Assembly (NCBI GenBank): GCA_026397475.1
Contig: JAPLUT010000007.1
Coordinates: 1-64,000, forward strand
Reading direction: 5' to 3'
Length of the DNA stretch: 64,000 nt
Origin: a candidate division SR1 bacterium
GTDB taxonomy: Bacteria > Patescibacteriota > Gracilibacteria > Absconditabacterales > Absconditicoccaceae
The position numbers and the translations under genes were made by a program. The number at the start of each line of letters is the position of its first letter. Position 1 is the first letter of the stretch. The notes under the pieces were generated by a model. That model saw nothing but the letters and a program-made list of their open reading frames with translations. It made no database searches and was not told the origin of the DNA. Below are positions 1 through 64,000 of this stretch, one piece after another.

Positions 1-135
1 AACGCCTACACAGAAAGTTTCAACAATCAATGTAAAGTTGCTAAGAGAGTTTCACATGGATTCAGAAATAGACAGAATTATTTAAGAAAATTATCAGCAA
101 GATTTACTAACCCAAATTCCCGAACTTGGAAATAG
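1..135 (+). CDS. Transposase C-terminus (partial)
   Basis: The window opens inside a gene whose last 44 codons are read in frame 1 and end at TAG. The visible tail (ESFNNQCK, then VSHGFRNRQNY) resembles the C-terminus of DDE transposases of the ISL3/IS204 type, where an N-x-E...R-x-x-G-F-R-N pattern closes the catalytic domain. The catalytic residues lie outside the window, so the family is only a likelihood. Inverted and direct AT-rich repeats just downstream fit an insertion-sequence end. Confidence 0.6.
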   Translation, partial: NAYTESFNNQCKVAKRVSHGFRNRQNYLRKLSARFTNPNSRTWK

Positions 136-140
136 ACCCA

Positions 141-244
141 TTTCAATATATATCCTTTTTTAAGGAAGAACTATCCTTTTGATATATATATTGAAATTTG
201 TAAACAAATCTTCATATGTTTTTTTTGATATTTATATATTGAAA
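141..244. repeat. Inverted and direct repeats at probable IS end
   Basis: TTTCAATATATATC at 141-154 is the inverted complement of GATATATATATTGAAA at 181-196. The second arm recurs as a direct, slightly altered copy at 227-244, each followed by a GTAAACAAAT/GTGAACAAAT-like string. This lies immediately after the transposase stop, so it probably contains the right terminal repeat of the element or its terminator. Nothing else is seen between 245 and the enolase start. Confidence 0.5.
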
Positions 245-324
245 CCTGTGAACAAATTTTTATTAAGACTTGAAAAAAACACGCAGAATACTATATGAAA
301 AAGAGATCTCGTTTGATTTTATAA

Positions 325-1615
<1,291 letters not shown>

Positions 1616-1725
1616 ATGATTGAATTATATGTACCATCCAAATAAGTCCGCAATGTAATAAGGAATTGTTGTGATGGTACATATATATTCTTCAATCAAA
1701 AATAGAAAATATTTTTGAAGGAGAA

Positions 1726-1819
1726 TATATACCGATGACTTGAGAAACTTTAAGCACGAATGAAATGAAGTGATTAAAGATTTCGAAAGCAATCGTGTAT
1801 AAGTACGAAAAATAAATTA
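1726..1819. repeat. Conserved 93-bp element, copy A
   Basis: This stretch aligns with 6495-6587 from TAnACCG through TGAGAAAC, GAATGAAATGAA, TTTCGAAA and AATAAATTA, with roughly three quarters of positions identical. Each copy follows a hairpin and precedes a promoter-like segment. Copy A could encode a 26-aa peptide from ATG 1731 under UGA=Gly, but copy B has TAA in the equivalent frame, so a non-coding RNA or mobile remnant is more likely. Function unknown. Confidence 0.5.
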
Positions 1820-1830
1820 AAGATCAAAGC

Positions 1831-1858
1831 TTGACTTCTAAGGATAATTATGTATAAG
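1831..1858 (+). promoter_or_regulatory. Promoter TTGACT-N16-TATAAG
   Basis: TTGACT (1831-1836) and TATAAG (1853-1858) are separated by 16 bases, the same spacing as most promoters recognised in this window. The predicted transcription start, about 1865, leaves only a short leader before the next gene. Confidence 0.55.
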
Positions 1859-1887
1859 AGTGGTATTTATACCTCCTCACACATATC

Positions 1888-2817
1888 ATAAAAAATTTAA
1901 AGCAAACACTAACCGCGGCAATTATAGGACTTTGAATCACAAGTTCTATTTATGCGCAAAGCTGAAAAATAGATAGCACAACGGGATCAACGAAAAAAGC
2001 CTTAGTTGAAAATATTGATAGTAAAAAAAACATAAGAGAATCTGACAAAGAAACAGAAACTATCATTTCCTTCATGTCTGGATTCGACAACGAAGAATTT
2101 AATCACTTATGGAAAAAATACAAGTACAAAGAGGTCAAAACGAAAACTATAAATACAGAGAAAGATACTCTACTCTATGAAACGATACAAGAATTAAATC
2201 AAAAGTATGGAGATCCAAAAATCAGCATTCAACGAAAAAACTTTGGTATTAAAAAAGATAGTAGTGAGCTTTTATGATATTTTTCTGCAAGAAAAAATAA
2301 AATATATATTAATCCAAAAAATGAGTATCTAGAATGATATGGTAAAGAATACTTTACAGACATACGATTAGAAGAACTAGCACATAGCAAGCAATTTCAA
2401 AAGAGACATATGACAAAAAGAATAGTAAAAGAAGTACGAAGATTAGCAAGAAATTGATTTGATCATTCTAAATTGTACGACGAAAAATGAACGATAGAAT
2501 ACGAAGCACACACAACAATATATCCGGAACTCATAAAAGAATTTGTTGATACATATACATCCAAAATAGACACCAACAACCTTGAACAAATAACTAAAAC
2601 AGAGATAATGATAGCCAAATATTACTACACACCGGAAACCGATAAAAACATAAAATATCTCACCGAAATCGCATCGAAAAGACAAAAAGAAATAATGATA
2701 AGAATACAAGAAGAGATAAAAAAAAACAACGAAACAACAGACAAATATATAGAAGAAATAAGAAGAATGGTAGAACGTTTAGAAAAATATATAGAAAATG
2801 AGAAAAACACAAAATAA
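1888..2817 (+). CDS. Secreted protein, possible metallopeptidase-like
   Basis: This frame runs to TAA 2817 (about 309 aa) with several TGA glycines. Its N-terminus is a clear signal peptide: KNLKQTLTAAIIGLG, then an SIYAQS cleavage region. No ATG, GTG or TTG lies between the upstream in-frame TAA (1855) and the signal sequence. ATA at 1888 sits where a start is expected, so the start is uncertain. The middle holds EELAHSKQ and, further on, IEYEAH, a histidine/glutamate arrangement seen in some uncharacterised metallopeptidase-like families. The last 100 residues are charged and coiled-coil-like. It is transcribed alone from the promoter at 1831. Function is not established. Confidence 0.7.
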
Positions 2818-2821
2818 AATT

Positions 2822-2844
2822 CTCTAGATATAGAGGACTTTTTT
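2822..2844 (+). terminator. Rho-independent terminator
   Basis: CTCTA-GATA-TAGAG forms a short stem followed by GACTTTTTT, five bases after the stop of the preceding gene. Confidence 0.6.
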
Positions 2845-2888
2845 ACCATATAGGAATTCGAAAATAATTCTTATAGATAAAAACGATA

Positions 2889-2933
2889 GAAAAATCTTTT
2901 GGTCCATTTCAAATAATGGATAAAGGATTTTTC
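2889..2933 (+). other. Long imperfect hairpin in intergenic region
   Basis: GAAAAATC...TCCAT and ATGGA...GATTTTTC pair over most of 45 bases. It lies between a terminator and the next gene. A direct repeat of GTTTCATC and a T-run precede the start at 3029. It could be a second terminator or a leader structure; nothing else is seen in 2845-3028. Confidence 0.4.
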
Positions 2934-3028
2934 TCATCTTATTTTATTGCCTTCTTACTAGCAAACGATATAGTTGAATTCAATAGCGTTTAATCGCTTC
3001 GTCGTTTCATCGTTTCATCGTTTTTTTT

Positions 3029-3637
3029 ATGCAAATAACCTATAAACCCATCAGACACGGATACGCAAGAATAGACAAGGACGGAAAACTCCTGATCACT
3101 ATTCCCCTATCAAAAAAATGAAACAAACAATTTGAGACAATTCTTATAGAAAAAGCAGAAAAACTTCTCAAACGTTATAATAAAAGAGTACATATTGATC
3201 CCGTACAAAAAGACACTATCTTACTTTTTGGTGAACAAGTTCCGATAGAAGAATTTTATAAACAGCATCCTCATATTAAGCAAAAACCTGCTCACTGAAA
3301 CCTTTCACCTGCTGCCTCAAAATTTTTGAAAAAAATTTTGGAAGATTACGCAACTCCGATCTTCGATCTCTACAGCAAAAAATTATGAATTCCTTACAAA
3401 AAACTGAGCCTCAGAAAAACTAGTTCAAAACGATGAAGCTGTACACATGATCAAAAACTTTCACTGAATCTCGATCTCGTTCATCTTCCAACAAAATATA
3501 TTAAATACGTGATTATCCATGAAGCATGTCACTTGAAAGTAAAAAATCACAGCGCAAAATTTCGAGCACTCGTAGAAAGTTTGTGTCCAGACTACAAACA
3601 AACAAAAAAAGAATTGAGAAAATTTGTGATCAGATAG
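3029..3637 (+). CDS. YgjP-like metal-dependent hydrolase
   Basis: This 202-aa protein belongs to the YgjP/WLM-type metallopeptidase family (DUF45), whose E. coli member has been described as a nucleoside-triphosphate pyrophosphatase. The zinc motif is HEACH (HExxH) in VIIHEACHLKVKNHSAKF, followed by the typical second H and a C-terminal PDYK. The N-terminal half carries the usual strand-rich segment with RHGYARI. Several TGA codons (KKGNKQF, LGIPYKK, KRGSCTHD) are read as Gly. The start is the only ATG after an upstream T-run. It stands alone, 68 bp before the next gene. Confidence 0.85.
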
Positions 3638-3704
3638 AAACAAAGCAATTGTATTTTCGAAGCAAATATATAGTACAATAGATGTATTTTTATACTGAAA
3701 ATAC

Positions 3705-4253
3705 ATGTTCATGAAACCAAATCATATAGCAAATCTTGGAAATGCTCAACTTGGTCGACACTATGACGCAACACACAAAAAACTCGAAAACATAAAAGAA
3801 GAAATTCTGGAAGATATTACCAATATCTTATGACATGATCCAGATATCGATAATGCGACCTACATGGATACACCGAAATTTTATGAGTACTGTAGCACTT
3901 TTGAAGCACACATTGGAAAAGAAAAAAAAGACCTCTATGCAATACTAATAACGAAAGAAATAAACATCAAGGAAGAAATGAAGACAAGACAAAAAAAAAT
4001 GCTCAAAGAAATAGATATCACAACACCAAGTATGCGAGTGCGTATGATTGCAGAAGAAATGAGATGAGAATATTTTGAAATGTTTGATATTATGATTAAT
4101 TACGTCAAGCGAAGAAAACAATGAAAATGAGTCGAACGACCAGAAGATAGAGAGCTATTGGCACCCAAAACACTTAGAGATATATTTGAGACAAGAATGA
4201 ATAATGCAATAGTAAACATACTAGAAAACAACGAATGACCACTATCAAACTAA
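3705..4253 (+). CDS. Hypothetical protein, helical
   Basis: A 182-aa protein with four or more TGA glycines that I do not recognise. It is rich in Lys and Glu and predicted mostly helical, with no signal peptide or membrane segment. The C-terminal third (VKRRKQGKG, then RPEDRELLAPKTL) is basic. ATG 3705 is used; ATG 3711 in the same frame is an alternative two codons later. It lies between the YgjP-like gene and rlmE, both on the same strand, with gaps of about 60 bp. Confidence 0.75.
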
Positions 4254-4278
4254 CAAACAGAATAAGGGAGGCAAGGAG

Positions 4279-4311
4279 CAACCTGTAACCTGTAACCTTT
4301 ACCCTGTAATC
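4279..4311. repeat. ACCTGTAACC intergenic repeat, copy 1
   Basis: AACCTGTAACCTGTAACC followed by TTTACCCTGTAA. Related strings occur at 54736-54765 and, inverted, at 60224-60313. All lie between genes. Confidence 0.55.
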
Positions 4312-4312
4312 T

Positions 4313-4924
4313 ATGCGTATGTTTAAATTTGAATTCCAAGATCATTATTTTAAAAAAGCAAAAAAAGAGTGATACTTAGCAAGAAGCGCTTTTAAACTTG
4401 AAGAAATTCAAAATAAATTTCATCTTTTTGATAAAACAACAAAAACAATCCTCGATATAGGATGCGCGCCAGGAAGTTGGATTCAATTCGCCGTTGGTCA
4501 AATGAAAAAAAATAATATATCTGAATATAAAATTTTGGGAATAGATATTCAAGACGTTAGCATTAATCTTCCCGGAGTGAAGGTATACAAGGCAGACATT
4601 TCTGATGAAGAACACATCAAAGAGATCTTAACAGAAAACAACATAGAAAAAGTAGACATCATCCAATCGGATATGGCACCAAACACAATTGGCGTGTGAG
4701 ATGTAGACGCAATGAGATTGTTTGAACTACTGGAATACGTAAAGCCCATTATAAAAAATCTTTTGAAACCCAATGGTAAATTTGTAGTTAAAGTATTTAT
4801 GGGACCAGGATTTGAAGAATTCGTCAAAGAAATGAAAACAATATATGGAGGGAAGCACATCAAAACACTAAAACCCAAGGCATGCAGAAAAGAAAGCAAA
4901 GAAATTTATGTGATAAAATTTTAA
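4313..4924 (+). CDS. rlmE: 23S rRNA 2'-O-methyltransferase RlmE/FtsJ
   Basis: RlmE methylates the 2'-OH of U2552 in the ribosomal A loop using S-adenosylmethionine. The 203-aa product has all family marks in order: DHYFKKAKKEGYLARSAFKL (first catalytic Lys), the SAM motif LDIGCAPGSW, the SDMAPN aspartate, FVVKVF with the second lysine, and RKESKEIY with the glutamate, completing the K-D-K-E tetrad. Two glycines are written TGA (EGYLARS, IGVGDV). ATG 4313 is chosen; ATG 4319 is an in-frame alternative. Length is normal for the family. Confidence 0.95.
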
Positions 4925-4942
4925 TTTTATTAATAATCTATA

Positions 4943-5164
4943 ATGATCGCAAAAATAGCATACACACTCATTTGGGGGAAACCACTGATTATGTATTGAT
5001 GAATTCTAACCTTGCTCTCATTTTTGACTACCGCGACGTTATGAATGTTGATTCATAGATGATATCGCATTCCGTTTAAACTACATCCGATTGTAGCGAC
5101 GATATCTCTTCTACTAGCAATCATTCACGGATTATTTTGATTATCAATATATTTAAATTTTTAA
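4943..5164 (+). CDS. Small two-helix membrane protein
   Basis: A 73-aa protein with two hydrophobic helices (about residues 17-36 and 49-71) separated by a short basic loop. TGA glycines are frequent, two of them consecutive (MYGGILTLL). Histidines at the start and end of the second helix (LHPIVATI and AIIHGLFG) are 14 residues apart, a spacing compatible with heme binding as in DUF4405/ferric-reductase-like families, but this is speculative. It sits 19 bp before the cupredoxin gene, so a shared redox role is plausible. Confidence 0.7.
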
Positions 5165-5182
5165 TTTTAAAATAGAGAACAA

Positions 5183-5737
5183 ATGAAAAAACTATCATTT
5201 CTTTTTTGACTCACATCTTTAGTCATTCTTACAGGGTGTAGTGGATATAAGACACCATCGATTACTCCTACCACAACTACAGAAACGGTGCCGACAACAT
5301 CATGATCAACAGATGCCATTACAACAACCCCATCAGGCAAACAAGCTCCTTGTCCAGCAATGCCGACAGTAAGTTCTTGTCCAGCAAGCCAAGAAAAATA
5401 CATCATTTTCAGCTCAGTTTCCTGTGGAAAATACTACGGATGTAGACCAATAATAAAAGCGCCTGTTTCCACAACGAATTCAGATATTATTTCAAAAAAA
5501 ATTGTTATTGCTAATTTTCAATTCTTTCCAGCAACTACTGAAATTAGCGTGGGATCAAAAATAACACGAACAAATAACGATAGCTCTCCTCATGTAATTT
5601 TAGCAGACAATGGCTCTTTTCAAAGCACTACCTTACAGCAAGGAGAAAGCTTTTCATTCACATTCAATAAAGCAGGAACATATGGATATATTTGTTCAAT
5701 TCATGGAAGTATGAAAGGAACAATAATAGTAAAATAA
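5183..5737 (+). CDS. Cupredoxin-domain lipoprotein
   Basis: A 184-aa exported protein. Residues 1-20 are a lipoprotein signal peptide with lipobox LTGC. A Thr/Ser/Pro-rich linker follows, and a plastocyanin/amicyanin-type domain fills the last 80 residues. Copper ligands are visible as SSPH (His), then YICSIHGSMKG (Cys, His, Met), the classical type-1 site. The usual Trp before the first ligand is replaced by Arg (ITRTNND). It probably carries electrons at the outer face of the membrane. It follows a small membrane protein and precedes a flavoprotein, giving a possible three-gene redox group. TGA occurs in the signal peptide. Confidence 0.88.
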
Positions 5738-5762
5738 GGATTTATTTTTTTCTTACGGTCGC

Positions 5763-6470
5763 ATGATAAATAATATGACCAAGATGATAGAACACCTAAA
5801 TAAAAAAAACAAAATAGTATTTATAACCACATCGAATAGACGAGAAGGATCACATGAAGTAGCAAAATCAAGACAACTCGCGCACCACATCGCACACAGA
5901 GTTGGCGAAGAAAAAATAATATTCCACGATATTCCACAGATGAAAATTTATCCTTGCGAAGGAAACGTTTCTTGATTGAGATGAAACGGATGTGGAATGA
6001 AAGAATCCAACCTTTCTGATCCAGAAAAAAATCCTTCTTGATGTCACAGATGTCGAGCATCTATAAACAATCCAGACGACGAACTTCGAAAAATATCCAA
6101 AACCATATTAGAAGCAGACGCAGTACTTTTTTTCACCTCCGTAAGACGAGGACAAACAAATAGTATGTACCAAAATTTAATGGAAAGACTGACACGGATA
6201 GAAAATCGCCACAGTACACTCGGAGAAGATAATATAGTAAAAAACATCGAAGCTGGAATTATTGTGATAGGCCACAACCGAAACAACGAAGTAGTTCTCG
6301 AAACACAAAAACAAGTCCTAGAAATGTTTTGATTCAAGGTACCCAAACAACTTTCACGATGACGAACATTTACAGATATGAATGACGAAACACAAAAAAG
6401 CTACAAAGCAGCAACAGGAGAATTTGAAAAAGATTTTTGATTCAGTCTCGACCGCCAAAAAAATTTGTAA
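5763..6470 (+). CDS. NAD(P)H-dependent FMN reductase-like flavoprotein
   Basis: This 235-aa protein has a flavodoxin-like fold. A first strand KIVFITTSNRREGS is followed by a Cys segment rich in TGA glycines (RGNGCGMKE, SGCHRCRAS). Next come DDELRKISKTILEADAVLF and TSVRRGQTNSMYQNLMER, the flavin-binding loop and dimer helix of NADPH-dependent FMN reductases and iron-sulfur flavoproteins. The cysteines are arranged loosely like an iron-sulfur flavoprotein, but spacing is not canonical. Its last codons and the following hairpin match those of eno. Substrate unknown. Confidence 0.8.
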
Positions 6471-6494
6471 AACAAATTATTTTGGATGCGAGAG

Positions 6495-6587
6495 CTGTAC
6501 CGGCGATTTGAGAAACAATAAGTATGAATGAAATGAAATAATTATGGTTTTCGAAAACAGTCGGTGTACGTTAAAGGAATAAATTAG
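6495..6587. repeat. Conserved 93-bp element, copy B
   Basis: Second copy of the element at 1726-1819, again just after a CCAAAA...TTTTGG inverted repeat (about 6455-6485). The block TTTTCGAAAA is a perfect palindrome here. The rest of the 6588-6776 gap is AT-rich with no recognised gene. It contains GATAATTATGTAT, also seen in the promoter at 1831-1858, and TCCCGAGGGA at 6731. Confidence 0.5.
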
Positions 6588-6730
6588 TACTACTTATTAT
6601 TATTAATATAATATAAATTTTAGATACAATTTAAACTCATAGCAAGATTTTCGTGTTGAATTTCAAAAACGTTAAATAAATTTGTATTTAACTCTCAGAT
6701 AATTATGTATTCAAAAAATACCAACACTTA

Positions 6731-6776
6731 TCCCGAGGGATTATTCATTATTCATTTTTAATTATTCATTATTTTT
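6731..6776. repeat. TCCCGAGGGATTATTCATTATTC repeat unit
   Basis: TCCCGAGGGA followed by tandem ATTATTCATT units runs up to the ychF start. An inverted relative lies at 27977-28000 (ATTAATAATCCCTCGGGA) and an ATTATTCATT-only version at 32380-32400. It seems to be a dispersed AT-rich intergenic repeat. Confidence 0.45.
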
Positions 6777-7886
6777 ATGAGAATCGGAATTGTCTGAATG
6801 CCAAACATAGGGAAATCTACACTCTTTAACGCCCTCACAAAATCTTACGCTGCACCTGCAGAAAATTTCCCCTTTTGTACTATTGATCCAAATGTGGGTA
6901 TCGTCGATGTAAAAGATCCTAGAATTGATGTACTTGCGGAGATGGGCCAGTCCAAAAAAAAAGTATATTCCCATATAGAATTTGTGGATATTGCCGGTCT
7001 TGTAAAATGAGCCAGTAAAGGAGAATGACTGGGAAACAAGTTTCTCTCACACATTAGAGAAGTAGATGCGATTGTACAAGTACTCAGATATTTCAAAGAC
7101 AGTGAGGTTGTACATGTAGAATGAGGAGTTGATCCGATGAGAGATGTTGAAATTATCAATACAGAATTGATTTTTGCAGATCTAGAAGTCATCGAGAGAA
7201 TTTTGCCCAACCTTGCAAAAAAAACAAAAGTAGGAAAAGGGAGCAAAGAAGAAGTAAGAATAGTAGAGATACTCATGGAAATACAAAGTTCACTTATCCA
7301 AGGGAAAATAGCACATAACATAAAAGAAAGATTATCAAAAGATGATCAGAAACTCATCAAATCATACAACTTCCTAACTACGAAACCGATTGTCTACGCG
7401 ATAAACATAGGACAGGACGATATTCCACGTGCTCACGAAATAGCAAATGAATTCATGATCAAACTTGAAAGTCCTGTAGCCATCGTCTGTGCAAAACTAG
7501 AATCAGAAATGATGGACATGGGTGACGAAGAGAAAGATGAGTTTATCAGAGAGATGTTAGATATCGATAAAGTAACGCATATTCCGACATTGAACGATCT
7601 CATCAAGCTAGGATTTGAAAAAGTTGGACTCATGTACTACTTTACTACCGGAGAAAAAGAAACAAGATCATGGACTACTCCTATCGGATCAACAGCTCCT
7701 CAAGCAGCTGCAGCTATCCATACCGATTTTGAAAAAGGATTTATCAAAGCAGAAATCGTTAAATATACAGATTTGGTAGCCCAAGGATCACGAGCAAAAG
7801 CAAAAGAGAAATGACTCGTAAAATTAGAAGGAAAAGAATATATAGTACAAGATGGCGATTGCATCATTTTTAAATTTAATGTATAA
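6777..7886 (+). CDS. ychF: Ribosome-associated GTPase/ATPase YchF
   Basis: YchF (Ola1 family) is a conserved P-loop nucleotide hydrolase that associates with ribosomes. The 369-aa frame has the expected length and order. The P-loop is [12 protein letters not shown], with its first Gly encoded by TGA. Then come [37 protein letters not shown], a central coiled-coil insert (about residues 120-210), and a C-terminal TGS domain (ETRSWTTP, then [13 protein letters not shown]). At least five conserved glycines are UGA. The start is ATG 6777. The MFS gene follows 8 bp after the stop, suggesting cotranscription. Confidence 0.96.
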
Positions 7887-7894
7887 GGTATATA

Positions 7895-9157
7895 ATGTCA
7901 GCATTTCGCGCTAAAATATACGGCTTATTTAAAGAATACTGGGCGTTCTGGATATTTTTAACGGTATTCAAATTCGCGGCAGGACTACATTATACACTTC
8001 TTTCTCCTTTAGGAGAGAAGGTATTTCCTTTACGAATCGTAGGTATCGCAATCGGTTTAACTTCAGTTCTTCAACTAATATTTGACATCCCAGCAGGATA
8101 TCTTCTGGATAAATATGGATATCTAAAAATGCTCAAAGTAACAACAGCCATTTTTATAATTGCTGCAATATGTTTATTTTTTAAATTCACGGGGGTCGTA
8201 TTTGTTTTGACGCTCCTAGCAAGCAGCTTTGGACGATTATTTTTTGGACCAGGAGTTAATGCATACGTATTATCTAAAGCTCCAAAAGAAGATGCAGGCA
8301 AATTTATTTCTCTAAGAGATAGTTTCGAATCATTTGGAATTGTTATAAGTAGCGCTGTTTTAGCCTTTATACTCCCTTTACCTACGCCGCTGATTTGAGT
8401 CATATTGTTTGTAATACTCAGTACCGCATGGATATTATTATTTTTTGCTAAACCCGATATCGTTTCGGTACACCTAGAAAAGAAAATAGAAGAACATCAC
8501 TACTATATCAAAAAGAAATCTTTTAGTGCATTACAAACGATTCGTTATTTAAATCCAGCAAGTACGATACTGATAATAAGTACATTTTCTGCGGCGATAT
8601 TCTATTCTATCATACGATTTGTAGTGCCTCTTATGATAGCAAACAGCCAATGATGACCCCTTCTTGGGATAGGTTTAGGTGTTTTTGATTTTTCCGTTGT
8701 TATCCTATGATTCTTGATAGGAAGAATAGCCGATAAATATAATAAAAAAAAGTTGGTTTTCATCTGACTTTTAATCTTTTCACTTTCGTGAATAGTATTG
8801 GGATTAAATTTTGGACTCTTGTTTATCATATTATGATTTATTGCTACAACCGGAGATGAAATAGCTGGAATTTCCCTTTGGGCACGACTAAGTACGATAG
8901 AAAAAAATCATAGCGACGATGGAAAACTTTCTGGGATGTTAAGTCTTTCAGGAGACATTTGACGAGGAGTTGGACCAATGCTTGCATGATTTCTCTATAT
9001 ATCAGTAGGAGCATCATCAAGCATTATGATTGGGTGATGTTTTTTACTAACGACACTCATCATTTATTCAATAATGACAGGAAAAACAAGCTTACCTACA
9101 GTTACAAATAATACACATTTAGGAAGGAAACCTCATACATTCAGACATAAAAGATAA
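7895..9157 (+). CDS. Major facilitator superfamily transporter
   Basis: A 420-aa integral membrane protein with about 11-12 hydrophobic helices. The loop between helices 2 and 3 is DIPAGYLLDKYGYLKML, an MFS motif A-like sequence, and the second half repeats it as GRIADKYNKKKLVF. TGA glycines are abundant in the second half (PLIGVILF, SQGGPLLG, ILGFLIGR). The substrate cannot be judged. It starts 8 bp after ychF. The following 143 bp (9158-9300) hold a weak TTGACA at 9214 without a convincing -10 box. Confidence 0.88.
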
Positions 9158-9300
9158 ATTTAAAGAACCAATAACAAATGAGGAGAGCATAAAAAAAACC
9201 CCTGAACAATCTCTTGACATTAGCTAGCATTTTATTATCACTTAGACGATGAATTTTTTCTAAAAACACACCTCATTTTAATTAACTAAAATTAAGCTCT

Positions 9301-10404
9301 ATGAACTTCAACGTAAAAATGGACGACAAGAAACTTAAGGTGGATATTGAGAAAACAAACTTAAAGGATATTTTGATATATTGTAAACCAAAAGAAAGAT
9401 TAGTTCTTATGAAGAAATTTGGTCTCGATGGATCAAAAGAAACGCCTCTCCAAAGAATTGGAAAGGAATATTCGTTGACCAGAGAAAGAATCAGACAAAT
9501 TGAAACACAAGCATTGATGAGATTTAGAAGACTTATCGTAGGAAATGATACCTACATGGAGGTTCTTCAAGAGGCAAAAAAGATTCTTGATGTTCATGGA
9601 GGATTGCTTCTAGAAGATATATTGATTTCTAAACTCGTAAACAAGAATATATTCAAATTTTCTAAACAAGAACTTAAATTAATCCTGGTTTCAGATTTCG
9701 ACGTAACCTATCTCAAAAGAAATAAATACTTGAACAAAGCATTCTACCTCGAACCATTATACGAAGATCTTTTGACTAAAATGGTACTTACTATCAGCTC
9801 TTACTTTGAAAAAAGAAGTAAAAGCCAAGATTTGTATGAATTCATTGGTTGGATGAAAGAAAATTTCGCAAAAGATTACAAAGATGTTCATTATATGAAA
9901 AACGATCTCTTCTACGTAAACTTCTTTGAATCTATCAGAGAAATAAACGTATTTGATGGAAAAATTGGATTACCAACATTTGCTGATGTAAATCCAAAGA
10001 CTATCAAATTGAAGATTCTTTACACTATGAGAAGAATAAACAAACCGGTTCATTATCAGGAACTTCCTTCAAAAATCATGGAACGATTCCCAGCAAAAGC
10101 GGTTAAGATTAACACTGTTCACAATGAATTAGTAAAAAACAATGATCTCTTCGTAAATCTTGGACTTGGAATCTACGGACTCAAAGAACGATGATATGAA
10201 GGAGGTATGGTAAAAGAAATCTTAGTAAGAATATTCGAAAAAAACGATAGAGCTATGAATGTTAAGGAACTTTGCAAAGAAATGTTAAAAGAAAAAATGG
10301 TAAGTCCAAACACAGTTATGCTCAATCTTCAAAAATACAAAGACTTATTCAAGAGAGTAGAAAAAGGAGTATACGAACTTGTAAAAACATCTAAGAAGAA
10401 ATAA
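9301..10404 (+). CDS. Sigma-70 region 4 / HARE-HTH transcription regulator
   Basis: A 367-aa protein. Residues 25-85 carry a sigma-70 region 4 helix-turn-helix: PKERLVLMKKFGLDG, then LQRIGKEYSLTRERIRQIETQAL. The remainder contains winged-helix-like segments; the stretch from about residue 240 (KLKILYTMRRINKPVHYQEL) resembles HARE-HTH. A further repeat of that type occupies residues 303-367 (ILVRIFEKNDRAMNVKELC). One TGA, at 10192, joins the two last modules; read as stop it would split the gene. It likely acts as a DNA-binding transcription factor, perhaps RNA-polymerase associated like RpoE/delta. A hairpin terminator follows. Confidence 0.85.
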
Positions 10405-10423
10405 TACATCTCAATATAAACAG

Positions 10424-10450
10424 AAACTCTGCTTAATCGCAGGGTTTTTT
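10424..10450 (+). terminator. Rho-independent terminator
   Basis: AACTCTGC-ttaatc-GCAGGGTT followed by a T-run, 20 bases after the stop of the sigma/HARE gene. Confidence 0.8.
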
Positions 10451-10464
10451 GTTTTGTTATTTTC

Positions 10465-10516
10465 TGTCCTCCTTTATTTCAAAGGAGGGGGTACCCTTTA
10501 GGGTGGAGGATTTAAA
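10465..10516. repeat. GGAGGATTTAAAA repeat family, copy 1 (short)
   Basis: CCTCCTTTATTTCAAAGGAGG inverted repeat, then ACCCTTTAGGGT and GGAGGATTTAAAA. Longer relatives are at 27011-27114, 28828-28908 and 54781-54838, which also contain ATCCGC-atttc-GCGGAT. All are intergenic. Confidence 0.65.
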
Positions 10517-10523
10517 AAAAAAA

Positions 10524-10543
10524 CTAGCGAGAACACTCGCTAG
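10524..10543 (-). terminator. Terminator of the minus-strand gene at 10572
   Basis: CTAGCGAG-AACA-CTCGCTAG is a perfect 8-bp stem. On the minus strand it is followed by nine Ts, 28 bases after the stop of the next feature. Confidence 0.85.
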
Positions 10544-10571
10544 CCAATAACAATAATTTTATCAAAGTTTT

Positions 10572-11003
10572 TTAGGTATGCAACCTCCGGTCATTCACCT
10601 CATAAACAATGCTTTTGTTCTTCTGCTCAAGAGCAGTAAATGTTTCTCCATATTCAAGAAAGAGGAATACAATCAGATTTATCACCCATCCTGCGATAGT
10701 AATGCCCAAAGCCATCATTCTTGTTCCCGCCATGATATTACCGAAAAACAACAACCCACTCGCAATACTAATTGCGAAAATGGCATTAAACACCATCATG
10801 TGTTTTTCTCCTTTGGGTTTTTCCAGCTTATCCAATCGGGCAAAGAGGATGAATCCATGAACAATCAACAAGACCATGGCAATAAAGCCAGAAACATACT
10901 TAGTTGTCTCCGGATAATTATTTCTCACAAGCCCTTCGGGCAGTGAAAAACTCGCGAACAATAAACAAATTGTCGCTAAAATTAAATTTGTTTTTTGTTT
11001 CAT
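10572..11003 (-). CDS. Four-helix membrane protein, UGA-free
   Basis: A 143-aa protein with four hydrophobic helices (about residues 6-20, 38-56, 70-88 and 95-115). It is not recognised. All of its roughly ten glycines are GGN codons; none is TGA, unlike neighbours. It has its own TTGACT-N16-TATATT promoter and its own terminator and no visible Shine-Dalgarno. It shares these properties with seven other genes in the window, which together look foreign or specially maintained. Start is the ATG at 11003. Confidence 0.8.
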   Translation of the reverse strand: MKQKTNLILATICLLFASFSLPEGLVRNNYPETTKYVSGFIAMVLLIVHGFILFARLDKLEKPKGEKHMMVFNAIFAISIASGLLFFGNIMAGTRMMALGITIAGWVINLIVFLFLEYGETFTALEQKNKSIVYEVNDRRLHT

Positions 11004-11027
11004 AACTTTTTTTATTAGTGAGTAATT

Positions 11028-11055
11028 AATATACTCATTTAAACAATAAAGTCAA
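11028..11055 (-). promoter_or_regulatory. Promoter TTGACT-N16-TATATT (minus)
   Basis: On the minus strand TTGACT (11055-11050) and TATATT (11033-11028) are 16 bases apart, 25 bases upstream of the ATG of the membrane protein. Confidence 0.7.
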
Positions 11056-11074
11056 GCCTTGTCGTGTTTTTTTG

Positions 11075-11160
11075 TTACCCCACTCTATCCCTCCCCATTT
11101 CATGGAGAGGGAACCTCCCCTCTCTACGGAGTGGAGAGGGGGTAGGGGGTGAGGTAACAA
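11075..11160. repeat. C/G-rich inverted repeat
   Basis: GTTACC at about 11075 and GGTAAC at about 11153 bracket a segment of CCCTCCCC / GAGGGGGTAGGGGG blocks that can fold back on themselves. The composition is much richer in G+C than the surroundings. It lies between divergent genes and may be a small non-autonomous element. Confidence 0.45.
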
Positions 11161-11198
11161 AAGCTTGAAAGTATGCACGAAAATAGTACGCTAGAAGC

Positions 11199-12878
11199 AT
11201 GTTTACAATCGAAACCAACAAAATACCAGATAATGCCGGAGTTTACCTGTTCAAAGACAGAAAATGAAGTATTTTATATATCGGAAAAGCAAAAAATCTC
11301 CAAAAAAGACTTTCACAATATTTCTCGCCCAACTCGCTTCGAAAACAAGAGATGCTCGAAAAAGCAGAGAAAGTCGATTTTCTCATCGTAAAAAATGAAA
11401 GCGAAGCGTTATATTTGGAAGATAATCTCATCAAACAACATCAACCTGAATATAATAATTTATTAAAGGCAGATAACAGTTACGTCTATATCAAAATCAC
11501 GAAAGAATCCTTTCCACAAATATTTTTAACCAGAAAAAGAATCAACGATTGAGCAGTCTACATCGGACCCAAAAACGATACGATTCAACTTAAAAAGTTT
11601 TTGCAGTATATGAGACAGATACTAAAATTTAGAGGCTGCAAACCGACAGAATTTAAAAAATGAAAACTTTGCTCCGACTACTATTTCGGCATCTGCGCAT
11701 GACGATGCAAAACAAATGTCACCCTGAGTGAAACGAAGGGTATAAAAAAATTATATTCTTCACTTCGTTCAGAATGACAAACAAAAAAAATAGAAGAATA
11801 CAAAAACATAATAAACACAATCACCTCATTTTTCAAATGAAATACCAAACCTATAGAGAAGGAAATTCACGAACAAATAGAAATCGCCATCATTCATGAA
11901 AACTTTGAACGAGCCGCACAACTGAGAGATATCTACCAATCATTACAATGATTCGTAGAAAGACAAAACGTAGTACTTCCAGAAAAGAAAGATGGCTATC
12001 TTGCTTTAGTCAAAACTATTTGAAACAAATATATTTACACGGTCTTGATATTCACACAAGGCAAACTCATCGATGTTATTACAAGTAAAGAACAGCACAG
12101 TGATATCGAAGAAGATAGTTTATATCTTGCGATTCAAAGAACCTTTGGAGAAGCGAAAATAGAAAAAAATAAGAACGAAGTTCTTATCAGCAGTACGGAT
12201 CTTGCTAAACTAGGAAAGACAGTAAAAAAAGAACTCTGGAAGTTAGCAGAAAATTTTGTGGAATCCTACATCATCACACAATCCATGCAAGAAGAAAGCA
12301 CTATGATCAATGATATGTTTGCAACATTGAAAACAAGGTATGGACTGAAAAATATGCCCTACAGAATAGAATGTATCGATATTTCTCATCTCAGTGGATG
12401 ATGGACAAGTGGCGGACTTTCTTGTTTTATGGCAGGCCTCGCGTACAAAAAATGATATCGCAAATACAAAATTAAAGCAAAAAAATCTGATGATTACGAA
12501 GCATTGCAGGAATTACTCGAACGTAGGCAAAAAAACTGATGAGAAATGCCAAATTTATTAGTTATAGATGGCGGAAAAGGTCAGCTATGAGTAGTAAAAA
12601 AACTCTGTAAGGAAAAACCTAAACGAAAAGAAATAGTAAGTCAGATTGATATTATTTCTTTAGGAAAATGAGAAGCAAGAAAAAAATCTTCAATCTGAAC
12701 CCAATGAAAGAAGGGAGAGATTTGAGAAATCATCTATCATTTCGACGAAAATCTCAAAATCCACGAAACAGATATGATCTATGATCAAGCAGATAAGATA
12801 TTGTTAAAAGCTAGAGACGAAGCCCATAGATTTGCAAATTCTTATAGAAAAAAACAAATGAGCCAAGAATTCAGATAA
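11199..12878 (+). CDS. uvrC: UvrABC system protein C
   Basis: UvrC makes both incisions in nucleotide excision repair. The 559-aa frame shows a GIY-YIG domain (NAGVYLFKD, SILYIGKAKNLQKRL), the Cys cluster FGICAGRC, a UVR segment (HENFERAAQLRDIY), and the RNase H-like half (IECIDISHLSGG, LLVIDGGKGQLG, DEAHRFANSYR). TGA codes many conserved glycines. Two oddities are visible. A 63-bp palindromic repeat (11717-11779) is inserted in frame after the Cys cluster. The protein also ends just after the DEAHRFA segment, so the usual C-terminal helix-hairpin-helix pair is missing. The start is ATG 11199, which gives the full GIY-YIG domain. Confidence 0.95.
11717..11779. repeat. 63-bp palindromic element inside uvrC
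   Basis: TGTCACCCTGAGTGAAACGA at the left and its near inverted complement (ACTTCGTTCAGAATGACA) at the right enclose an AT-rich centre. The length, 63 bp, is 21 codons, so the frame is kept. It adds about 21 residues, including one UGA glycine, between the RC of the Cys motif and the EEY helix of UvrC. Confidence 0.8.
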
Positions 12879-12926
12879 AAACATATTATATATACATAAT
12901 AAAGAAAGGCAAGTACTAAATACTGT

Positions 12927-12954
12927 AACCTCGCAAAAATTGCGGGGTTTTTTT
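12927..12954 (+). terminator. Terminator after uvrC
   Basis: AACCTCGCAA-aaa-TTGCGGGGTT stem followed by seven Ts. The T-run overlaps the -35 box of the next promoter. Confidence 0.8.
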
Positions 12955-12980
12955 GACAGATGAAAGTTTCTGAGTACTAT
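12953..12980 (+). promoter_or_regulatory. Promoter TTGACA-N16-TACTAT
   Basis: TTGACA 12953-12958 and TACTAT 12975-12980 with 16-base spacing, directly after the uvrC terminator and 36 bases before the next ATG. Confidence 0.6.
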
Positions 12981-13016
12981 TATAGTAATAAAGCCTTTAC
13001 CTGTTCAGAGAACAAT

Positions 13017-13994
13017 ATGAGTACCAAAACAATAGACCAGCTCAAATGAGATTTAAGTATAGCACAAGCTAGCTATGATTGAAGTGAGGTGGCAAAATTA
13101 GAAGCTGAAATCCAAAAGCTTCAGTGAGAACAAAAAGAACACCAAGAAGAAATGACAACAACAACGCAGACCGTCAACGACGAACAAACAAACAAAATAA
13201 ATGACCTCAAACTTTTGCTTAATGGGATCCCTGAGAACCCAGAAGCTATTGTAGAAAAAGCAAAAACAAGACTTCAACAAACGATCGACAGATATATCGA
13301 AAAAATAAAAAATATAAAAAACACAAACACAGAAGAAGTAAATAAATTAAAAGAAGAATTGAAAACAGAAAGAAACACCTACGAAAAAGTTAAAAAAGAT
13401 TTTTTTGAAAAATCAAATTATAATTTTGAAAAATTTACTAAAGAAGATCTTGCAAAAATATCTACAAGTATGGTAAGATATGCAACCAGAGAAGGCAAGC
13501 TTTTCAACTCACCCAAACTAACGAAACTCGCAACATTTAGAAGAAACCACACGCTCAAGACACTAATTAAAAAATTCAATACCCTAGGCGACGATCCAAA
13601 AAATTGAGTAAGATTTATTATGGGATTTGAAAAATCAAGATTCCTTCGTTACACAGGAATCAGAGTCTCAAGTATCATTGACAAAGCAGGATCTAATCTA
13701 GGCATGCAAATGAATCCTCAAGAATTTCATGCAAAGTTTAATGCAGGGAAAAACAAGATCTTTTCTTTACTCGATGCAAATACCGGCGACACAACAACAG
13801 AAGCAGAAAAAGGAATCATTACAGCGATAAAAAATAGAATAAATTACTACGGAGCAACATACGCTAGAGAAAGAGCAAATGCACGAGTCGCACCATTCAT
13901 CGACACAGAAAAAAGCGCACCAAAAGAAGCTAGAATAATCCAAATGTACCCTCAAGTAAATGAAAGTAAAACCGAACAAAAAGCCGCAGCATAA
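13017..13994 (+). CDS. Coiled-coil hypothetical protein
   Basis: A 325-aa protein without recognised domains. The first 130 residues are strongly charged with heptad-like spacing (KLEAEIQKLQ, KIKNIKNTNTEEVNKLKEEL), indicating a long coiled coil. The rest is basic and helical. UGA glycines occur early and at residue 197. There is no signal peptide, so it is probably cytoplasmic. It opens a same-strand run of large unknown proteins and small acidic proteins that continues to 26578. Confidence 0.75.
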
Positions 13995-14050
13995 TCATAT
14001 ATCATGAATCTTGTATCAAATAATCTTTTAACCTTTTAATCTTAATAATC

Positions 14051-14335
14051 ATGAAAGTTTCTAACATCCAACAAGCAACAGACCTCGTTTTCGCTCAACT
14101 CAAAGAAATCAATCCTGATATACAAAGAGACGATGTCTACGAAACTATTATGGACGAAGTCTTAGAATCAGTAGAATTTATTTTGACGGACAACGACATG
14201 ATTTTCTTAGAAGATAACGAAGGAAATCCAGTAGCCATTGATGAATATCTCCAAAGAAAAGTTCCTGATTATCACAATCTTATCAACGAAATCGTATTGG
14301 ATATGGTAAGTGAAGAAATTGGAGAAGAAGAATAG
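14051..14335 (+). CDS. Small acidic helical protein (paralogue 1)
   Basis: A 94-aa, very acidic protein with no UGA codon but only two glycines. Its layout (short N-terminal helix, DVYETIMDEVLESVEFIL, DNDMIFLED, YLQRKVPDYHNLINEIV) matches the proteins at 21956 and 26219. All three share a central Glu/Asp helix, a following loop, and a final helix of the K-x-P-x-F/Y type. They resemble CPR families such as DUF5663. It sits 56 bp before a 912-aa protein. A chaperone-like partner role for the adjacent large protein is only a guess. Confidence 0.7.
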   Translation: MKVSNIQQATDLVFAQLKEINPDIQRDDVYETIMDEVLESVEFILTDNDMIFLEDNEGNPVAIDEYLQRKVPDYHNLINEIVLDMVSEEIGEEE

Positions 14336-14392
14336 AAAACCACACATCAAAAAAATCAGATAATATAAAATTTATTTATAAAAAATAAGAAA

Positions 14393-17131
14393 ATGGCAAT
14401 CAAGAACCCTCTCACACAAGATCTCAACAACATCAATGAGCGCATAAGAAATCGCCAAGATATTGGAAATCTTGTAAACGATCAGCTTTTTTGATTGCTG
14501 AATAACCAAACCAACAACAGAATAATCATAGACAACAATTTTTTGGCGCAAATAGGAAATATAAACACCAACATAAATTATCAGACACAAATCACCAACC
14601 TAACGACACAGATCACAACAATAAATAATCAAATAGGAAGCGATACCACTACTCCACCGACAGGCCTGATGGCACAATTGGTTGCTCAAAGAGCAAGAAA
14701 TGCTACAACTGAAGTTGCTGCATTAGGAGTAACTCCAAATCAAGTGGCATCAGCAATCAATAATATCAGCCAAGACATCCAAAGAAGAATAGCAGACATC
14801 AACGGTCAAATAACAAGATTGGAGACGCAGAGAACTCCACTTGAAACACAACGTACTGAATATCAAAACATCCAAACCATGTACGGAAATTTGTTGACTT
14901 TAAGAACGACAGAAATAACAAACGTTACGAATGCAGCAAATACCTTCAATCAAAATGGAACACTGAATCCACAAATACTCGGATACTCGCAAAATATTGC
15001 TAGTCCTATAGACTTAAACGCTACATTTAGAACAGCAAATCAAAATACCGGATACGAATTTTGTGACACAACAACAGGAGAATCGTTGCCACGCCAAAAT
15101 AATGGTCTCCAAGTAACCATTGCAGGAGGACAAGTCATCACGCTCCGTGGAGTTACCGTAACAGGAAACAATCTTAACATTCAAAATATTCAAATAGATC
15201 CTATCACAGGAGTAAATTTTCCATTAAACGTACAAATCGCAATCAGAGGAAGAGTACAAGAACAAACAACAGGAATCAACCTTGATCATTTTAAAACACT
15301 CAATATTACTATTAATGCACCACAACTTCCTCTAGCCGATCGTCAATTGGCATATACCAACCTCAATCAATGAGGAGCAATCGACAATAGATTAGCCGCT
15401 GAATATAGTGAACCACATAGAACTACTATAGAAAACGATACTATTTGGGAAATTCTCCGTGCAAATGGGAATCAAACAGAAATAGATAAAATCTATAATA
15501 ATCAACAACAAAGAGACTTACTGATTGAAAGAATACGCAACATTCCAAATCTTATCCCCGTGTTTGGACTTCCCTTGCTTCAAGCAGGATTCACGAATGA
15601 GATGACAAGAATAAACAGAAGCATTCCCGTACAATATTTAGTAAGTCCGAACGCATTTACTGATTATTTACGTAATAATTTAGAAGAAAACGTAAAAGGA
15701 TTTGTAAGAGGAGAAATCAGAACTGCCATAAACAACACCGCTCAACGTAATAATATTTTGAGAACCGTATTAGATTTTCAATCAGACATTATCAACGATA
15801 AACTCGACAACAACGACCATATGAGACTTGATCAAAACATCCCAGATCCAAGACCTCAAGGACATCCAAATACCTTATGGCAAAGACTCATCAGAAGACG
15901 CTCAAATAGGAACAATTGGACAAAATTTCTTGATGGAAGAGAGTCGCAATCATTTGAAGATAAGTTAGAAACGAATGAATGAGAACTTTCATTTGATCTC
16001 AAAGTAGCAGTACATGGAATAAATAAAATAGTTATTACGATAAATATAAAAGGTGAAGATGAGCCTATTATCTTGGATACCAGAGATATAAATGAAATGA
16101 CGCACATGATTTTGAGACTAGAAGCGACAAAAACAGGCGAACCTATCAGCAGAAAATTAAGATGTCGCATGGCATTAAGTGCAGTAAAAGCAGTAGTTTC
16201 AATGTCTCCCGTAACACTTCATAGACAATATCAATGAAACGTTATAGGCGTTGATGGACAACAATATATAGTAGATAGAATAAGCACCCATATTCGTTGA
16301 GGAAATTTAGTAGTACGTGGATCTTGCGCCACAAGCCACAACAATCCCCCAACACAATATCGCCAAAGAATAAATCACGTCATTTTTGACGAACAACGTT
16401 ATAAATGATTACATAATATTAACGAATTAGAAAGAGGGATGATTGCATTATCCAATCAAACTAACGACATCATGAACGCGATGGGACACGAATTTAGAAA
16501 TGCGACATCACGCATCAAAGCACTTCCACTTATGAGATACAATACAAAACAATATCTTAGAGGTGGCCCTATTAAAAAATTACGAAACAGAATGGTCCAC
16601 GGAAAGACCAATCGAAATTTTGATTTTGATACTAGTGCAACTTCAGGCTCAAAAACCGCAAACATCAAGTTTGAAAAATGAAAATTTATTATTTCATGAA
16701 CGTTTAAATGAGAAGCCTATGAGTTTAAATGAAGAAGTTTGTGAGCAATCATAAGGAAGAAAAAAGACAGAGTAAGGATTTTTGACGGTATAGAACTTGC
16801 AATGTTCGAAAAAATAAATGAAGCTATGATAGAAAAATTAAGAACAAATAATCTTATCGGACCGGAAAATTTTGGAATCACAGATCTCAACCAAAGCAAG
16901 ACTTGAAGAATATTTATTATGGACAATCACGGAGATCTTTCTTACCTAGAAATAGAAGACAGAAACCTCAATCCATTGAGAAATGGAAGAACCTATGGAC
17001 GCATAAACTTCAACAATCTTCCTCCTCAAAGAATAAGATCCAACGAGACAGAAAGAAGAGAATTTATGCAAAATCCTCTCCTCTCAGGAAGACTAATTAG
17101 AGCTATGAGAAGTAGATTGGCTCTAATATAA
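14393..17131 (+). CDS. Large hypothetical protein (912 aa)
   Basis: One frame with about fifteen TGA glycines gives 912 aa. Residues 40-180 are Asn/Gln/Thr-rich and coiled-coil-like (ITNLTTQITTINNQIG, RLETQRTPLETQRT). Residues 210-310 look beta-rich (GGQVITLRGVTVTGNN). The C-terminal half is basic and mixed, with KKLRNRMVHG and FIMDNHGDLSYLEI. There is no signal peptide or clear membrane helix. I do not recognise a family. It follows a small acidic protein and precedes a small lipoprotein. The in-frame stop-free length under code 25 makes it a secure gene. Confidence 0.8.
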
Positions 17132-17170
17132 GATAAGACAAAAAAAACTTTATTCTATAAAAAATTACCC

Positions 17171-17479
17171 ATGAAAAACAGCACCCGAAAATGATTTAAC
17201 AAAAGAATTACTGAGCTCAAACAAGACCTAAAATCAGTAGGCTCAAGATTAGTGGTTGGAGCAAGCATTCTAGCGATTTTAAACTCTTGTGGAAGCTCTG
17301 ATATCAGCAAAAAAGTTAAAGCATATGACAGCGCAAAACAAGAACTCATAGACGCCGAAGCAAACCTCACAAAACAACAAAAAGATGTAGCAGAAGCACA
17401 AGCAAGACTAGAAAAAGCATATCAAGACGAATCTGCCAAAAAGGCTGAACTCAAAGAAGCAGCAAAAAACATACAATAA
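17171..17479 (+). CDS. Small coiled-coil lipoprotein
   Basis: A 102-aa protein. The N-terminus is basic (STRKGFNKR) and unusually long before a hydrophobic stretch ending in the lipobox LNSC. After the cysteine, residues 45-100 form an Ala/Lys/Glu-rich helix with heptads (DAEANLTKQQKDVAEAQARLE), reminiscent of Lpp-like or TolA-like coiled coils. It may tether a surface structure to the membrane. A terminator follows at 17498. Confidence 0.75.
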
Positions 17480-17497
17480 AGATAAAAAAACCAATGA

Positions 17498-17525
17498 AAA
17501 ACTGGCCTATAGGTCAGTTTTTTTA
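17498..17525 (+). terminator. Rho-independent terminator
   Basis: AAAACTGGCC-TATA-GGTCAGTTTT stem with a trailing T-run, 19 bases after the lipoprotein stop. Confidence 0.8.
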
Positions 17526-17618
17526 TAAGGAAAAAGTCCTTCAGAATTCGCACATAATCCTTCAAAAATTTTGATTGAATTATGGGTAAATTTAGTCCTT
17601 AAAAAAGTCCCTTAAAAT

Positions 17619-17647
17619 TTGCAAAAAATCGTATTGCAGAGTATAAT
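17619..17647 (+). promoter_or_regulatory. Promoter TTGCAA-N17-TATAAT
   Basis: TTGCAA at 17619-17624 and a consensus TATAAT at 17642-17647, 17 bases apart, 37 bases before the start of the 1404-aa gene. No other signal is seen in the 204-bp gap apart from the terminator and short CCTT repeats. Confidence 0.7.
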
Positions 17648-17683
17648 TAGATATATCAAAAATTTATCCTTTCCCTTAAGACA

Positions 17684-20600
17684 ATGACAACTGCAACGAT
17701 GGATAGCGACAAGCTCAAAAATCTCAAATCCAGACTGGAGTGAGCAAACGACGTGAACAAAGAAAATCACGTTCAAATAATCGAAGAAACATCCAAAGAA
17801 CTTTTGGATCTTTTCAAACAACCAGATCTTGTTGTAAATTTTTCTGAAAAAAACGACCTAGAAAAAGTAAAGAAAATATTAGAAGAAAGAAAAAAACTAT
17901 TAGCTGAAAGAAAATCAATTAGCGAAACAGAACTGACTGCGAACTACAAAGAACTCAACAGCTGAACAGGCGCACCACTTAAAACATGAGAAAAAGACAT
18001 CATTGAACAAAAGATGGAAATATTGTACGAATGAAAATTAATAAAACAATTTAATATGTTAAGAAACTTCAAAGATTTTAGAGACTGAATAAGAAAAGAT
18101 TCAGTAATCTGAATAAACAAAATTGAATTGACAGGAAAAGTAGACAAAGAAAGCATCAAGGATATACATAGGATTTTATTAATGGCACCTATGTTTAAAG
18201 CAGGAACAAGCCCAGAAATCAAAGAAAAACTCACAAGACTTATTATCTTGTTTGCACAAGTAGATATGTTTGTAGAAGCAGGAAAAACAAAAACTCAATT
18301 AGAAAAAGCAAACGATATCTTAGATAAAATAAGTTTAGTTTTCAACCAACTCGAAGCGTATAAATCGACTAACGAAGCACTAAAAAAAGTAAAAGCGAGA
18401 GAAAGTGCATTAGCTGGATTAGATACAAGCAACCCAAATACATTACCAGACGAGACACCAGAAAAAATTATACCTAAAAGCATAAAATACCCGCTCAAAA
18501 ACTATTTCTTAGATCCAACAAAATGACTGGAAGAAGCTCCAGAGGAATATGAATTAACATGATTAAAATTCAAAGATAGTACATGAACATATCTTGCAAT
18601 ATTTGAAGATGCCGCATGCAAAGTTCCTTTTGCAAAAAAATTAAAAAAAGGAGAGAAAGCTGATATTTTTATCAAAGATTGAACTGGTGGAAAAAAATTA
18701 GCGAGTATAGAAATAACAGACATTCCAAATCCAGAATTGGTAATTACTATGGAAGCATATAAGGATATTCCAGTAGACTTAACATTTCCTGCTGGATTTG
18801 AAGCTACAGTAATTTGAGTGGGAGGGAAAGGAAAGGGAATCAAAGACAAGGTAGGAATTACAAAAAATTTAGATGGAAAATTAGATAAACCTGACTTCAC
18901 ACCAGAATATGACAGCTTAGATAAAAAATACAAAATCAAAAACAAACTTGATCAGATTTTTGAAGAAGCATATGAACTTCAACTCAAAGATAGACTGTAC
19001 GAATTTATGGAAAACGATAGTCATACAAAAGGAGAACGAACAAGAATGAATTCAGATGAAAAAAATCATTTCTTCCAGGATGTGATTAAAACAAGCGCAA
19101 AACCATCACGATTATCAGCGGGAATAAATAAAATGATTGCAGACATCGTACAATCAAAATGTTATAGCAACAAGGCATTTGCTAATGATTTTCAAAAACG
19201 AATTTTAGAAATATTTACATGAAAATCTGAAACGGACCTTAAAAAACTAATTTTCGAAAAATTAGGAAACCTGGATTTCACAGAGTTCAATCCTACCTAT
19301 GCTATCAAACTTTTAGCAGACAAGATCAAAGAAAAATATACAGACCACAAAGATGGAATTTACGAAGCGCTCAATGCTTATCTCCTCAGCGTACGTAACT
19401 GATGAATGAAAGTAACTCCAGAAAAACTTAGAAATGGAGAATTTGCTGCGGTGAAAGAGATCAAAGCGGTACTAGCAGACTCAAAAGAAATCAACAGAGA
19501 AGATGCATATAAAAACGCACTCAAAAAACTTGAAGATGAATATAAATCTTGAGTCAAATTTGGATTCACAAGAGCAAAAATATTTTTCTTTAGAGAAAAA
19601 ATGCTCAAAGATTTAATAAACAAAGAATTAAAAGGAAAAGGAGGACTCAATATGGACGAAAAGACAAGTAGCGCAGCCAACCGTTGGGCAGCAGAAAAAT
19701 TAATGTGAGGAAGTTTTTCAGAAAATATTGTCGATGTAGAAAAAGATACTACAGAAAAAATATTTGACGAACCAATCTTCCAACAAGAATTAGATGCAAC
19801 AGTTTGGAAATATATAAACACTAACGGAGATGATGCAACATTTCAATCAGAAGTAGAAGCACTTATTAATGGGAATGAAGAATTGAGAAGATATATGAAA
19901 AGAAATAACATCACCCATCTAGGAACAAATATTATCGAACAAGCAAAAGCAGAAAAAGCAGAAAGAGATCATTATGGTTCTATCATAACTATCATCGATA
20001 GATATACAAAAGATGGCGTATTAAATAAACCGCAAGAATTTGACGTAGAAGTCAGAAATGCTCTTCAAAAATTTATGAAAGAACAAAAAAAATTACCAGA
20101 AATGGTAAAGAGTTTATGATTAGATATCGATAAACTAGATTTTGCGACTAAATTAGCAACACACAGAACAACACTTGAAACCATGAGATTGAGAACAGTA
20201 AAAATGAGACTTTCTCTTCTCGTAAACAAATCTGAAGACGAAAAATGATTGACTACAGCACAATATGTAAACCAAGACAAATTCGATCCTACGCATGCTA
20301 CAAAATTTACCAAACGAATGGGTAAACACCCACGATGGACTACAGGGATCACTACATTGTGATTGGTAGGAACAGGAGTTGTAGGAGCGCTGACTATGCC
20401 CGTAATAGGAGCAGCAGGAGGAGCAAGTATCCTCTGGTATCTCAATTTCTTGAAGAAAAAGGGGCACTATACTCAAGAACATAAAAAATTCGAAGAGACA
20501 ATAATCGCTATGACTCCCGATCAAAGAAAAAAATATCTTGAAGATCTCAAAGACAATTCTGAGAAGAGACCATCACGAATTAGATGGGCCTTCCCTACGA

Positions 20601-21898
20601 AATATAGTAAGTATGGAAAGAGTATGGAATATTTTGATAACCTAGATTCTGTAGACAACGCTACGAAAAAAATCCAAAACTATATGGAAAAATCAGGTCC
20701 ATCTAGTCCAATAGAAAAGAAAGCCTTCCAAAGAAATCTTGTGGATGCAATCACATTATTACATGCCCACAAAGAAAAAGGTAGAAACTTTATGTTTGGA
20801 AAAGAAGGAAACACAAAAATAGAAGAACTCTATAACGAACTCTATAAAATAGTCATGGCAGGAGTGACAAGATACAATCCTTTAGCAAAAAACCCTGAAA
20901 GCGTAGTAGCTAAGATACTTTCAAGCGTAGATACCAGCACACATGTATCTGAAAACATGAACGAATACGATAGAGATTACAAGAAAATGAGACAAATGCG
21001 TAACAAATTATGAATCTTTGCAGGGACAAAATCAGCAGGAATTTATCTTGCTTCGGCATATACTTTATGATGGATAAAAAATCATGTGGTAGATGTATGG
21101 AACAACATATTCCCAGCCGACACAAGTTCAGTATCTACAAGCACTCCAAGCTTATTGCCAGCACACAATGTAATTACACCAGCAGGAACGCCAGGAACAT
21201 CGTCTCTAATTCTCGATCCAGCGTTTGGACCGAACGGAGATATATTGAAAGCTCAATTATTTAATGGTGATGTTACAAAGTTTAACGCATTCGTTGCAAA
21301 AGTACAAACAATCCCAACAGGCTCTCATTCAGAAAAACTCTGGTCAATCTTTAGAGATATGTACGGTACTGATCAATTAGCAAATATAAAAACGCATGAA
21401 TTTTTCAACATCTTCTCATCTAAGATAACAGATATGCCACTCTCTGCACAACAAGAACTTGTGAGATTATGAACTAATTTTAATTTACATTCAGGAGATC
21501 AGATTTCAAACTTGATGACTAATCGAGGGTATCACGGCATGGTAACTAATCAAGCAGACATAACAAATCTTATTGCAGGATTTAAAAGTTGAGCGATAGA
21601 TCTCAACAACTTGCCTACAGGATGGACAAAAGAAACGGCATGTAATGTATTGTTCTGTAATGCTCAAGGAGATCAACTTACGGACCTAATATTTGATACC
21701 GTTAAATCAGCTTGAACGATTCCTATGCCTATTCCGACGCCCTTACCATGAATCACTCCAGCACCAATGCCAACAACGCCAAGCGTTTCTGGGCCACGAT
21801 ATAAGAATTTCTTATCTTTTTGAGCACCTACGGTTTGGAATGAAGTACAAGAATTCAATACTAATCAACCCAAACCAACACCAACAGTAACAGCTTAA
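17684..21898 (+). CDS. Very large hypothetical protein (1404 aa)
   Basis: A single code-25 frame of 1404 aa with dozens of UGA glycines. The first 880 residues are charged and helical with coiled-coil segments and no known motif. A glycine-rich double hydrophobic stretch (about residues 890-925, LGLVGTGVVGALTMPVIGAA) looks membrane-inserted. A second weaker hydrophobic segment lies near 1115-1135 (AGIYLASAYTLGWI). A Ser/Thr/Pro-rich part and a Pro-rich tail (PMPIPTPLPGITPAPMP) close the protein. The topology suggests a large cytoplasmic part, a membrane hairpin and a smaller outer part, or the reverse. A small acidic protein follows 58 bp later. Function unknown. Confidence 0.8.
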
Positions 21899-21955
21899 AT
21901 AGATTCAAACATTTAACATTTATAATCTATCATTTATCATTTAAATTTGTTAGCA

Positions 21956-22258
21956 ATGGAAGAATTACAACTATTTATAAAAACAATCATGTTAGAAGGA
22001 GGATTTAAACCTGAACAACTCTTCGACGAAGAAATAGAAAATACTACGGAAATTTTAATCGACAGATTGACTACAGAGATCACGGTAAAACTCAATGAAG
22101 AAGATAGAAATATTTTTGTAGAACTTGCAAACAACAACGACAGCTTTGATCAAGCCTATGGTTTTGCAGAGATGAGAATAAAAGATTTCAAGCTATTCAT
22201 AAGAGAAAAAATGGCCGAATTTAGATTAGAATACCTAGAATGAATGTCAGTAGAATAA
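21956..22258 (+). CDS. Small acidic helical protein (paralogue 2)
   Basis: A 100-aa acidic protein (QLFDEEIENTTEILIDRL, then KLNEEDRNIFVEL, then RIKDFKLFIREKM). It aligns in layout with the proteins at 14051 and 26219 and resembles DUF5663-type CPR proteins. One UGA glycine occurs six codons before the end. ATG 21956 is preferred; TTG 21947 is an in-frame alternative. It lies between the 1404-aa and 1028-aa proteins. Confidence 0.75.
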
Positions 22259-22330
22259 GACGCCGAAAGTTCCAACAAGGAACTTTAACGTCGTTTCTAT
22301 CTATAGGAATTGTTTTGAAATTTCTATAGG
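22259..22330 (+). terminator. Two hairpins between genes
   Basis: GACG-ccg-AAAGTTCC-aacaa-GGAACTTT-aa-CGTC (22259-22292) is a strong stem directly after the stop. A second imperfect repeat, CTATAGGAA...TTTCTATAG, follows at 22301-22329. Neither has a long T-run, so they may be a terminator or a processing or attenuation structure ahead of the next gene. Confidence 0.5.
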
Positions 22331-22360
22331 TAAAATAATATTTATCTATAAAAAAGCATC

Positions 22361-25300
22361 ATGAGCAATATCAACAATATCATAAAAGAGATAGAAAAGC
22401 TTTGAGAAACAGCCAAGACAGTAAGTGCTGTTACTAAAAACCTCAAAGCACTATTTTCCGAAACGACAGAAAAGGAAAAACAAGAGATAATGCTCAAACT
22501 TTCAAAAAGAAGAAACAAATACACAGAAGCCCAGAAGAAAAATTTAATGAATATAAACTATTTTATAGCAAGCATAAAATGCAAAACTAAAGATGAAATA
22601 AGCAAAACATTTGAAAAAAAGAAAGATAAAGAAGGAAATCGACTAGGAGAAAAAATCTTAAACATAGTAGAAAAGACCTGAGAACATACATGAAAGATCA
22701 AAGCAAAATTTAAAAACATTTCACGAACAAAGAAAGATAAGGTAGAAATAGGGAAACTTGAATCATCTTCAGAAAGCACAACAGAATTTGATAAACTAAC
22801 AAAATATCTGCCTCCTGAGTTTTTTTCAGGAAAAAAGAGTATTTGCTATCCATGATCTTCAATAGATTCTAGTTTTGCAGATACTATGGGGAAAAATGTC
22901 GTACATCTTGATAGAGACGCAAACGCTATCAAAATGCTCAAAAATCATGGATACAAAGCCATCAACGAAAACATTGAAACTCATAAAAAACAATATGACC
23001 TTGTTCTTGATAGCAGACCACAAGTAAACGCTGAATTCATAAGTAAACTCGTAAAAGCAGGTGGATATGTTCTCGTAGAAAATGCACACGCGCATGGAAA
23101 TTACTTTAACGATTCATATGAATACGAATTTATAGCAAACATTTCTACAGAAGAAACAACATATACAAAAGTTCCAGAAGGAAATCCATTTAGTTCTGGA
23201 GACACAGGATATTATCTTTTCAAGAAAAAAGAAAGCAATATAAAACCAGGAAAGATAAAAGCATTTTTTACAAACATCAAACGAAACAAAAACAATAAAT
23301 CAGAAAACAAAGTCACAACGAAAGAAGAAGAACAAGTAAATAAATGAGAAACGGAACAAGTAAAAACACGAGAAGAAATAAGTCTAATAGACGACACAAA
23401 GACGATCATAATTTCGGACAAAGAAAAAAGAAGCATTAATGAAAAAAAGGCAATCATAAATAAAAAAATAAAAATAATGGATAAACTAATCCATGAAACC
23501 AATATGGATTCAAAAGTCAATCCTCAAGACCTTTCTGGTCTTATGGAAAGCACAGGAAAAGCAAAACAAATACTAGAAAAAGAAACAATAGGTTCTAGAG
23601 AATTAGGAGAAGTAATCAGTAAAATTACACAAGAAATCAATACGTTCATCAAAAAATATCCTCAACACCTCAATATAACTCTAGGGAAAGAAAAGGAAAA
23701 ATGATTTTGGGAATCAATTAAAGAAAAAAACAATCTCATACGAGCAAAAAGAAATATAGAAAAACAATTAAAGTATATACATGGAATAATTTCACAAAAT
23801 CTAGCAATTTTGCCAATTGGTTCATCGTCACATCTATTAGAAATAATAAATGAAACGAGAAGTTTCTTAAAAACACCATGAATAACAAGCAAACAAATAC
23901 AAGAAAAATCACAAGAGTTAAGAGAAGCTTTTGAAGCAATTAAATTAATTTCTCCTCTTGAAGAAAATACAAGTTGAAAAGAAAGAAACAATAAAATTTT
24001 AGAAAAAAAGAAAAAAAACCTAAAAACATTAGTAAACATTGCAAGAAAGCTTAATGCCGAATTCCATTCGAAATCAAAAAACGAAGCACGAGACCTAGAT
24101 CTTCTAAATATAAAAAATAAGGCCTGAGATAGTGCACAAAGCGAATTTACCTCACTAGAAGAAATAAATAACCTAGAAAAACTATTAAAAATAGAAATAG
24201 AAAGAGTAAGAAAATTATTGGGCGTAAGAGTCGAAGTAAAAGAAAATAAAATAGCTCCCGAAGATCAGTTCACAGAAGAAGAAAAAAAGTTAATGAAAGA
24301 ATTTGAAAATAAATCCGTAGAAGAAATCAGTAAAATAGTTGAAAAAGAAAAAGATAATCCAAAGATGAAAAATTTATTTAATAAAATACGAAAATCAGCA
24401 CTTATTCTCTGAATTGCATGAGGCCTCATATGAGGAATTTATGAGATAGCCAAGAAAAACGCTAAAAAAAATAGAGTATATGAAACTGAAACCCCCGTTG
24501 ATAAAAAGATCATTAAAGCTCCAGAAAAAAAGAAAGATCAAGCAAAAAAATTGCCAGATGCTCCTCCACCTGAAGAGAAATTTAACGTAGAAAAACTTCA
24601 GAAACATATTCCTCAAAACAAATTAGAAAACATAGAATATCAAGAAATCATATCTGCAGTAGAAAATATATCAAACGCCGAGATCAAGAAACAAGTTACA
24701 AGCTTACTTGAAGCAGGCGATATCGTGGGACTTCAAGAAATGTATGGCATGAAAAGGAACTCTGAATATACTTCTAATCAAGCCAGAGGAATAATAGACC
24801 AAAACACACTCAATAAAATAAAAAACCCACTCTTTGGACTTAAGGGACAAGAACTATTAAATAACGCAGAGATTCCGAATGACGTCAAAGAAACCTACAA
24901 AAGCTTTCTGGACGGAAAAATATCAAATGAAGATCTAGCATACTTCATACTTTCCAAAAAAACATGTAAAGCATATCTCTTCAACAAAGAGCATAAACTA
25001 ATAAACGATCAAAAAATACTTATCGGAGAAAATGTAGGAGAAGAGTGAGAATTTACTCCCTATCCTTATTATAAAGTAAGTGATAATTCTAAGGTATATC
25101 TAAGGTCTCCCGTAATAAATAAAAATACACCAACAGGATTATTTACAACAAAAAAAATAATAGATATCGGAGATGATTTCAAGGTAGATGGACCAAAAAA
25201 AGGGATTAATATAATTCCGATTACGAACGATGGAGACGCAGAAGAAAGATTTAAATATCATCAATGGGGAATAGCAATTCACCCGATCTACAAAACCCCT

Positions 25301-25447
25301 GGTGATCCAGAAAAATATGAAAACGCGCTTAAATCAATTTGAATAGAAGACAATAGTGTTACGCATGGATGCCCAAACGTAGAAAACTTTGGTATCGTTT
25401 TTGATAATCTATCTCTATGAAGTAGAGTATATATTAATCACGAATAA
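22361..25447 (+). CDS. Methyltransferase-like / L,D-transpeptidase fusion (1028 aa)
   Basis: Residues 1-120 are helical. Residues 160-270 form a Rossmann-like, SAM-methyltransferase-type module (ICYPGSSIDSSFAD, NVVHLDRDANAIKML, YDLVLDSRP, VKAGGYVLVEN). Long coiled coils follow to about 670. A hydrophobic segment near 680-697 (ALILGIAGGLIGGIY) is the single membrane span. The last 190 residues carry a YkuD-type L,D-transpeptidase: His 974 in IAIHP and SVTHGCPN with the nucleophile Cys 1004. L,D-transpeptidases make 3-3 peptidoglycan crosslinks or anchor proteins to the wall. The N-terminal module would be cytoplasmic. A terminator follows. Confidence 0.82.
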
Positions 25448-25470
25448 ATCATAAAAGACAAACAAAAAAA

Positions 25471-25507
25471 ATTAGTAGAGAAGAAATTTATCTACTAATT
25501 TTTTTTA
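25471..25507 (+). terminator. Terminator of the 1028-aa gene
   Basis: ATTAGTAGA and TCTACTAAT form a stem with an AAATTTA-type loop, followed by eight Ts. Confidence 0.8.
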
Positions 25508-25544
25508 TATAAGTTTTTGTAACAACAGTTTAAAATTCAAGAAT

Positions 25545-25575
25545 AAAAAAAACCGCCCTGGAAATACCAGGGGGT
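25545..25575 (-). terminator. Terminator of the minus-strand gene at 25602
   Basis: On the minus strand CCCTGG-tattt-CCAGGG is followed by a GCGG step and eight Ts. It lies 26 bases downstream of the stop, and a small ACAATC/GATTGT hairpin sits in between. Confidence 0.8.
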
Positions 25576-25601
25576 CACTTTACAATCTTACGATTGTATT
25601 T

Positions 25602-26081
25602 TTAAACTTTTACAGGGGGGGTTTTGCGTAAAATAAATCTCCACACTACCCAGATTGCAGCAGAACCAACAAGGGCCATAAGGAAATACCAGCCTCCTGA
25701 AATAGGGTCAGAAGTTTCCGTTTCATCACACCACATTTCTATGGCTTTTGAAAGGTCTTGGGAATCCTTTACCCATGCTTTTTTGCCGTGAGCAACGATC
25801 TGTTTCACTTTGGTTTTTTTTCCGTTTATAAGTTGGAAATCAACCTTGCCGGTAACTTTTACACTGTCTTCCGCAGCAAACACCACGTGTGTGGTATCAC
25901 CGGCTTTCACCTTTACGGTGTCAGTGCCAGCAATTACCGTGTATTCCTTATTGCTTAACCCTTTCATTTTAAGGGCTTTCACAGCTTGAGCTGAATCCTT
26001 TTTTGTAGAATCAACGGTTTGTGCATTTGCACTTGTTGCAATCACTAATGATGCAACAACAATCATAAATAGTTTTTTCAT
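25602..26081 (-). CDS. Exported, C-terminally anchored protein, UGA-free
   Basis: A 159-aa protein with a standard signal peptide (MKKLFMIVVASLVIATSANA) ending at an AQ cleavage site. A Lys/Asp/Thr-rich beta-like middle (residues 22-120) is followed by a C-terminal membrane helix (WYFLMALVGSAAIWVVW) and RK. It is probably anchored with its bulk outside the membrane. All nine glycines are GGN and no UGA is used. Sequence style, leader and promoter resemble Bacteroidetes-type genes rather than the neighbours. No family recognised. Confidence 0.8.
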   Translation of the reverse strand: MKKLFMIVVASLVIATSANAQTVDSTKKDSAQAVKALKMKGLSNKEYTVIAGTDTVKVKAGDTTHVVFAAEDSVKVTGKVDFQLINGKKTKVKQIVAHGKKAWVKDSQDLSKAIEMWCDETETSDPISGGWYFLMALVGSAAIWVVWRFILRKTPPVKV

Positions 26082-26108
26082 TGTTTTTATTTTTATTTGT
26101 GTGATATA

Positions 26109-26136
26109 CTTATAATTATTTAACGTGAAATGTCAA
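26109..26136 (-). promoter_or_regulatory. Promoter TTGACA-N16-TATAAG (minus)
   Basis: Minus-strand TTGACA (26136-26131) and TATAAG (26114-26109) are 16 bases apart and 28 bases upstream of the ATG. The leader is A/T-only with no Shine-Dalgarno. Confidence 0.75.
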
Positions 26137-26218
26137 GGGAATTTTTAAACAATCTTTATCTTGTTTTTTTAGCATAAATATATAGGTTAGAAGCATATTT
26201 TTACTCATATAGCAAAAG

Positions 26219-26578
26219 ATGATCGATACTGATATGTTTATTGAAAAGATGATTATCAAAGCGATGCCTGACCTGGACGATGAAGGGCTGAGCATGATGA
26301 TCGAAGACACAAAACCCGTACTCTATGATCGAGTAATGACGCACATCATAGGACAAATCAACGAAAAAGATGGAGAATGATTTTTGGACAAACTCGAAAA
26401 AGAATGAGTAACTGCAGAAACCGCGGATTATCTCAAATCGAAGATCCCTAACTTTCAACAGTTTCTAGAAAAAACATACAACGACTTTGAAACCATGTAC
26501 CTCAAAGAGCTCAAAAGCTTCGAAAAAGAATTCCCGCTAGAAGATTTTAAAGACGAAGACTTCAAAAACAAACAATAA
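26219..26578 (+). CDS. Small acidic helical protein (paralogue 3)
   Basis: A 119-aa acidic protein (DTDMFIEKMIIKAMPDL, TKPVLYDRVMTHII, GFLDKLEKEG, then KIPNFQQFLEKTY). It is the clearest DUF5663-like member of three similar small proteins here. Two UGA glycines lie in the central loop. It is separated from the large-protein run by the minus-strand UGA-free gene, and it converges with a DUF721-like gene. Confidence 0.78.
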
Positions 26579-26587
26579 ACGTATTTT

Positions 26588-26622
26588 AAAATTTAAAATT
26601 GTAAATTCTAAATTTCAAATTA
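26588..26622. repeat. AT-rich TAAATTCTAAATTT repeat
   Basis: AAAATTTAAAATTGTAAATTCTAAATTTCAAATT between convergent genes. Close relatives are at 33933-33963, 63345-63425 and, inside the trmD reading frame, 28312-28383. Confidence 0.6.
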
Positions 26623-26982
26623 ATTCTTAATGCGAATTTCGACCACCCTCGTCTTATATCCCACCTTTTGCAAAGCCAGATTTACCTCTTCTAGAATCTG
26701 GTTTTTTTGTTTGAAAATCTGTATCTTAAGCGCTTGATCATTTGCTTTGAGAAAAAACACATTGAATCTGACATATCCTTCTATTTGAGTCGAAGGTCCA
26801 TCAAGTCAAAGGTCTTTAAGGTCTGAGTTTTTATTTAAACTTTGACTTTCGACTTTTGGCTTTATAGACTTTTGACTATTAAGAAAAGATCTGACTACAT
26901 TCAACGCTACTGCCCCTACCATTTGGCTTCCCATATGCCTATTTGCTAGAGTTTTTCTAATATAATCTTTTAGAAGTTTCAT
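26620..26982 (-). CDS. DUF721/DciA-like protein
   Basis: A 120-aa minus-strand protein that is intact once a TGA is read as Gly (DLGLDGPST). It starts MKLLKDYIRKTL, has a Ser/Lys-rich middle from a short low-complexity repeat (AGTCAAAAGTC type), and ends with VFFLKANDQALKIQ, ILEEVNLALQ and YKTRVVEIRI. That end pattern resembles DUF721/DciA proteins (a strand, a helix, then an x-V-x-x-I-R strand), some of which help load DnaB helicase. Similarity is weak, so the family is tentative. The stop overlaps an AT-rich repeat. Confidence 0.6.
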
Positions 26983-27010
26983 AAACTTAGTAAACTAAAT
27001 AAACTAAATT

Positions 27011-27114
27011 TGTCCTCCTTTTCTTGACCGAAGGGAATCCCGTGGACAAAGGAGGAGGCTTGTCATTTGTGAAGTCAAAGGATATCCGCATTTCGCGGAT
27101 GGAGGATTTAAAAA
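27011..27114. repeat. GGAGGATTTAAAA repeat family, copy 2
   Basis: Contains CCTCCTTTT...AAAGGAGGAGG, CTTGTCATTTGTGAAG, ATATCCGC-atttc-GCGGAT and GGAGGATTTAAAAA, nearly the same as copy 3 at 28828. The rest of the 26983-27288 gap shows no gene; AACGAAGTGAGC at about 27248 resembles one arm of the uvrC palindrome. Confidence 0.7.
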
Positions 27115-27288
27115 CTAATATCATCTACCAACCTTACAATATCAAGTAGAGCGTAGCATCTTAGTTTGCAAAATCAAGCAGAATTAATATATTCAAGACA
27201 TATAAACAGCAACCTTTAATCCACCATTCGTCAATTGTTCATCGCGAACGAAGTGAGCTTTAATCAATTTTAGTCTCTTATAGATTAA

Positions 27289-27960
27289 ATGAAAAAAATA
27301 ATCAGCGTCTTCTTAATTATGCTATTTCTAACTAGCAATTTCTCTTTTGCACAAACAAGCGCAATGTGTCGAGACGGAAATCCGCCTGTTAACTGACTAT
27401 GTCCTACAGATCCATCAGCAACCGATCCAACTAATACAACATGCAATCCAGCATGTGATGACATAACACAAACATGTGATGCCTCATTAACTTGTATAGC
27501 TAAATCACAAGCAACAATGAATCAAGAACAATGTTGATGAGCATGAACATATAATACAAGCACAAAAGCTTGTGAATGAGCATGAAACAATTCAACAAAT
27601 ACTAACTCTCCCACCTCTGTTATGGGTATCTCTTGTAACCAAGACCAGCTCGTAAATGGACAATGTAAACTCAGCATTTACGATACATTAGGAATCAGAA
27701 AAAGCGTAAGAAATAGCGGAGACCCAACATCGGTAGGACTTTTTGTCCAAGACATTATACTTTCAGCGACATTTTTTATAGGAACACTTGTAACGATAGC
27801 GCTTGTGGTATCTGGATTGATGTTTATTTTCGCAGCAAGCTCAGGAAAAGATCCCGCTAATGCAAAAAAATGAATCATGGGATCGCTTATTGGCTTACTC
27901 ATAGTAGTTTCGTCATACGTCATCATTAGATTAGTACAGTATATAGCTAAATGATTCTAA
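27289..27960 (+). CDS. Pilin-like membrane protein with Cys-rich N-domain
   Basis: A 223-aa exported protein. A signal peptide (MKKIISVFLIMLFLTSNFSFAQ) is followed by a Cys/Asn/Thr-rich region (residues 25-110) with about ten cysteines and many UGA glycines (QCGGAGTYN, CEGAGNN). The C-terminal 90 residues have two membrane helices (IILSATFFIGTLVTIALVVSG and GIMGSLIGLLIVVSSYVII) separated by SGKDPANAKK. This helix pair is the layout of type IV secretion pilin-like/VirB2-like proteins frequent in CPR bacteria; the protein at 54873 has the same design. No other secretion genes are adjacent. Confidence 0.72.
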
Positions 27961-27976
27961 AAAAAACAATGAAAAA

Positions 27977-28000
27977 TTAATAATTAATAATCCCTCGGGA
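27977..28000. repeat. TCCCTCGGGA repeat (inverted relative of 6731)
   Basis: ATTAATAATCCCTCGGGA is the inverse complement of the unit upstream of ychF. The remaining gap to trmD consists of ATCATTCATC-type direct repeats. Confidence 0.45.
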
Positions 28001-28084
28001 CAAGTGAATAATGATTGAATATATGCATTAAATAAAAAGAATACCATCATCATTCATCTTTCATCATTCATCATCCATTAAATT

Positions 28085-28819
28085 ATGAACATCCATCTCG
28101 TCTCCATATTCCCAGACATATTCAAAAGCTTCAGCGAAACTTCGCTTATCAAAAAAGCACAAGAAAAAAAAATTCTTAGCTTCACTTTTACCAATCCAAG
28201 AACTTTTTGCCCCGGCAAACATCAGCAAGTAGATGACACCATTTACTGATGAGGAGCAGGCTTACTCATGAAAGCCCACCCCGCAATCGAAGCAGTAGAA
28301 TCAATTTTGAAAAGTTTAAAAATTTTAAATTCTAAATGAGAATTTTCTAAATTAAAATTTCTAAATTCTAAATTTAAAATTATACTATTGTCTCCTTCCA
28401 AACAAGTCTTCACCCAAAAACTTGCCCACTCCCTCAGCGAAGAAAAAAACTTAATTTTCGTTTGCACGAGATATGAAGGTATCGACTACCGTTTCGAACA
28501 ATATATGAAAAAGAAATACCCAAAACAATTTCAAAAAATTTCAATCGGACAATACATCACGCTCGGTGGCGAAATCCCGGCAATGGTGATGATCGAAGCG
28601 ATAAGCAGACTTATTCCTGGAGTCATTAAAGAGGAGGCCAGTCGACAAGAAGAAAGTTATAGCGTAAAACAAGAGATGAACAACCTAGAATATCCCCAAT
28701 ACACTAAACCAGAAAATGTTTTATGAATGAAAATACCAAAAATACTCATCAGCGGACATCACGCAAATATCAAGGCACGAAGAGAAAAAAAAACTAAAAT
28801 TATAAAAAAGAAAAAATAA
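28085..28819 (+). CDS. trmD: tRNA (guanine-37-N1)-methyltransferase
   Basis: TrmD makes m1G37 in tRNAs and prevents frameshifting. The 244-aa frame shows VSIFPDIF, VDDTIYGGGAGLLMK (two of the three Gly are TGA), FVCTRYEGIDYR, the knotted SAM site SIGQYITLGGEIPAM, EAISRLIPGVI, and YTKPENVLG...ISGHHANI. Between AIEAVES and LLSPSKQ it carries about 20 extra residues (SLKILNSKGEFSKLKFLNSK). These are encoded by TAAATTCTAAATTT-type repeat sequence that is otherwise intergenic here. Sequence after the ISGHHANI segment is shorter than in E. coli. Start is ATG 28085. Confidence 0.95.
28312..28383. repeat. AT-rich repeat inside trmD
   Basis: TTTAAAAATTTTAAATTCTAAATGAG, then TAAATTAAAATTTCTAAATTC and TAAATTTAAAATT, matching the intergenic AT-rich family at 26588 and 63345. 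It is read through in frame and includes one TGA. Confidence 0.7.
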
Positions 28820-28827
28820 ATTTAAAG

Positions 28828-28908
28828 TACCCCCTTTACCGAAAGGAGGAGGCTTGTCATTTGCGAAGCCAAAAGATATCCGCATTTCGCGGATGGAGGA
28901 TTTTAAAA
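28828..28908. repeat. GGAGGATTTAAAA repeat family, copy 3
   Basis: ACCCCCTTTACCGAAAGGAGGAGG, CTTGTCATTTGCGAAG, ATATCCGC-atttc-GCGGAT and GGAGGATTTTAAAA. It fills the gap between trmD and the glycosyltransferase and ends 12 bases before the latter's first ATG. Confidence 0.7.
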
Positions 28909-28920
28909 ATTATTTCAACA

Positions 28921-30060
28921 ATGTTGTGATTCTTGTATTTTGGTAGACTTGAAAAAGAAAAATGATTCGATGCTATCATCGATATGATTGAGGTGTTCGA
29001 AGAAAAAAACAAAGAACTCCCCTTTGAGATCTTTATATTCGGCTCAGGAAGATGAGAATCAAGAATCCAGGAACTAGCAAGCAAACATAAAAATATCCAT
29101 TTTTTCTGACGAAAAGACTTAGCAACCATCAAAAGATATGTAGTAAATTGCAGCTACGCGCTTATGCCATCAGAATGTCTAGAATCCTTCTGACTTTCTG
29201 CATTAAACGCTATGAAGCGATGACTCCCCGTCATCTGATACGCAAAATGATGACTCAAAACATTCATCAGCAAAGACCTCGACCTCACCCATCAACAATG
29301 AATTACAACTTGAGAAAAACTTCATCACCTAATAAAAAGTTTAGTAAATAAAAAGGATTCCATTATTCTGAATTCTGAATTCTGAATTCTGAATTACGAG
29401 AGTAGTGCTCGAGTAGTCCGTTTCCACGCTCTCGCATGAAAAGGAGTCAAAAAGATAATTATAGTTTCAGATTTCATTAATAAAATTGGGTGAATAGAGA
29501 CTTATATTAATGACGTAAAAGAATTATTAGAACAGCATGGGTATGAAGTAGAATTATGTGGATGAAAAGTACCTCCTGGAATACTATGAAAGCTAGTAAA
29601 ATATCTATGAATCATCACAGGACTAGGAAATTTCTGGGAAACAATCAAACTAAATCGCAAAATAAAGACAATGAAACCCGATCTCATCCGATACAATAGC
29701 GTCATCAGATATCTTGGTCGAATGCCCTTACGAGTAAGCAAAAAAAGTCCAGCGAAAAAACGAATGATGTTTCATGACTTAGGATACTTCTATCCCTTTC
29801 CTAGCCAATTAACAAGCGAGCATCAGATAAAAACTCCTCTGACATTGAAACATTTCTTAGCATCATATCCAACAAACAATCCATTGAAAAAGATAGCAAT
29901 GATGGGAAAATATCTCTCTCTTTTGCTCATAAAAAAACAATTACAAAGAAGGATGGACACTTTTCTCGTTCCATCCGAATTTATGAAAGATATTGTACAT
30001 AAGTCCTATCGTATAGAGGACGAGAAGATTGCAACATTCCCACATTTTATACAGGAATAA
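28921..30060 (+). CDS. GT4-type glycosyltransferase with swapped halves
   Basis: A 379-aa GT-B fold protein whose halves are in reverse order. Residues 1-130 are the C-terminal, nucleotide-sugar-binding domain of GT4 enzymes (FLYFGRLEKEKGF, IFIFGSGRGE, IHFFGRKDLA, LMPSECLESFGLSALNAMKRGLPVI, with the E-x7-E-like pattern). Residues 180-379 are the N-terminal acceptor domain (IIIVSDFINKIGGIETYIND, PDLIRYNSVIRYLG, FLVPSEFMKDIV...FPHFIQE). Tandem ATTCTGA repeats (29365-29395) lie at the joint. It may be a circular permutation or a fusion of two gene fragments after duplication. More than 15 TGA glycines. The frame is open upstream into the repeat, so the start is uncertain. Confidence 0.82.
29365..29395 (+). 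repeat. Tandem ATTCTGA repeat at GT domain joint
   Basis: Four copies of the 7-bp unit ATTCTGA, translated in frame (LNSEFGILN). Confidence 0.7.
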
Positions 30061-30084
30061 TTTTACATTATACAAATACCTGCA

Positions 30085-30852
30085 ATGACTTGAAAAAAAC
30101 AAACAAGCTGAGAAAAAAATGTTTTTTTTGATATAAATAAATTCCCAGCAGAAAAATGATTGCTTTTATTTACCCTTTCTATGTCAAACTTAAATACAAA
30201 ACAAAGTCCTCAAAAATGTTTGGAAGCTATAAAATATTTTTCGCCTGGAAAAATTTCAAAACCATTAATTTGATTAAATTTTATTTACAGCGATTTCCTA
30301 TATTTATACTCAAATAAGTCAGCTCCAGAGCTAAAAGATTCTTTTATGCATCAAGTAATTAACCACAAAAATGCAGTACAAAAATTATTAGAAAAACACG
30401 ATATGGACTTCCAGATTCAACACGCATTTAATTATATGGTTTGGAATCAATTATACGTGGGAACAAGAGATTTTCAAGAACTTTTTAATAAAATTAAAAA
30501 AATATATCAAGAAGACAAATTATTTCAAAGATATGTGAAAGAAGATTGTGAGCTTTTCAACAAGGATATGGAAGAAAACCAAATTAATTTCTTTTTGGAA
30601 GAAAGCCTTATGACCTATCTTCTTCAGAAAAACTATGTAAAACTACCGAATGATTTTATTGAAAATAATCAAAAGTGGATATTGTTATGCTACACAGGTC
30701 GCCCAGTAAAGACCATGGTCTACTTAGCTCAGTTAAATCCATTTAAACTAGACCGACCAGAAAACAAATACCAAAATTGTTTTTACGATCTTGAATCAAA
30801 AAAGCTAATTAACTATGACAATGTTGATCTTGAAAGCTATTCAGTAAGATAG
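30085..30852 (+). CDS. Possible tRNA-dependent cyclodipeptide synthase
   Basis: A 255-aa soluble protein. The order of elements resembles cyclodipeptide synthases, which use two aminoacyl-tRNAs. There is an early strand with a serine (LLLFTLSMSN, near residue 33), a loop rich in Ser/Lys, a strand PLIGLNFIYSD, a long helix pair, then FFLEESLMTYLLQ and KWILLCYTGRPV. In true CDPSs a serine nucleophile sits at the first position and a Tyr-x3-Glu pair in the later helix; the equivalents here are not certain. Four UGA glycines. It follows the glycosyltransferase by 24 bp and may be cotranscribed. Confidence 0.4.
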
Positions 30853-30888
30853 ATTTTTAAAAAAAATAAAAGTAACTTTATTACACCG

Positions 30889-31080
30889 CCAGATGCATGA
30901 CACGACACTCCCCAAAGTCGTAGCAATTAATCCCAACGAACCGAAATGGGGTCCCCCCGGTAATTACCGGGGGGTTGGAGGTGAGAAAGTAAGTCCTTCA
31001 TTGTGAAATGACCGTTCGTGGGGACTGCATCTGGATTGATCTTTTTCGTCAGTTTTTCCATCAAGGGAAAAAGTGACCCC
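30889..31080. ncRNA. Structured RNA candidate
   Basis: A G+C-richer island between convergent genes. CCAGATGCA (30889-30897) pairs with TGCATCTGG (31026-31034) to close a multibranch domain. Inside are ACGAC/GTCGT (30902-30921), ACGAAC/GTTCGT (30936-30941 with 31014-31019) and a perfect 11-bp palindromic stem at 30953-30974. A further hairpin, GTCAGTTTTTCC/GGGAAAAAGTGAC, lies at 31048-31077. On the minus strand the end is followed by GTAA-taaag-TTAC and a T-rich tract, suggesting transcription from right to left. It does not match the RNase P, tmRNA, SRP or 5S signatures I know. Confidence 0.6.
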
Positions 31081-31145
31081 AGCGGAGCGTTTATTTTATA
31101 TAACTCTATTATCTAAAAAATCAGAATTTATTTATTTACTTTCTA

Positions 31146-32345
31146 CTAGAACCTTAACAACGGACTCTTTCTGCGCGTCTCAGCAGTAGGAATTTCTCAG
31201 ATATATCAAATTCCCATAAATTTCGAAACCTCTGTTACGTTTCATTTACATTCTCTAATCGCAATTTCAAACTTTGCTCTGGCAAATTCAGGCGTCATAT
31301 ACAGCGGTTCTATACCGATGTTTCTCATCTTCTTCGCAGACTCATAAATATGTAATGCAGGGTCAGAATTTATTGGACTAGCAGCAAAAGCTGATATTCA
31401 TTTTTCTCTTGTTGTCTTGGAAATAGCATTGATGATGTCATCATCAGCTGTTCCTGCTCCATACGTCACAAGCAAGACTCAATGCACCATCGGATCTTGT
31501 ATCTGTCTAATAATTTGCTCAGGCGACATAGCTATCTTTGAATTTATTTCTAGCAAATGGGTATATCAAGAATACACTCTAGGAGCTTTTCACGTATTAT
31601 CTTTTGCTCTTCTCAGCAATTTTTCATGCAAACCGATAGGATATTGCGGCTTAGAAAGATCAGCTATCAACTCATGCATCGGACTCTCAAAGGCATTTTT
31701 ACTAATATCAGAAACTTTTTTTGCTCCACAAGACAGAATAATTCCGTCTCAAAAAGTAATCACCACATCAGCAAATCCAGCCTCGCTAATTCATTCTAAA
31801 GCATAAATACTATTTCTGATATTTAATCCAGCATCGTGCATAGGATCGACGATTGAATGCTGCGCTCAGGTATACACTACAGGATATTGCAAACTATCAC
31901 CAAACATAGCCGCCAGATGTCATGAAGCTTCCGCCATAGTATCTGTTCCGTGAAGAATCAGAAATCCAAGAAATTTATTCTGTATATTTTTTGAAATATA
32001 ATTAATAACGATTACTAAATCATGCACGTTAGAAAATTTCATATTCGCACTATCTATAGCATAAGCATCCAAACTCTCTACTTGAAATTTATTGTTCAAT
32101 CAAGGTTCAACTCTTGCGAATATTTTTGGAAAATCCAAACTCGGAACAAGAATTTTTCCTGTCGGAGTATCCTGCTCCTCCATAGATATCGTTCCTCAGG
32201 TTCAAATCGCTATAATAAGTTTTTTATCGCCAATATTTTCAAGAGAGTTAATTCTTTTGACAAAATTCTGTACAAGGACAGGATCAATAATTTCTAGATT
32301 AGCGAGATCCAAAGGATCTTTTACAAACTGCAACAAGTCCATCAT
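31146..32345 (-). CDS. L-asparaginase
   Basis: A 399-aa asparaginase that hydrolyses L-asparagine to aspartate and ammonia. The two catalytic triads are visible: IGTGGTISM near residue 45, with Gly codons TGA-ACC-TGA-GGA, and LILHGTDTMAEAS. GAQHSIVDPMHDA, ITFGDGIIL and LLVTYGAGT follow in the usual order. The N-terminal 35 residues extend beyond the catalytic core. No signal peptide is present, so it resembles type I cytoplasmic enzymes; the GatD subunit of archaeal amidotransferases is related, but no GatE is nearby. Two adjacent ATGs are possible starts. Confidence 0.9.
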
Positions 32346-32413
32346 ACAAAAAAAAGTAAAATAAAAAAATACCACCATTATTAATTATTCATTATTCATT
32401 AAAATTTTGAATT

Positions 32414-33403
32414 CTATTCAAAATTTTTCAAGTCCTCGCACACCTTTCTGAACGTACAACCCGCACACTTCTTCTCGCTTTTGGTTCTTGGAAAGCTCGT
32501 TGAAGCCAAAGGCTGATTCTTGATAATATCGTTATCCACAAGGAATTGTTTCTGAAATTCCACATCTTCTTTGAGCTTTTGAATAATATTATCAATGTCA
32601 TCTTTTTCTATTTTACCACCAAATTGGTGCAAACTTGGAAGATATATTTCATATGCTTCAATATCAACATTTGCTATATCAACATTGCCCTTCAAAAGGA
32701 GTTTAAGTGCGTAAATTTTGAGTTGTTCAGAAATTCCATCAGTATCCATTTTTTCCTGTCCTGTTTTTCGATCAAGGATAAGATATTTATTGTCAGCAAT
32801 TACTACACCAAAATCGGGTGCTGCCATTACGTTCACAGGCCTCAACTCAGGGATAGAATATAGATTCACTTTCATACCATCAAAATCTTTTTCTCTCGGA
32901 TTTTCGACATAGACAGATTTAGCATTTTTAAAATAATGCTGTACTTTTTCATTTCGATCACTTTCTAAAAAAACTTCAAGATTATTGAGCGCCTTCTTGA
33001 TAGCTTCTTCAAGCTTATCGTCTATATTTTCTCAGTAGTAATGCTCTGAAAGTCCAAACTTACGATCTCTATCATAAGCAGCATAGTCTCTTGTTTTAGA
33101 AATTTCGAATTCTTTTCTCATCTCATCTATAATGCGATCCTTATGTTCTTGAATTGCTGCCTCATCTTGCATTCATTTTTTCAATGCCCTCAAGTAATCA
33201 GAAAGCAAATGATGCGTTTTTTCTCCCACTCGCATATCAATGCTCTTTAAATTTTTAAGCAAAAGCGCAGTAAGCCAAACCTCCTGATTGAGGCTTCTCA
33301 AAGCATGAGGATAATAGTTGAAGTAATACTTCTTATTACAATATTCCAAAAGCGTAATTCTTGTCGTCGACCATGTCAACGTATGATTGTAAGTATTCAC
33401 CAT
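32414..33403 (-). CDS. PD-(D/E)XK nuclease with Cys cluster (RecB/Cas4-like)
   Basis: A 329-aa protein. An N-terminal LEYCNKKYYFNYY cysteine motif, a helical middle and the nuclease core APDFGVVIADNKYLILDRKTGQE (Asp, then D-x-K) identify a PD-(D/E)XK exonuclease domain. The C-terminus has CAGCTFRKVCE, so together with the N-terminal Cys it could bind a 4Fe-4S cluster as in AddB, RecB-like and Cas4 proteins. No CRISPR array or cas genes are in the window, so a repair role is more likely. One TGA glycine at 33173 and another at about 33031. It lies 68 bp upstream of the asparaginase on the same strand. Confidence 0.82.
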
Positions 33404-33530
33404 AGGGTATAATGAGAGAGTAAAAGTAGTCTTTAGTCGGTAGTAGTTCTAAATTATAAATTAATTTAGTGTGTTTTTAAATTATAAATTATATATTTAT
33501 ATATAATCATCCTCGCCCTCATTTCAATGC

Positions 33531-33564
33531 AACAAAAAAAACCGGCATGAGATACATGCACGGC
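33531..33564 (-). terminator. Terminator of the minus-strand gene at 33586
   Basis: Minus-strand GCCGTGCATG-tatct-CATGCCGGT followed by eight Ts, 22 bases after the stop. The rest of 33404-33530 is AT-rich with TAAATTATAAATT repeats. Confidence 0.7.
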
Positions 33565-33585
33565 AAAGAATAGAATTAATGTGAT

Positions 33586-33843
33586 CTATGGATACGCAAA
33601 CCATCCACCTACCAATAAACGTATTATGGCAGGAAGTGTAAAGATAATAACCACTGCGATCAAAATAATTGTCACAATTGCATTAATAGCATTAAGGATA
33701 ACTTGAGAACAAAATCCCCAAGAAGAAAGAATACAAGCACAAAAAAGTATTAATGTTGCAATTCCAGAGACACTAGTTCCGATAAGAAGAGAAATATCTA
33801 TCCACTTAGGAACTTTTTTAACAATTTTTTTCGTTTCCATCAT
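33586..33843 (-). CDS. Two-helix membrane protein, UGA-free
   Basis: An 85-aa protein with a basic N-terminus (METKKIVKKVPKW) and two hydrophobic helices (about residues 17-42 and 48-78). All five glycines are GGN. It has its own promoter (TTGATA-N16-TATAAT) and terminator, the hallmark of the UGA-free group. Not recognised. Either of two adjacent ATGs can be the start. Confidence 0.7.
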   Translation of the reverse strand: MMETKKIVKKVPKWIDISLLIGTSVSGIATLILFCACILSSWGFCSQVILNAINAIVTIILIAVVIIFTLPAIIRLLVGGWFAYP

Positions 33844-33862
33844 TTTTATTTTTTATATTTCC

Positions 33863-33890
33863 ATTATATCAAATCTTGAAAGCATATCAA
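33863..33890 (-). promoter_or_regulatory. Promoter TTGATA-N16-TATAAT (minus)
   Basis: Minus-strand TTGATA (33890-33885) and TATAAT (33868-33863), 16 bases apart, 20 bases before the ATG. Confidence 0.7.
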
Positions 33891-33892
33891 AC

Positions 33893-33919
33893 AAAAAAAG
33901 CCCCGACACTGTCGAAGCC
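33893..33919 (-). terminator. Terminator of the RNase J gene
   Basis: On the minus strand GGCTTCGAC-agt-GTCGGGGC is followed by seven Ts. It lies about 60 bases after the RNase J stop, beyond an AT-rich repeat (33933-33963). Confidence 0.7.
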
Positions 33920-33977
33920 TTTTATTTTTTTAATTTAAAATTCAAAATTGAAAATTTAAAATTTCGCTGAAAGCGGT

Positions 33978-36035
33978 CTAGTCATCACGTCCTTGTTCCT
34001 CTAAGGTCATACCAAGTACTGCTTCATCAGGAGTAATGATATCCGTGATAGCTCATTGAGCTTCTCTGTTGATGTATACATACATTGGGAGAATCATAGG
34101 CAATCTACCGATAATTTTAGTGATATAGTCACCAAGATCATCCTTTATCTGTTTAAGATTATCTTTTATCTCGATACGTCTTTTCTGTTTCTCATTGTAT
34201 TTTGCTCTAGCAAATTCAACGATTTGCGTATGAATAGCCTTTACCTCACTAGAATAGACAAATCATCTCGATTCAATCTGAATATTTCCAACGAGTTCAT
34301 TGCTTTTAGTATCTATCTTGAAGATCAAAGAAATGACTCCATTTTTCGCCATAATATGACGAGCCTTGATAACATATTCACCAGAAAGGTGTCCTTGTCA
34401 TTTACCATCGATCAAGACAGTATCAAGTTTTAATTGTTCTTCACCCACAAGTACGACGTCATCATACATTTCTAACATATGTCCGTTTATATTGGGCATC
34501 AATATTCTGTCTTCATGCATTCCCATATCAAGAGCGATCTTTTTGTGATCATATCTTTCTTGTGCAGGCATAAAGTAAGGTAAAAAGAAACTCGGTTTGA
34601 TAAGATTAAGAAATAATTTGTGATCTTCGATACCTCCATGTCATGAAGCATGGACATCCATTTCTTTGTTAGTAACCAGATTAATATCTTTTACAACAAG
34701 ATCATCGAACATTTTTTTCATAGCACTTTCATTTCCAGGAATTGTACTACTCGACATCAAGATCGTATCTCATTTTTTAATTTTAACGATATTATGTTCA
34801 TCTTTAGCCATTCTGGTTAATGCCGCGAATTCTTCGCCCTGCGCTCCCGTAGAAAGCACAAGAACTCTATTGTCTGGAATGTTGTTGACGTCATTGTCTA
34901 GTTTGCGAATATACTGTTTAGGAGCGTTAACATATCATAGTTGTTGACAAATTTCCACGATATTGATCATAGATCTTCCAGAAAGGAAGACTACTTTATT
35001 GTATTTAATTGCACTATTAATAATCTGAATTACTCTTCCTACATTGGAAGCAAAAGTAGCCACGAATATTCTTCATTCTACTCATTTGATAATACTATCA
35101 AGCGTTTGTCCAATCACTTTTTCTGATATTGCTCGTCCAGGTCTATTTGCTCAGAGACTATCTCCTATGTATAATTTGACTCATTCGACTCAGATTCTTC
35201 CGATTTTAGCTAAGTCACATGGCTTATCCACAGCAGGCGTATAATCGATTTTGAAATCGGCAGAGTTAAATATTAATCCTTTTGGTGTATGGATAGATAA
35301 TGCCATAGTTTCAGGAATATTATGGTTTACCAAGACAAACTCTATCGTAAAGCATCCCAATCTCAAAACATCGGATTCAGGATCTACGAGTTTGTATTTG
35401 ATTTTAGCGGATTCTTTTGGATCATCAAAAGTTTTTTTCACGATTCCCAAAGTAAGTGGTGTTGTATAAATCATAGGAAAATCTAGTTCTGGTAGCATAT
35501 GTCTCAATGCTCCAATATGATCTAAATGTCCATGAGTAAGGACGATTCCTCTAAGTTTATGTTTATTTTTTTTGATATAAGAAATATCAGGAATAATATA
35601 ATCTGCTCCCAATTCTTCGGCAGCAGCAAATTCCATACCCGCATCGACAATAATCAAATCGTTTTCATATTCGATAAACATACATTGTCAAACCTGTTCT
35701 AATCAAAGCAAACTTCAGATTCTTACAGGCTTTTCTCATTTCTTAATAAGTTTACGAGGATCATCAATAGCTGTGATAGGCTTTGCATCTCTATGACGAA
35801 GAAATGCTTCAGAAGTCATTTTTGGTCCTTGAGGAAAACTTGGTCTTTTACCTTTGTAAGGCGTTTTTAAATTGTTTTTTTTGTTGAAATCAATAGACAA
35901 GTTTCATTGCATAGGTGCTGTTGATCCAGCTACAGGTGCTTTTGGCGCTATTGATGGTGTTGGTCTTGGGGGTACAGGTGTTGGCATTTTTGGTGCTTGC
36001 GCTAAAGGCGCTTTTGGTGTTTGTGTTTCAGTCAT
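33978..36035 (-). CDS. rnj: Ribonuclease J
   Basis: RNase J is a metallo-beta-lactamase/beta-CASP nuclease with 5'-3' exonuclease and endonuclease activity in mRNA decay and rRNA maturation. The 685-aa protein has LTHGHLDHIGAL (HxHxDH zinc motif), LVNHNIPET, FNSADFKID, the beta-CASP segments LVLSTGAQGE and DVHASGHGG, and a C-terminal domain ending TLEEQGRDD. An extra N-terminal tail of about 100 residues is Pro/Ala-rich (TPVPPRPTPSIAPKAP) and probably disordered. UGA glycines occur throughout. The start is ATG 36035. It diverges from the methyltransferase gene at 36167. Confidence 0.95.
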
Positions 36036-36166
36036 AATAAAGTATAAGTATAAAAATAATAAAATCTTTTTTTAGATGCTAGATACTAGACTCAAGATAC
36101 AAGGATCAAAAAGTAATCATGTATCATGTATCATGCATCAATGTTTTTAAGTAGTAAAGTAAAAAT

Positions 36167-36709
36167 ATGGAAAGCCTAAAAGAGTTAAGAGTGTACTGCG
36201 AAAGCAGAAGAATCCCTATCATAAGTTTGGCCACAGAAGAATTTTTGTGAAAGCTATTGAGAAAGCATAAACCAAAAATATGTTTGGAAATTGGTGGTGC
36301 AGTGGGATATAGTAGTATATATGTGGCAGGAGTAATAGATACATGGGGAGGAAAGATCACTTCATTTGAGATTTCATATCCAGCGTATCAACTAGGTTTA
36401 TGAAGCCACAAAGAAGCTCATTGTTATAATATCAGGAGTTATCCTTATAACGCCCTCAGTGCTCCTATCAAAAAATTGATGGAAACGCCAGTGGACTTTA
36501 TATTTATCGATGGACAGAAAAGCCAATATGGTGAATATATGGAAATCGTAGAGAAAATAAGCTCACCACACACGGTCATTGTCATAGACGATGTGATCAA
36601 ATATCATAACAAGTTGATATCATTGTACTGATATCTACAAAAAAAGCAAATCAAATATAAAATTCTCAAACTGGATCCTGATGATGGGGTGATGGTCATC
36701 AATGGATAA
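36167..36709 (+). CDS. O-methyltransferase-like SAM enzyme
   Basis: A 180-aa class I methyltransferase. Motif I is CLEIGGAVGYSSIY, motif II-like ITSFEIS, and the acidic strand is VDFIFIDGQKSQY, the metal-binding aspartate region of catechol-type O-methyltransferases (family 3). IVIDDVI follows. It is shorter than the usual 210-220 aa, mainly at the N-terminus. Three UGA glycines. Substrate unknown. The upstream gap contains ATCATGT tandem repeats (36117-36140). Confidence 0.8.
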
Positions 36710-36816
36710 GCCAGATTTCACGAACCTCCACCCATCAAGGAAAAAATAAATAATAGTACGACAGCACAAAGTTTTTAGTAAAGAAATCTACAAAAGTATA
36801 GTATTTTCAAAATTAC

Positions 36817-36844
36817 TTGACTTAACATATAAAATACATATAGT
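36817..36844 (+). promoter_or_regulatory. Promoter TTGACT-N16-TATAGT
   Basis: TTGACT 36817-36822 and TATAGT 36839-36844, 16 bases apart; A-rich leader of 32 bases without Shine-Dalgarno. Confidence 0.75.
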
Positions 36845-36876
36845 ATAGAAACAAACAAAATAAATAAAATAAGACT

Positions 36877-37347
36877 ATGAATAAAATTTTTTTTATAATC
36901 GAAAACCAATCAGAAGAAGCGAAAGCAATCTTACTGGGAATATCATTTATTGCTACTCTAATATTGAGAAACAAAGAACACAAGATTCGTAACTTTTTGG
37001 GAGCCATGGTAGTAGGCGGGGTAACTACTGGTCTAATTACAACCCAAACAATGGATATAGCGTCTGTTGGATGGATAGCGGGCCTAATTGCTACCAGTAT
37101 AATCGCTATCAATGCAGTATTTGCATGGTTCACCATACTGCATGGTTATCAGAACATGTTTTCAGCCATCAGCGAGATAATGACGGTGGTATGCATCATC
37201 GAAATAGGCATAATCAATGCCTGGTTCGTTAACACTACTGTCGAAAGTAGCAAATGGGAAACATTCAACATCCTTCTTATAGTTGTTCCATTATTATGCG
37301 TGTTTTTGTGGAAATCACTCCGCAAAAGAGGATATGTGGTGATCTAA
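36877..37347 (+). CDS. Multi-helix membrane protein, UGA-free
   Basis: A 156-aa protein with about four to five hydrophobic helices (starting near residues 14, 39, 62, 93 and 128) and a basic C-terminus (KSLRKRGY). It is not recognised. All of about ten glycines are GGN. It is the first of four consecutive single-gene units (36817-39628), each with its own 16-spaced promoter and terminator. Its terminator has the same stem as that of the fourth unit. Confidence 0.78.
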   Translation: MNKIFFIIENQSEEAKAILLGISFIATLILRNKEHKIRNFLGAMVVGGVTTGLITTQTMDIASVGWIAGLIATSIIAINAVFAWFTILHGYQNMFSAISEIMTVVCIIEIGIINAWFVNTTVESSKWETFNILLIVVPLLCVFLWKSLRKRGYVVI

Positions 37348-37377
37348 TCTAAGCACAACAAAAAAAACTATTACATT

Positions 37378-37405
37378 CCGGGCGTATTTCGTCCCGGTTT
37401 TTTTT
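37378..37405 (+). terminator. Terminator type 1, copy 1
   Basis: CCGGG-cgtatttcgt-CCCGG and eight Ts. The same stem and loop recur at 39602-39628. Confidence 0.85.
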
Positions 37406-37461
37406 ATATTTTTCTCCAAAATATATCATATTCTCCAGAATATGGTATTTAGGCAAAAGGA

Positions 37462-37489
37462 TTGACTTATATTAGGAAATATATATAAC
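37462..37489 (+). promoter_or_regulatory. Promoter TTGACT-N16-TATAAC
   Basis: TTGACT 37462-37467 and TATAAC 37484-37489; 26-base A-rich leader to the ATG. Confidence 0.75.
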
Positions 37490-37514
37490 AAAAAGACAAA
37501 CAAATAAAAAAACC

Positions 37515-38366
37515 ATGGCAAAAAATGTTTTTATTATTTTGATGACAGTGATGTCATTGAGCTCCTTTTCTCAGGAGATAAAAAAAGAGGAAAATACAAA
37601 TCAAGATATAGGTGTAGTATACACCGACTCGTTATTAGCAGATATCATCAAAGATTTTCGTCAAATTCATGAAGAAAGGCTGATGATCAATGATGAGGTA
37701 AAATCTATAAACGAAGAGAATAGAAATAACACGAAATCTATTCTCATGCTCAATCTCTATCATGATTATGATATGCAGAAAGCATGGCTACAAAGGATAA
37801 TAGAAAGTCCAGAGTACTTCAGAAGGCTAATTATTGAGTATTGCACGGAGAGAGCTGCTAATATTGAGAGACGGGAACGTATTGAGAATCTTTCGAAAGA
37901 TTACATAATAGAACATTATGAAAAAATAGAGAAAAGACTCGATAATGTTGCTGGATACAGCAACTGGATAACGCACCTACCCAATTACTATGAAACATGT
38001 ATCGGTGTACATGAATTCGCTCACCAATCAACGAACCATGGGATATATCTCTCCACATACGCAAAAAATCTGTACAAACTAGCTTTTGATTCAAGCAAGG
38101 TTGATGGCAAGATTATTGTTGCGATAGGAAAAACGGATAGAGAATACTATGGAAATCAAAAAGAACTTGATGCAATGAAAAAGGAACTAGAGTTTGAACT
38201 AGAGCGATTGGAAATTAAAAAATACGAAGAAACATTTACCCATGAACATTATGTGCAAATAATGCAACTAATAAATCAGGGAGTATTTACTAGCTATCGT
38301 ATAAAAGTCTTTTTGAAAGTAATTAGACCAGAATTCATGGAGCAAATTATGAACACTATTACCTAA
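37515..38366 (+). CDS. Exported protein with HEFAH motif, UGA-free
   Basis: A 283-aa protein with a signal peptide (NVFIILMTVMSLSSFSQE). The mature part is charged and helical. Near residue 174 it has VHEFAHQSTNHG, an HExxH zinc-protease-type signature with a further His seven residues after the motif; a third protein ligand is not obvious. It contains long Glu/Lys helices before and after. All eight glycines are GGN. A peptidase role is possible but not shown. A remote parallel is the EELAHSK protein at 1888, also exported and of similar length. Confidence 0.75.
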   Translation: MAKNVFIILMTVMSLSSFSQEIKKEENTNQDIGVVYTDSLLADIIKDFRQIHEERLMINDEVKSINEENRNNTKSILMLNLYHDYDMQKAWLQRIIESPEYFRRLIIEYCTERAANIERRERIENLSKDYIIEHYEKIEKRLDNVAGYSNWITHLPNYYETCIGVHEFAHQSTNHGIYLSTYAKNLYKLAFDSSKVDGKIIVAIGKTDREYYGNQKELDAMKKELEFELERLEIKKYEETFTHEHYVQIMQLINQGVFTSYRIKVFLKVIRPEFMEQIMNTIT

Positions 38367-38388
38367 ATTACATTTAAAAAATTACAAC

Positions 38389-38419
38389 ACTCGAGGCGTT
38401 TCCGCTTTGGGTTTTTTTT
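38389..38419 (+). terminator. Terminator type 2, copy 1
   Basis: ACTCGAGGCG-tttc-CGCTTTGGGT and a T-run; the same stem recurs at 39024-39054. Confidence 0.8.
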
Positions 38420-38441
38420 AATACGTTCTTATAACGATAGA

Positions 38442-38469
38442 TTGACTTTCACAAAAGAATACCTATGAT
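38442..38469 (+). promoter_or_regulatory. Promoter TTGACT-N16-TATGAT
   Basis: TTGACT 38442-38447 and TATGAT 38464-38469; A-rich leader of 30 bases. Confidence 0.7.
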
Positions 38470-38499
38470 ATAAAAACAAACAAAAAATATTGAAAAGTT

Positions 38500-39003
38500 A
38501 TGAATATATTATCAATAAATTTATCAGAAGAACCAATAGGATTGGTCATACTGATTGGTACAATTAGCGTTCTTTTAGGAGCGTTCATCGTCATGAACAT
38601 TCCAGAAAAAGGACAGATAAAAATGGAAACGGTAAAGATTAAGGGGAAAAGGAAACAGAGAGAAAAGAAGGAAGCTCCAACCACCCCGATATCCCGGATA
38701 ACAATAAGCATTATTGTCATCAACATTTGCTTGTTTATTATTGCAGGCGTATGCTCTATTTACCTAAAACAAGACAACGAAAAACTTATATCTTTTATAG
38801 GTATACTAGCATTTCTTGTGATGGGTATAATAATGTCCGACAAGGTAAACGTAGTTGTTGCTTTATTTGTTGGTGCAATCACAGGGGTGCTGATAAACCT
38901 AGCAGTGACGGAGGAAGTCCTACCATTTATAGCATTCACAATCCTTCTAAGTATAGGCATGTTTGCTAAATACAAATACACCAATAGGGATGAAGAAGAC
39001 TAA
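38500..39003 (+). CDS. Membrane protein, UGA-free
   Basis: A 167-aa protein with one N-terminal helix (about residues 13-32), a basic cytoplasmic loop (VKIKGKRKQREKKE) and four further hydrophobic helices between residues 64 and 155. All eleven glycines are GGN. No family recognised. It is the third unit of the UGA-free array. Confidence 0.75.
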   Translation: MNILSINLSEEPIGLVILIGTISVLLGAFIVMNIPEKGQIKMETVKIKGKRKQREKKEAPTTPISRITISIIVINICLFIIAGVCSIYLKQDNEKLISFIGILAFLVMGIIMSDKVNVVVALFVGAITGVLINLAVTEEVLPFIAFTILLSIGMFAKYKYTNRDEED

Positions 39004-39023
39004 CATCGTCAAAAATTACTTTC

Positions 39024-39054
39024 ACTCGAGGCGTTTCCGCTTTGGGTTTTTTTT
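39024..39054 (+). terminator. Terminator type 2, copy 2
   Basis: Same stem, loop and T-run as 38389-38419. Confidence 0.8.
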
Positions 39055-39074
39055 ATATTCTCCTTCAAAAATAT

Positions 39075-39102
39075 TTGACATACATCACAATATAGATATA
39101 AC
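39075..39102 (+). promoter_or_regulatory. Promoter TTGACA-N16-TATAAC
   Basis: TTGACA 39075-39080 and TATAAC 39097-39102; 31-base leader to ATG 39134. Confidence 0.75.
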
Positions 39103-39133
39103 CCAGACACAAACACAAATTAAAAAAAACAAC

Positions 39134-39580
39134 ATGGAACTATTAAAAAATCCTTCTCTCTGGACAACAGTCCTTTTAGGAATAATCGCATTTATTTTAG
39201 GATTTTTAATAATAAAATCCATTAACAAAATTGAAAGCAACGGTCATAGTCGTCTTGAAACAAAAATAATTTTTGCAGCTTGCATTATGGTTGGGATGTT
39301 CGCAACAGGTTTTGTGATTCTGTGTATAATTACAGGAATTATTTTGGTAGAATGGGCATTCATCATAGGATGCTTGATTACTATCATAGTAAAGGTAAAA
39401 TATTCTGATGGAGAAGTTTTCTTACTCACAGGCCTGGGTATTGGAATAATACTCTGTTGGTATGTAGGCGTAGGTATGGCCAGCAACCAATGGAGGTTAT
39501 TAAACATCAATCTAATCATTTTGTTTGCAGGTGGAATATGTGGATACCTCTACGAAAGAGGGAAAAACATACGCTATTAA
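39134..39580 (+). CDS. Glycine-rich multi-helix membrane protein, UGA-free
   Basis: A 148-aa protein with about five hydrophobic helices. It has some 18 glycines, all GGN, although glycine-rich native proteins nearby use many UGAs. The start ATG 39134 follows the promoter by 31 bases; the frame is open further upstream but that part overlaps the terminator of the previous unit. Not recognised. Confidence 0.75.
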   Translation: MELLKNPSLWTTVLLGIIAFILGFLIIKSINKIESNGHSRLETKIIFAACIMVGMFATGFVILCIITGIILVEWAFIIGCLITIIVKVKYSDGEVFLLTGLGIGIILCWYVGVGMASNQWRLLNINLIILFAGGICGYLYERGKNIRY

Positions 39581-39601
39581 GAACGAAAAGTTAATTACAC
39601 T

Positions 39602-39628
39602 CCGGGCGTATTTCGTCCCGGTTTTTTT
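39602..39628 (+). terminator. Terminator type 1, copy 2
   Basis: Same CCGGG/CCCGG stem and CGTATTTCGT loop as at 37378. Confidence 0.85.
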
Positions 39629-39700
39629 AATTATATAACAATATATCAATTATGTTTTTTGTTGCGCCATTATTAAATCAGTGCGAAAAGTAGGTCGAGC

Positions 39701-39899
39701 AAAAAACCCCCAGCAACGTCTGGGGGAATTATCAAAATATGACGAAAGTAAATCCGTGATATTTCCCTAATGGTGATTGATTTTTTTATCCAATATTTTT
39801 GTATCAAGACAAAAATATTGGTCGTGGGGTTTAGGGGCACGAAAAGCCCCTTATCTTTTTTCATTTAGATCAACTTTTGTCGGTCCGAATTATCGGACC
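39701..39899. other. Cluster of four hairpins, possible ncRNA
   Basis: No convincing gene lies in 39629-40034. Four inverted repeats are packed here. CCCCCAG/CTGGGGG at 39707-39726 is a minus-strand terminator with six Ts. A perfect 13-bp repeat lies at 39790-39802/39809-39821. AGGGGC/GCCCCT at 39833-39851 is a plus-strand terminator with TATCTTTTTT. GGTCCGA/TCGGACC is at 39882-39899. Read on the minus strand this could be a structured RNA of about 200 nt ending at 39701; it also insulates the giant gene from upstream transcription. Confidence 0.5.
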
Positions 39900-40034
39900 T
39901 TATTGTATCACAAAAACCCAATTTGGAAACAGGAAAACTAGCTTTTTTTGTTTATTTTCATCAGCATTTATTTATATTCAAATGTCTTATTTTTGTGTTA
40001 GTTAAATTATATTTAACTTCGAGCCTCAGAACTG

Positions 40035-43000
40035 ATGATTTGATCAAAAAAAGTTTTTGTACGAACACTTATTATTTTCTATGGAATATCCTACCTTTTG
40101 CAGAATACGCTTTTTGTAGATCGAAAAAAAGTATATGCTGCAGAAACCCCTAGCACAACAAACATTGTAGCGGTTTTTGTAGACAAAAATATCTATGAAG
40201 GAATCAAAACCAACCTTGAACGATATACTACAAGTTATATCCAACAAAAAATAGCTAATAGCAAAGCAGTAGTTTTTCCTATTGATACGACGACAATGAA
40301 GGCATTTGAAATTTCAAAAATGCTAGAAAATATGTATTTTGAATGAATCAAAGACCAAAGTTCAAAACTTGTAGGAACAATACTTATCGGAGATGTTCCC
40401 TTGCCAGTAGTACAAAACAATGGCTTTATTTATCCAAGTATTTTTCCTTATGTAGATTTCGAACACCAAGAATTTGTATATGATAGCAACAAAAAGTTTT
40501 TCGTATATAACGATAATCCAAATGGACAGGCGGAATTGTGGCATGGAATAATAAAATTTGATACCGCTCAGCAATACAATACCTTTTTTAATAAAGTAAA
40601 ATCATACAAAGAAAATCCTATAAAATTCATAGATAAGGCGATTCGATATGAAGATTTTATCGGGTTGAAAAAATATTTTATTCCAGAAAATACGAAATAT
40701 TATATCAACAACTTGTTGTTTGCAGAAGATATGGGATATCATAGATATAACAACCTTCTTCTCAATACTCTCAAGAGCGAACACAACGATAGCTCGCTTG
40801 CAGTAGGAAACGACTTGAAAGCAGATTTGCAAACAACTACCGATCCTGACCTCAAAGCATATGCCACAGATATATGATCTAGAAATGATCAGGCTGCAGC
40901 GACATCACAAGACGTAACTTCAAGTATGCCGACACTGACGCTCAAAAAAGCAATACAAGAAATGTTAAAATGATACGATGGGCTAATAAGCTCACAATTC
41001 TTATCAAAGATAAAAGACAATATCAACGGACTTGCGAGACGATATAAAACTACGGAAGGAGAAACATTTACCGACTACGGGTCACTTACCAATAAAATAG
41101 CACAAAAAGATAATCGACTTTTGTGAGATCCAGACAACAATGTACAGCCGCTCCTCATCCAGATAAATGATTTTCTAGAAAAATGACTCAATAATCAAAT
41201 AGAGCAAGAAAAATATTATATGACAATGCCGATACCTATAAGCGAATTAGACTTTGCAGGAGAAACAAGACGAGTACTGGGACTCAAACCAAAAAAAATA
41301 TGTACACGAAAAACATATAATTATTATGAAAATTATTTTTTCGGAAAAAATGCAAACCTTATAACAAGTGCAGGACAGACAAGTATATACAGAGGGACAT
41401 TTCAGAACTTAACTTCTATCGACAATCAAAGCATAAATAAAACTGGGCAATCCATAGGAGGATCCTACGATCTTTTTTCAACTCAAGTAGAGGCAAATAG
41501 AGGATATGATTTCAATACCACAAAAGATGAATTAGAGAGATATGCAAAATACAAAACAAACTATAGATCGCTTCGACAACTCAAATGTACGAACTACTTT
41601 TTATGATTAGAAAAGATATTGTGAATAGAAGGAATTTGTCTCAGTCCAAGATTTCGATCCGTTGATGATGGTCCAGATGAAAATAAATGTTATACTAATG
41701 ATCCAGAGAAACAGTGATGATGCGAGACTATGAATGAGTTTGCAGCAAGAAGTCGATGAGGAGCTTCGCCTATGAATATGGATTCTACGACACAAAAATT
41801 AGTAAATTATAATTATAAAAACGCAACGCAGCCGATATACAATATCGCATGATCCAAAAAAATAAATGTCGCTCAACAAGACGCAAACTCATATCAATGA
41901 GCGATAACTTATACCAACATCATTCAAAGAAAGTTTGGAGTCTGAGATTCCCAATATGGAAGCAATGATATCATGTCACTTATTTCCAATCCACAAAGCA
42001 ACGGAAGCAATCTTACATTTACCAACCAGCTTCCTGTAGGAGATCTTAAGAGTCCTATGCGAATACCAGTAAACCCAAAAACATATGCTCAGACAAACTT
42101 CTTTTCTCTTTTTTGAAGTTTACCAAACCACATAATAAACGCATGAAAAGCAGTATTATACAATGTAAATCCAGGACAATGTTGAGGAGATGGAAGCATA
42201 TACAAATATAAAACTATTGATTCTAGAGTAAAAAACATATCACCTACACGAGATCAGATTACAGATACGGAGTTTTATAAATTCAAAGACTCTTCGGATC
42301 TAGAGGTATTTTACAATGAAGTCATAAAAGATCTTGCACAAACAAAAACAGATATCTTGACAGCAAATACAGTGTTTAGTGGTACCGATAGCGCAGATAG
42401 AACATGAGTTATTTCTAATCTCACAAACCTCAAAACAATAGTCACGAAAGTAAATAGTGGTATGCAACAAATCATTGCATTCAATACAAACTTACTCACA
42501 GGATATAGTTGAGGACAAGTGACACAACTAGCAAACATACGAAGTTGAATTATGATAACTCCAAACAAACTTTTTGAAATAAACGATAGAATCATACAAA
42601 CCAATGAAGGACTAGATGTATTGTTCAACTATATCAATAGTTTGAGCATGAATACCGTTGCATTATCATTTGCTGGAATCATACAATCAGAAAATTTCAA
42701 AAATCAGAAAGTAGAAATATTGGACTCACGAAAAAGCAATATACTTCAAAACATGAACTATATCACAGCGAATGTAGCCACACTCAAATCAACATTTACT
42801 ACAGCACGATGAATATACAATACCATAGGACTTGTAAACAATAATCTTGCAATCATCCAAGCAAAAAGAGACGCAATAAATGCATTAGACGAATCTTGTC
42901 TTCCAAGCCTCTGTTGATGTGATATTAGTCATTATAAGCCCGTATGTGATGTATTGGACAAACTTATTGTGACCCTACAAACAGATTTAACTGCACATCT

Positions 43001-46000
43001 TGCAAATTCTGGAGTCAACGACAAACTGACTGAAATAGCCCAATACCAATCAAGCAATGGAATAGTTCATCCTCTTTTAGAGATAAATCAAGCATTCTCT
43101 CCTGCCAAAGTATTGGGAGAAATGACTCAAGTAAAGAGCACGATGAACGCCTTTGATGTTTCATCCAATCCCGATAAGAAAGAAAAAAATAAAGGAATGA
43201 ATCTGACAACCCAAGATAGACCGATTGATAATATCAGAAATATAACTTTTCAAGGTGTGGGTTGAGATATGGTAAGATTAAATTATGTAAACCTCTACGA
43301 AGTTAAAACGTACAAAGAAATAGATGGAAAGCTTGAATTAAAAACGCCAACAGAAATTAGAGAAGCAATAAAAAAATATTTAACAGACAAAGCGACTGAA
43401 TATAACACCTTGCTTGAAGCACAAAAAAACAAAAAAAATCAATGGTACCAATCCTATAGCAGCCAATTTAATCTCTTGGGACAAGTAGATCCTCTAGCAA
43501 ATCCAAACACCCACAATTACAATCTCATCCCAACGGATTACTTTATCAATCAGTTGATAACATTTTTAGATACCATAGAAAACAGTCCTGAATACGGGAA
43601 AAAAGCTATTTACGGAATAGCAAATTCAGCAACAATAGATGACAAACTAGATATGATAGCAAAACTCCTCTACTATCAAAACATTACTTGGCCAGAGAGA
43701 TTACAGCAAACAAGTGTAGCAGGAGACATAGAAGAAATAAAATCCAGTTTTGATGTAAATAGAAAAATAAGTAATATAGTAAATACCTATCTTACGGAAT
43801 GAAGCGATCAAGGTAAGTTTATTACTCCGATATATAACACTACATGATATGAGGTCGGATATATAAATTCTGATGGTGAAGATTATGTTTCATCAAAACC
43901 ACTGCCATCATTCATCCAACAGATTCAAGCTGCACAAGAAAAATCAACCAGCAAAACAAATACACCCGCAAACGCATTTAGAGAAACGACATCAAGTTCT
44001 GATGAGCTTCAAGCTCAAGCAGACAGCTGTGAATGAGTAGACGCGCAATGAGTTTCCTTGCTTTTCGATATCAGTACAATGAGTTCTCCATGGATGAAAG
44101 CGATGAAGTGTCGATGAAAACAAATTCTAAAAAAACCATTCGACATCAAGATAAGTTTTGCTAATTCAGTAGGACCAATAGTTACAAATACAATACAAGA
44201 CACACAAAACACGATACAAAATACGGAAGCACAATGGAAGCAATATGGATCACAACGAACGGCTCCAAACAATGACGATATCATCAACAACGCGCCTGAC
44301 GGCATAAAACAGAAATTACAATGATACAATAACTCGGCAATCATAAATATAGACAAAACAATTGTCGGAGTAGACGACTCAGGAAGCACCCAAATCAAAG
44401 TAGGTATGACCGACAACTTAGGAGACATCAACGTAAAAATATCATGAACAGGAGACAATTGTTTCGCTATAAACAGAAACAAGACAGTGCTCAGCGACAA
44501 CATTTGTACCAAACCAGCAAAAGAATTTTATAATCCAAATACCGACGAATACGTATTTGATAGCATAATAAAACAAAAGAAAGCGTGAGTTACAACAATA
44601 AAGATAGAACTCTGTCCTGCAGGATCAAATATTTGTATAGTCAAACAACAGGTTATAAGCATTCTTCCTGGTCCTATAAAAACAATAACATTACAATCAC
44701 CTACAGATATAGTTATGGAATGAGCAGAACTTCCTCTAGTAGTTTATGCGGCAGACAAATACAACAACCAAATAGGCCAAAATATCCAAGCGTATACAAT
44801 TAGCTTAGGAAGCGGTAATGGGAAAATTTATGATGGAACAAATGAAAATTCTAGTATCAAATTCGACAACTTCCTCCAAGCATGATTCATATATAGAGCA
44901 CCTACAGGAATCCAGGCAAACGAAGCAGTAACGATAACAATAGCTCAAGACCAATTAAAATTATTATGAACAACAGAGAAACCAAACGTAGTACAAAAGA
45001 AGATTATTGTTGCCAAAGGCATAGTAAATGTGCTCAATAAAAATGTAGTAATATATACAAGTAATACTCCAAAAAATACACCACAACAACTGACATTTAA
45101 TTTACCAAAAGACGAAACAGACATTCAATATCAAGACGAGAACGGAATTTCTGAGATTAAACCAGAAAACATTCCAAGCTTGGTAATCACTATCAAAGAC
45201 AAAAATGGAAACAGACTTGATACGGTAGCAAACATAACAAGCAAAGAATGATTTTTATCCCCAGGAACAACAAAAGATAAAACAATTACAAAAAACGGTA
45301 TCACAAAAAAACAAACATTGTTTAGTCCAGGAAATGATTTTATCATCAAAGACGGACAGCTAAATATTTCATTATATCCAAACTTCAAAGCAGGAAACGA
45401 TGCCATTACGATAAACATTCCAGGAATAGATCCTATTATCATACCGATAGTAGTGAATCCAGGGACAGCAAAAACGGTTATACTTCAGCTAGAAAAAAGC
45501 AGGATGGACTTTACTACCACAACAGGAAGTAAATGAACGATCCACGTAGTAGATAGCTGGAACAATAATGTTACGAGCTGAACAACCATAAAATTATGAG
45601 TAATTTGAGCAGCAAACAGCAGCGTATCAGAATTCAATTATAATGGAAACGAATACACGTATATGCTCAGTGCAAAAAAGCCAGGAGGAGAATGATATGT
45701 TTTTGCTTACATCAAAGAAAGAGCTCTTTCTGATCAAACGCCAGGATATGAAAAATTTATAGTACAAGAAAGCATTCTTCCAAAAGAAAAACTTAATGTG
45801 ATGTACCTCAATCTTTTCTGAACAGATCGATGAAATCAACGATGATATTTTTCTGAAAACAATAAAATCATAAATACCATAACCAATCAATCAAATAAAT
45901 TATTAGCTACAACGACGGAACTCGTAGATCCAAGTAAAATCAAACAAATAGAATTTATTCTAAATCCTCATGGACAAATCCAAAGTATCAACAACAAAAC

Positions 46001-49000
46001 AGCTACGCTTACGATAGAAAACAAAAAAATCATAGGAACACTTCCAAACATCGCAAAAATAGATTTATGATTAAGCAACCAATATAAGATCCAAACACTA
46101 ATAGATAGTTGAGCTATATCAGAATTTAAAAAAGACAGCAACACCTTAATATATATAGCAGAACCTACGGATAGTATTATCTCAGGAAACCAAGCAACGA
46201 CAACAAAAGTAACTATCAATGGTATCGACGTAATTGATATAAATAAATGAAATATAGATCCCAACATCACAATTATCGCAGACAATGAAATCCTGGGGGA
46301 TATGAGCATCTACACAATCAGATTCAATGGAACAACAATAGGAAAATTTATGCTCTGGAATAATGGAAATATAACAAGTGATAAGACACATATCAATCTA
46401 CAAGATCCTGCAACATATGGAATGACGAATATTTTTAGCGAAGGATCTACAAATACTCAATGAATATGAATTTATATAAATTGAAGTGCGTTTACTAAAC
46501 AAGGATATCAGTCTATCGAAGATAGTACTGACGCAATGCTCGGTATAGGATTTACAAGCAACTTCAAAAACGTATCGAATTTCGCGAATGGACAATCTGT
46601 AGGAGAAGCGACACTTCCATATGGATCACAATTTCTCGTAAACTTTGGAGATCCTCTTCTTGAAAGAAAAGAAAACAATCCAAACATACCCAACACAGAT
46701 TTTGATGCGTCAATCGGACAAACTATTTATGCTGATCCCAACAAAACGATATTCAAGGTGATTCCGATCGATTTCAATAATGATGGAGTAAAAGATCTCA
46801 TAGTTGTATATACCGATGGTGTAGTTAAACTTTTAAAGAACTATGGAGGAAATGTTCCTTACAAAGATCTTCAAGAACTTATGATTATAGCAGAGCCTAT
46901 CAAAGAGATTAAAATAGGTGATGTAGATGGAAATGGATATGAAGATATATTTATTATAACAAACAACAACAAAGGAATAGTATATCTCAACAACAAAGGG
47001 GTATTTGCTGTTGATGGAAAAAATATATGTTTAAATATAAACACAGAACCAGGAACGAAAAACCCAATTCCTGACAATTTTGGAGGGATCCAACAGCTCT
47101 TTGTACAAGACATGAATCAAGATGGAAAACTAGATATCGTAACGAACGATACGTATAATGATGTAAAAATATTTTATGGAGGAAGTACAAACAATTGAGC
47201 AAATTACGTATCATCTACGACTTGAATTTGTGATAGTCAACGATACGAAAGACAAAAGAATAATTATAAAACCGTAAAACGCTTTGGAACGAAAATAAAC
47301 AGCAGTCGATATATCCAAGACACGAGTCTTATTCATCGAAAAGGTGAAACAACGTCGACAGAAGGAGTTACAGAAGAATTAGATACCGAAGCTCCAGATA
47401 GCGCAATAGGAATGAGTAAGGATCAAGTAGACGCACTCAAAGATCAAACAATGAATGACGTCAAATCAATGATAGCAAACAACGATACCTATGTCGCTGC
47501 AGGAAGCACGCAACTAGCATACACGGACAATCCTCTTTCTACTGCTCCCGTATACGAATCACTTCCTCCATCAGAGATATCATATCTTCCCATCAACGAG
47601 ACAAATGATTTTGTAAGCGTATATAAAGAATATGTAGATATCAATGGTTGAGTTTTAAGAGAAAACGATGAGGTCGCAATTCAAACCACAATCATTTCAA
47701 AAAAGAATAACAACAAATTAACGTATATAGACGAGCTCAAATGACCACGAAGTCTAGCTACAGATCCTGACAACAAAATTAGTTCATTTACCCTCCTATC
47801 CGGAGACACAAATAAATTAAATATCGATCGAAAAGGTCCAGAAGGATATCAATTTGTAATAGACAATATACAGCTTGATTCCGGTCAAAGTTTAAGCTTT
47901 TCATATACCGCAAGATACAAACAAACGACACCAACGACAAAAATTGATGTTGCAGATCAAGATCTTATTACGCAAAACAAACACAAAGATACCTATCCAG
48001 ATATCACGATAAATAGCATGGATGCCTGTGTAAAAAACAGATGGATTCTTTTCAACACAACAGCAGGAAATAAAACAAGCTACGAACAAGTATACGACGA
48101 TATTCAAAAAGATATGAATGAGTATAATAGCTGAGCAAAATCAACACAACAAAGCGCAATGAATGGAATGGTAGATCAACTATCGAGTATAGATAGCTTA
48201 GATGCAGTATCGACATTGCCAGGCATGGATTCTTTAGAACCACGAAGCTCCAAAAATTTAATGTCTTCTCTTACTCAAGAAGTTACTCCATGAGAGATTA
48301 TTCAACCAGGATGAGTATGATTAACGATAAATACAAGTTTCATAGACAACGCAACTGCAAAAGTTTCCAAAAAAATGGATGCAGCATTAGAGGGACTTTG
48401 CCAATGATTCAAATTATGAAAATGATGATGTCAGTGACTTCCAGTTCCGTTTAATCAAGCATTCTTAGCGCCAGGAGATTATCATGTTTTCTGATGTGTG
48501 CCCAAGTTACCAAATCCTCTATATGCAGCATTCAAGACACTCAATAATACTTTAGGGAAAGGAATGCCATTACTTACTATTCCAGGAAATCGATGACCTA
48601 CTGCAGTAGGATATCTTCCTATACCAGGAATATTTTGATATCCATTCAAATGAGCAACAGACTGATTTTATTTGTGAAATCTCTGATGAACCTATCCCTC
48701 ATTATTTAGGCTTTATATAGCTCCTACACTGACACTTGGACTAGGAATAGCAATGTGTTTTGGTCCTTATACCGTAGGTAAAGCATTACCAAAACCATTT
48801 AGAGATCTCTGAGGAAACTGTGTCGTCTTTGCGGTACCACCACTCACAAAATGCACTCCTGACAAGGCAGGATGATGAGATGATCAGCCTAACCAGGAAA
48901 GCTTATGATCAAGTATGGTTGCAGCAGCTGGACAATGAACATGTAATAATCCGCCAAGAATAGGAAACAGTATTGTATTTGCTAATGGCATAGAAACAAC

Positions 49001-52000
49001 AGTAAACACATCAAATTCACCATTTCAAATGGTAGCAGCATGATCATCAGAAAACAATCCGCCTTACTCAGCAGCTATACCTCAAGGAAACTTTGGATGA
49101 TTAATTTCTATAGATCAAGATCCAACAAGAGTATCAGCAGCAGAAGATTATGGAAATGCAACACAACAGGCACAACTATGAATAACATCTGATGGATTCG
49201 ATCTCCAAAAATGAGAAAAAATAAATCTCAAACTTTTATGAGCAAAATGAAAAGGACTCGTAAAATGTGTAGTACAAAAATGGATGACAAGTCAGATACA
49301 ATATATTCAAAACAATCTGACCAAGATGACAATCCAGGTAGATCTCCCTGATCTAAGCACAGTATTTCAATGATTTGATAAAATCGGAAACTTATCAGAA
49401 ACCTATAACGCAATCAATGAACAAGATCAAGCGGCAGGATACATTAAGAGCACAAACGGACAATGAATAGGTTCTGGAAATAACTGAACCCAATATCTCT
49501 CCAAACAACAGCTCAACAACATCTCACAAAAAGCAGGAAGCAATCCATTTGAAGCTATACAACAAATGTTTAATGAAGTCCCACTTATAAACATAGATTC
49601 CAAAGATGTTAATATCAAGATACCATCACTTACCATCGATGACATCAAAAAATATCAAAGTTATCTTACGCTATGGATAGCAAAAAATGGACAAATAATA
49701 GATGATTGGACAAATATGTTCAATCAGATATTAGCAATATGTGGAACGATAGATAAGCCTGAAGCACAAAAAATACATGATGACCTCACGGCAGCATTGG
49801 CAAAGATTCCAAGCGGCGGAATTAATGATAACATAAAACAAGAAATACAGGTAGAGATTTCGAACATGCAAAAAATCATAGATAAGACAGGAGCACAGAC
49901 ACAAAAACAACTAGCAGCCGACATCAGCAAACTCACAGAAAACTTAAATAATACCATCACAAGAATAGCTACCCTACCAAGCTGGAAAGCAAGACAAGTG
50001 CGACTGGAAGGCAAGAAAAAAGTAGCAACAACACTGGGAAATACTTTTGACAACCAAGCATTGCTTGATCTGACAAACGTAAAAGTAAAAAGTTTAGAAC
50101 AATGTGCGGGTGTTGCATGATCTCTAGATGGATTTATTAAGTTCAAAGAAAACAGTGCATGACTTATAAAATCAATCAAAGAAAATATCAAAGTTTTGGA
50201 TAAATACAAGGAATTCCCAACACAATTATATGAATGGACCCATCTCACAGACAGATACCTCACAGAGATCTCATCATTACTTTCAAGCTTCGTAGGATCA
50301 ACAACATCATGGCTCAATACCAACGCCAATAGATTCTCTCAATATGTAGATGCAATAGTTTTATTGGTAGGAACAATAAAAACACGACAAGCGATTATAG
50401 ATTTCTCTGTCAATCGATCAGAAAAATGTTCTAAATGTAGCAACGATAACTACGGATCCTTTTCATGTAGTCTGTCATTCCTTTGTCCTAAATTACCGAT
50501 ATTCCCGATTCCTCCATTTAAGATACCAAGTATATATATGGATATGTCACACATAGATTTGGGAATGAATATCGTTCTGCCAAAAATAAATTTTGTACCT
50601 ATCAAGATACCATTACCACAATTACCAAACCTCCCAGAACCACCAAGTATAGAAGTAAATTGGGATGTTCTCTTTGGATTAAACCTAGATTTCTTCAAAA
50701 ATATTTCATTACCAACGGTTCCTGTAATTCCTGGCCCACCAACATTACCTGAACCACCATCATTTATTCCAACGGTAAAAATGGATTTGCCGGTCTTACC
50801 ACCTGCACCAAAGATTCCAAAAATAGCGCCTGATATAAAGATAGTTCTCAATGTAGCAAAATTCATATGAAAGGTTTTCTGTATCATTAAATGAGGTATT
50901 GGTCTCGTAGGAGAGAAATGAGTAAAATGAAAGATAGAACAAATAACTCAAAGAACATGGAACGTTCCTATTTTTGATTATTTTAATCTGACAACAAAAT
51001 TCAAATCTCCTCCTCTTCAATGATTTGATTACAAAATGGACGCATATATGACACTCAAATTCAACTTTGATGGAGTATACGATGTGTTCAATAGTATCGC
51101 CAGCGCAAGCAACAAGATTGTCTCACAAGTAGTAGAAGCACCAATCCAACAAGCGGTAGATCTCACAACAAACACACTCAATAACAATGCAGTAGTAAGC
51201 TGACTAAATACAAATCTTGATCAGAACATTAATTTCAATGGATACCATAGCAACGAATGAGAGACAGGTATGATAGAATATAAAACTGCATATGATGAAT
51301 TGAAAGAATGATTAATAAGTTTCAAAAATGCAACTCTCGAGGATAAAAACATGAACAACAGAGTAAAAACAATCTTAGCGACGGTTGACAATAAATCAAT
51401 GATTTTGCCAGCTACGAGCCAGATCCAACAAGTAGAAAAAGAAGCCAAAGGGATTATATCAAAAAAGATAAAGGAAAATCAAAACTTATCAAATGATATA
51501 AAAAATTACGATACCTTTATCAAAACAATTCAAAATAACGAAGTCGCGTTAGTCGCAGAAAAGACATTATCTACAAGCTTAAAATCACCATTGCTTACGA
51601 TAGATTCACCTACAAAAAATATATTACAATCACAGGAAGATCCAAACAAGAGCTATCTCTCACTCAATAAGAGGATGGTGCAATGATACTTAGATGCTGT
51701 AAATAATGATGGCCCAGAAAAGCTTAACATGTCACAAACAACGTATAATAAATCAAAAATCTATCTAGAAAATACCAAAGAAAAAATAGATACTGCACTA
51801 TTAGCATACAACGATAAGCCGCTTCTAGCACAGACAACATGTACCAACTGTACAAGCAATGCAACAGAAAACAATAATTACAGCGCAGATATGTCTGCAT
51901 ATGTAAATGGAGTTTTCATTGCATCGTATAGTGGAAGCCAAAAAAACATGATTAACACCGTCACCTCAGTTGAACAATCACAAAACGTACAAAAGACATA

Positions 52001-53807
52001 TATGACAGATTTTGATCTCAATAATGATAAACTTCATGACATTCTTATGTATGACGCAAACAGTATTTATATTAAGTACGCAAAACAAGAACTTGAGCAC
52101 TTCTCAAAAGGATGAGCAACATTGACTAAACATTACAACACATTCTATAGCTATGCGACAGAGCATCAAAGCACACGAATCAATCCACAAAAGCGATATA
52201 TCGAATCCCTAGATCAACTCAGCAACAACACAGATGCTTATGGGTACCTTACAATAAACAACATCACGATCAAAGTGATGGACAAAAACACAGAAGTAAA
52301 AAACTTTAAAACAGATGGACAAAGTTTCGACACCCTCCAACTTTCATGGAAAAATAGTAAAATCATAGGCGAAGACGTCGATGGATATCTCATAAAAGTA
52401 AGCAACAGAGTAGATAGTAAAGATATGCCAAGTAGCTTCCGATCTTTCTTATGAGGAGGAGAAAAACCAAAATATATTGTGGTGCTTCCAAAAGATACAG
52501 ACTATAAAAAATGATTGCTCACTATTGATGAAAATCTACTCAAGAAACCAATCAATCTGCAACTTGGACAAAACATTCTTGCCGTAGAATACTATGACGA
52601 AGCAAAAGACAAGATTAATGTAACACTCAAAGATCTCCCAAGAGAATGGTTATATACGAGCATAGCGACACTCAAGATAAATCAAAAAGAATTGTCTAGT
52701 AGTCAGCAAAAAACACTTGTCTTGTATAAAAAAACATCCTCACGATCAAATCAAACCGTCGCAGGAATGCAAAACCTAGGAGATACAACTGCTCCGGTAG
52801 GAGACGTTATCTTATGGAGAAATGTAACAAGTGAGGCCATAAGCACAGGGCTTGTACATGAAGGATATATCAATACTAGCTACACCCTAAAATCAATCCG
52901 GACAGACAATGTAATTGTTGCCAAAATGATTATCCAAAAAGATGGGAAAACTCTTTTGGAAAAAGACAATCAATCTCAAACTGGAACAATCGATTTAGGA
53001 GGCCTCTTCTTTACGGGAGATACAGAACAAAATTTCGACTTCATAGCAATCGATCAAAATAACAATATCACGAAACAAAATATAAGCGTAAACATTGCAA
53101 CACCAGATATAGAAGTCCTTGATGTCAAAAAAACTTGAGAAGCGACTGCCGATATCATAGCAAAAATTAGCAATGATTTGGATGAGGGTATGGTAATATT
53201 CCAGAGATTAAGAAATGGAATCCGAAGCAATATCAGTGGTTCAAATCAGAATACTTATGGTGGATTTGATCTTTCACCCAAACAAACAATAATAACATGA
53301 GGAATATTTACGATGGGAGACGATATTGGACTCTATGACAATCAAAACAACGAAATAGCTACAATAAATTCAAAGACCAATGAAATAAAAATAAAAGCAT
53401 GATTTGAAAATAAATTTAAGATTAATCTAAGTTTTACAACCCACATTCCTGTGGTAGAAGTAATAGATACAATACATAACGTAACCCTCTTCCAAATAGT
53501 TCTCCCTATACAATCCATCAGCAATATAGAGATGAATCAAGGCAAACCCAACTATGAAGAGCTACAACTTACAGACGGGCAATTTGGTGACTTCAACAAT
53601 GGATATTGTGTCAAAAATATAAAGAATGATTGTATCGTATACACCAACAAAGCATGAGCGATATATATTCCTTGAATATATGCAAATTCATTAGTAGGAC
53701 AGTACGTCTTTGATACTACGACAAAAAACACTAAATTTATTGTCAAAGATCAGTCCAATCAAGCAATTACAACGTTCACAGTTCAAATCAAACCAAGCAC
53801 AAAATAA
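40035..53807 (+). CDS. Giant secreted surface protein (4590 aa)
   Basis: One frame without TAA or TAG for 13,773 bp, with well over a hundred UGA glycines. ATG 40035 is the only usable start: TAA 40014 lies just upstream. A hydrophobic signal segment (LIIFYGISYLL) opens the protein. Residues 30-170 contain LVGTILIGDVPLPVV and SIFPYVDFE, resembling gingipain-like (C25) N-terminal parts. Residues 2240-2370 hold three FG-GAP/VCBS-type calcium loops (DFNNDGVKD, DVDGNGYED, DMNQDGKLD), with a degenerate relative near 3990 (DFDLNNDKLHD). A glycine-rich hydrophobic stretch lies at 2885-2915 and a Pro-rich region at 3475-3610. It is probably exported and surface-bound, perhaps an adhesin. Confidence 0.9.
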
Positions 53808-53831
53808 TACCATTTACTTCCTCTCATCAAT

Positions 53832-54701
53832 ATGAAAAAAATAATCATTACCCTGGCCATCATAACAGGAGCACTTACAAGTAGTGTTTTTGCTCATGAC
53901 TGTGATTTGGTCGTAGGAAAAGAACTTGATGGAGCAATGAGTAATTACACGACAAACTTAAAAGAATATAAAATAGTACTCCCCGATGATGCATTCAATC
54001 AGGCCTTACAAAATTTAAAAGCATACTGCTGTTCACAAGTCGTTCAAGGTTCGTGTACGCAAAAAGAAAAGGATAATCTCCCCAAGTTATATCCAGAAAG
54101 TCCTTATCTTTTTGATCATCTTGTAGATGTCAGTATGAGAAGATTAGATGGAATAGATAAACTAGCATATAATTTAACATCAGATCCGACAGCGAAAGAA
54201 CGAAGAGACTATATCACGAAGGTAGCTAACGACCCCACAGGATCACAATCAAGCACAATAGAAACTACCTACAAAAAATATTGGAAAGAAAATACAGAAA
54301 CAAAAAAAAATATGGAAACGTTCATCGCTAACTACAACAAAGACGTTACCACACTTTCGTTAGAGGATAAATATGATACCCTCTGCGGATTGATGAACGC
54401 CATCTACAAAAAAACACAAACAAAAAACCCAATTATCATCGGATCAGCATGAGAAAACAACAGCTTTTTAAATGGATGCCAAAACATAGTACAAGACAGA
54501 GTAAAAAGAGAAAACTCATATGTGAAAATGATAATGATAAAAAAGTCGAATCAGCTATTCGATGAAACAACAAAAGCCTATACCAAAAAGTATTTTGCAG
54601 AAGAAAGAATCACTGGTCTCTGGACATTAATTGCCAAAGTCCAAGACGCATTCAAAACGATAGTCCAGCAAGCCGCAGTATCTAAGACCTGTAGCAAATA
54701 A
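53832..54701 (+). CDS. Exported protein with cysteines
   Basis: A 289-aa protein with a signal peptide (MKKIIITLAIITGALTSSVFA) and cysteines in pairs (YCCSQVVQGSC, then ENNSFLNGCQ and KTCSK at the end). The rest is helical and charged. It starts 25 bp after the giant gene, so the two are probably cotranscribed and may work together. One UGA glycine. Not recognised. Confidence 0.75.
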
Positions 54702-54735
54702 AAAAAGTACAGAGAGCATGTTACAACAATTTGAA

Positions 54736-54838
54736 ACAACCTGTAACCTTCGTACTGTATCCTTAATACTCGTTTATTTGTTCCTCCTTTCCTTCAAAGG
54801 AGGAGGTATCCGCATTTCGCGGATGGAGGATTTAAAAC
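54736..54838. repeat. Two intergenic repeats side by side
   Basis: CAACCTGTAACCTTCGTACTGTA (54736-54765) belongs to the ACCTGTAACC family. CCTCCTTTCCTTCAAAGGAGGAGG...ATCCGC-atttc-GCGGAT...GGAGGATTTAAAA (54781-54838) is copy 4 of the other family. Confidence 0.65.
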
Positions 54839-54872
54839 CTCTAAACTCCTTTTACTTTGTATCTAATGTTTC

Positions 54873-55340
54873 ATGAAAAAACTCCTCCTCTCTCTCATCG
54901 TCTACGCAACGTTGATACTTCCGATAAGCTCATTCGCGCAACAATCTAACGATTTTGCTATTATCCCTGCAGCATCGAGCTGAGGAGCAGTAGAAAAAGC
55001 GGTAAATGCAGTAGGAGCAAGTGGAGGAAATGTTCGAAACAGCTACAACACCCAAGCGTGAAAACTAACTAGCGTCGGAGACCAACTAGCCTCATGAATT
55101 ATGACACGAGACACCCTCTTAGAATACGTTGTCTATCTTGTAAGATTTCTTTCTCAAATAGGATTATTAATAGGAGTACTGATGATCATCTACGCAGGAT
55201 ATCTCTACGCATCAAGTATTTTCAACCCAGGGAACATGGGGAAAGGAAAATCAGCGATAGGGAATGCTATCGTAGGAGTCTTAGTAATAGCATTTTCTTA
55301 CGCTATTATGAAACTACTTACAAGCGCGTTCTTGTCCTAA
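54873..55340 (+). CDS. Pilin-like two-helix membrane protein
   Basis: A 155-aa protein with signal peptide (MKKLLLSLIVYATLILPISSFAQ), a short Gly/Ala-rich region with UGA codons (SSGGAVEKAV, QAGKLTS), and two membrane helices (VVYLVRFLSQIGLLIGVLMIIYAG and AIGNAIVGVLVIAFSYAIM) joined by FNPGNMGKGKS. The design equals that of the protein at 27289 and of T4SS-pilin/VirB2-like proteins of CPR bacteria. It may build a surface filament or pore. Confidence 0.75.
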
Positions 55341-55415
55341 CAACTTCTACACATCAGATGTATAAATATAAAAAACAAGATAAAAAAAACTTTTTATCTT
55401 TTAACAAACCATACC

Positions 55416-55646
55416 ATGGTATTTGGATTACATCCAGAAGAGATGGAAGAGAAAATTCCTTTTTGATACCCCATAGAAAATGAGCAACAGCGCAAAAACA
55501 TTACTGAAGGATTTAAAGCAGAGAGCAAGAGAAAAAAAGAGGAAGAAACAGAAAAAAATAAAAAAGAAATAAAAGATATTTTAAGCAAATGAAAAACAAG
55601 AGGGAAAGACAGAAAAAGAATAAAAGATTTACTGGAAGACTTGTAG
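55416..55646 (+). CDS. Small charged protein
   Basis: A 76-aa hydrophilic protein (HPEEMEEKIPFGYPIENEQQ, then a Lys/Glu-rich helix). Two in-frame TGAs are read as Gly. No domain recognised. It starts at the ATG within CCATGG, 75 bp after the pilin-like gene. Confidence 0.55.
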
Positions 55647-55686
55647 TATAACAGAAAATTTACTTAATTTATTTGTATTTACTACT

Positions 55687-56448
55687 ATGCAATCCCCTTT
55701 TAGATACAGCTGGATTCAGAAAAAATTTAAAACAGTATATCGTATATTTTTTCCTATATCAAAATCAGCATATACTATAGGAGAAGTAGACGACATATGC
55801 AGCATAGAATTAGTGCCACCTGAAGACCTAAAGTGATTTTTTACCTCTGCGATACAACTACTTCAAAAGACAAAAGGAAAGGAAATAGGCGATTACCTCG
55901 AGTTTGGAGTATTTAATGGGTCATCTTTATCTAATATGTATCTAAGCTGTAAAAAGATGGGACTAAGCTCAGTAAGATTCTTTGGATTTGATGCTTTTGA
56001 AGGGCTTTCTGCGGATTCAGAAAACGAAGACGATGGAGTATGGAAAAAATGATTCTACGCATGTTCTTTCGAAAAAATGAATGAATGTCTTAGAAAAAAA
56101 GGCATTGATCCTAATGATATCAATTGGATAAAGGGCTGGTATCAAGAAACATTAACAGAAACAACGATCAAACAATTTGATCTAAAAAAGATTGGAATAA
56201 TTTTTATAGATTGCGACACCTACAGTTCATCAAAAATAGTTTTAAATTTTATAAAACCATTACTAAAAGAAGAAATGATATTATGTTTTGATGATTGGAA
56301 ATTGAATGATCTTGATATAAAAGAGATGTGAGAATATAGATCATTTAATGAATTTCTTGAAGAAAATACTCCTCTAGAAGCGACAGAAATAAAATCTTAT
56401 AATAGGAAGTCGAAATCTTTTCTTATAAGACCGAAAGTAAAGAAATAA
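55687..56448 (+). CDS. TylF/MycF-type methyltransferase
   Basis: A 253-aa protein of the macrocin-O-methyltransferase (TylF) family. Motifs are YLEFGVFNGSSLSNMY (SAM motif I), FGFDAFEGL, WIKGWYQETL, IIFIDCDTYSSSKIVLNFI and LCFDDWK. These enzymes methylate sugar hydroxyls and are often found in surface-glycan loci. Three UGA glycines. The N-terminal 35 residues are basic and aromatic. Substrate unknown; a glycan on the neighbouring surface proteins is a possibility. Confidence 0.88.
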
Positions 56449-56490
56449 ATCTATAAAGAAGATATTTTATATAATAAGTTTTATTTAAAC

Positions 56491-57027
56491 ATGAAATGTG
56501 TAATAGCTCATTGATGCGCAAATGACTCTGATGACCACGACTATAATAAACATTGGATGCCTCGGCTCAAAAAAGAGCTAAATCTTAAAAACATAGAAGT
56601 GGAAATTCCAGTCATGCCTTCATCTTGGCAACCTGATTATGAGAAGTTTAAGAATGAATTTGAAAAATATGCTATTGATGAAAACACTGTTTTAGTAGGA
56701 CATAGTTGTGGTTGTGCTTTTTTAGTACGTTGGCTTTGAGAAACAGAAAAGAGGGTTTCTAAACTCATTTTAGTTGCTCCCTGGAATATAAATATTAGTG
56801 AAGGTAATGTGTATAAAGAGAAATTTTATACTTACCCAATTGATAAGGACATCCAGAATAGAGTTGATAAAATCACGATGTTCACATCCGATAATGAGAA
56901 AGAAGCCTGAAAAGAAAGCTTAAAAATATTTCATAAAGCAATTGGATGAAAAATTATTGAACTTAAATCTAGAGGACATTACAGAATACAAGAATTTCCT
57001 GAATTATTAAAAATTATTTTAGAATAG
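56491..57027 (+). CDS. RBBP9/YdeN-type serine hydrolase
   Basis: A 178-aa alpha/beta hydrolase. The nucleophile is Ser in VLVGHSCGCAFLVRWL, a C-terminal histidine is in KSRGHYRIQEFP, and the aspartate probably in FTSDNEKEA. It starts CVIAHGCANDSDDHDYNKHW, typical of the RBBP9 family (length about 180). UGA glycines occur at HGCAN, RWLGET, EAGKE and IGGKI. Substrate unknown. It converges with the minus-strand run, with 13 bp between the stops. Confidence 0.87.
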
Positions 57028-57040
57028 CAGAAATATCAAT

Positions 57041-59116
57041 TTACTTGCTCTCTTGGATCCTAGTTTTAAGCTCGATACTCATATTGTTAATATCAAGCAA
57101 AGCCTCACTGAGGTTATTCCAAAGTGATTGATTATCTTTGAGGAGATTAATCATATTTTGAATAAACAAAATACTTGTTTGTTGGCTATAAGCGACAGCC
57201 TGATCATCAAGTGTAGCAATAGGAAACTTGGTGGTATTTGCCTGAGCAGCTGCAGTTTTAAACTTAGAAATATTTTGAGTGATATCTACGAGAGAGGTTG
57301 CAGATTCTAAATTTGCTTTGTTGACTACAGGATCAGAGATGACGATATATTTATTATAATCATCAGCATCAGGTGCGCTAGAATTTATCCCAAGTACTGC
57401 AAGATTCAAATCTTTATTTATCTGTTCTTGTTCTTTCTGTTTGCTAATATTGCTTTTTTGCTGGAAGACCGGCTTAAATCAGACTTGGAGTTTAAAAGCA
57501 AAATTATCAGCGAATTTTATTTTTACATTACTATCGAGAAATTCTTTTGTCTTTGTGAATTTAGTAGTCTGACCGCTATCCTTGAGTCCGTTCAAGACAT
57601 CAGAAATTTCTTGAAAAATAGCCTGAATACTTGATACTTTTTTTCATGGATTAACCGTTACTCCTTGTACGGGAACTTTACAAAACTTAATACGGAACAT
57701 ATCTTCTATTTTTTCTCGTCATGCACCATTAGGTCCAGCGATCATAAAACAGGTACAATCAGAGATACAAAGAGCCTTTTCTTGGATTCACAAGCCATCA
57801 CAATTTTGGATACATGATTTTGCATGACCAAGTTCACACTGAGCCTGTTCACCCAAAGGCAAACTCGCACAATCAGATGCCGTACTGCCAAAAGCTTGCT
57901 CGGCATAAGTATTAGCGATACTCGTTCCATATCATGGATCTGAAGTACTTGCTCCTGATGGCAATGAATTATTTTTATGAAATTGAGTTACAAGATTAGT
58001 AGTGATTACATCATCAATATTTGCATTTTGAATAAAGCTGACAATACCAGAAATATATTCTTCTGGCGTCATAAGTTCTGTTTGTTTAGACGCGTCAACG
58101 CCAGGCGTAGCTGCGATTCAAGAAAGACATTGATTTCAAAATACGAGAGCAGCGCCGGCAGGAATAGCTGGGGCTGTACCATTAGTATTTTCAATAAAAC
58201 TTTGAACCTCTTTATCATCAGTTATGGAAGGAACTTGTTGACTGGTAATCAGAGATGATGGAACCACAGAGCTATTAGATACAGTTGTGCTCGTACTTGA
58301 AGATCACGCAGAAGAAGATGATGATCAGGAAGGCGACGAAGTTCAGCTGGGTCATCATGTAGTGCCAGGAAATGACGAACCGCCACCTCACATTTGAGAT
58401 GATCACTGATTTCACTGCGCAGAAGAATTTCCTCCTCCTTGAGAAGAAGAATTATTTGCTACAGGCAATCTATAAAACAAAATTTGTGGAGTATCTTTGA
58501 AGCTATCAAACAAAATTTTTCCTACCTGATTGATATCATAAAGGATATCGAAATCACTATCATCTATGGTTCCATTCCAAAAGAAATCTGATCCATAATT
58601 ATCTTTATTGAGATTAGATGTTGCATATGAAGTAGTATACGACTTATAATAAACGCCATTTATTTCATCAGTAAGATTTTTGACATCGACATCAGTAGGG
58701 ACAAGGACTCCTCTACACACAAAAAATTTATTGTAACTCACGGTAACTTGTTTGTCGTTTGGAGCAACAGTTCACTTAGGAAGAATAATATCAAAAGTAT
58801 TTTTGAAAGAAAAATTTGAATGATAAAGGATATTAATAAAATCTTGCGGAGTCACACGAGGACAAGTACTAAAATATACTTTGAGCTGATCAAAAGATGC
58901 AGTAGTAGAAACAACCTCTCTATCTTTTGCTAATTTTAATGCTTTAGAATAAAGATTATTCACCGTAGATTTTCATTTGAAAATAGTATCTATCCCCGCA
59001 ATTTTTTCTGTCGCCTGCGTAAACATCTGCGAAAGATCAACAGCAAAAACAGAGGAACACGTTCCGATAAGCAACAAGCAAGTAAGAATGAATGTTCTTT
59101 TATGGTTTCTGAACAT
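57041..59116 (-). CDS. Exported protein with Ser/Gly-rich linker (691 aa)
   Basis: A single minus frame of 691 aa, free of TAA and TAG when checked codon by codon. Signal peptide: RTFILTCLLLIGTCSSVFA. Residues 30-225 are followed by a low-complexity Gly/Ser linker (about 225-290) with many UGA glycines. Then comes a Cys-containing region (SDCASLP, QCELGHAKSCIQNCD, CISDCTCFM) and a helical C-terminus. Start ATG 59116 overlaps the end of the upstream gene by 17 bp, suggesting translational coupling; ATG 59131 is an alternative. Not recognised. Confidence 0.8.
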
Positions 59117-60200
59117 TTCTGAGCTTATCATATAAAGTATAAACCGGAGGCGCAATATGGGCCAAATCTCTTCCAAATCCATGTAAGTCTTCTTGATACA
59201 TTAAGAACCCTATATGAAAAGGAAACGCCACATACGTATCACGCATCATTCTCAAACTCAAAGACAAGGCATCTTTTGACCAAGCATATTGAGAAGAAAA
59301 TGTTTTAAACACTGAAGAATAATTCAGGTTTCATGCATTTCATTTAAGTAGCTCTGGATATTGTTGAAGCATAGTAAGATAATATGCCATAAACAAACGA
59401 TAGTAAAAAAGTTCATTGTAGGCAAGGTTTACAAAGGAGACCATAGAGGCAGCTTTATCACCATACAATCAACAATAAAATACATCTTTTCATTCTAAAG
59501 CAGCACAAGAAATGCTCTTATCTTTGAGGGTAGATACTGCAAGGATGCCAGTAGCACTTAATATGCGAACATTGGAGAGAATATTACGTACATTTTTTAT
59601 ATATCATTGCATGATTTTGCAAGTCTGAGGATAACGAGGATCTCTTGTTCCACAAATTTCGACACCATCAAAATAATTTGAAGAAAAAACATTTATCTGA
59701 TGTATTCAATCAGGATCATCTTTAGAATCTGAGCTAAGCGCATACAAATCAGCCTGTTTCATATTTACGTAATCATTCATAATACCATTAAAAAGATTAG
59801 GAACATTTGTTGCCAAATCACAATCATTGCCCATAGAACCAGGAGAGCAAAGATCGGTTGAAAAAGAACCATCGCTAGCTATATCTTGGAATCAAAGTTG
59901 CTTAAAAGTAAGACGGCTAAAATAGCTTGTTTCTTTGCCAAAGTAAGAGGTGGGTTGCCCCATATTTCTACAAAGCAAATGAACAAAAGCAGATTGTTGT
60001 GCATTATATACGAAACCATTTGCGATAAACGGCTGAGAAAATACAAGAAGAGTAGAACAATATGCATTGATAAGTTTAGAAATAGTACCAGGATTATCTT
60101 GAGGCAAATCAGTAGACACAAATGCAAATATTGAAGAACGAGAAAAGAGGAGACAAATCAACATTGTCGTAAGTAGTGCTCTAGTCCATTGTTTTCTCAT
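59100..60200 (-). CDS. Exported hypothetical protein (366 aa)
   Basis: A minus-strand frame with signal peptide (TRALLTTMLICLLFSRSSIFAF) and a Tyr/Asn-rich mature part containing cysteines (STDLCSPGSMGNDCD, VEICGTRDPRYPQTC, SISCAALEG, VFYCGLYGD). UGA glycines at LFQ-type junctions, PDGIHQ, MQGYIKN and KGNAGNL. It ends with KLRNVQKP, overlapping the next gene by 17 bp. No domain recognised; likely extracytoplasmic with disulfides. Confidence 0.78.
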
Positions 60201-60223
60201 ACTCAACACAAACGAAATAAAAC

Positions 60224-60313
60224 GGTTACAGGTTACAGGACGAAGGGTACAGGTTGTTGTAAGTTGTTACAAATTGCTACAACCTGCAACCTGTTCCCTG
60301 CTCCCTGCAACCC
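60224..60313. repeat. ACCTGTAACC repeat, copy 3 (inverted, long)
   Basis: GGTTACAGGTTACAGG...GGGTACAGG at the left and CAACCTGCAACCTGTTCCCTG at the right face each other, so the unit is palindromic here. It lies between two minus-strand genes. Confidence 0.6.
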
Positions 60314-60321
60314 TATTGTAT

Positions 60322-61752
60322 TTACCAGCACCTTCCTCATCATCCACACTGCAATTCACAAGCCTCTCACAAGCTTTTAACCAAACTTCCATCTTTTGTT
60401 TTGCTTCAGAGAATGTCATTTTTGATAGTAGCTATTTGATCTCACAATATTTTAAATGCAGGAGTTACTTCCTTTATTTCTGTAAATGATGCGAGCCTCA
60501 AATCAGCGGGCTGACTTTCATAAACATCTACGAGATAAGTATCAATGATTTGTGCAAAGACATTTTTGGTATCATACGATTCTGTAGGAAGAGCTCCACC
60601 TCTTAGTTTTGTATCTTCTATGGCTCATGCCGTATCTTGAACGTTCTTGGGAAAACTTCGAAAAGCACTTATATCACTTCACAATTGAACAATTTGTTTC
60701 CCAATGGATGAAGTAACTTTAAGTGGACTGGTGAACAATAATCCTCTACTAACCTTTTGAGTACCATACATAGTAGTAAGCAATTCCTTTTCTCTAGCTT
60801 TAAATTCTTCGCTTTGATCTTTTCATTTTTTAAATACTTGAATAAGTCTTTTTACTGCATCTTTGATAGTTGTAATAGCAGCTCAAACACTATCTTTAGT
60901 ACTTGATGCTATCACTTTTATATTCTCTTTGAATTTTTTAAATGATTGGGTACAGACATTATTAGGCGCTCTTGCACACTCATATTCCAAAACAATTGTT
61001 TGCGCCGCATCAGCACTAAACATAATACGAATACCACTATCTCATCATGCGGTAATGGTATCAAGTTGACTTCTATCAGCAAAAGAAAGTATGCTCTTCA
61101 TAGCAGAAATTACCTTTGTAAGAAGTGAGGTAATATTGTTATACGTCACACCATCACTTAGCTGAGATCATTTATCAAGCACTCACTTTTGGATATACGT
61201 CTCAATTATTTTTTGCATAATCGCTAGATTTGTTGTATTGACAGCAGAATATCGTCACCCTCAAAGACCAAGTTCATATTGCTTATCTTTGAGTTGTGAA
61301 GCAAGTTCATCGACAATTTTTGTATCTCTCATAAAGACTCTATCTTTTCACAACAAAGCAATTCACTCAAAGACATTTTTGAGTCCACCAGCATTTTGTG
61401 TATCTGCAAGAATCGCTACGCTCGCTAGTCCAAACTGTATTTTTTGTGAAATATTTCTTGCGACCCTAGTCACAATACCTTGTGCAGGTGGAGTAAATAC
61501 ATTACCCTCAAATCGATTTGGATTTATCGGTTTTCCTAGATATGCTCATTGCGTTCCTATAGTCTTAATGCTATTCATCAGCTCCCTAACGAAATCAAGA
61601 ATAATCGTAAAGTTTTCTGGAGCTGTTCCACAGACAGGAGAAGATGCACAATATGCCTTCATATCTGCAGGTGGCGTAGCAGCAAAAGAAAAATTGCTCA
61701 CAGAGGTGATTAGAAGTAACATTGTCAATCCCCAAGCAACAATTTTCTTCAT
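60322..61752 (-). CDS. Exported hypothetical protein (476 aa)
   Basis: A minus frame with signal peptide (MKKIVAWGLTMLLLITSVSNFSFA) and a mostly helical mature part. It has a few cysteines near the N-terminus (AYCASSPVCGTA), one in CARAPNN, and a Cys/Gly tail (EACELQCGGGGRCW) in which UGA codes several glycines. Not recognised. It starts 26 bp after the TPR-protein gene ends and is followed by a repeat. Confidence 0.78.
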
Positions 61753-61778
61753 TAATAAAGCACAATATAAAATGTTTT

Positions 61779-63284
61779 TTATTTTGTTAATTTGCTCTGA
61801 AGTATTCCTTGTTCTGTAATATTATCGCAGATACTCAAGGCTTTTACATAATACTGTTTTGCAGAAGCATATTGTTTGAGAGAATAATAATAATCACCGA
61901 TCAGATGGTATAAAGGAGATTGATGATATTTTTCTGTCAGATATAATAATTGTGGTCCCATTGAAGATAAATTTTGTTTCGCCAATTGCAATCAGACCTG
62001 ACCATACGTACACACATCAGCTTGACTACCCGTAAAAAGAGTAGAGCATTTTCCTAAATAAAGATCAACTAATTGCGGAGTGTCAAAATACATTGCAAAA
62101 GGCTTCCCTATACGAAAAGGAATATAAAACATTTGATCAAAAAATAATGCAAAATCAGAAGGTTGAAGATCTCCCTGACCTAAGATATTTTGCCAAAGAC
62201 GAGTCATATTATTCGTATCTTCTTGCTGAATATATCCAAGAAGCATATATCTATACACATCAAGTTGCAATGCAGGATCAGTGACTTGATTGAGATAAAG
62301 GATAGATTGTTCATAGTCCCCATATCGATAATAAGATACGCCTATAAGAAATTTATAGAGAAAAGTATTTTTGGTATCAAAATCAGCGAGCTTAAGAAAG
62401 TAATCTTTTGCAGCTTCTCGATTGTGAGTCAAGAAATTGGTATATGCAAGTACCTGGTAAGGAAGGATATATTTTTCGTCACTATGCAAAGCATGAAGCG
62501 CCAATCTTTTTGCAAAGACAAAGTATCCATTTTTTAGTAAAGTAAGAGAGACCAGTCCATCCCTATAATGTGCAGGAGGATTTTTTATTTTTATAAAATT
62601 AGATAAAGAAGAATCGTAGGAAGCCTTGAAGTCTTTGTAACGAGCATCAGTTATTTTTGCAAACGAAGCGGTCGCACCAGAGTAATCATAGATCCAAAGA
62701 GATTTTAGTCATTTGTAAAACAATTCATCATCCGCAGTAATCATATTGCGCTTTCTATATTCTTGAATTAATGAGAATACCGTATCCAATGAATTATTGG
62801 TATCGAGACCGAGACTAGAATCGTGAAAACGAGTATAAATTATCTGACGTGGATCAATCGCTAGTTTAAAATAATCTCACTTCTCTTGTACCAAAAGAGC
62901 AAGATACTGATTAGCCTTATCAAACTGATAATATTGAATAAACTTTTCTACTAAAGGTTGAAGAAGGTCTGGCGTTTTATTTTTGGTATATAAATATTCT
63001 AATACATTTAAATCCTGAAATATTTCTGAATTTCCCAAAGATTGATGGACTACACCCGAGATCATACTACTCACGGGAGCAATAGACGAAGCAGAAAGAA
63101 GAGTATTTCAAGTCACAACAGACACATCTTGAGACAATGCATCAGGAGAAAGAACAACACTTTCCTGAGGAGTAATTGTACGATGAGAAGAAAAGCTTCA
63201 ATCCAAAAATACTATAATAAGCCAAAATCCAAGGACCATACTTCCGATAATCATTGTATTTGTAAGTTTAGTATCTCTTATCAT
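61779..63284 (-). CDS. Membrane-anchored TPR-like protein (501 aa)
   Basis: A minus frame beginning with a short cytoplasmic segment and one membrane helix (IIGSMVLGFWLIIVFL), then a Ser/Thr-rich linker and a long helical-repeat region. Tyr-rich, TPR-like units are clear in the second half (KDYFLKLADFDTKN, GVSYYRYGDYEQSILYLN, IGDYYYSLKQYASAKQYYVKAL). TPR arrays bind other proteins, so it may be the scaffold for the exported proteins downstream in the same run. UGA glycines at LDGSFSS, VTGNTLL and VGLQLAK. Confidence 0.82.
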
Positions 63285-63344
63285 ATCAAAGCAAACAATT
63301 AACAAAATAAATATTTCTGACCTTATTTTCTCGGAAGGACTTAT

Positions 63345-63425
63345 TTTTAAATTATAAATTCTAAATTATTTATCCCTACTACTATCTTTAAATTCTAAAT
63401 TTAAAATTGTAAATTCTAAATTATT
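63345..63425. repeat. AT-rich TAAATTCTAAATTT repeat
   Basis: Several units of TAAATTCTAAATT and TTTAAAATTG between divergent genes. It is the same family as at 26588 and inside trmD. Confidence 0.6.
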
Positions 63426-63518
63426 CTGTTACTTTAGTTAATTGCCGCGGAACCTAAAGTAAAAGTGCTAAAAACAAGCAAAGAAAATTTGACAAAAAAC
63501 AAAAATACAAAGAACACT

Positions 63519-63546
63519 TGACATTATGATTAAAATAAATATAAAA
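63519..63546 (+). promoter_or_regulatory. Promoter TTGACA-N16-TATAAA
   Basis: TTGACA 63519-63524 and TATAAA 63541-63546, 16 bases apart, 25 bases before the ATG. Confidence 0.75.
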
Positions 63547-63571
63547 GACTTACACAAACAAAAAAAATAGG

Positions 63572-63964
63572 ATGAAAACTTTAAAAATTATGTTGATATT
63601 AAGCATAGCAATTATGCTTGGATCATGCGGAGGTACCGCAGAAAATGGAGCAAAAAAGATTCCAAGAAAAGATGGAGAGGATAAAGATATATTACAAATT
63701 CCTCCTCCTCCAAATGGATGTGTTCTGTATTCTATGGAAGTCAGTGATGGTTTATACATCACTTACGAAGACACGCTTAAACCCTTAATATCGTATGTAA
63801 CGATACGATATTACAAAATTAGTCTATGGGCCGACAATCAGGAGGTACCATATGTAATCAACTTCTTGCCTGTAGACTCAGGAAATGAAGCACTTAATAC
63901 AAAGTACAAAGGCAGAAAAGAAAACATTGATTTAGCGCCCAAACAAATAAAGGGAGAAGAGTAA
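63572..63964 (+). CDS. Lipoprotein, UGA-free
   Basis: A 130-aa protein with a lipoprotein signal peptide (MKTLKIMLILSIAIM, lipobox LGSC). A charged linker (KKIPRKDGEDKD), IPPPPNGC and a beta-like domain follow. About ten glycines, all GGN. Its promoter has the same 16-base spacing as the other UGA-free genes. No family recognised. No terminator is seen before the window ends. Confidence 0.8.
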   Translation: MKTLKIMLILSIAIMLGSCGGTAENGAKKIPRKDGEDKDILQIPPPPNGCVLYSMEVSDGLYITYEDTLKPLISYVTIRYYKISLWADNQEVPYVINFLPVDSGNEALNTKYKGRKENIDLAPKQIKGEE

Positions 63965-64000
63965 ATCAAAAAAACAACACAAAGTTTCTATTTGAAACCA

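Follow-up and report, generated by a model that had tools for sequence, protein, structure and literature searches.

In this work we find that the uvrC gene of the window (the whole 64,000-nucleotide stretch that was analysed) carries in frame a 63-bp element, which we read, with a probability of about 0.8, as a head-to-head dimer of TGTC-tagged REP-type units that inserted into a disordered UvrC linker without a consistent target duplication and that would be translated and nearly neutral. The initial annotation had described a near-palindrome of this length at 11717–11779, lying in frame between the cysteine cluster and the next helix of UvrC and adding 21 codons with one UGA among them, and our analysis bears out each of these points. 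The gene and the parts of the element are as follows.

11199..12878, + strand: uvrC, 559 amino acids under code 25, with the Pfam domains GIY-YIG (residues 13–86) and UvrC RNase H (residues 380–546).
11717..11779, no strand assigned: TGTC-tagged REP-like head-to-head dimer, 63 bp, TGTCACCCTGAGTGAAACGAAGGGTATAAAAAAATTATATTCTTCACTTCGTTCAGAATGACA, encoding UvrC residues 174–194 (VTLSETKGIKKLYSSLRSEGQ).
11717..11741, + strand: unit 1, TGTCACCCTGAGTGAAACGAAGGGT, a hairpin with the stem ACCCT/AGGGT, a G.A tandem, GT/AC and a GAA loop.
11742..11754, no strand assigned: A/T-rich 13-bp spacer of the dimer; the spacer length differs among other dimers.
11755..11779, − strand: unit 2, TGTCATTCTGAACGAAGTGAAGAAT, a hairpin with the stem ATTCT/AGAAT, a G.A tandem, AC/GT and a GAA loop.

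The 21 inserted codons are in phase with uvrC and contain a single TGA, at residue 193. In the AlphaFold model of UvrC (mean pLDDT 80.9, pTM 0.49) they fall between the cysteine cluster (CxGRC, residues 166–170) and a helix that runs from residue 184 to residue 212, and pLDDT drops below 50 only at residues 174–180 and 493–507, both of them among the four insertion sites of the protein described below. Reading the genome in code 25 (UGA = Gly), as the initial annotation had assumed, is supported by the RNase J of the window: in table-11 relatives, the residues aligned with its TGA codons are Gly in 58 of the 88 cases without a gap, and the remaining 30 are scattered. In table 11 the frame of the insert reads VTLSETKGIKKLYSSLRSE and then a stop, the frame in use halting at the UGA, and of the six possible frames of the element table 11 leaves one open, code 25 four. 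The mean number of open frames over the 39 dimers considered below is close to that of shuffled sequence under either code, which suggests that the benefit of recoding comes from composition, the element having no special design for it. The window also contains a single ORF of 4590 codons (40035–53807) with 103 UGA codons.

On either side of the insert, dN/dS relative to the nearest sister genome, G002, is about 0.1 (dN 0.153; dS 1.52, near saturation), which indicates purifying selection on both parts of uvrC. The initial annotation had suggested testing whether the copies in genes are multiples of three; over the dimers as a whole there is no such tuning, as 13 of 39 have a length divisible by 3, the chance expectation. 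Since the lengths are not tuned to three, the frame would be kept by selection on the gene and not by a property of the element. Because the genome is an 8-contig draft, and because most of the related genomes were assembled from metagenomes, an artefact of assembly or binning has to be considered; it is hardly credible for an insert that lies about 500 bases within one open frame, on a 105-kb contig, with conserved uvrC in the local code on either side.

The element is an imperfect inverted repeat with 42 symmetric positions out of 63. Since each half forms a separate hairpin, the mismatches occur as doublets, and these differ between the two halves. Symmetry of this degree is unexceptional by itself, two other 63-bp stretches of the window reaching 46 and 44 positions. 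The stretch that reaches 46, the highest value in the window, is 25454–25516; it lies 7 bases past the end of ORF 22361–25447 and is probably a terminator. A unit consists of the TGTC tag, a 5-bp stem (A5–T25 to T9–A21), a G.A tandem, the pairs 12–18 and 13–17 and a GAA loop, and its core resembles the stable DNA mini-hairpin GCGAAGC. Folded as RNA the whole element reaches −23.1 kcal/mol (z = −5.7), a value equalled by none of 200 shuffles, and folded as DNA it has a z of −3.0, equalled by 2 of 200 shuffles. The lone 25-nt units of the uvrC element fold weakly as DNA (z = −1.4 and 0.2), and the evidence for the hairpin of the unit is for this reason its covariation. In 77 units, selected with the constant letters fixed and the N positions free, the pairs 7–23, 12–18 and 13–17 are Watson–Crick in 74, 74 and 68 cases, against maxima of 56, 53 and 50 in 2000 shuffles that ignore the kinship of the copies. 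A selection on the left arm only agrees with this result: 111, 91 and 91 of 161 units are paired, for shuffle maxima of 93, 75 and 68, kinship being ignored here too. Position 6–24 is T-A in 72 of the 77 units and C-G in unit 1 of the uvrC element, while A5 and T25, being fixed by the search pattern, give no independent evidence for the A-T start of the stem. Searching Rfam near the element returned nothing at or above the gathering score. Just upstream of uvrC lies a long G+C-rich imperfect palindrome (11080–11162) with an RNA fold of about −45 kcal/mol (11078–11165), for which Rfam matches are far below gathering scores.

Copies of the unit were counted by pattern and similarity searches, together with the stretches around the matches. 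When up to two mismatches are allowed, the unit pattern TGTCANNCTGANNGAANNGAAGNNT has two matches in the 1.17-Mb genome, which are the two halves of the uvrC element, and the reversed pattern used as a control has none. In addition to this full dimer, a degenerate dimer is present in the genome (G000) on contig C3, at about 254543, and a single unit at C7:5777; so low a copy number counts against our reading of the element. Among the genomes of the family, 29 of 49 have units (≤2 mismatches, near-zero controls), with a maximum of 76 matches in G066, and units are present in 26 of 145 genomes sampled across the phylum (≤1 mismatch, zero control matches). Both halves of the uvrC element start with TGTC, and CGTC variants of the tag are seen in G028, G032 and G076. 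The sequence stretches analysed contain 39 distinct head-to-head dimers as well as single units, and the bases that follow the units are mostly ATA or CTA. In the stretches fetched around matches, most units lie between ORFs and a minority within long ORFs, the Pfam assignments of which are HemN-like, PriA, HI0933-like, polysaccharide pyruvyl transferase, Dus, Tex, IF-2, SecA and UPF0004/radical-SAM; these intragenic units were called from ORF spans and Pfam, a codon-usage filter being too strict, as it missed uvrC itself. Two TGTC dimers (L117:7870–7947 and L083:1451–1525) enclose another palindrome (CCTGCC...GGCAGG; TCCCGACGGGTCGGGA) and are thus nested repeats. The wide variation in linker length within the family could suggest that we are dealing with an ordinary variable linker of UvrC whose symmetry arose by chance. 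This idea is refuted by the recurrence of the unit in the family and the phylum, with control matches near or at zero, and it fits neither the RNA z-score nor the covariation; we regard it as virtually excluded.

No target duplication is evident over the 39 dimers, the direct repeats that flank them having a mean length of 2.49 bp, compared with 2.34 bp in mispaired controls. The uvrC copy lies between two AAACAAA direct repeats, inside an A-rich tract. These repeats and the terminal inverted TGTCA/TGACA are reminiscent of a DDE-type MITE, a terminal-inverted-repeat element mobilized by a cut-and-paste transposase that leaves a target-site duplication. Such an origin is nevertheless quite unlikely, because the flanking repeats, taken over all dimers, do not exceed those of the controls in length, because single units are also found, and because the compensatory doublets that give each half its own hairpin are not required by a MITE. 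A REP-type dimer may instead move as single-stranded hairpin DNA. Y1-transposase genes are present in the genome itself and in 14 of 48 others, and at least two units are found in 13 of the 15 genomes with such a gene versus 11 of the 34 without (Fisher p = 6 × 10−4, uncorrected for kinship). No unit occurs near the 8 Y1_Tnp genes inspected over about 1.5 kb per side where the contig allows. The Y1 (IS200-like) transposase gene at L112:1492–1944 (G000, C2:76949–77299) lacks TGTC units within 1.5 kb in either direction. Since a Y1-transposase gene is missing from several genomes that are among the richest in units (G066, G028 and G069), we claim no mobilizing enzyme.

The linker between the cysteine cluster and FFKG varies among the sister genomes, and its length varies widely across the family. 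It contains the TGTC dimer in G000, a CTCC hairpin in G002, G005 and G007, and in G006 an in-frame CCTCC...GGAGGATTT repeat, which has 3 further matches in G006 and 9 in G000. The linkers of G004 and G008 contain a CCTGCC-containing stretch and an AAGTCCC-type stretch, whose status as dispersed repeats was judged by eye. In G022, which belongs to another genus, the linker holds a CGTC-like heterodimer; related matches number about 40 in that genome, and one of these lies farther on in the same uvrC. The linkers of G001 and G033 are short and have no insert. The window carries an intergenic copy of the G006 repeat, and three other sites of uvrC that are empty in G000 are occupied in relatives.

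10468..10526, + strand: intergenic copy of the CCTCC...GGAGGATTT hairpin repeat, the one found in frame in the G006 uvrC linker.
12165..12224, + strand: uvrC codons ~323–342, empty in G000; occupied in frame by a repeat in G017 (TGTCATTGCGAG... unit) and by a hairpin repeat in G005.
12483..12530, + strand: uvrC codons ~429–444, empty in G000; insertions in G022 (half of a CGTC-like repeat), G007 and G008.
12675..12719, + strand: uvrC codons 493–507, a low-confidence loop, empty in G000; insertions (at ~505) in G002 and G008.

Of the 9 genomes of the genus, 7 have matches to the G002 repeat at ~505, and in G005 a match lies in uvrC. Several repeat types have used the UvrC linker within the genus. 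As for the element itself, it is absent from the sister uvrC genes, G002 carrying a different insert and G001 none. The initial annotation had considered that relatives might carry the same residues devoid of symmetry at the DNA level, and no relative examined carries these residues. Because the linker differs in every sister, their uvrC genes provide no exact empty site for the element. In a tree built from RNase J, UvrB-N and UvrC, G000 groups with G002 (support 100), within a clade that includes G005, G007 and G008, and G001 comes next; together with the linker comparison, this points, as the simplest history, to an arrival of the TGTC element in uvrC later than the divergence from G002. 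In this scenario the dimer would have entered the linker between the cysteine cluster and the UVR helix, and its 21 codons, with UGA read as Gly, would be translated in the cell into a flexible linker and an extension of the next helix. UvrC would remain functional and the insert would be nearly neutral to the host, as expected of a selfish or passively spread element that is tolerated in a disordered linker, the most likely reading.

Two genes, UvrB-N and RNase J, were used as a small control. The UvrB-N orthologues of the genus have no internal insert of at least 8 residues, with one of 11 residues in G017, from another genus, and the RNase J inserts all lie in a proline-rich N-terminal tail, apart from one of 12 residues in G015; none of them look repeat-derived. 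In this family uvrB appears to be split into an N part (TIGR00631 positions 2–443) and a C part (429–657) encoded by distant genes, at C8:67214–68692 (L312) and C3:212258–212947 (L313) in G000. The two parts are about 97 kb apart in G013 (L314/L315) and about 241 kb apart in G017 (L316/L317), and as both are single-contig genomes the split is not a contig break; in most other families of the class uvrB is one full-length ORF.

The repeats could also be functional additions to UvrC maintained by selection, for example by tuning the contact with the split UvrB or by forming an RNA hairpin that regulates the uvrC mRNA. This would account for the strong RNA fold and for the recurrence of repeats in UvrC loops of the family and not in UvrB-N nor, as repeats, in RNase J, and intragenic REPs have often been reported in Uvr/Rec genes (PMC3733652). 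However, the inserts of sister genomes are unrelated in sequence, G001 and G033 do without any, the sites are low-confidence loops and the other unit-bearing ORFs have varied functions, all of which makes this proposal very unlikely. One may also propose that UvrC is a preferred and not merely a tolerant landing site, where unrelated hairpin repeats keep arriving at the same loops and displace each other, possibly owing to their mode of spread or because altered excision repair is favoured, with UGA = Gly opening more frames; we consider this unlikely.

As a REP-type dimer, the element is closest to the CGTC-tagged REPs, which carry the unpaired tag at one end, with TGTC and CCTC as variants, form head-to-head dimers that are often heterodimers, have no dedicated transposase and count among their members RPE-4 (a CGTC-4 REP) and RPE-6 (a CGTC-1 REP) (PMC3733652). 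These REPs are mostly intergenic, with a minority in genes, nucleotide-excision genes among them (PMC3733652). The units described here share with them the TGTC tag, a stated variant, the A-T, T-A start of the stem, the head-to-head heterodimers, a mostly intergenic location with some copies in genes, repair genes included, and, as far as the 8 inspected Y1_Tnp genes show, a location away from transposase genes. In contrast, the CGTC-tagged REPs have a continuous stem of 8–9 bp, a loop of 4–5 nt and a short tail that is mostly CCA, whereas here the stem is 5 bp, a G.A tandem and 2 bp, the loop is 3 nt and the tail is mostly CTA or ATA. Because of the misfits in stem continuity and in the CCA tail, we name the element CGTC-REP-like and assign it to none of the four published families. 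Patescibacteria are not named in the abstract or the phylum list of PMC3733652. In two Xanthomonas species, different REPs occupy about the same site of recB (PMC3733652), which is the closest parallel to the UvrC linker. Querying the literature with the sequence of the element itself returned unrelated papers only.

The initial annotation had compared the element with the palindromic elements of Rickettsia, and the comparison holds in a refined form, that of a repeat-family element in frame in a conserved gene and built as a head-to-head pair of hairpins. RPEs are 105–146 bp long and are found in frame in Rickettsia genes (PMC2229807, a review). The position in frame inside conserved genes is common to RPE-4, RPE-6, the longer RPE-1 and the present element, a likeness by description, translation being predicted here; in contrast, the Rickettsia host is unrelated, and the present element has 63 bp instead of 105–146 and a frame that needs UGA = Gly. 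REPINs depend on RAYT transposases and GTAG-type REPs, whereas here no unit lies beside the Y1-transposase genes examined. What is shared with REPINs, as they are outlined in PMC3116915, is the pairing of two inverted REP hairpins, which in their case act as one short mobile unit.

In-gene repeats of this kind were already known, and what is unusual here is the UvrC hotspot of unrelated repeats and the dependence of the frame on UGA. The present case places REP-type hairpins in the reading frame of a conserved gene, in a bacterial lineage with a small genome and a recoded UGA, where the standard code would stop the frame. As the UvrC loops concerned hold different repeats from one sister genome to the next, these genomes form a natural comparison set for distinguishing tolerated noise from targeting, a question that dates from the first description of intragenic REPs in repair genes.

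What the first reader, a model, noticed from the sequence alone, without database searches (positions are those of the whole stretch)
40035..53807. A single 4590-residue exported protein
The frame is stop-free for 13.8 kb under code 25, begins at the only ATG after an upstream TAA, and has a signal segment. It shows FG-GAP/VCBS-type calcium loops, a gingipain-like N-terminal part and a long Pro-rich stretch. It takes over a fifth of the window. In an organism expected to have a small genome this is a major investment, probably in contact with a host or prey cell.
Basis: partly seen in the sequence, partly recalled or inferred. Interest (0 to 1): 0.85.

Follow-up and report, generated by a model that had tools for sequence, protein, structure and literature searches.

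The report
Class-wide giant surface protein with pilus link
The 4,590-residue protein is real. It is one member of a single-copy family of giant exported proteins kept across a whole class of tiny host-dependent bacteria, encoded with a fixed set of small exported partners and, in many relatives, directly behind the genes that build type IV pili, so it is probably part of how these cells touch their host or prey.

Summary
The frame 40035-53807 is a genuine single gene (4,590 aa, code 25, 103 in-frame TGA). Independent assemblies of many relatives carry it unbroken at 3,700-5,300 aa (7,874 in one). They include standard-code relatives with no in-frame TGA. The window's TGA codons align to glycine as often as its GGN codons do. 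It is single-copy where checked, found across the class (Absconditabacteria, Gracilibacteria, Peregrinibacteria) and absent from about 260 sampled genomes of other Patescibacteria classes. Downstream lies a conserved set of exported, cysteine-bearing proteins; S2 and S3 are shared class-wide, and in the window they sit inverted at 57041-60200. New here: in 8 of 15 testable standard-code genera (5 families) the giant lies just downstream, same strand, of pilB-pilC-prepilin genes, and every linked pilC belongs to one pilC paralogue. A pilus-associated, host-contacting surface protein or adhesin is the best explanation. It is not a PilY1 homologue, and the linkage is not kept in the window's own family. 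'Gingipain-like' is not supported: no conserved cysteine, no significant fold match, at most a marginal C25 hit. FG-GAP loops and the Pro-rich stretch are confirmed. Function is inferred; nothing here shows expression.

The parts
40035..53807 (+). Giant exported protein, 4,590 aa under code 25 (103 TGA read as Gly)
40140..40934 (+). N-terminal alpha/beta domain (residues 36-300); most widely conserved block; motif LxGxxIxGxxPxPVV..PSxxPYxDF..ExWHG; invariant His and Asp, no invariant Cys
   Evidence: model pLDDT 82.5 for residues 36-700; no significant PDB fold
46752..47234 (+). Three FG-GAP / VCBS-type calcium loops (residues 2246, 2296, 2359)
   Evidence: PF13517 E 2.8e-10; profile hits to FG-GAP-propeller proteins incl. 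a secreted esterase 4e-14 and integrin alpha
52014..52040 (+). Lone fourth calcium-type loop (residue 3994)
48387..48824 (+). Class-specific Cys-containing block (residues 2785-2930, PVPFNxAFLAPG ... FRxYxxPTLTxGLGxAxC), fold unknown
   Evidence: found only in class members; no PDB relative
49635..50429 (+). Predicted long alpha-helical bundle (residues about 3201-3465)
   Evidence: model, local pLDDT about 70-90; no fold match
50502..50834 (+). Proline ladder (residues 3490-3600, repeated LPxxP/PP), invariant prolines; one copy per giant-bearing genome checked
53832..54701 (+). S1: exported Cys-containing protein, 289 aa, start 24 bases after the giant's stop; conserved directly downstream in the family
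54873..55340 (+). VirB2-like pilin (PF18895, E 6e-7), next to S1 in this genus only; 11 PF18895 matches in the genome
57041..59182 (-). S3: exported protein, 713 aa, class-wide downstream partner (inverted here)
   Evidence: iterated profile joins it to standard-code downstream gene 3
59100..60200 (-). S2: protein of about 366 aa, class-wide downstream partner (inverted here)
   Evidence: iterated profile joins it to standard-code downstream gene 2
60322..61752 (-). Family-specific cassette protein, 476 aa, located between S1 and S2 in G013 and G014

Best explanation
The gene encodes a class-wide giant protein that the Sec system exports to the cell surface and that, together with small exported disulphide-type partners (S1, S2, S3 and lineage-specific ones), works with the type IV pilus. 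Most likely it is the host- or prey-binding element carried by, or docked to, that pilus: N-terminal domain and partners for assembly, FG-GAP loops and beta-rich regions for calcium-dependent binding, helical bundle and proline ladder as a stiff spacer. Shown: the intact gene, class-wide single-copy conservation, the conserved downstream gene set, and linkage to one particular pilB-pilC-prepilin set in five families. Inferred: export, surface location, the pilus partnership in the window's own lineage, and binding.
For: Class-wide full-length conservation: 37 of 41 relatives; all 13 matches among 287 phylum-wide genomes lie in the same class. The proline-ladder block is found in 31 of 35 class genomes checked, one copy each (extra hits in G037 and G278 are fragments of one match); the four without it are family f5, and f5's G201 carries only a short version. 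Downstream partners S1/S2/S3 are conserved, and the first one starts within 0-40 bases of, or overlaps, the giant's end in most genomes. Type IV pilus genes directly upstream on the same strand in G034, G039, G101, G190, G212, G233, G252, G320: T2SSE/pilB, T2SSF/pilC, N_methyl prepilin. Genomes hold only about two pilC genes, so by my estimate about 0.3% of genomes would show this by chance. In the pilC tree all 12 linked rows (11 distinct) fall in one clade of 17, none among the other 35. The three family-f5 genomes placed in the tree have no pilC in that clade, and f5 largely lacks the giant. Precedent: in Saccharibacteria the pilus T4P-2 and its beta-propeller minor pilin PilX2 are needed for normal host binding (PMC12206443); giant surface proteins are proposed for host fixation in Vampirococcus, an Absconditabacterium (PMC8080830).
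Against: No pilus linkage in any genome of the window's own family, nor in 7 of 15 testable standard-code genera. No match to the PilY1/PilC propeller family. No N_methyl motif in the giant itself, so it is not a pilin. No expression, localisation or binding data. Genomic neighbourhood is only indirect evidence of joint function. The linked genera may share one ancestral linkage rather than several independent ones.
Confidence: 0.5

Rival explanations
1. It is a general surface fibre or coat protein (the fibrous layer seen on Absconditabacteria), involved in contact but independent of the pilus; the pilus linkage in some relatives is an inherited neighbourhood without functional meaning.
For: No pilus linkage in the window's own family or in 7 of 15 other genera. 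The giant and S1-S3 stay together even where no pilus genes adjoin. Giant proteins are proposed to form the fibrous surface in Vampirococcus.
Against: Linkage is always to the same pilC paralogue over five families, longer than neutral neighbours usually last in these rearranged genomes (my judgement). Single copy, with several highly conserved non-repeat blocks and an invariant-Cys module, unlike a repetitive coat protein.
Confidence: 0.27
2. It is a soluble secreted protein moved by a pilus-like (type II secretion-like) machine, acting on the host at a distance, for example as a degradative or binding protein.
For: PilB/PilC/prepilin genes are shared by pili and type II secretion machines; signal segment and no convincing later membrane anchor.
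Against: No enzyme domain recognised in the Pfam, NCBIfam, PHROGs or PDB sequence searches; the N-terminal region has no conserved Cys.
Confidence: 0.13
3. The N-terminal domain is an active gingipain-like cysteine protease, making the protein a cell-surface protease.
For: One of 18 members matches Peptidase_C25 at E 0.027; the best clan-CD structure match, a C11 protease, has probability 0.69.
Against: E 0.22 for that match, over 109 columns only; no Cys invariant or nearly so in 67 sequences; no C25 chain in the profile search of the PDB.
Confidence: 0.03
4. Assembly or frame artefact: several genes merged by reading TGA as Gly.
For: 103 TGA in the frame.
Against: The same single frame in independent assemblies and in standard-code relatives with no TGA; TGA columns behave as Gly.
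Confidence: 0.01

Closest known systems
PilY1 (type IV pilus tip adhesin of T4aP)
   Same: Large exported non-pilin protein encoded next to pilus genes in part of the class; calcium-type loops in a propeller-like region; expected role in surface or host contact
   Different: No PilY1/Neisseria_PilC Pfam match; several times longer; own downstream partner set; pilus linkage not kept in the window's family
PilX2 of Saccharibacteria T4P-2 (Nanosynbacter lyticus)
   Same: Host-contact role proposed for the giant is the one shown for PilX2 in an ultrasmall Patescibacterium; beta-propeller-type domain (PMC12206443)
   Different: PilX2 is a minor pilin with a propeller on its end; the giant has a Sec-type signal and no pilin motif; no relative of the giant was found outside its class
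Giant surface proteins of Vampirococcus lugosii
   Same: Same lineage (Absconditabacteria), similar top size (4,163 aa), proposed host attachment (PMC8080830)
   Different: Those are reported as a size class with assorted domains; I could not test whether the 4,163-aa protein is this family
FG-GAP/VCBS repeat proteins
   Same: PF13517 above its cut-off
   Different: FG-GAP covers only about 160 of 4,590 residues

Membership tests
PilY1 / Neisseria PilC family | Pfam propeller domain of the family | tested here: not met
   Only PF13517 hits in the whole protein at E <= 1
PilY1 / Neisseria PilC family | Encoded with type IV pilus / minor pilin genes | tested here: inconclusive
   Met in 8 standard-code genera of 5 families; not met in the window's own family
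PilY1 / Neisseria PilC family | Pilus-tip location | not testable with these tools
   needs microscopy or purified pili
Gingipain (Peptidase C25) | Catalytic His-Cys dyad | tested here: not met
   No Cys invariant or nearly invariant in 67 N-terminal regions
Gingipain (Peptidase C25) | Sequence or fold match to the family | tested here: not met
   1 of 18 at E 0.027; none in the PDB profile search; no fold match at E <= 0.001
FG-GAP / VCBS repeat protein | FG-GAP repeats above the curated cut-off | tested here: met
   PF13517 41.1 bits, three stretches
Type IV pilin | N_methyl prepilin motif | tested here: not met
   No PF07963 match in the giant
Code-25 gene (Absconditabacteria/Gracilibacteria) | TGA at conserved glycine positions | tested here: met
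LPXTG-anchored surface protein | C-terminal sorting motif and membrane segment | tested here: not met
   No hydrophobic segment near the C-terminus; the sequence ends ...VQIKPSTK

The most novel reading that the evidence does not exclude
The giant and its exported partners S1-S3(S4) form a previously undescribed pilus-dependent contact apparatus that is a defining, ancestral feature of the Absconditabacteria-Gracilibacteria-Peregrinibacteria class and is how these cells recognise and hold their host or prey.
Probability: 0.3. Interest if true: 0.85.

Novelty: new variant of a known kind. Interest (0 to 1): 0.66.

Why it matters
How host-dependent Patescibacteria outside Saccharibacteria recognise their hosts is largely unknown. 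A single-copy, class-wide giant protein with fixed partners and a link to one particular pilus gives a concrete, testable candidate in organisms where about half the genes have no known function (48.9% in Vampirococcus, PMC8080830). The family also spans the boundary between the standard code and the TGA=Gly code, so its alignments are a clean record of the recoding.

Tried and rejected
Gingipain or active protease reading. PDB sequence relatives of the whole protein, of the Cys block, of the proline block and of S1, S2, S3 (only coiled-coil or chance hits). Fold search of residues 2700-3700 (mean pLDDT only 63.5): chance-level helical matches. Phage origin: no PHROGs match for any giant segment tried; S1 had one weak match of unknown function, E 0.0015. 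Homology of the window's S1 with standard-code downstream gene 1: not shown, positional only. A general reduction of the giant in family f5: only G201 has a 1,058-aa frame with the helical/proline module followed by partner-like genes. One all-against-all script timed out.

Full report
Observation. The frame is exactly as reported: ATG 40035 to a stop ending at 53807, 4,590 residues under code 25 with 103 TGA. The genome is 1.17 Mb in 8 contigs, and the window lies on contig C6. Closest named relatives are candidate division SR1 / Absconditabacteria and Gracilibacteria records.

Integrity. A search with the first 1,500 residues matched 37 of 41 relatives. In fetched loci the gene is a single frame of 4,501-4,612 aa in four congeners, 4,097-4,350 aa in other complete family members and 3,897-4,693 aa in seven standard-code relatives that use no TGA; an eighth is a 7,874-aa frame, of which 6,621 aa lay in the stretch fetched. 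Of 73 further loci from named records, most are open from the N-terminus to the edge of the fetched DNA. Window TGA positions carry Gly in 81/51/30% of congener/family/standard-code cells, the same as GGN positions at 78/53/34%, with Gly background 7%. Third codon positions are the most diverged along the whole length. The gene is therefore one selected coding unit. Only read-level data could add to this.

Distribution. A profile of the N-terminal block finds 13 of 287 genomes across the phylum, all in the same class; the about 260 genomes of other classes give nothing. The Cys block gives the same picture. The proline block is found once per genome in 30 giant-bearing genomes (two carry split hits), and family f5 lacks the giant apart from a short version in G201. 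One record labelled Bacteroidales (L090, a 5.1-kb contig) is probably a binning error.

Anatomy. Signal segment, then an N-terminal alpha/beta domain modelled with good confidence (pLDDT 82.5) but without a significant solved relative. A region with three FG-GAP loops. A class-specific block with invariant cysteines. A predicted long helical bundle. A proline ladder with invariant prolines. A C-terminal region with one more calcium-type loop. No later membrane anchor is convincing: one weak hydrophobic stretch lies at residues 3607-3625. No enzyme domain was recognised.

Downstream set. S1 follows 24 bases after the giant's stop. Iterated profiles show that S2 and S3 are shared between the window's family and the standard-code families; a fourth gene (S4) follows in several standard-code genera, and a 476-aa gene is specific to the window's family. 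Order is giant-S1-(476)-S2-S3 in G013 and G014, and giant-1-2-3-4 with overlapping genes in G039. In the window's genus the 476-S2-S3 block stands inverted at 57041-61752, two unrelated genes beyond the VirB2-like pilin. S1 of the window and gene 1 of standard-code genera share only position. Signal peptides for these proteins are read from their N-terminal sequences, not from a predictor.

Pilus link. In G034, G039, G101, G190, G212, G233, G252 and G320 the giant lies downstream and on the same strand of pilB/pilC and an N_methyl prepilin (in G034 only pilC and the prepilin were found). The prepilin gene ends about 130-250 bases before the giant in five of these, with extra genes between in G034, G101 and G190. 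L085 has the same arrangement with two prepilins, and L117 a looser one. Seven standard-code genera that could be tested (G025, G026, G029, G030, G033, G038, G278) and the whole window family lack it. With about two pilC genes per 1.2 Mb, I estimate a 0.3% chance per genome of one lying within 3.5 kb upstream on the same strand, so 0.04 expected in 15 genomes against 8 seen. Because these genomes are related, this is best read as one old linkage kept in five families. A pilC tree supports that: all 12 linked rows (11 distinct) lie in one clade of 17 (support 93/89), none among the other 35 rows, 0 of 500 shuffles as clustered.

Mechanism. The most likely role is a pilus-associated host-contact protein. 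This rests on neighbourhood, export features and binding-type domains, and on precedent in Saccharibacteria (PMC12206443) and Vampirococcus (PMC8080830); it is not shown. The surface-coat rival is the strongest alternative, because the linkage is absent in the window's own lineage.

Known or new. Enrichment of giant proteins in Peregrinibacteria (PMC11573180) and Vampirococcus (PMC8080830) is known. In the open-access papers searched I found no description of this family, its partner genes or its pilus linkage; subscription papers and preprints were not searchable.

Noticed in passing
36877-39580: Four consecutive ORFs (156, 283, 167, 195 aa) use 47 GGN glycine codons and no TGA, while 31% of Gly codons elsewhere in the window are TGA (p about 2e-8). 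The congeners compared have other genes between RNase J and the giant; the block looks like a recent arrival from a standard-code organism. No phage match.
   Followed up: partly
L081, L082, L086, L087, L102 upstream of the giant: In five standard-code genomes a second large protein (1,720-1,824 aa) lies directly upstream of the giant on the same strand; in four of them it is preceded by genes of about 770-850 and 550-650 aa. No Pfam family above cut-off in those scanned.
   Followed up: partly
L037 / G026: One relative has a 7,874-aa frame with the N-terminal block and the proline block.
   Followed up: no
L150 (G201) 7769-16652: In family f5 a 1,058-aa protein with the helical/proline module is followed by a gene weakly resembling S2 and others, perhaps a reduced form of the same system.
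   Followed up: partly
window 17684-21898, 14393-17131, 22361-25447: Further large proteins (1,404, 912 and 1,028 aa) without Pfam assignment, the last with a weak L,D-transpeptidase C-terminus.
   Followed up: no
L090: A contig labelled Bacteroidales carries the N-terminal block of this family, probably a mis-binned contig.
   Followed up: no
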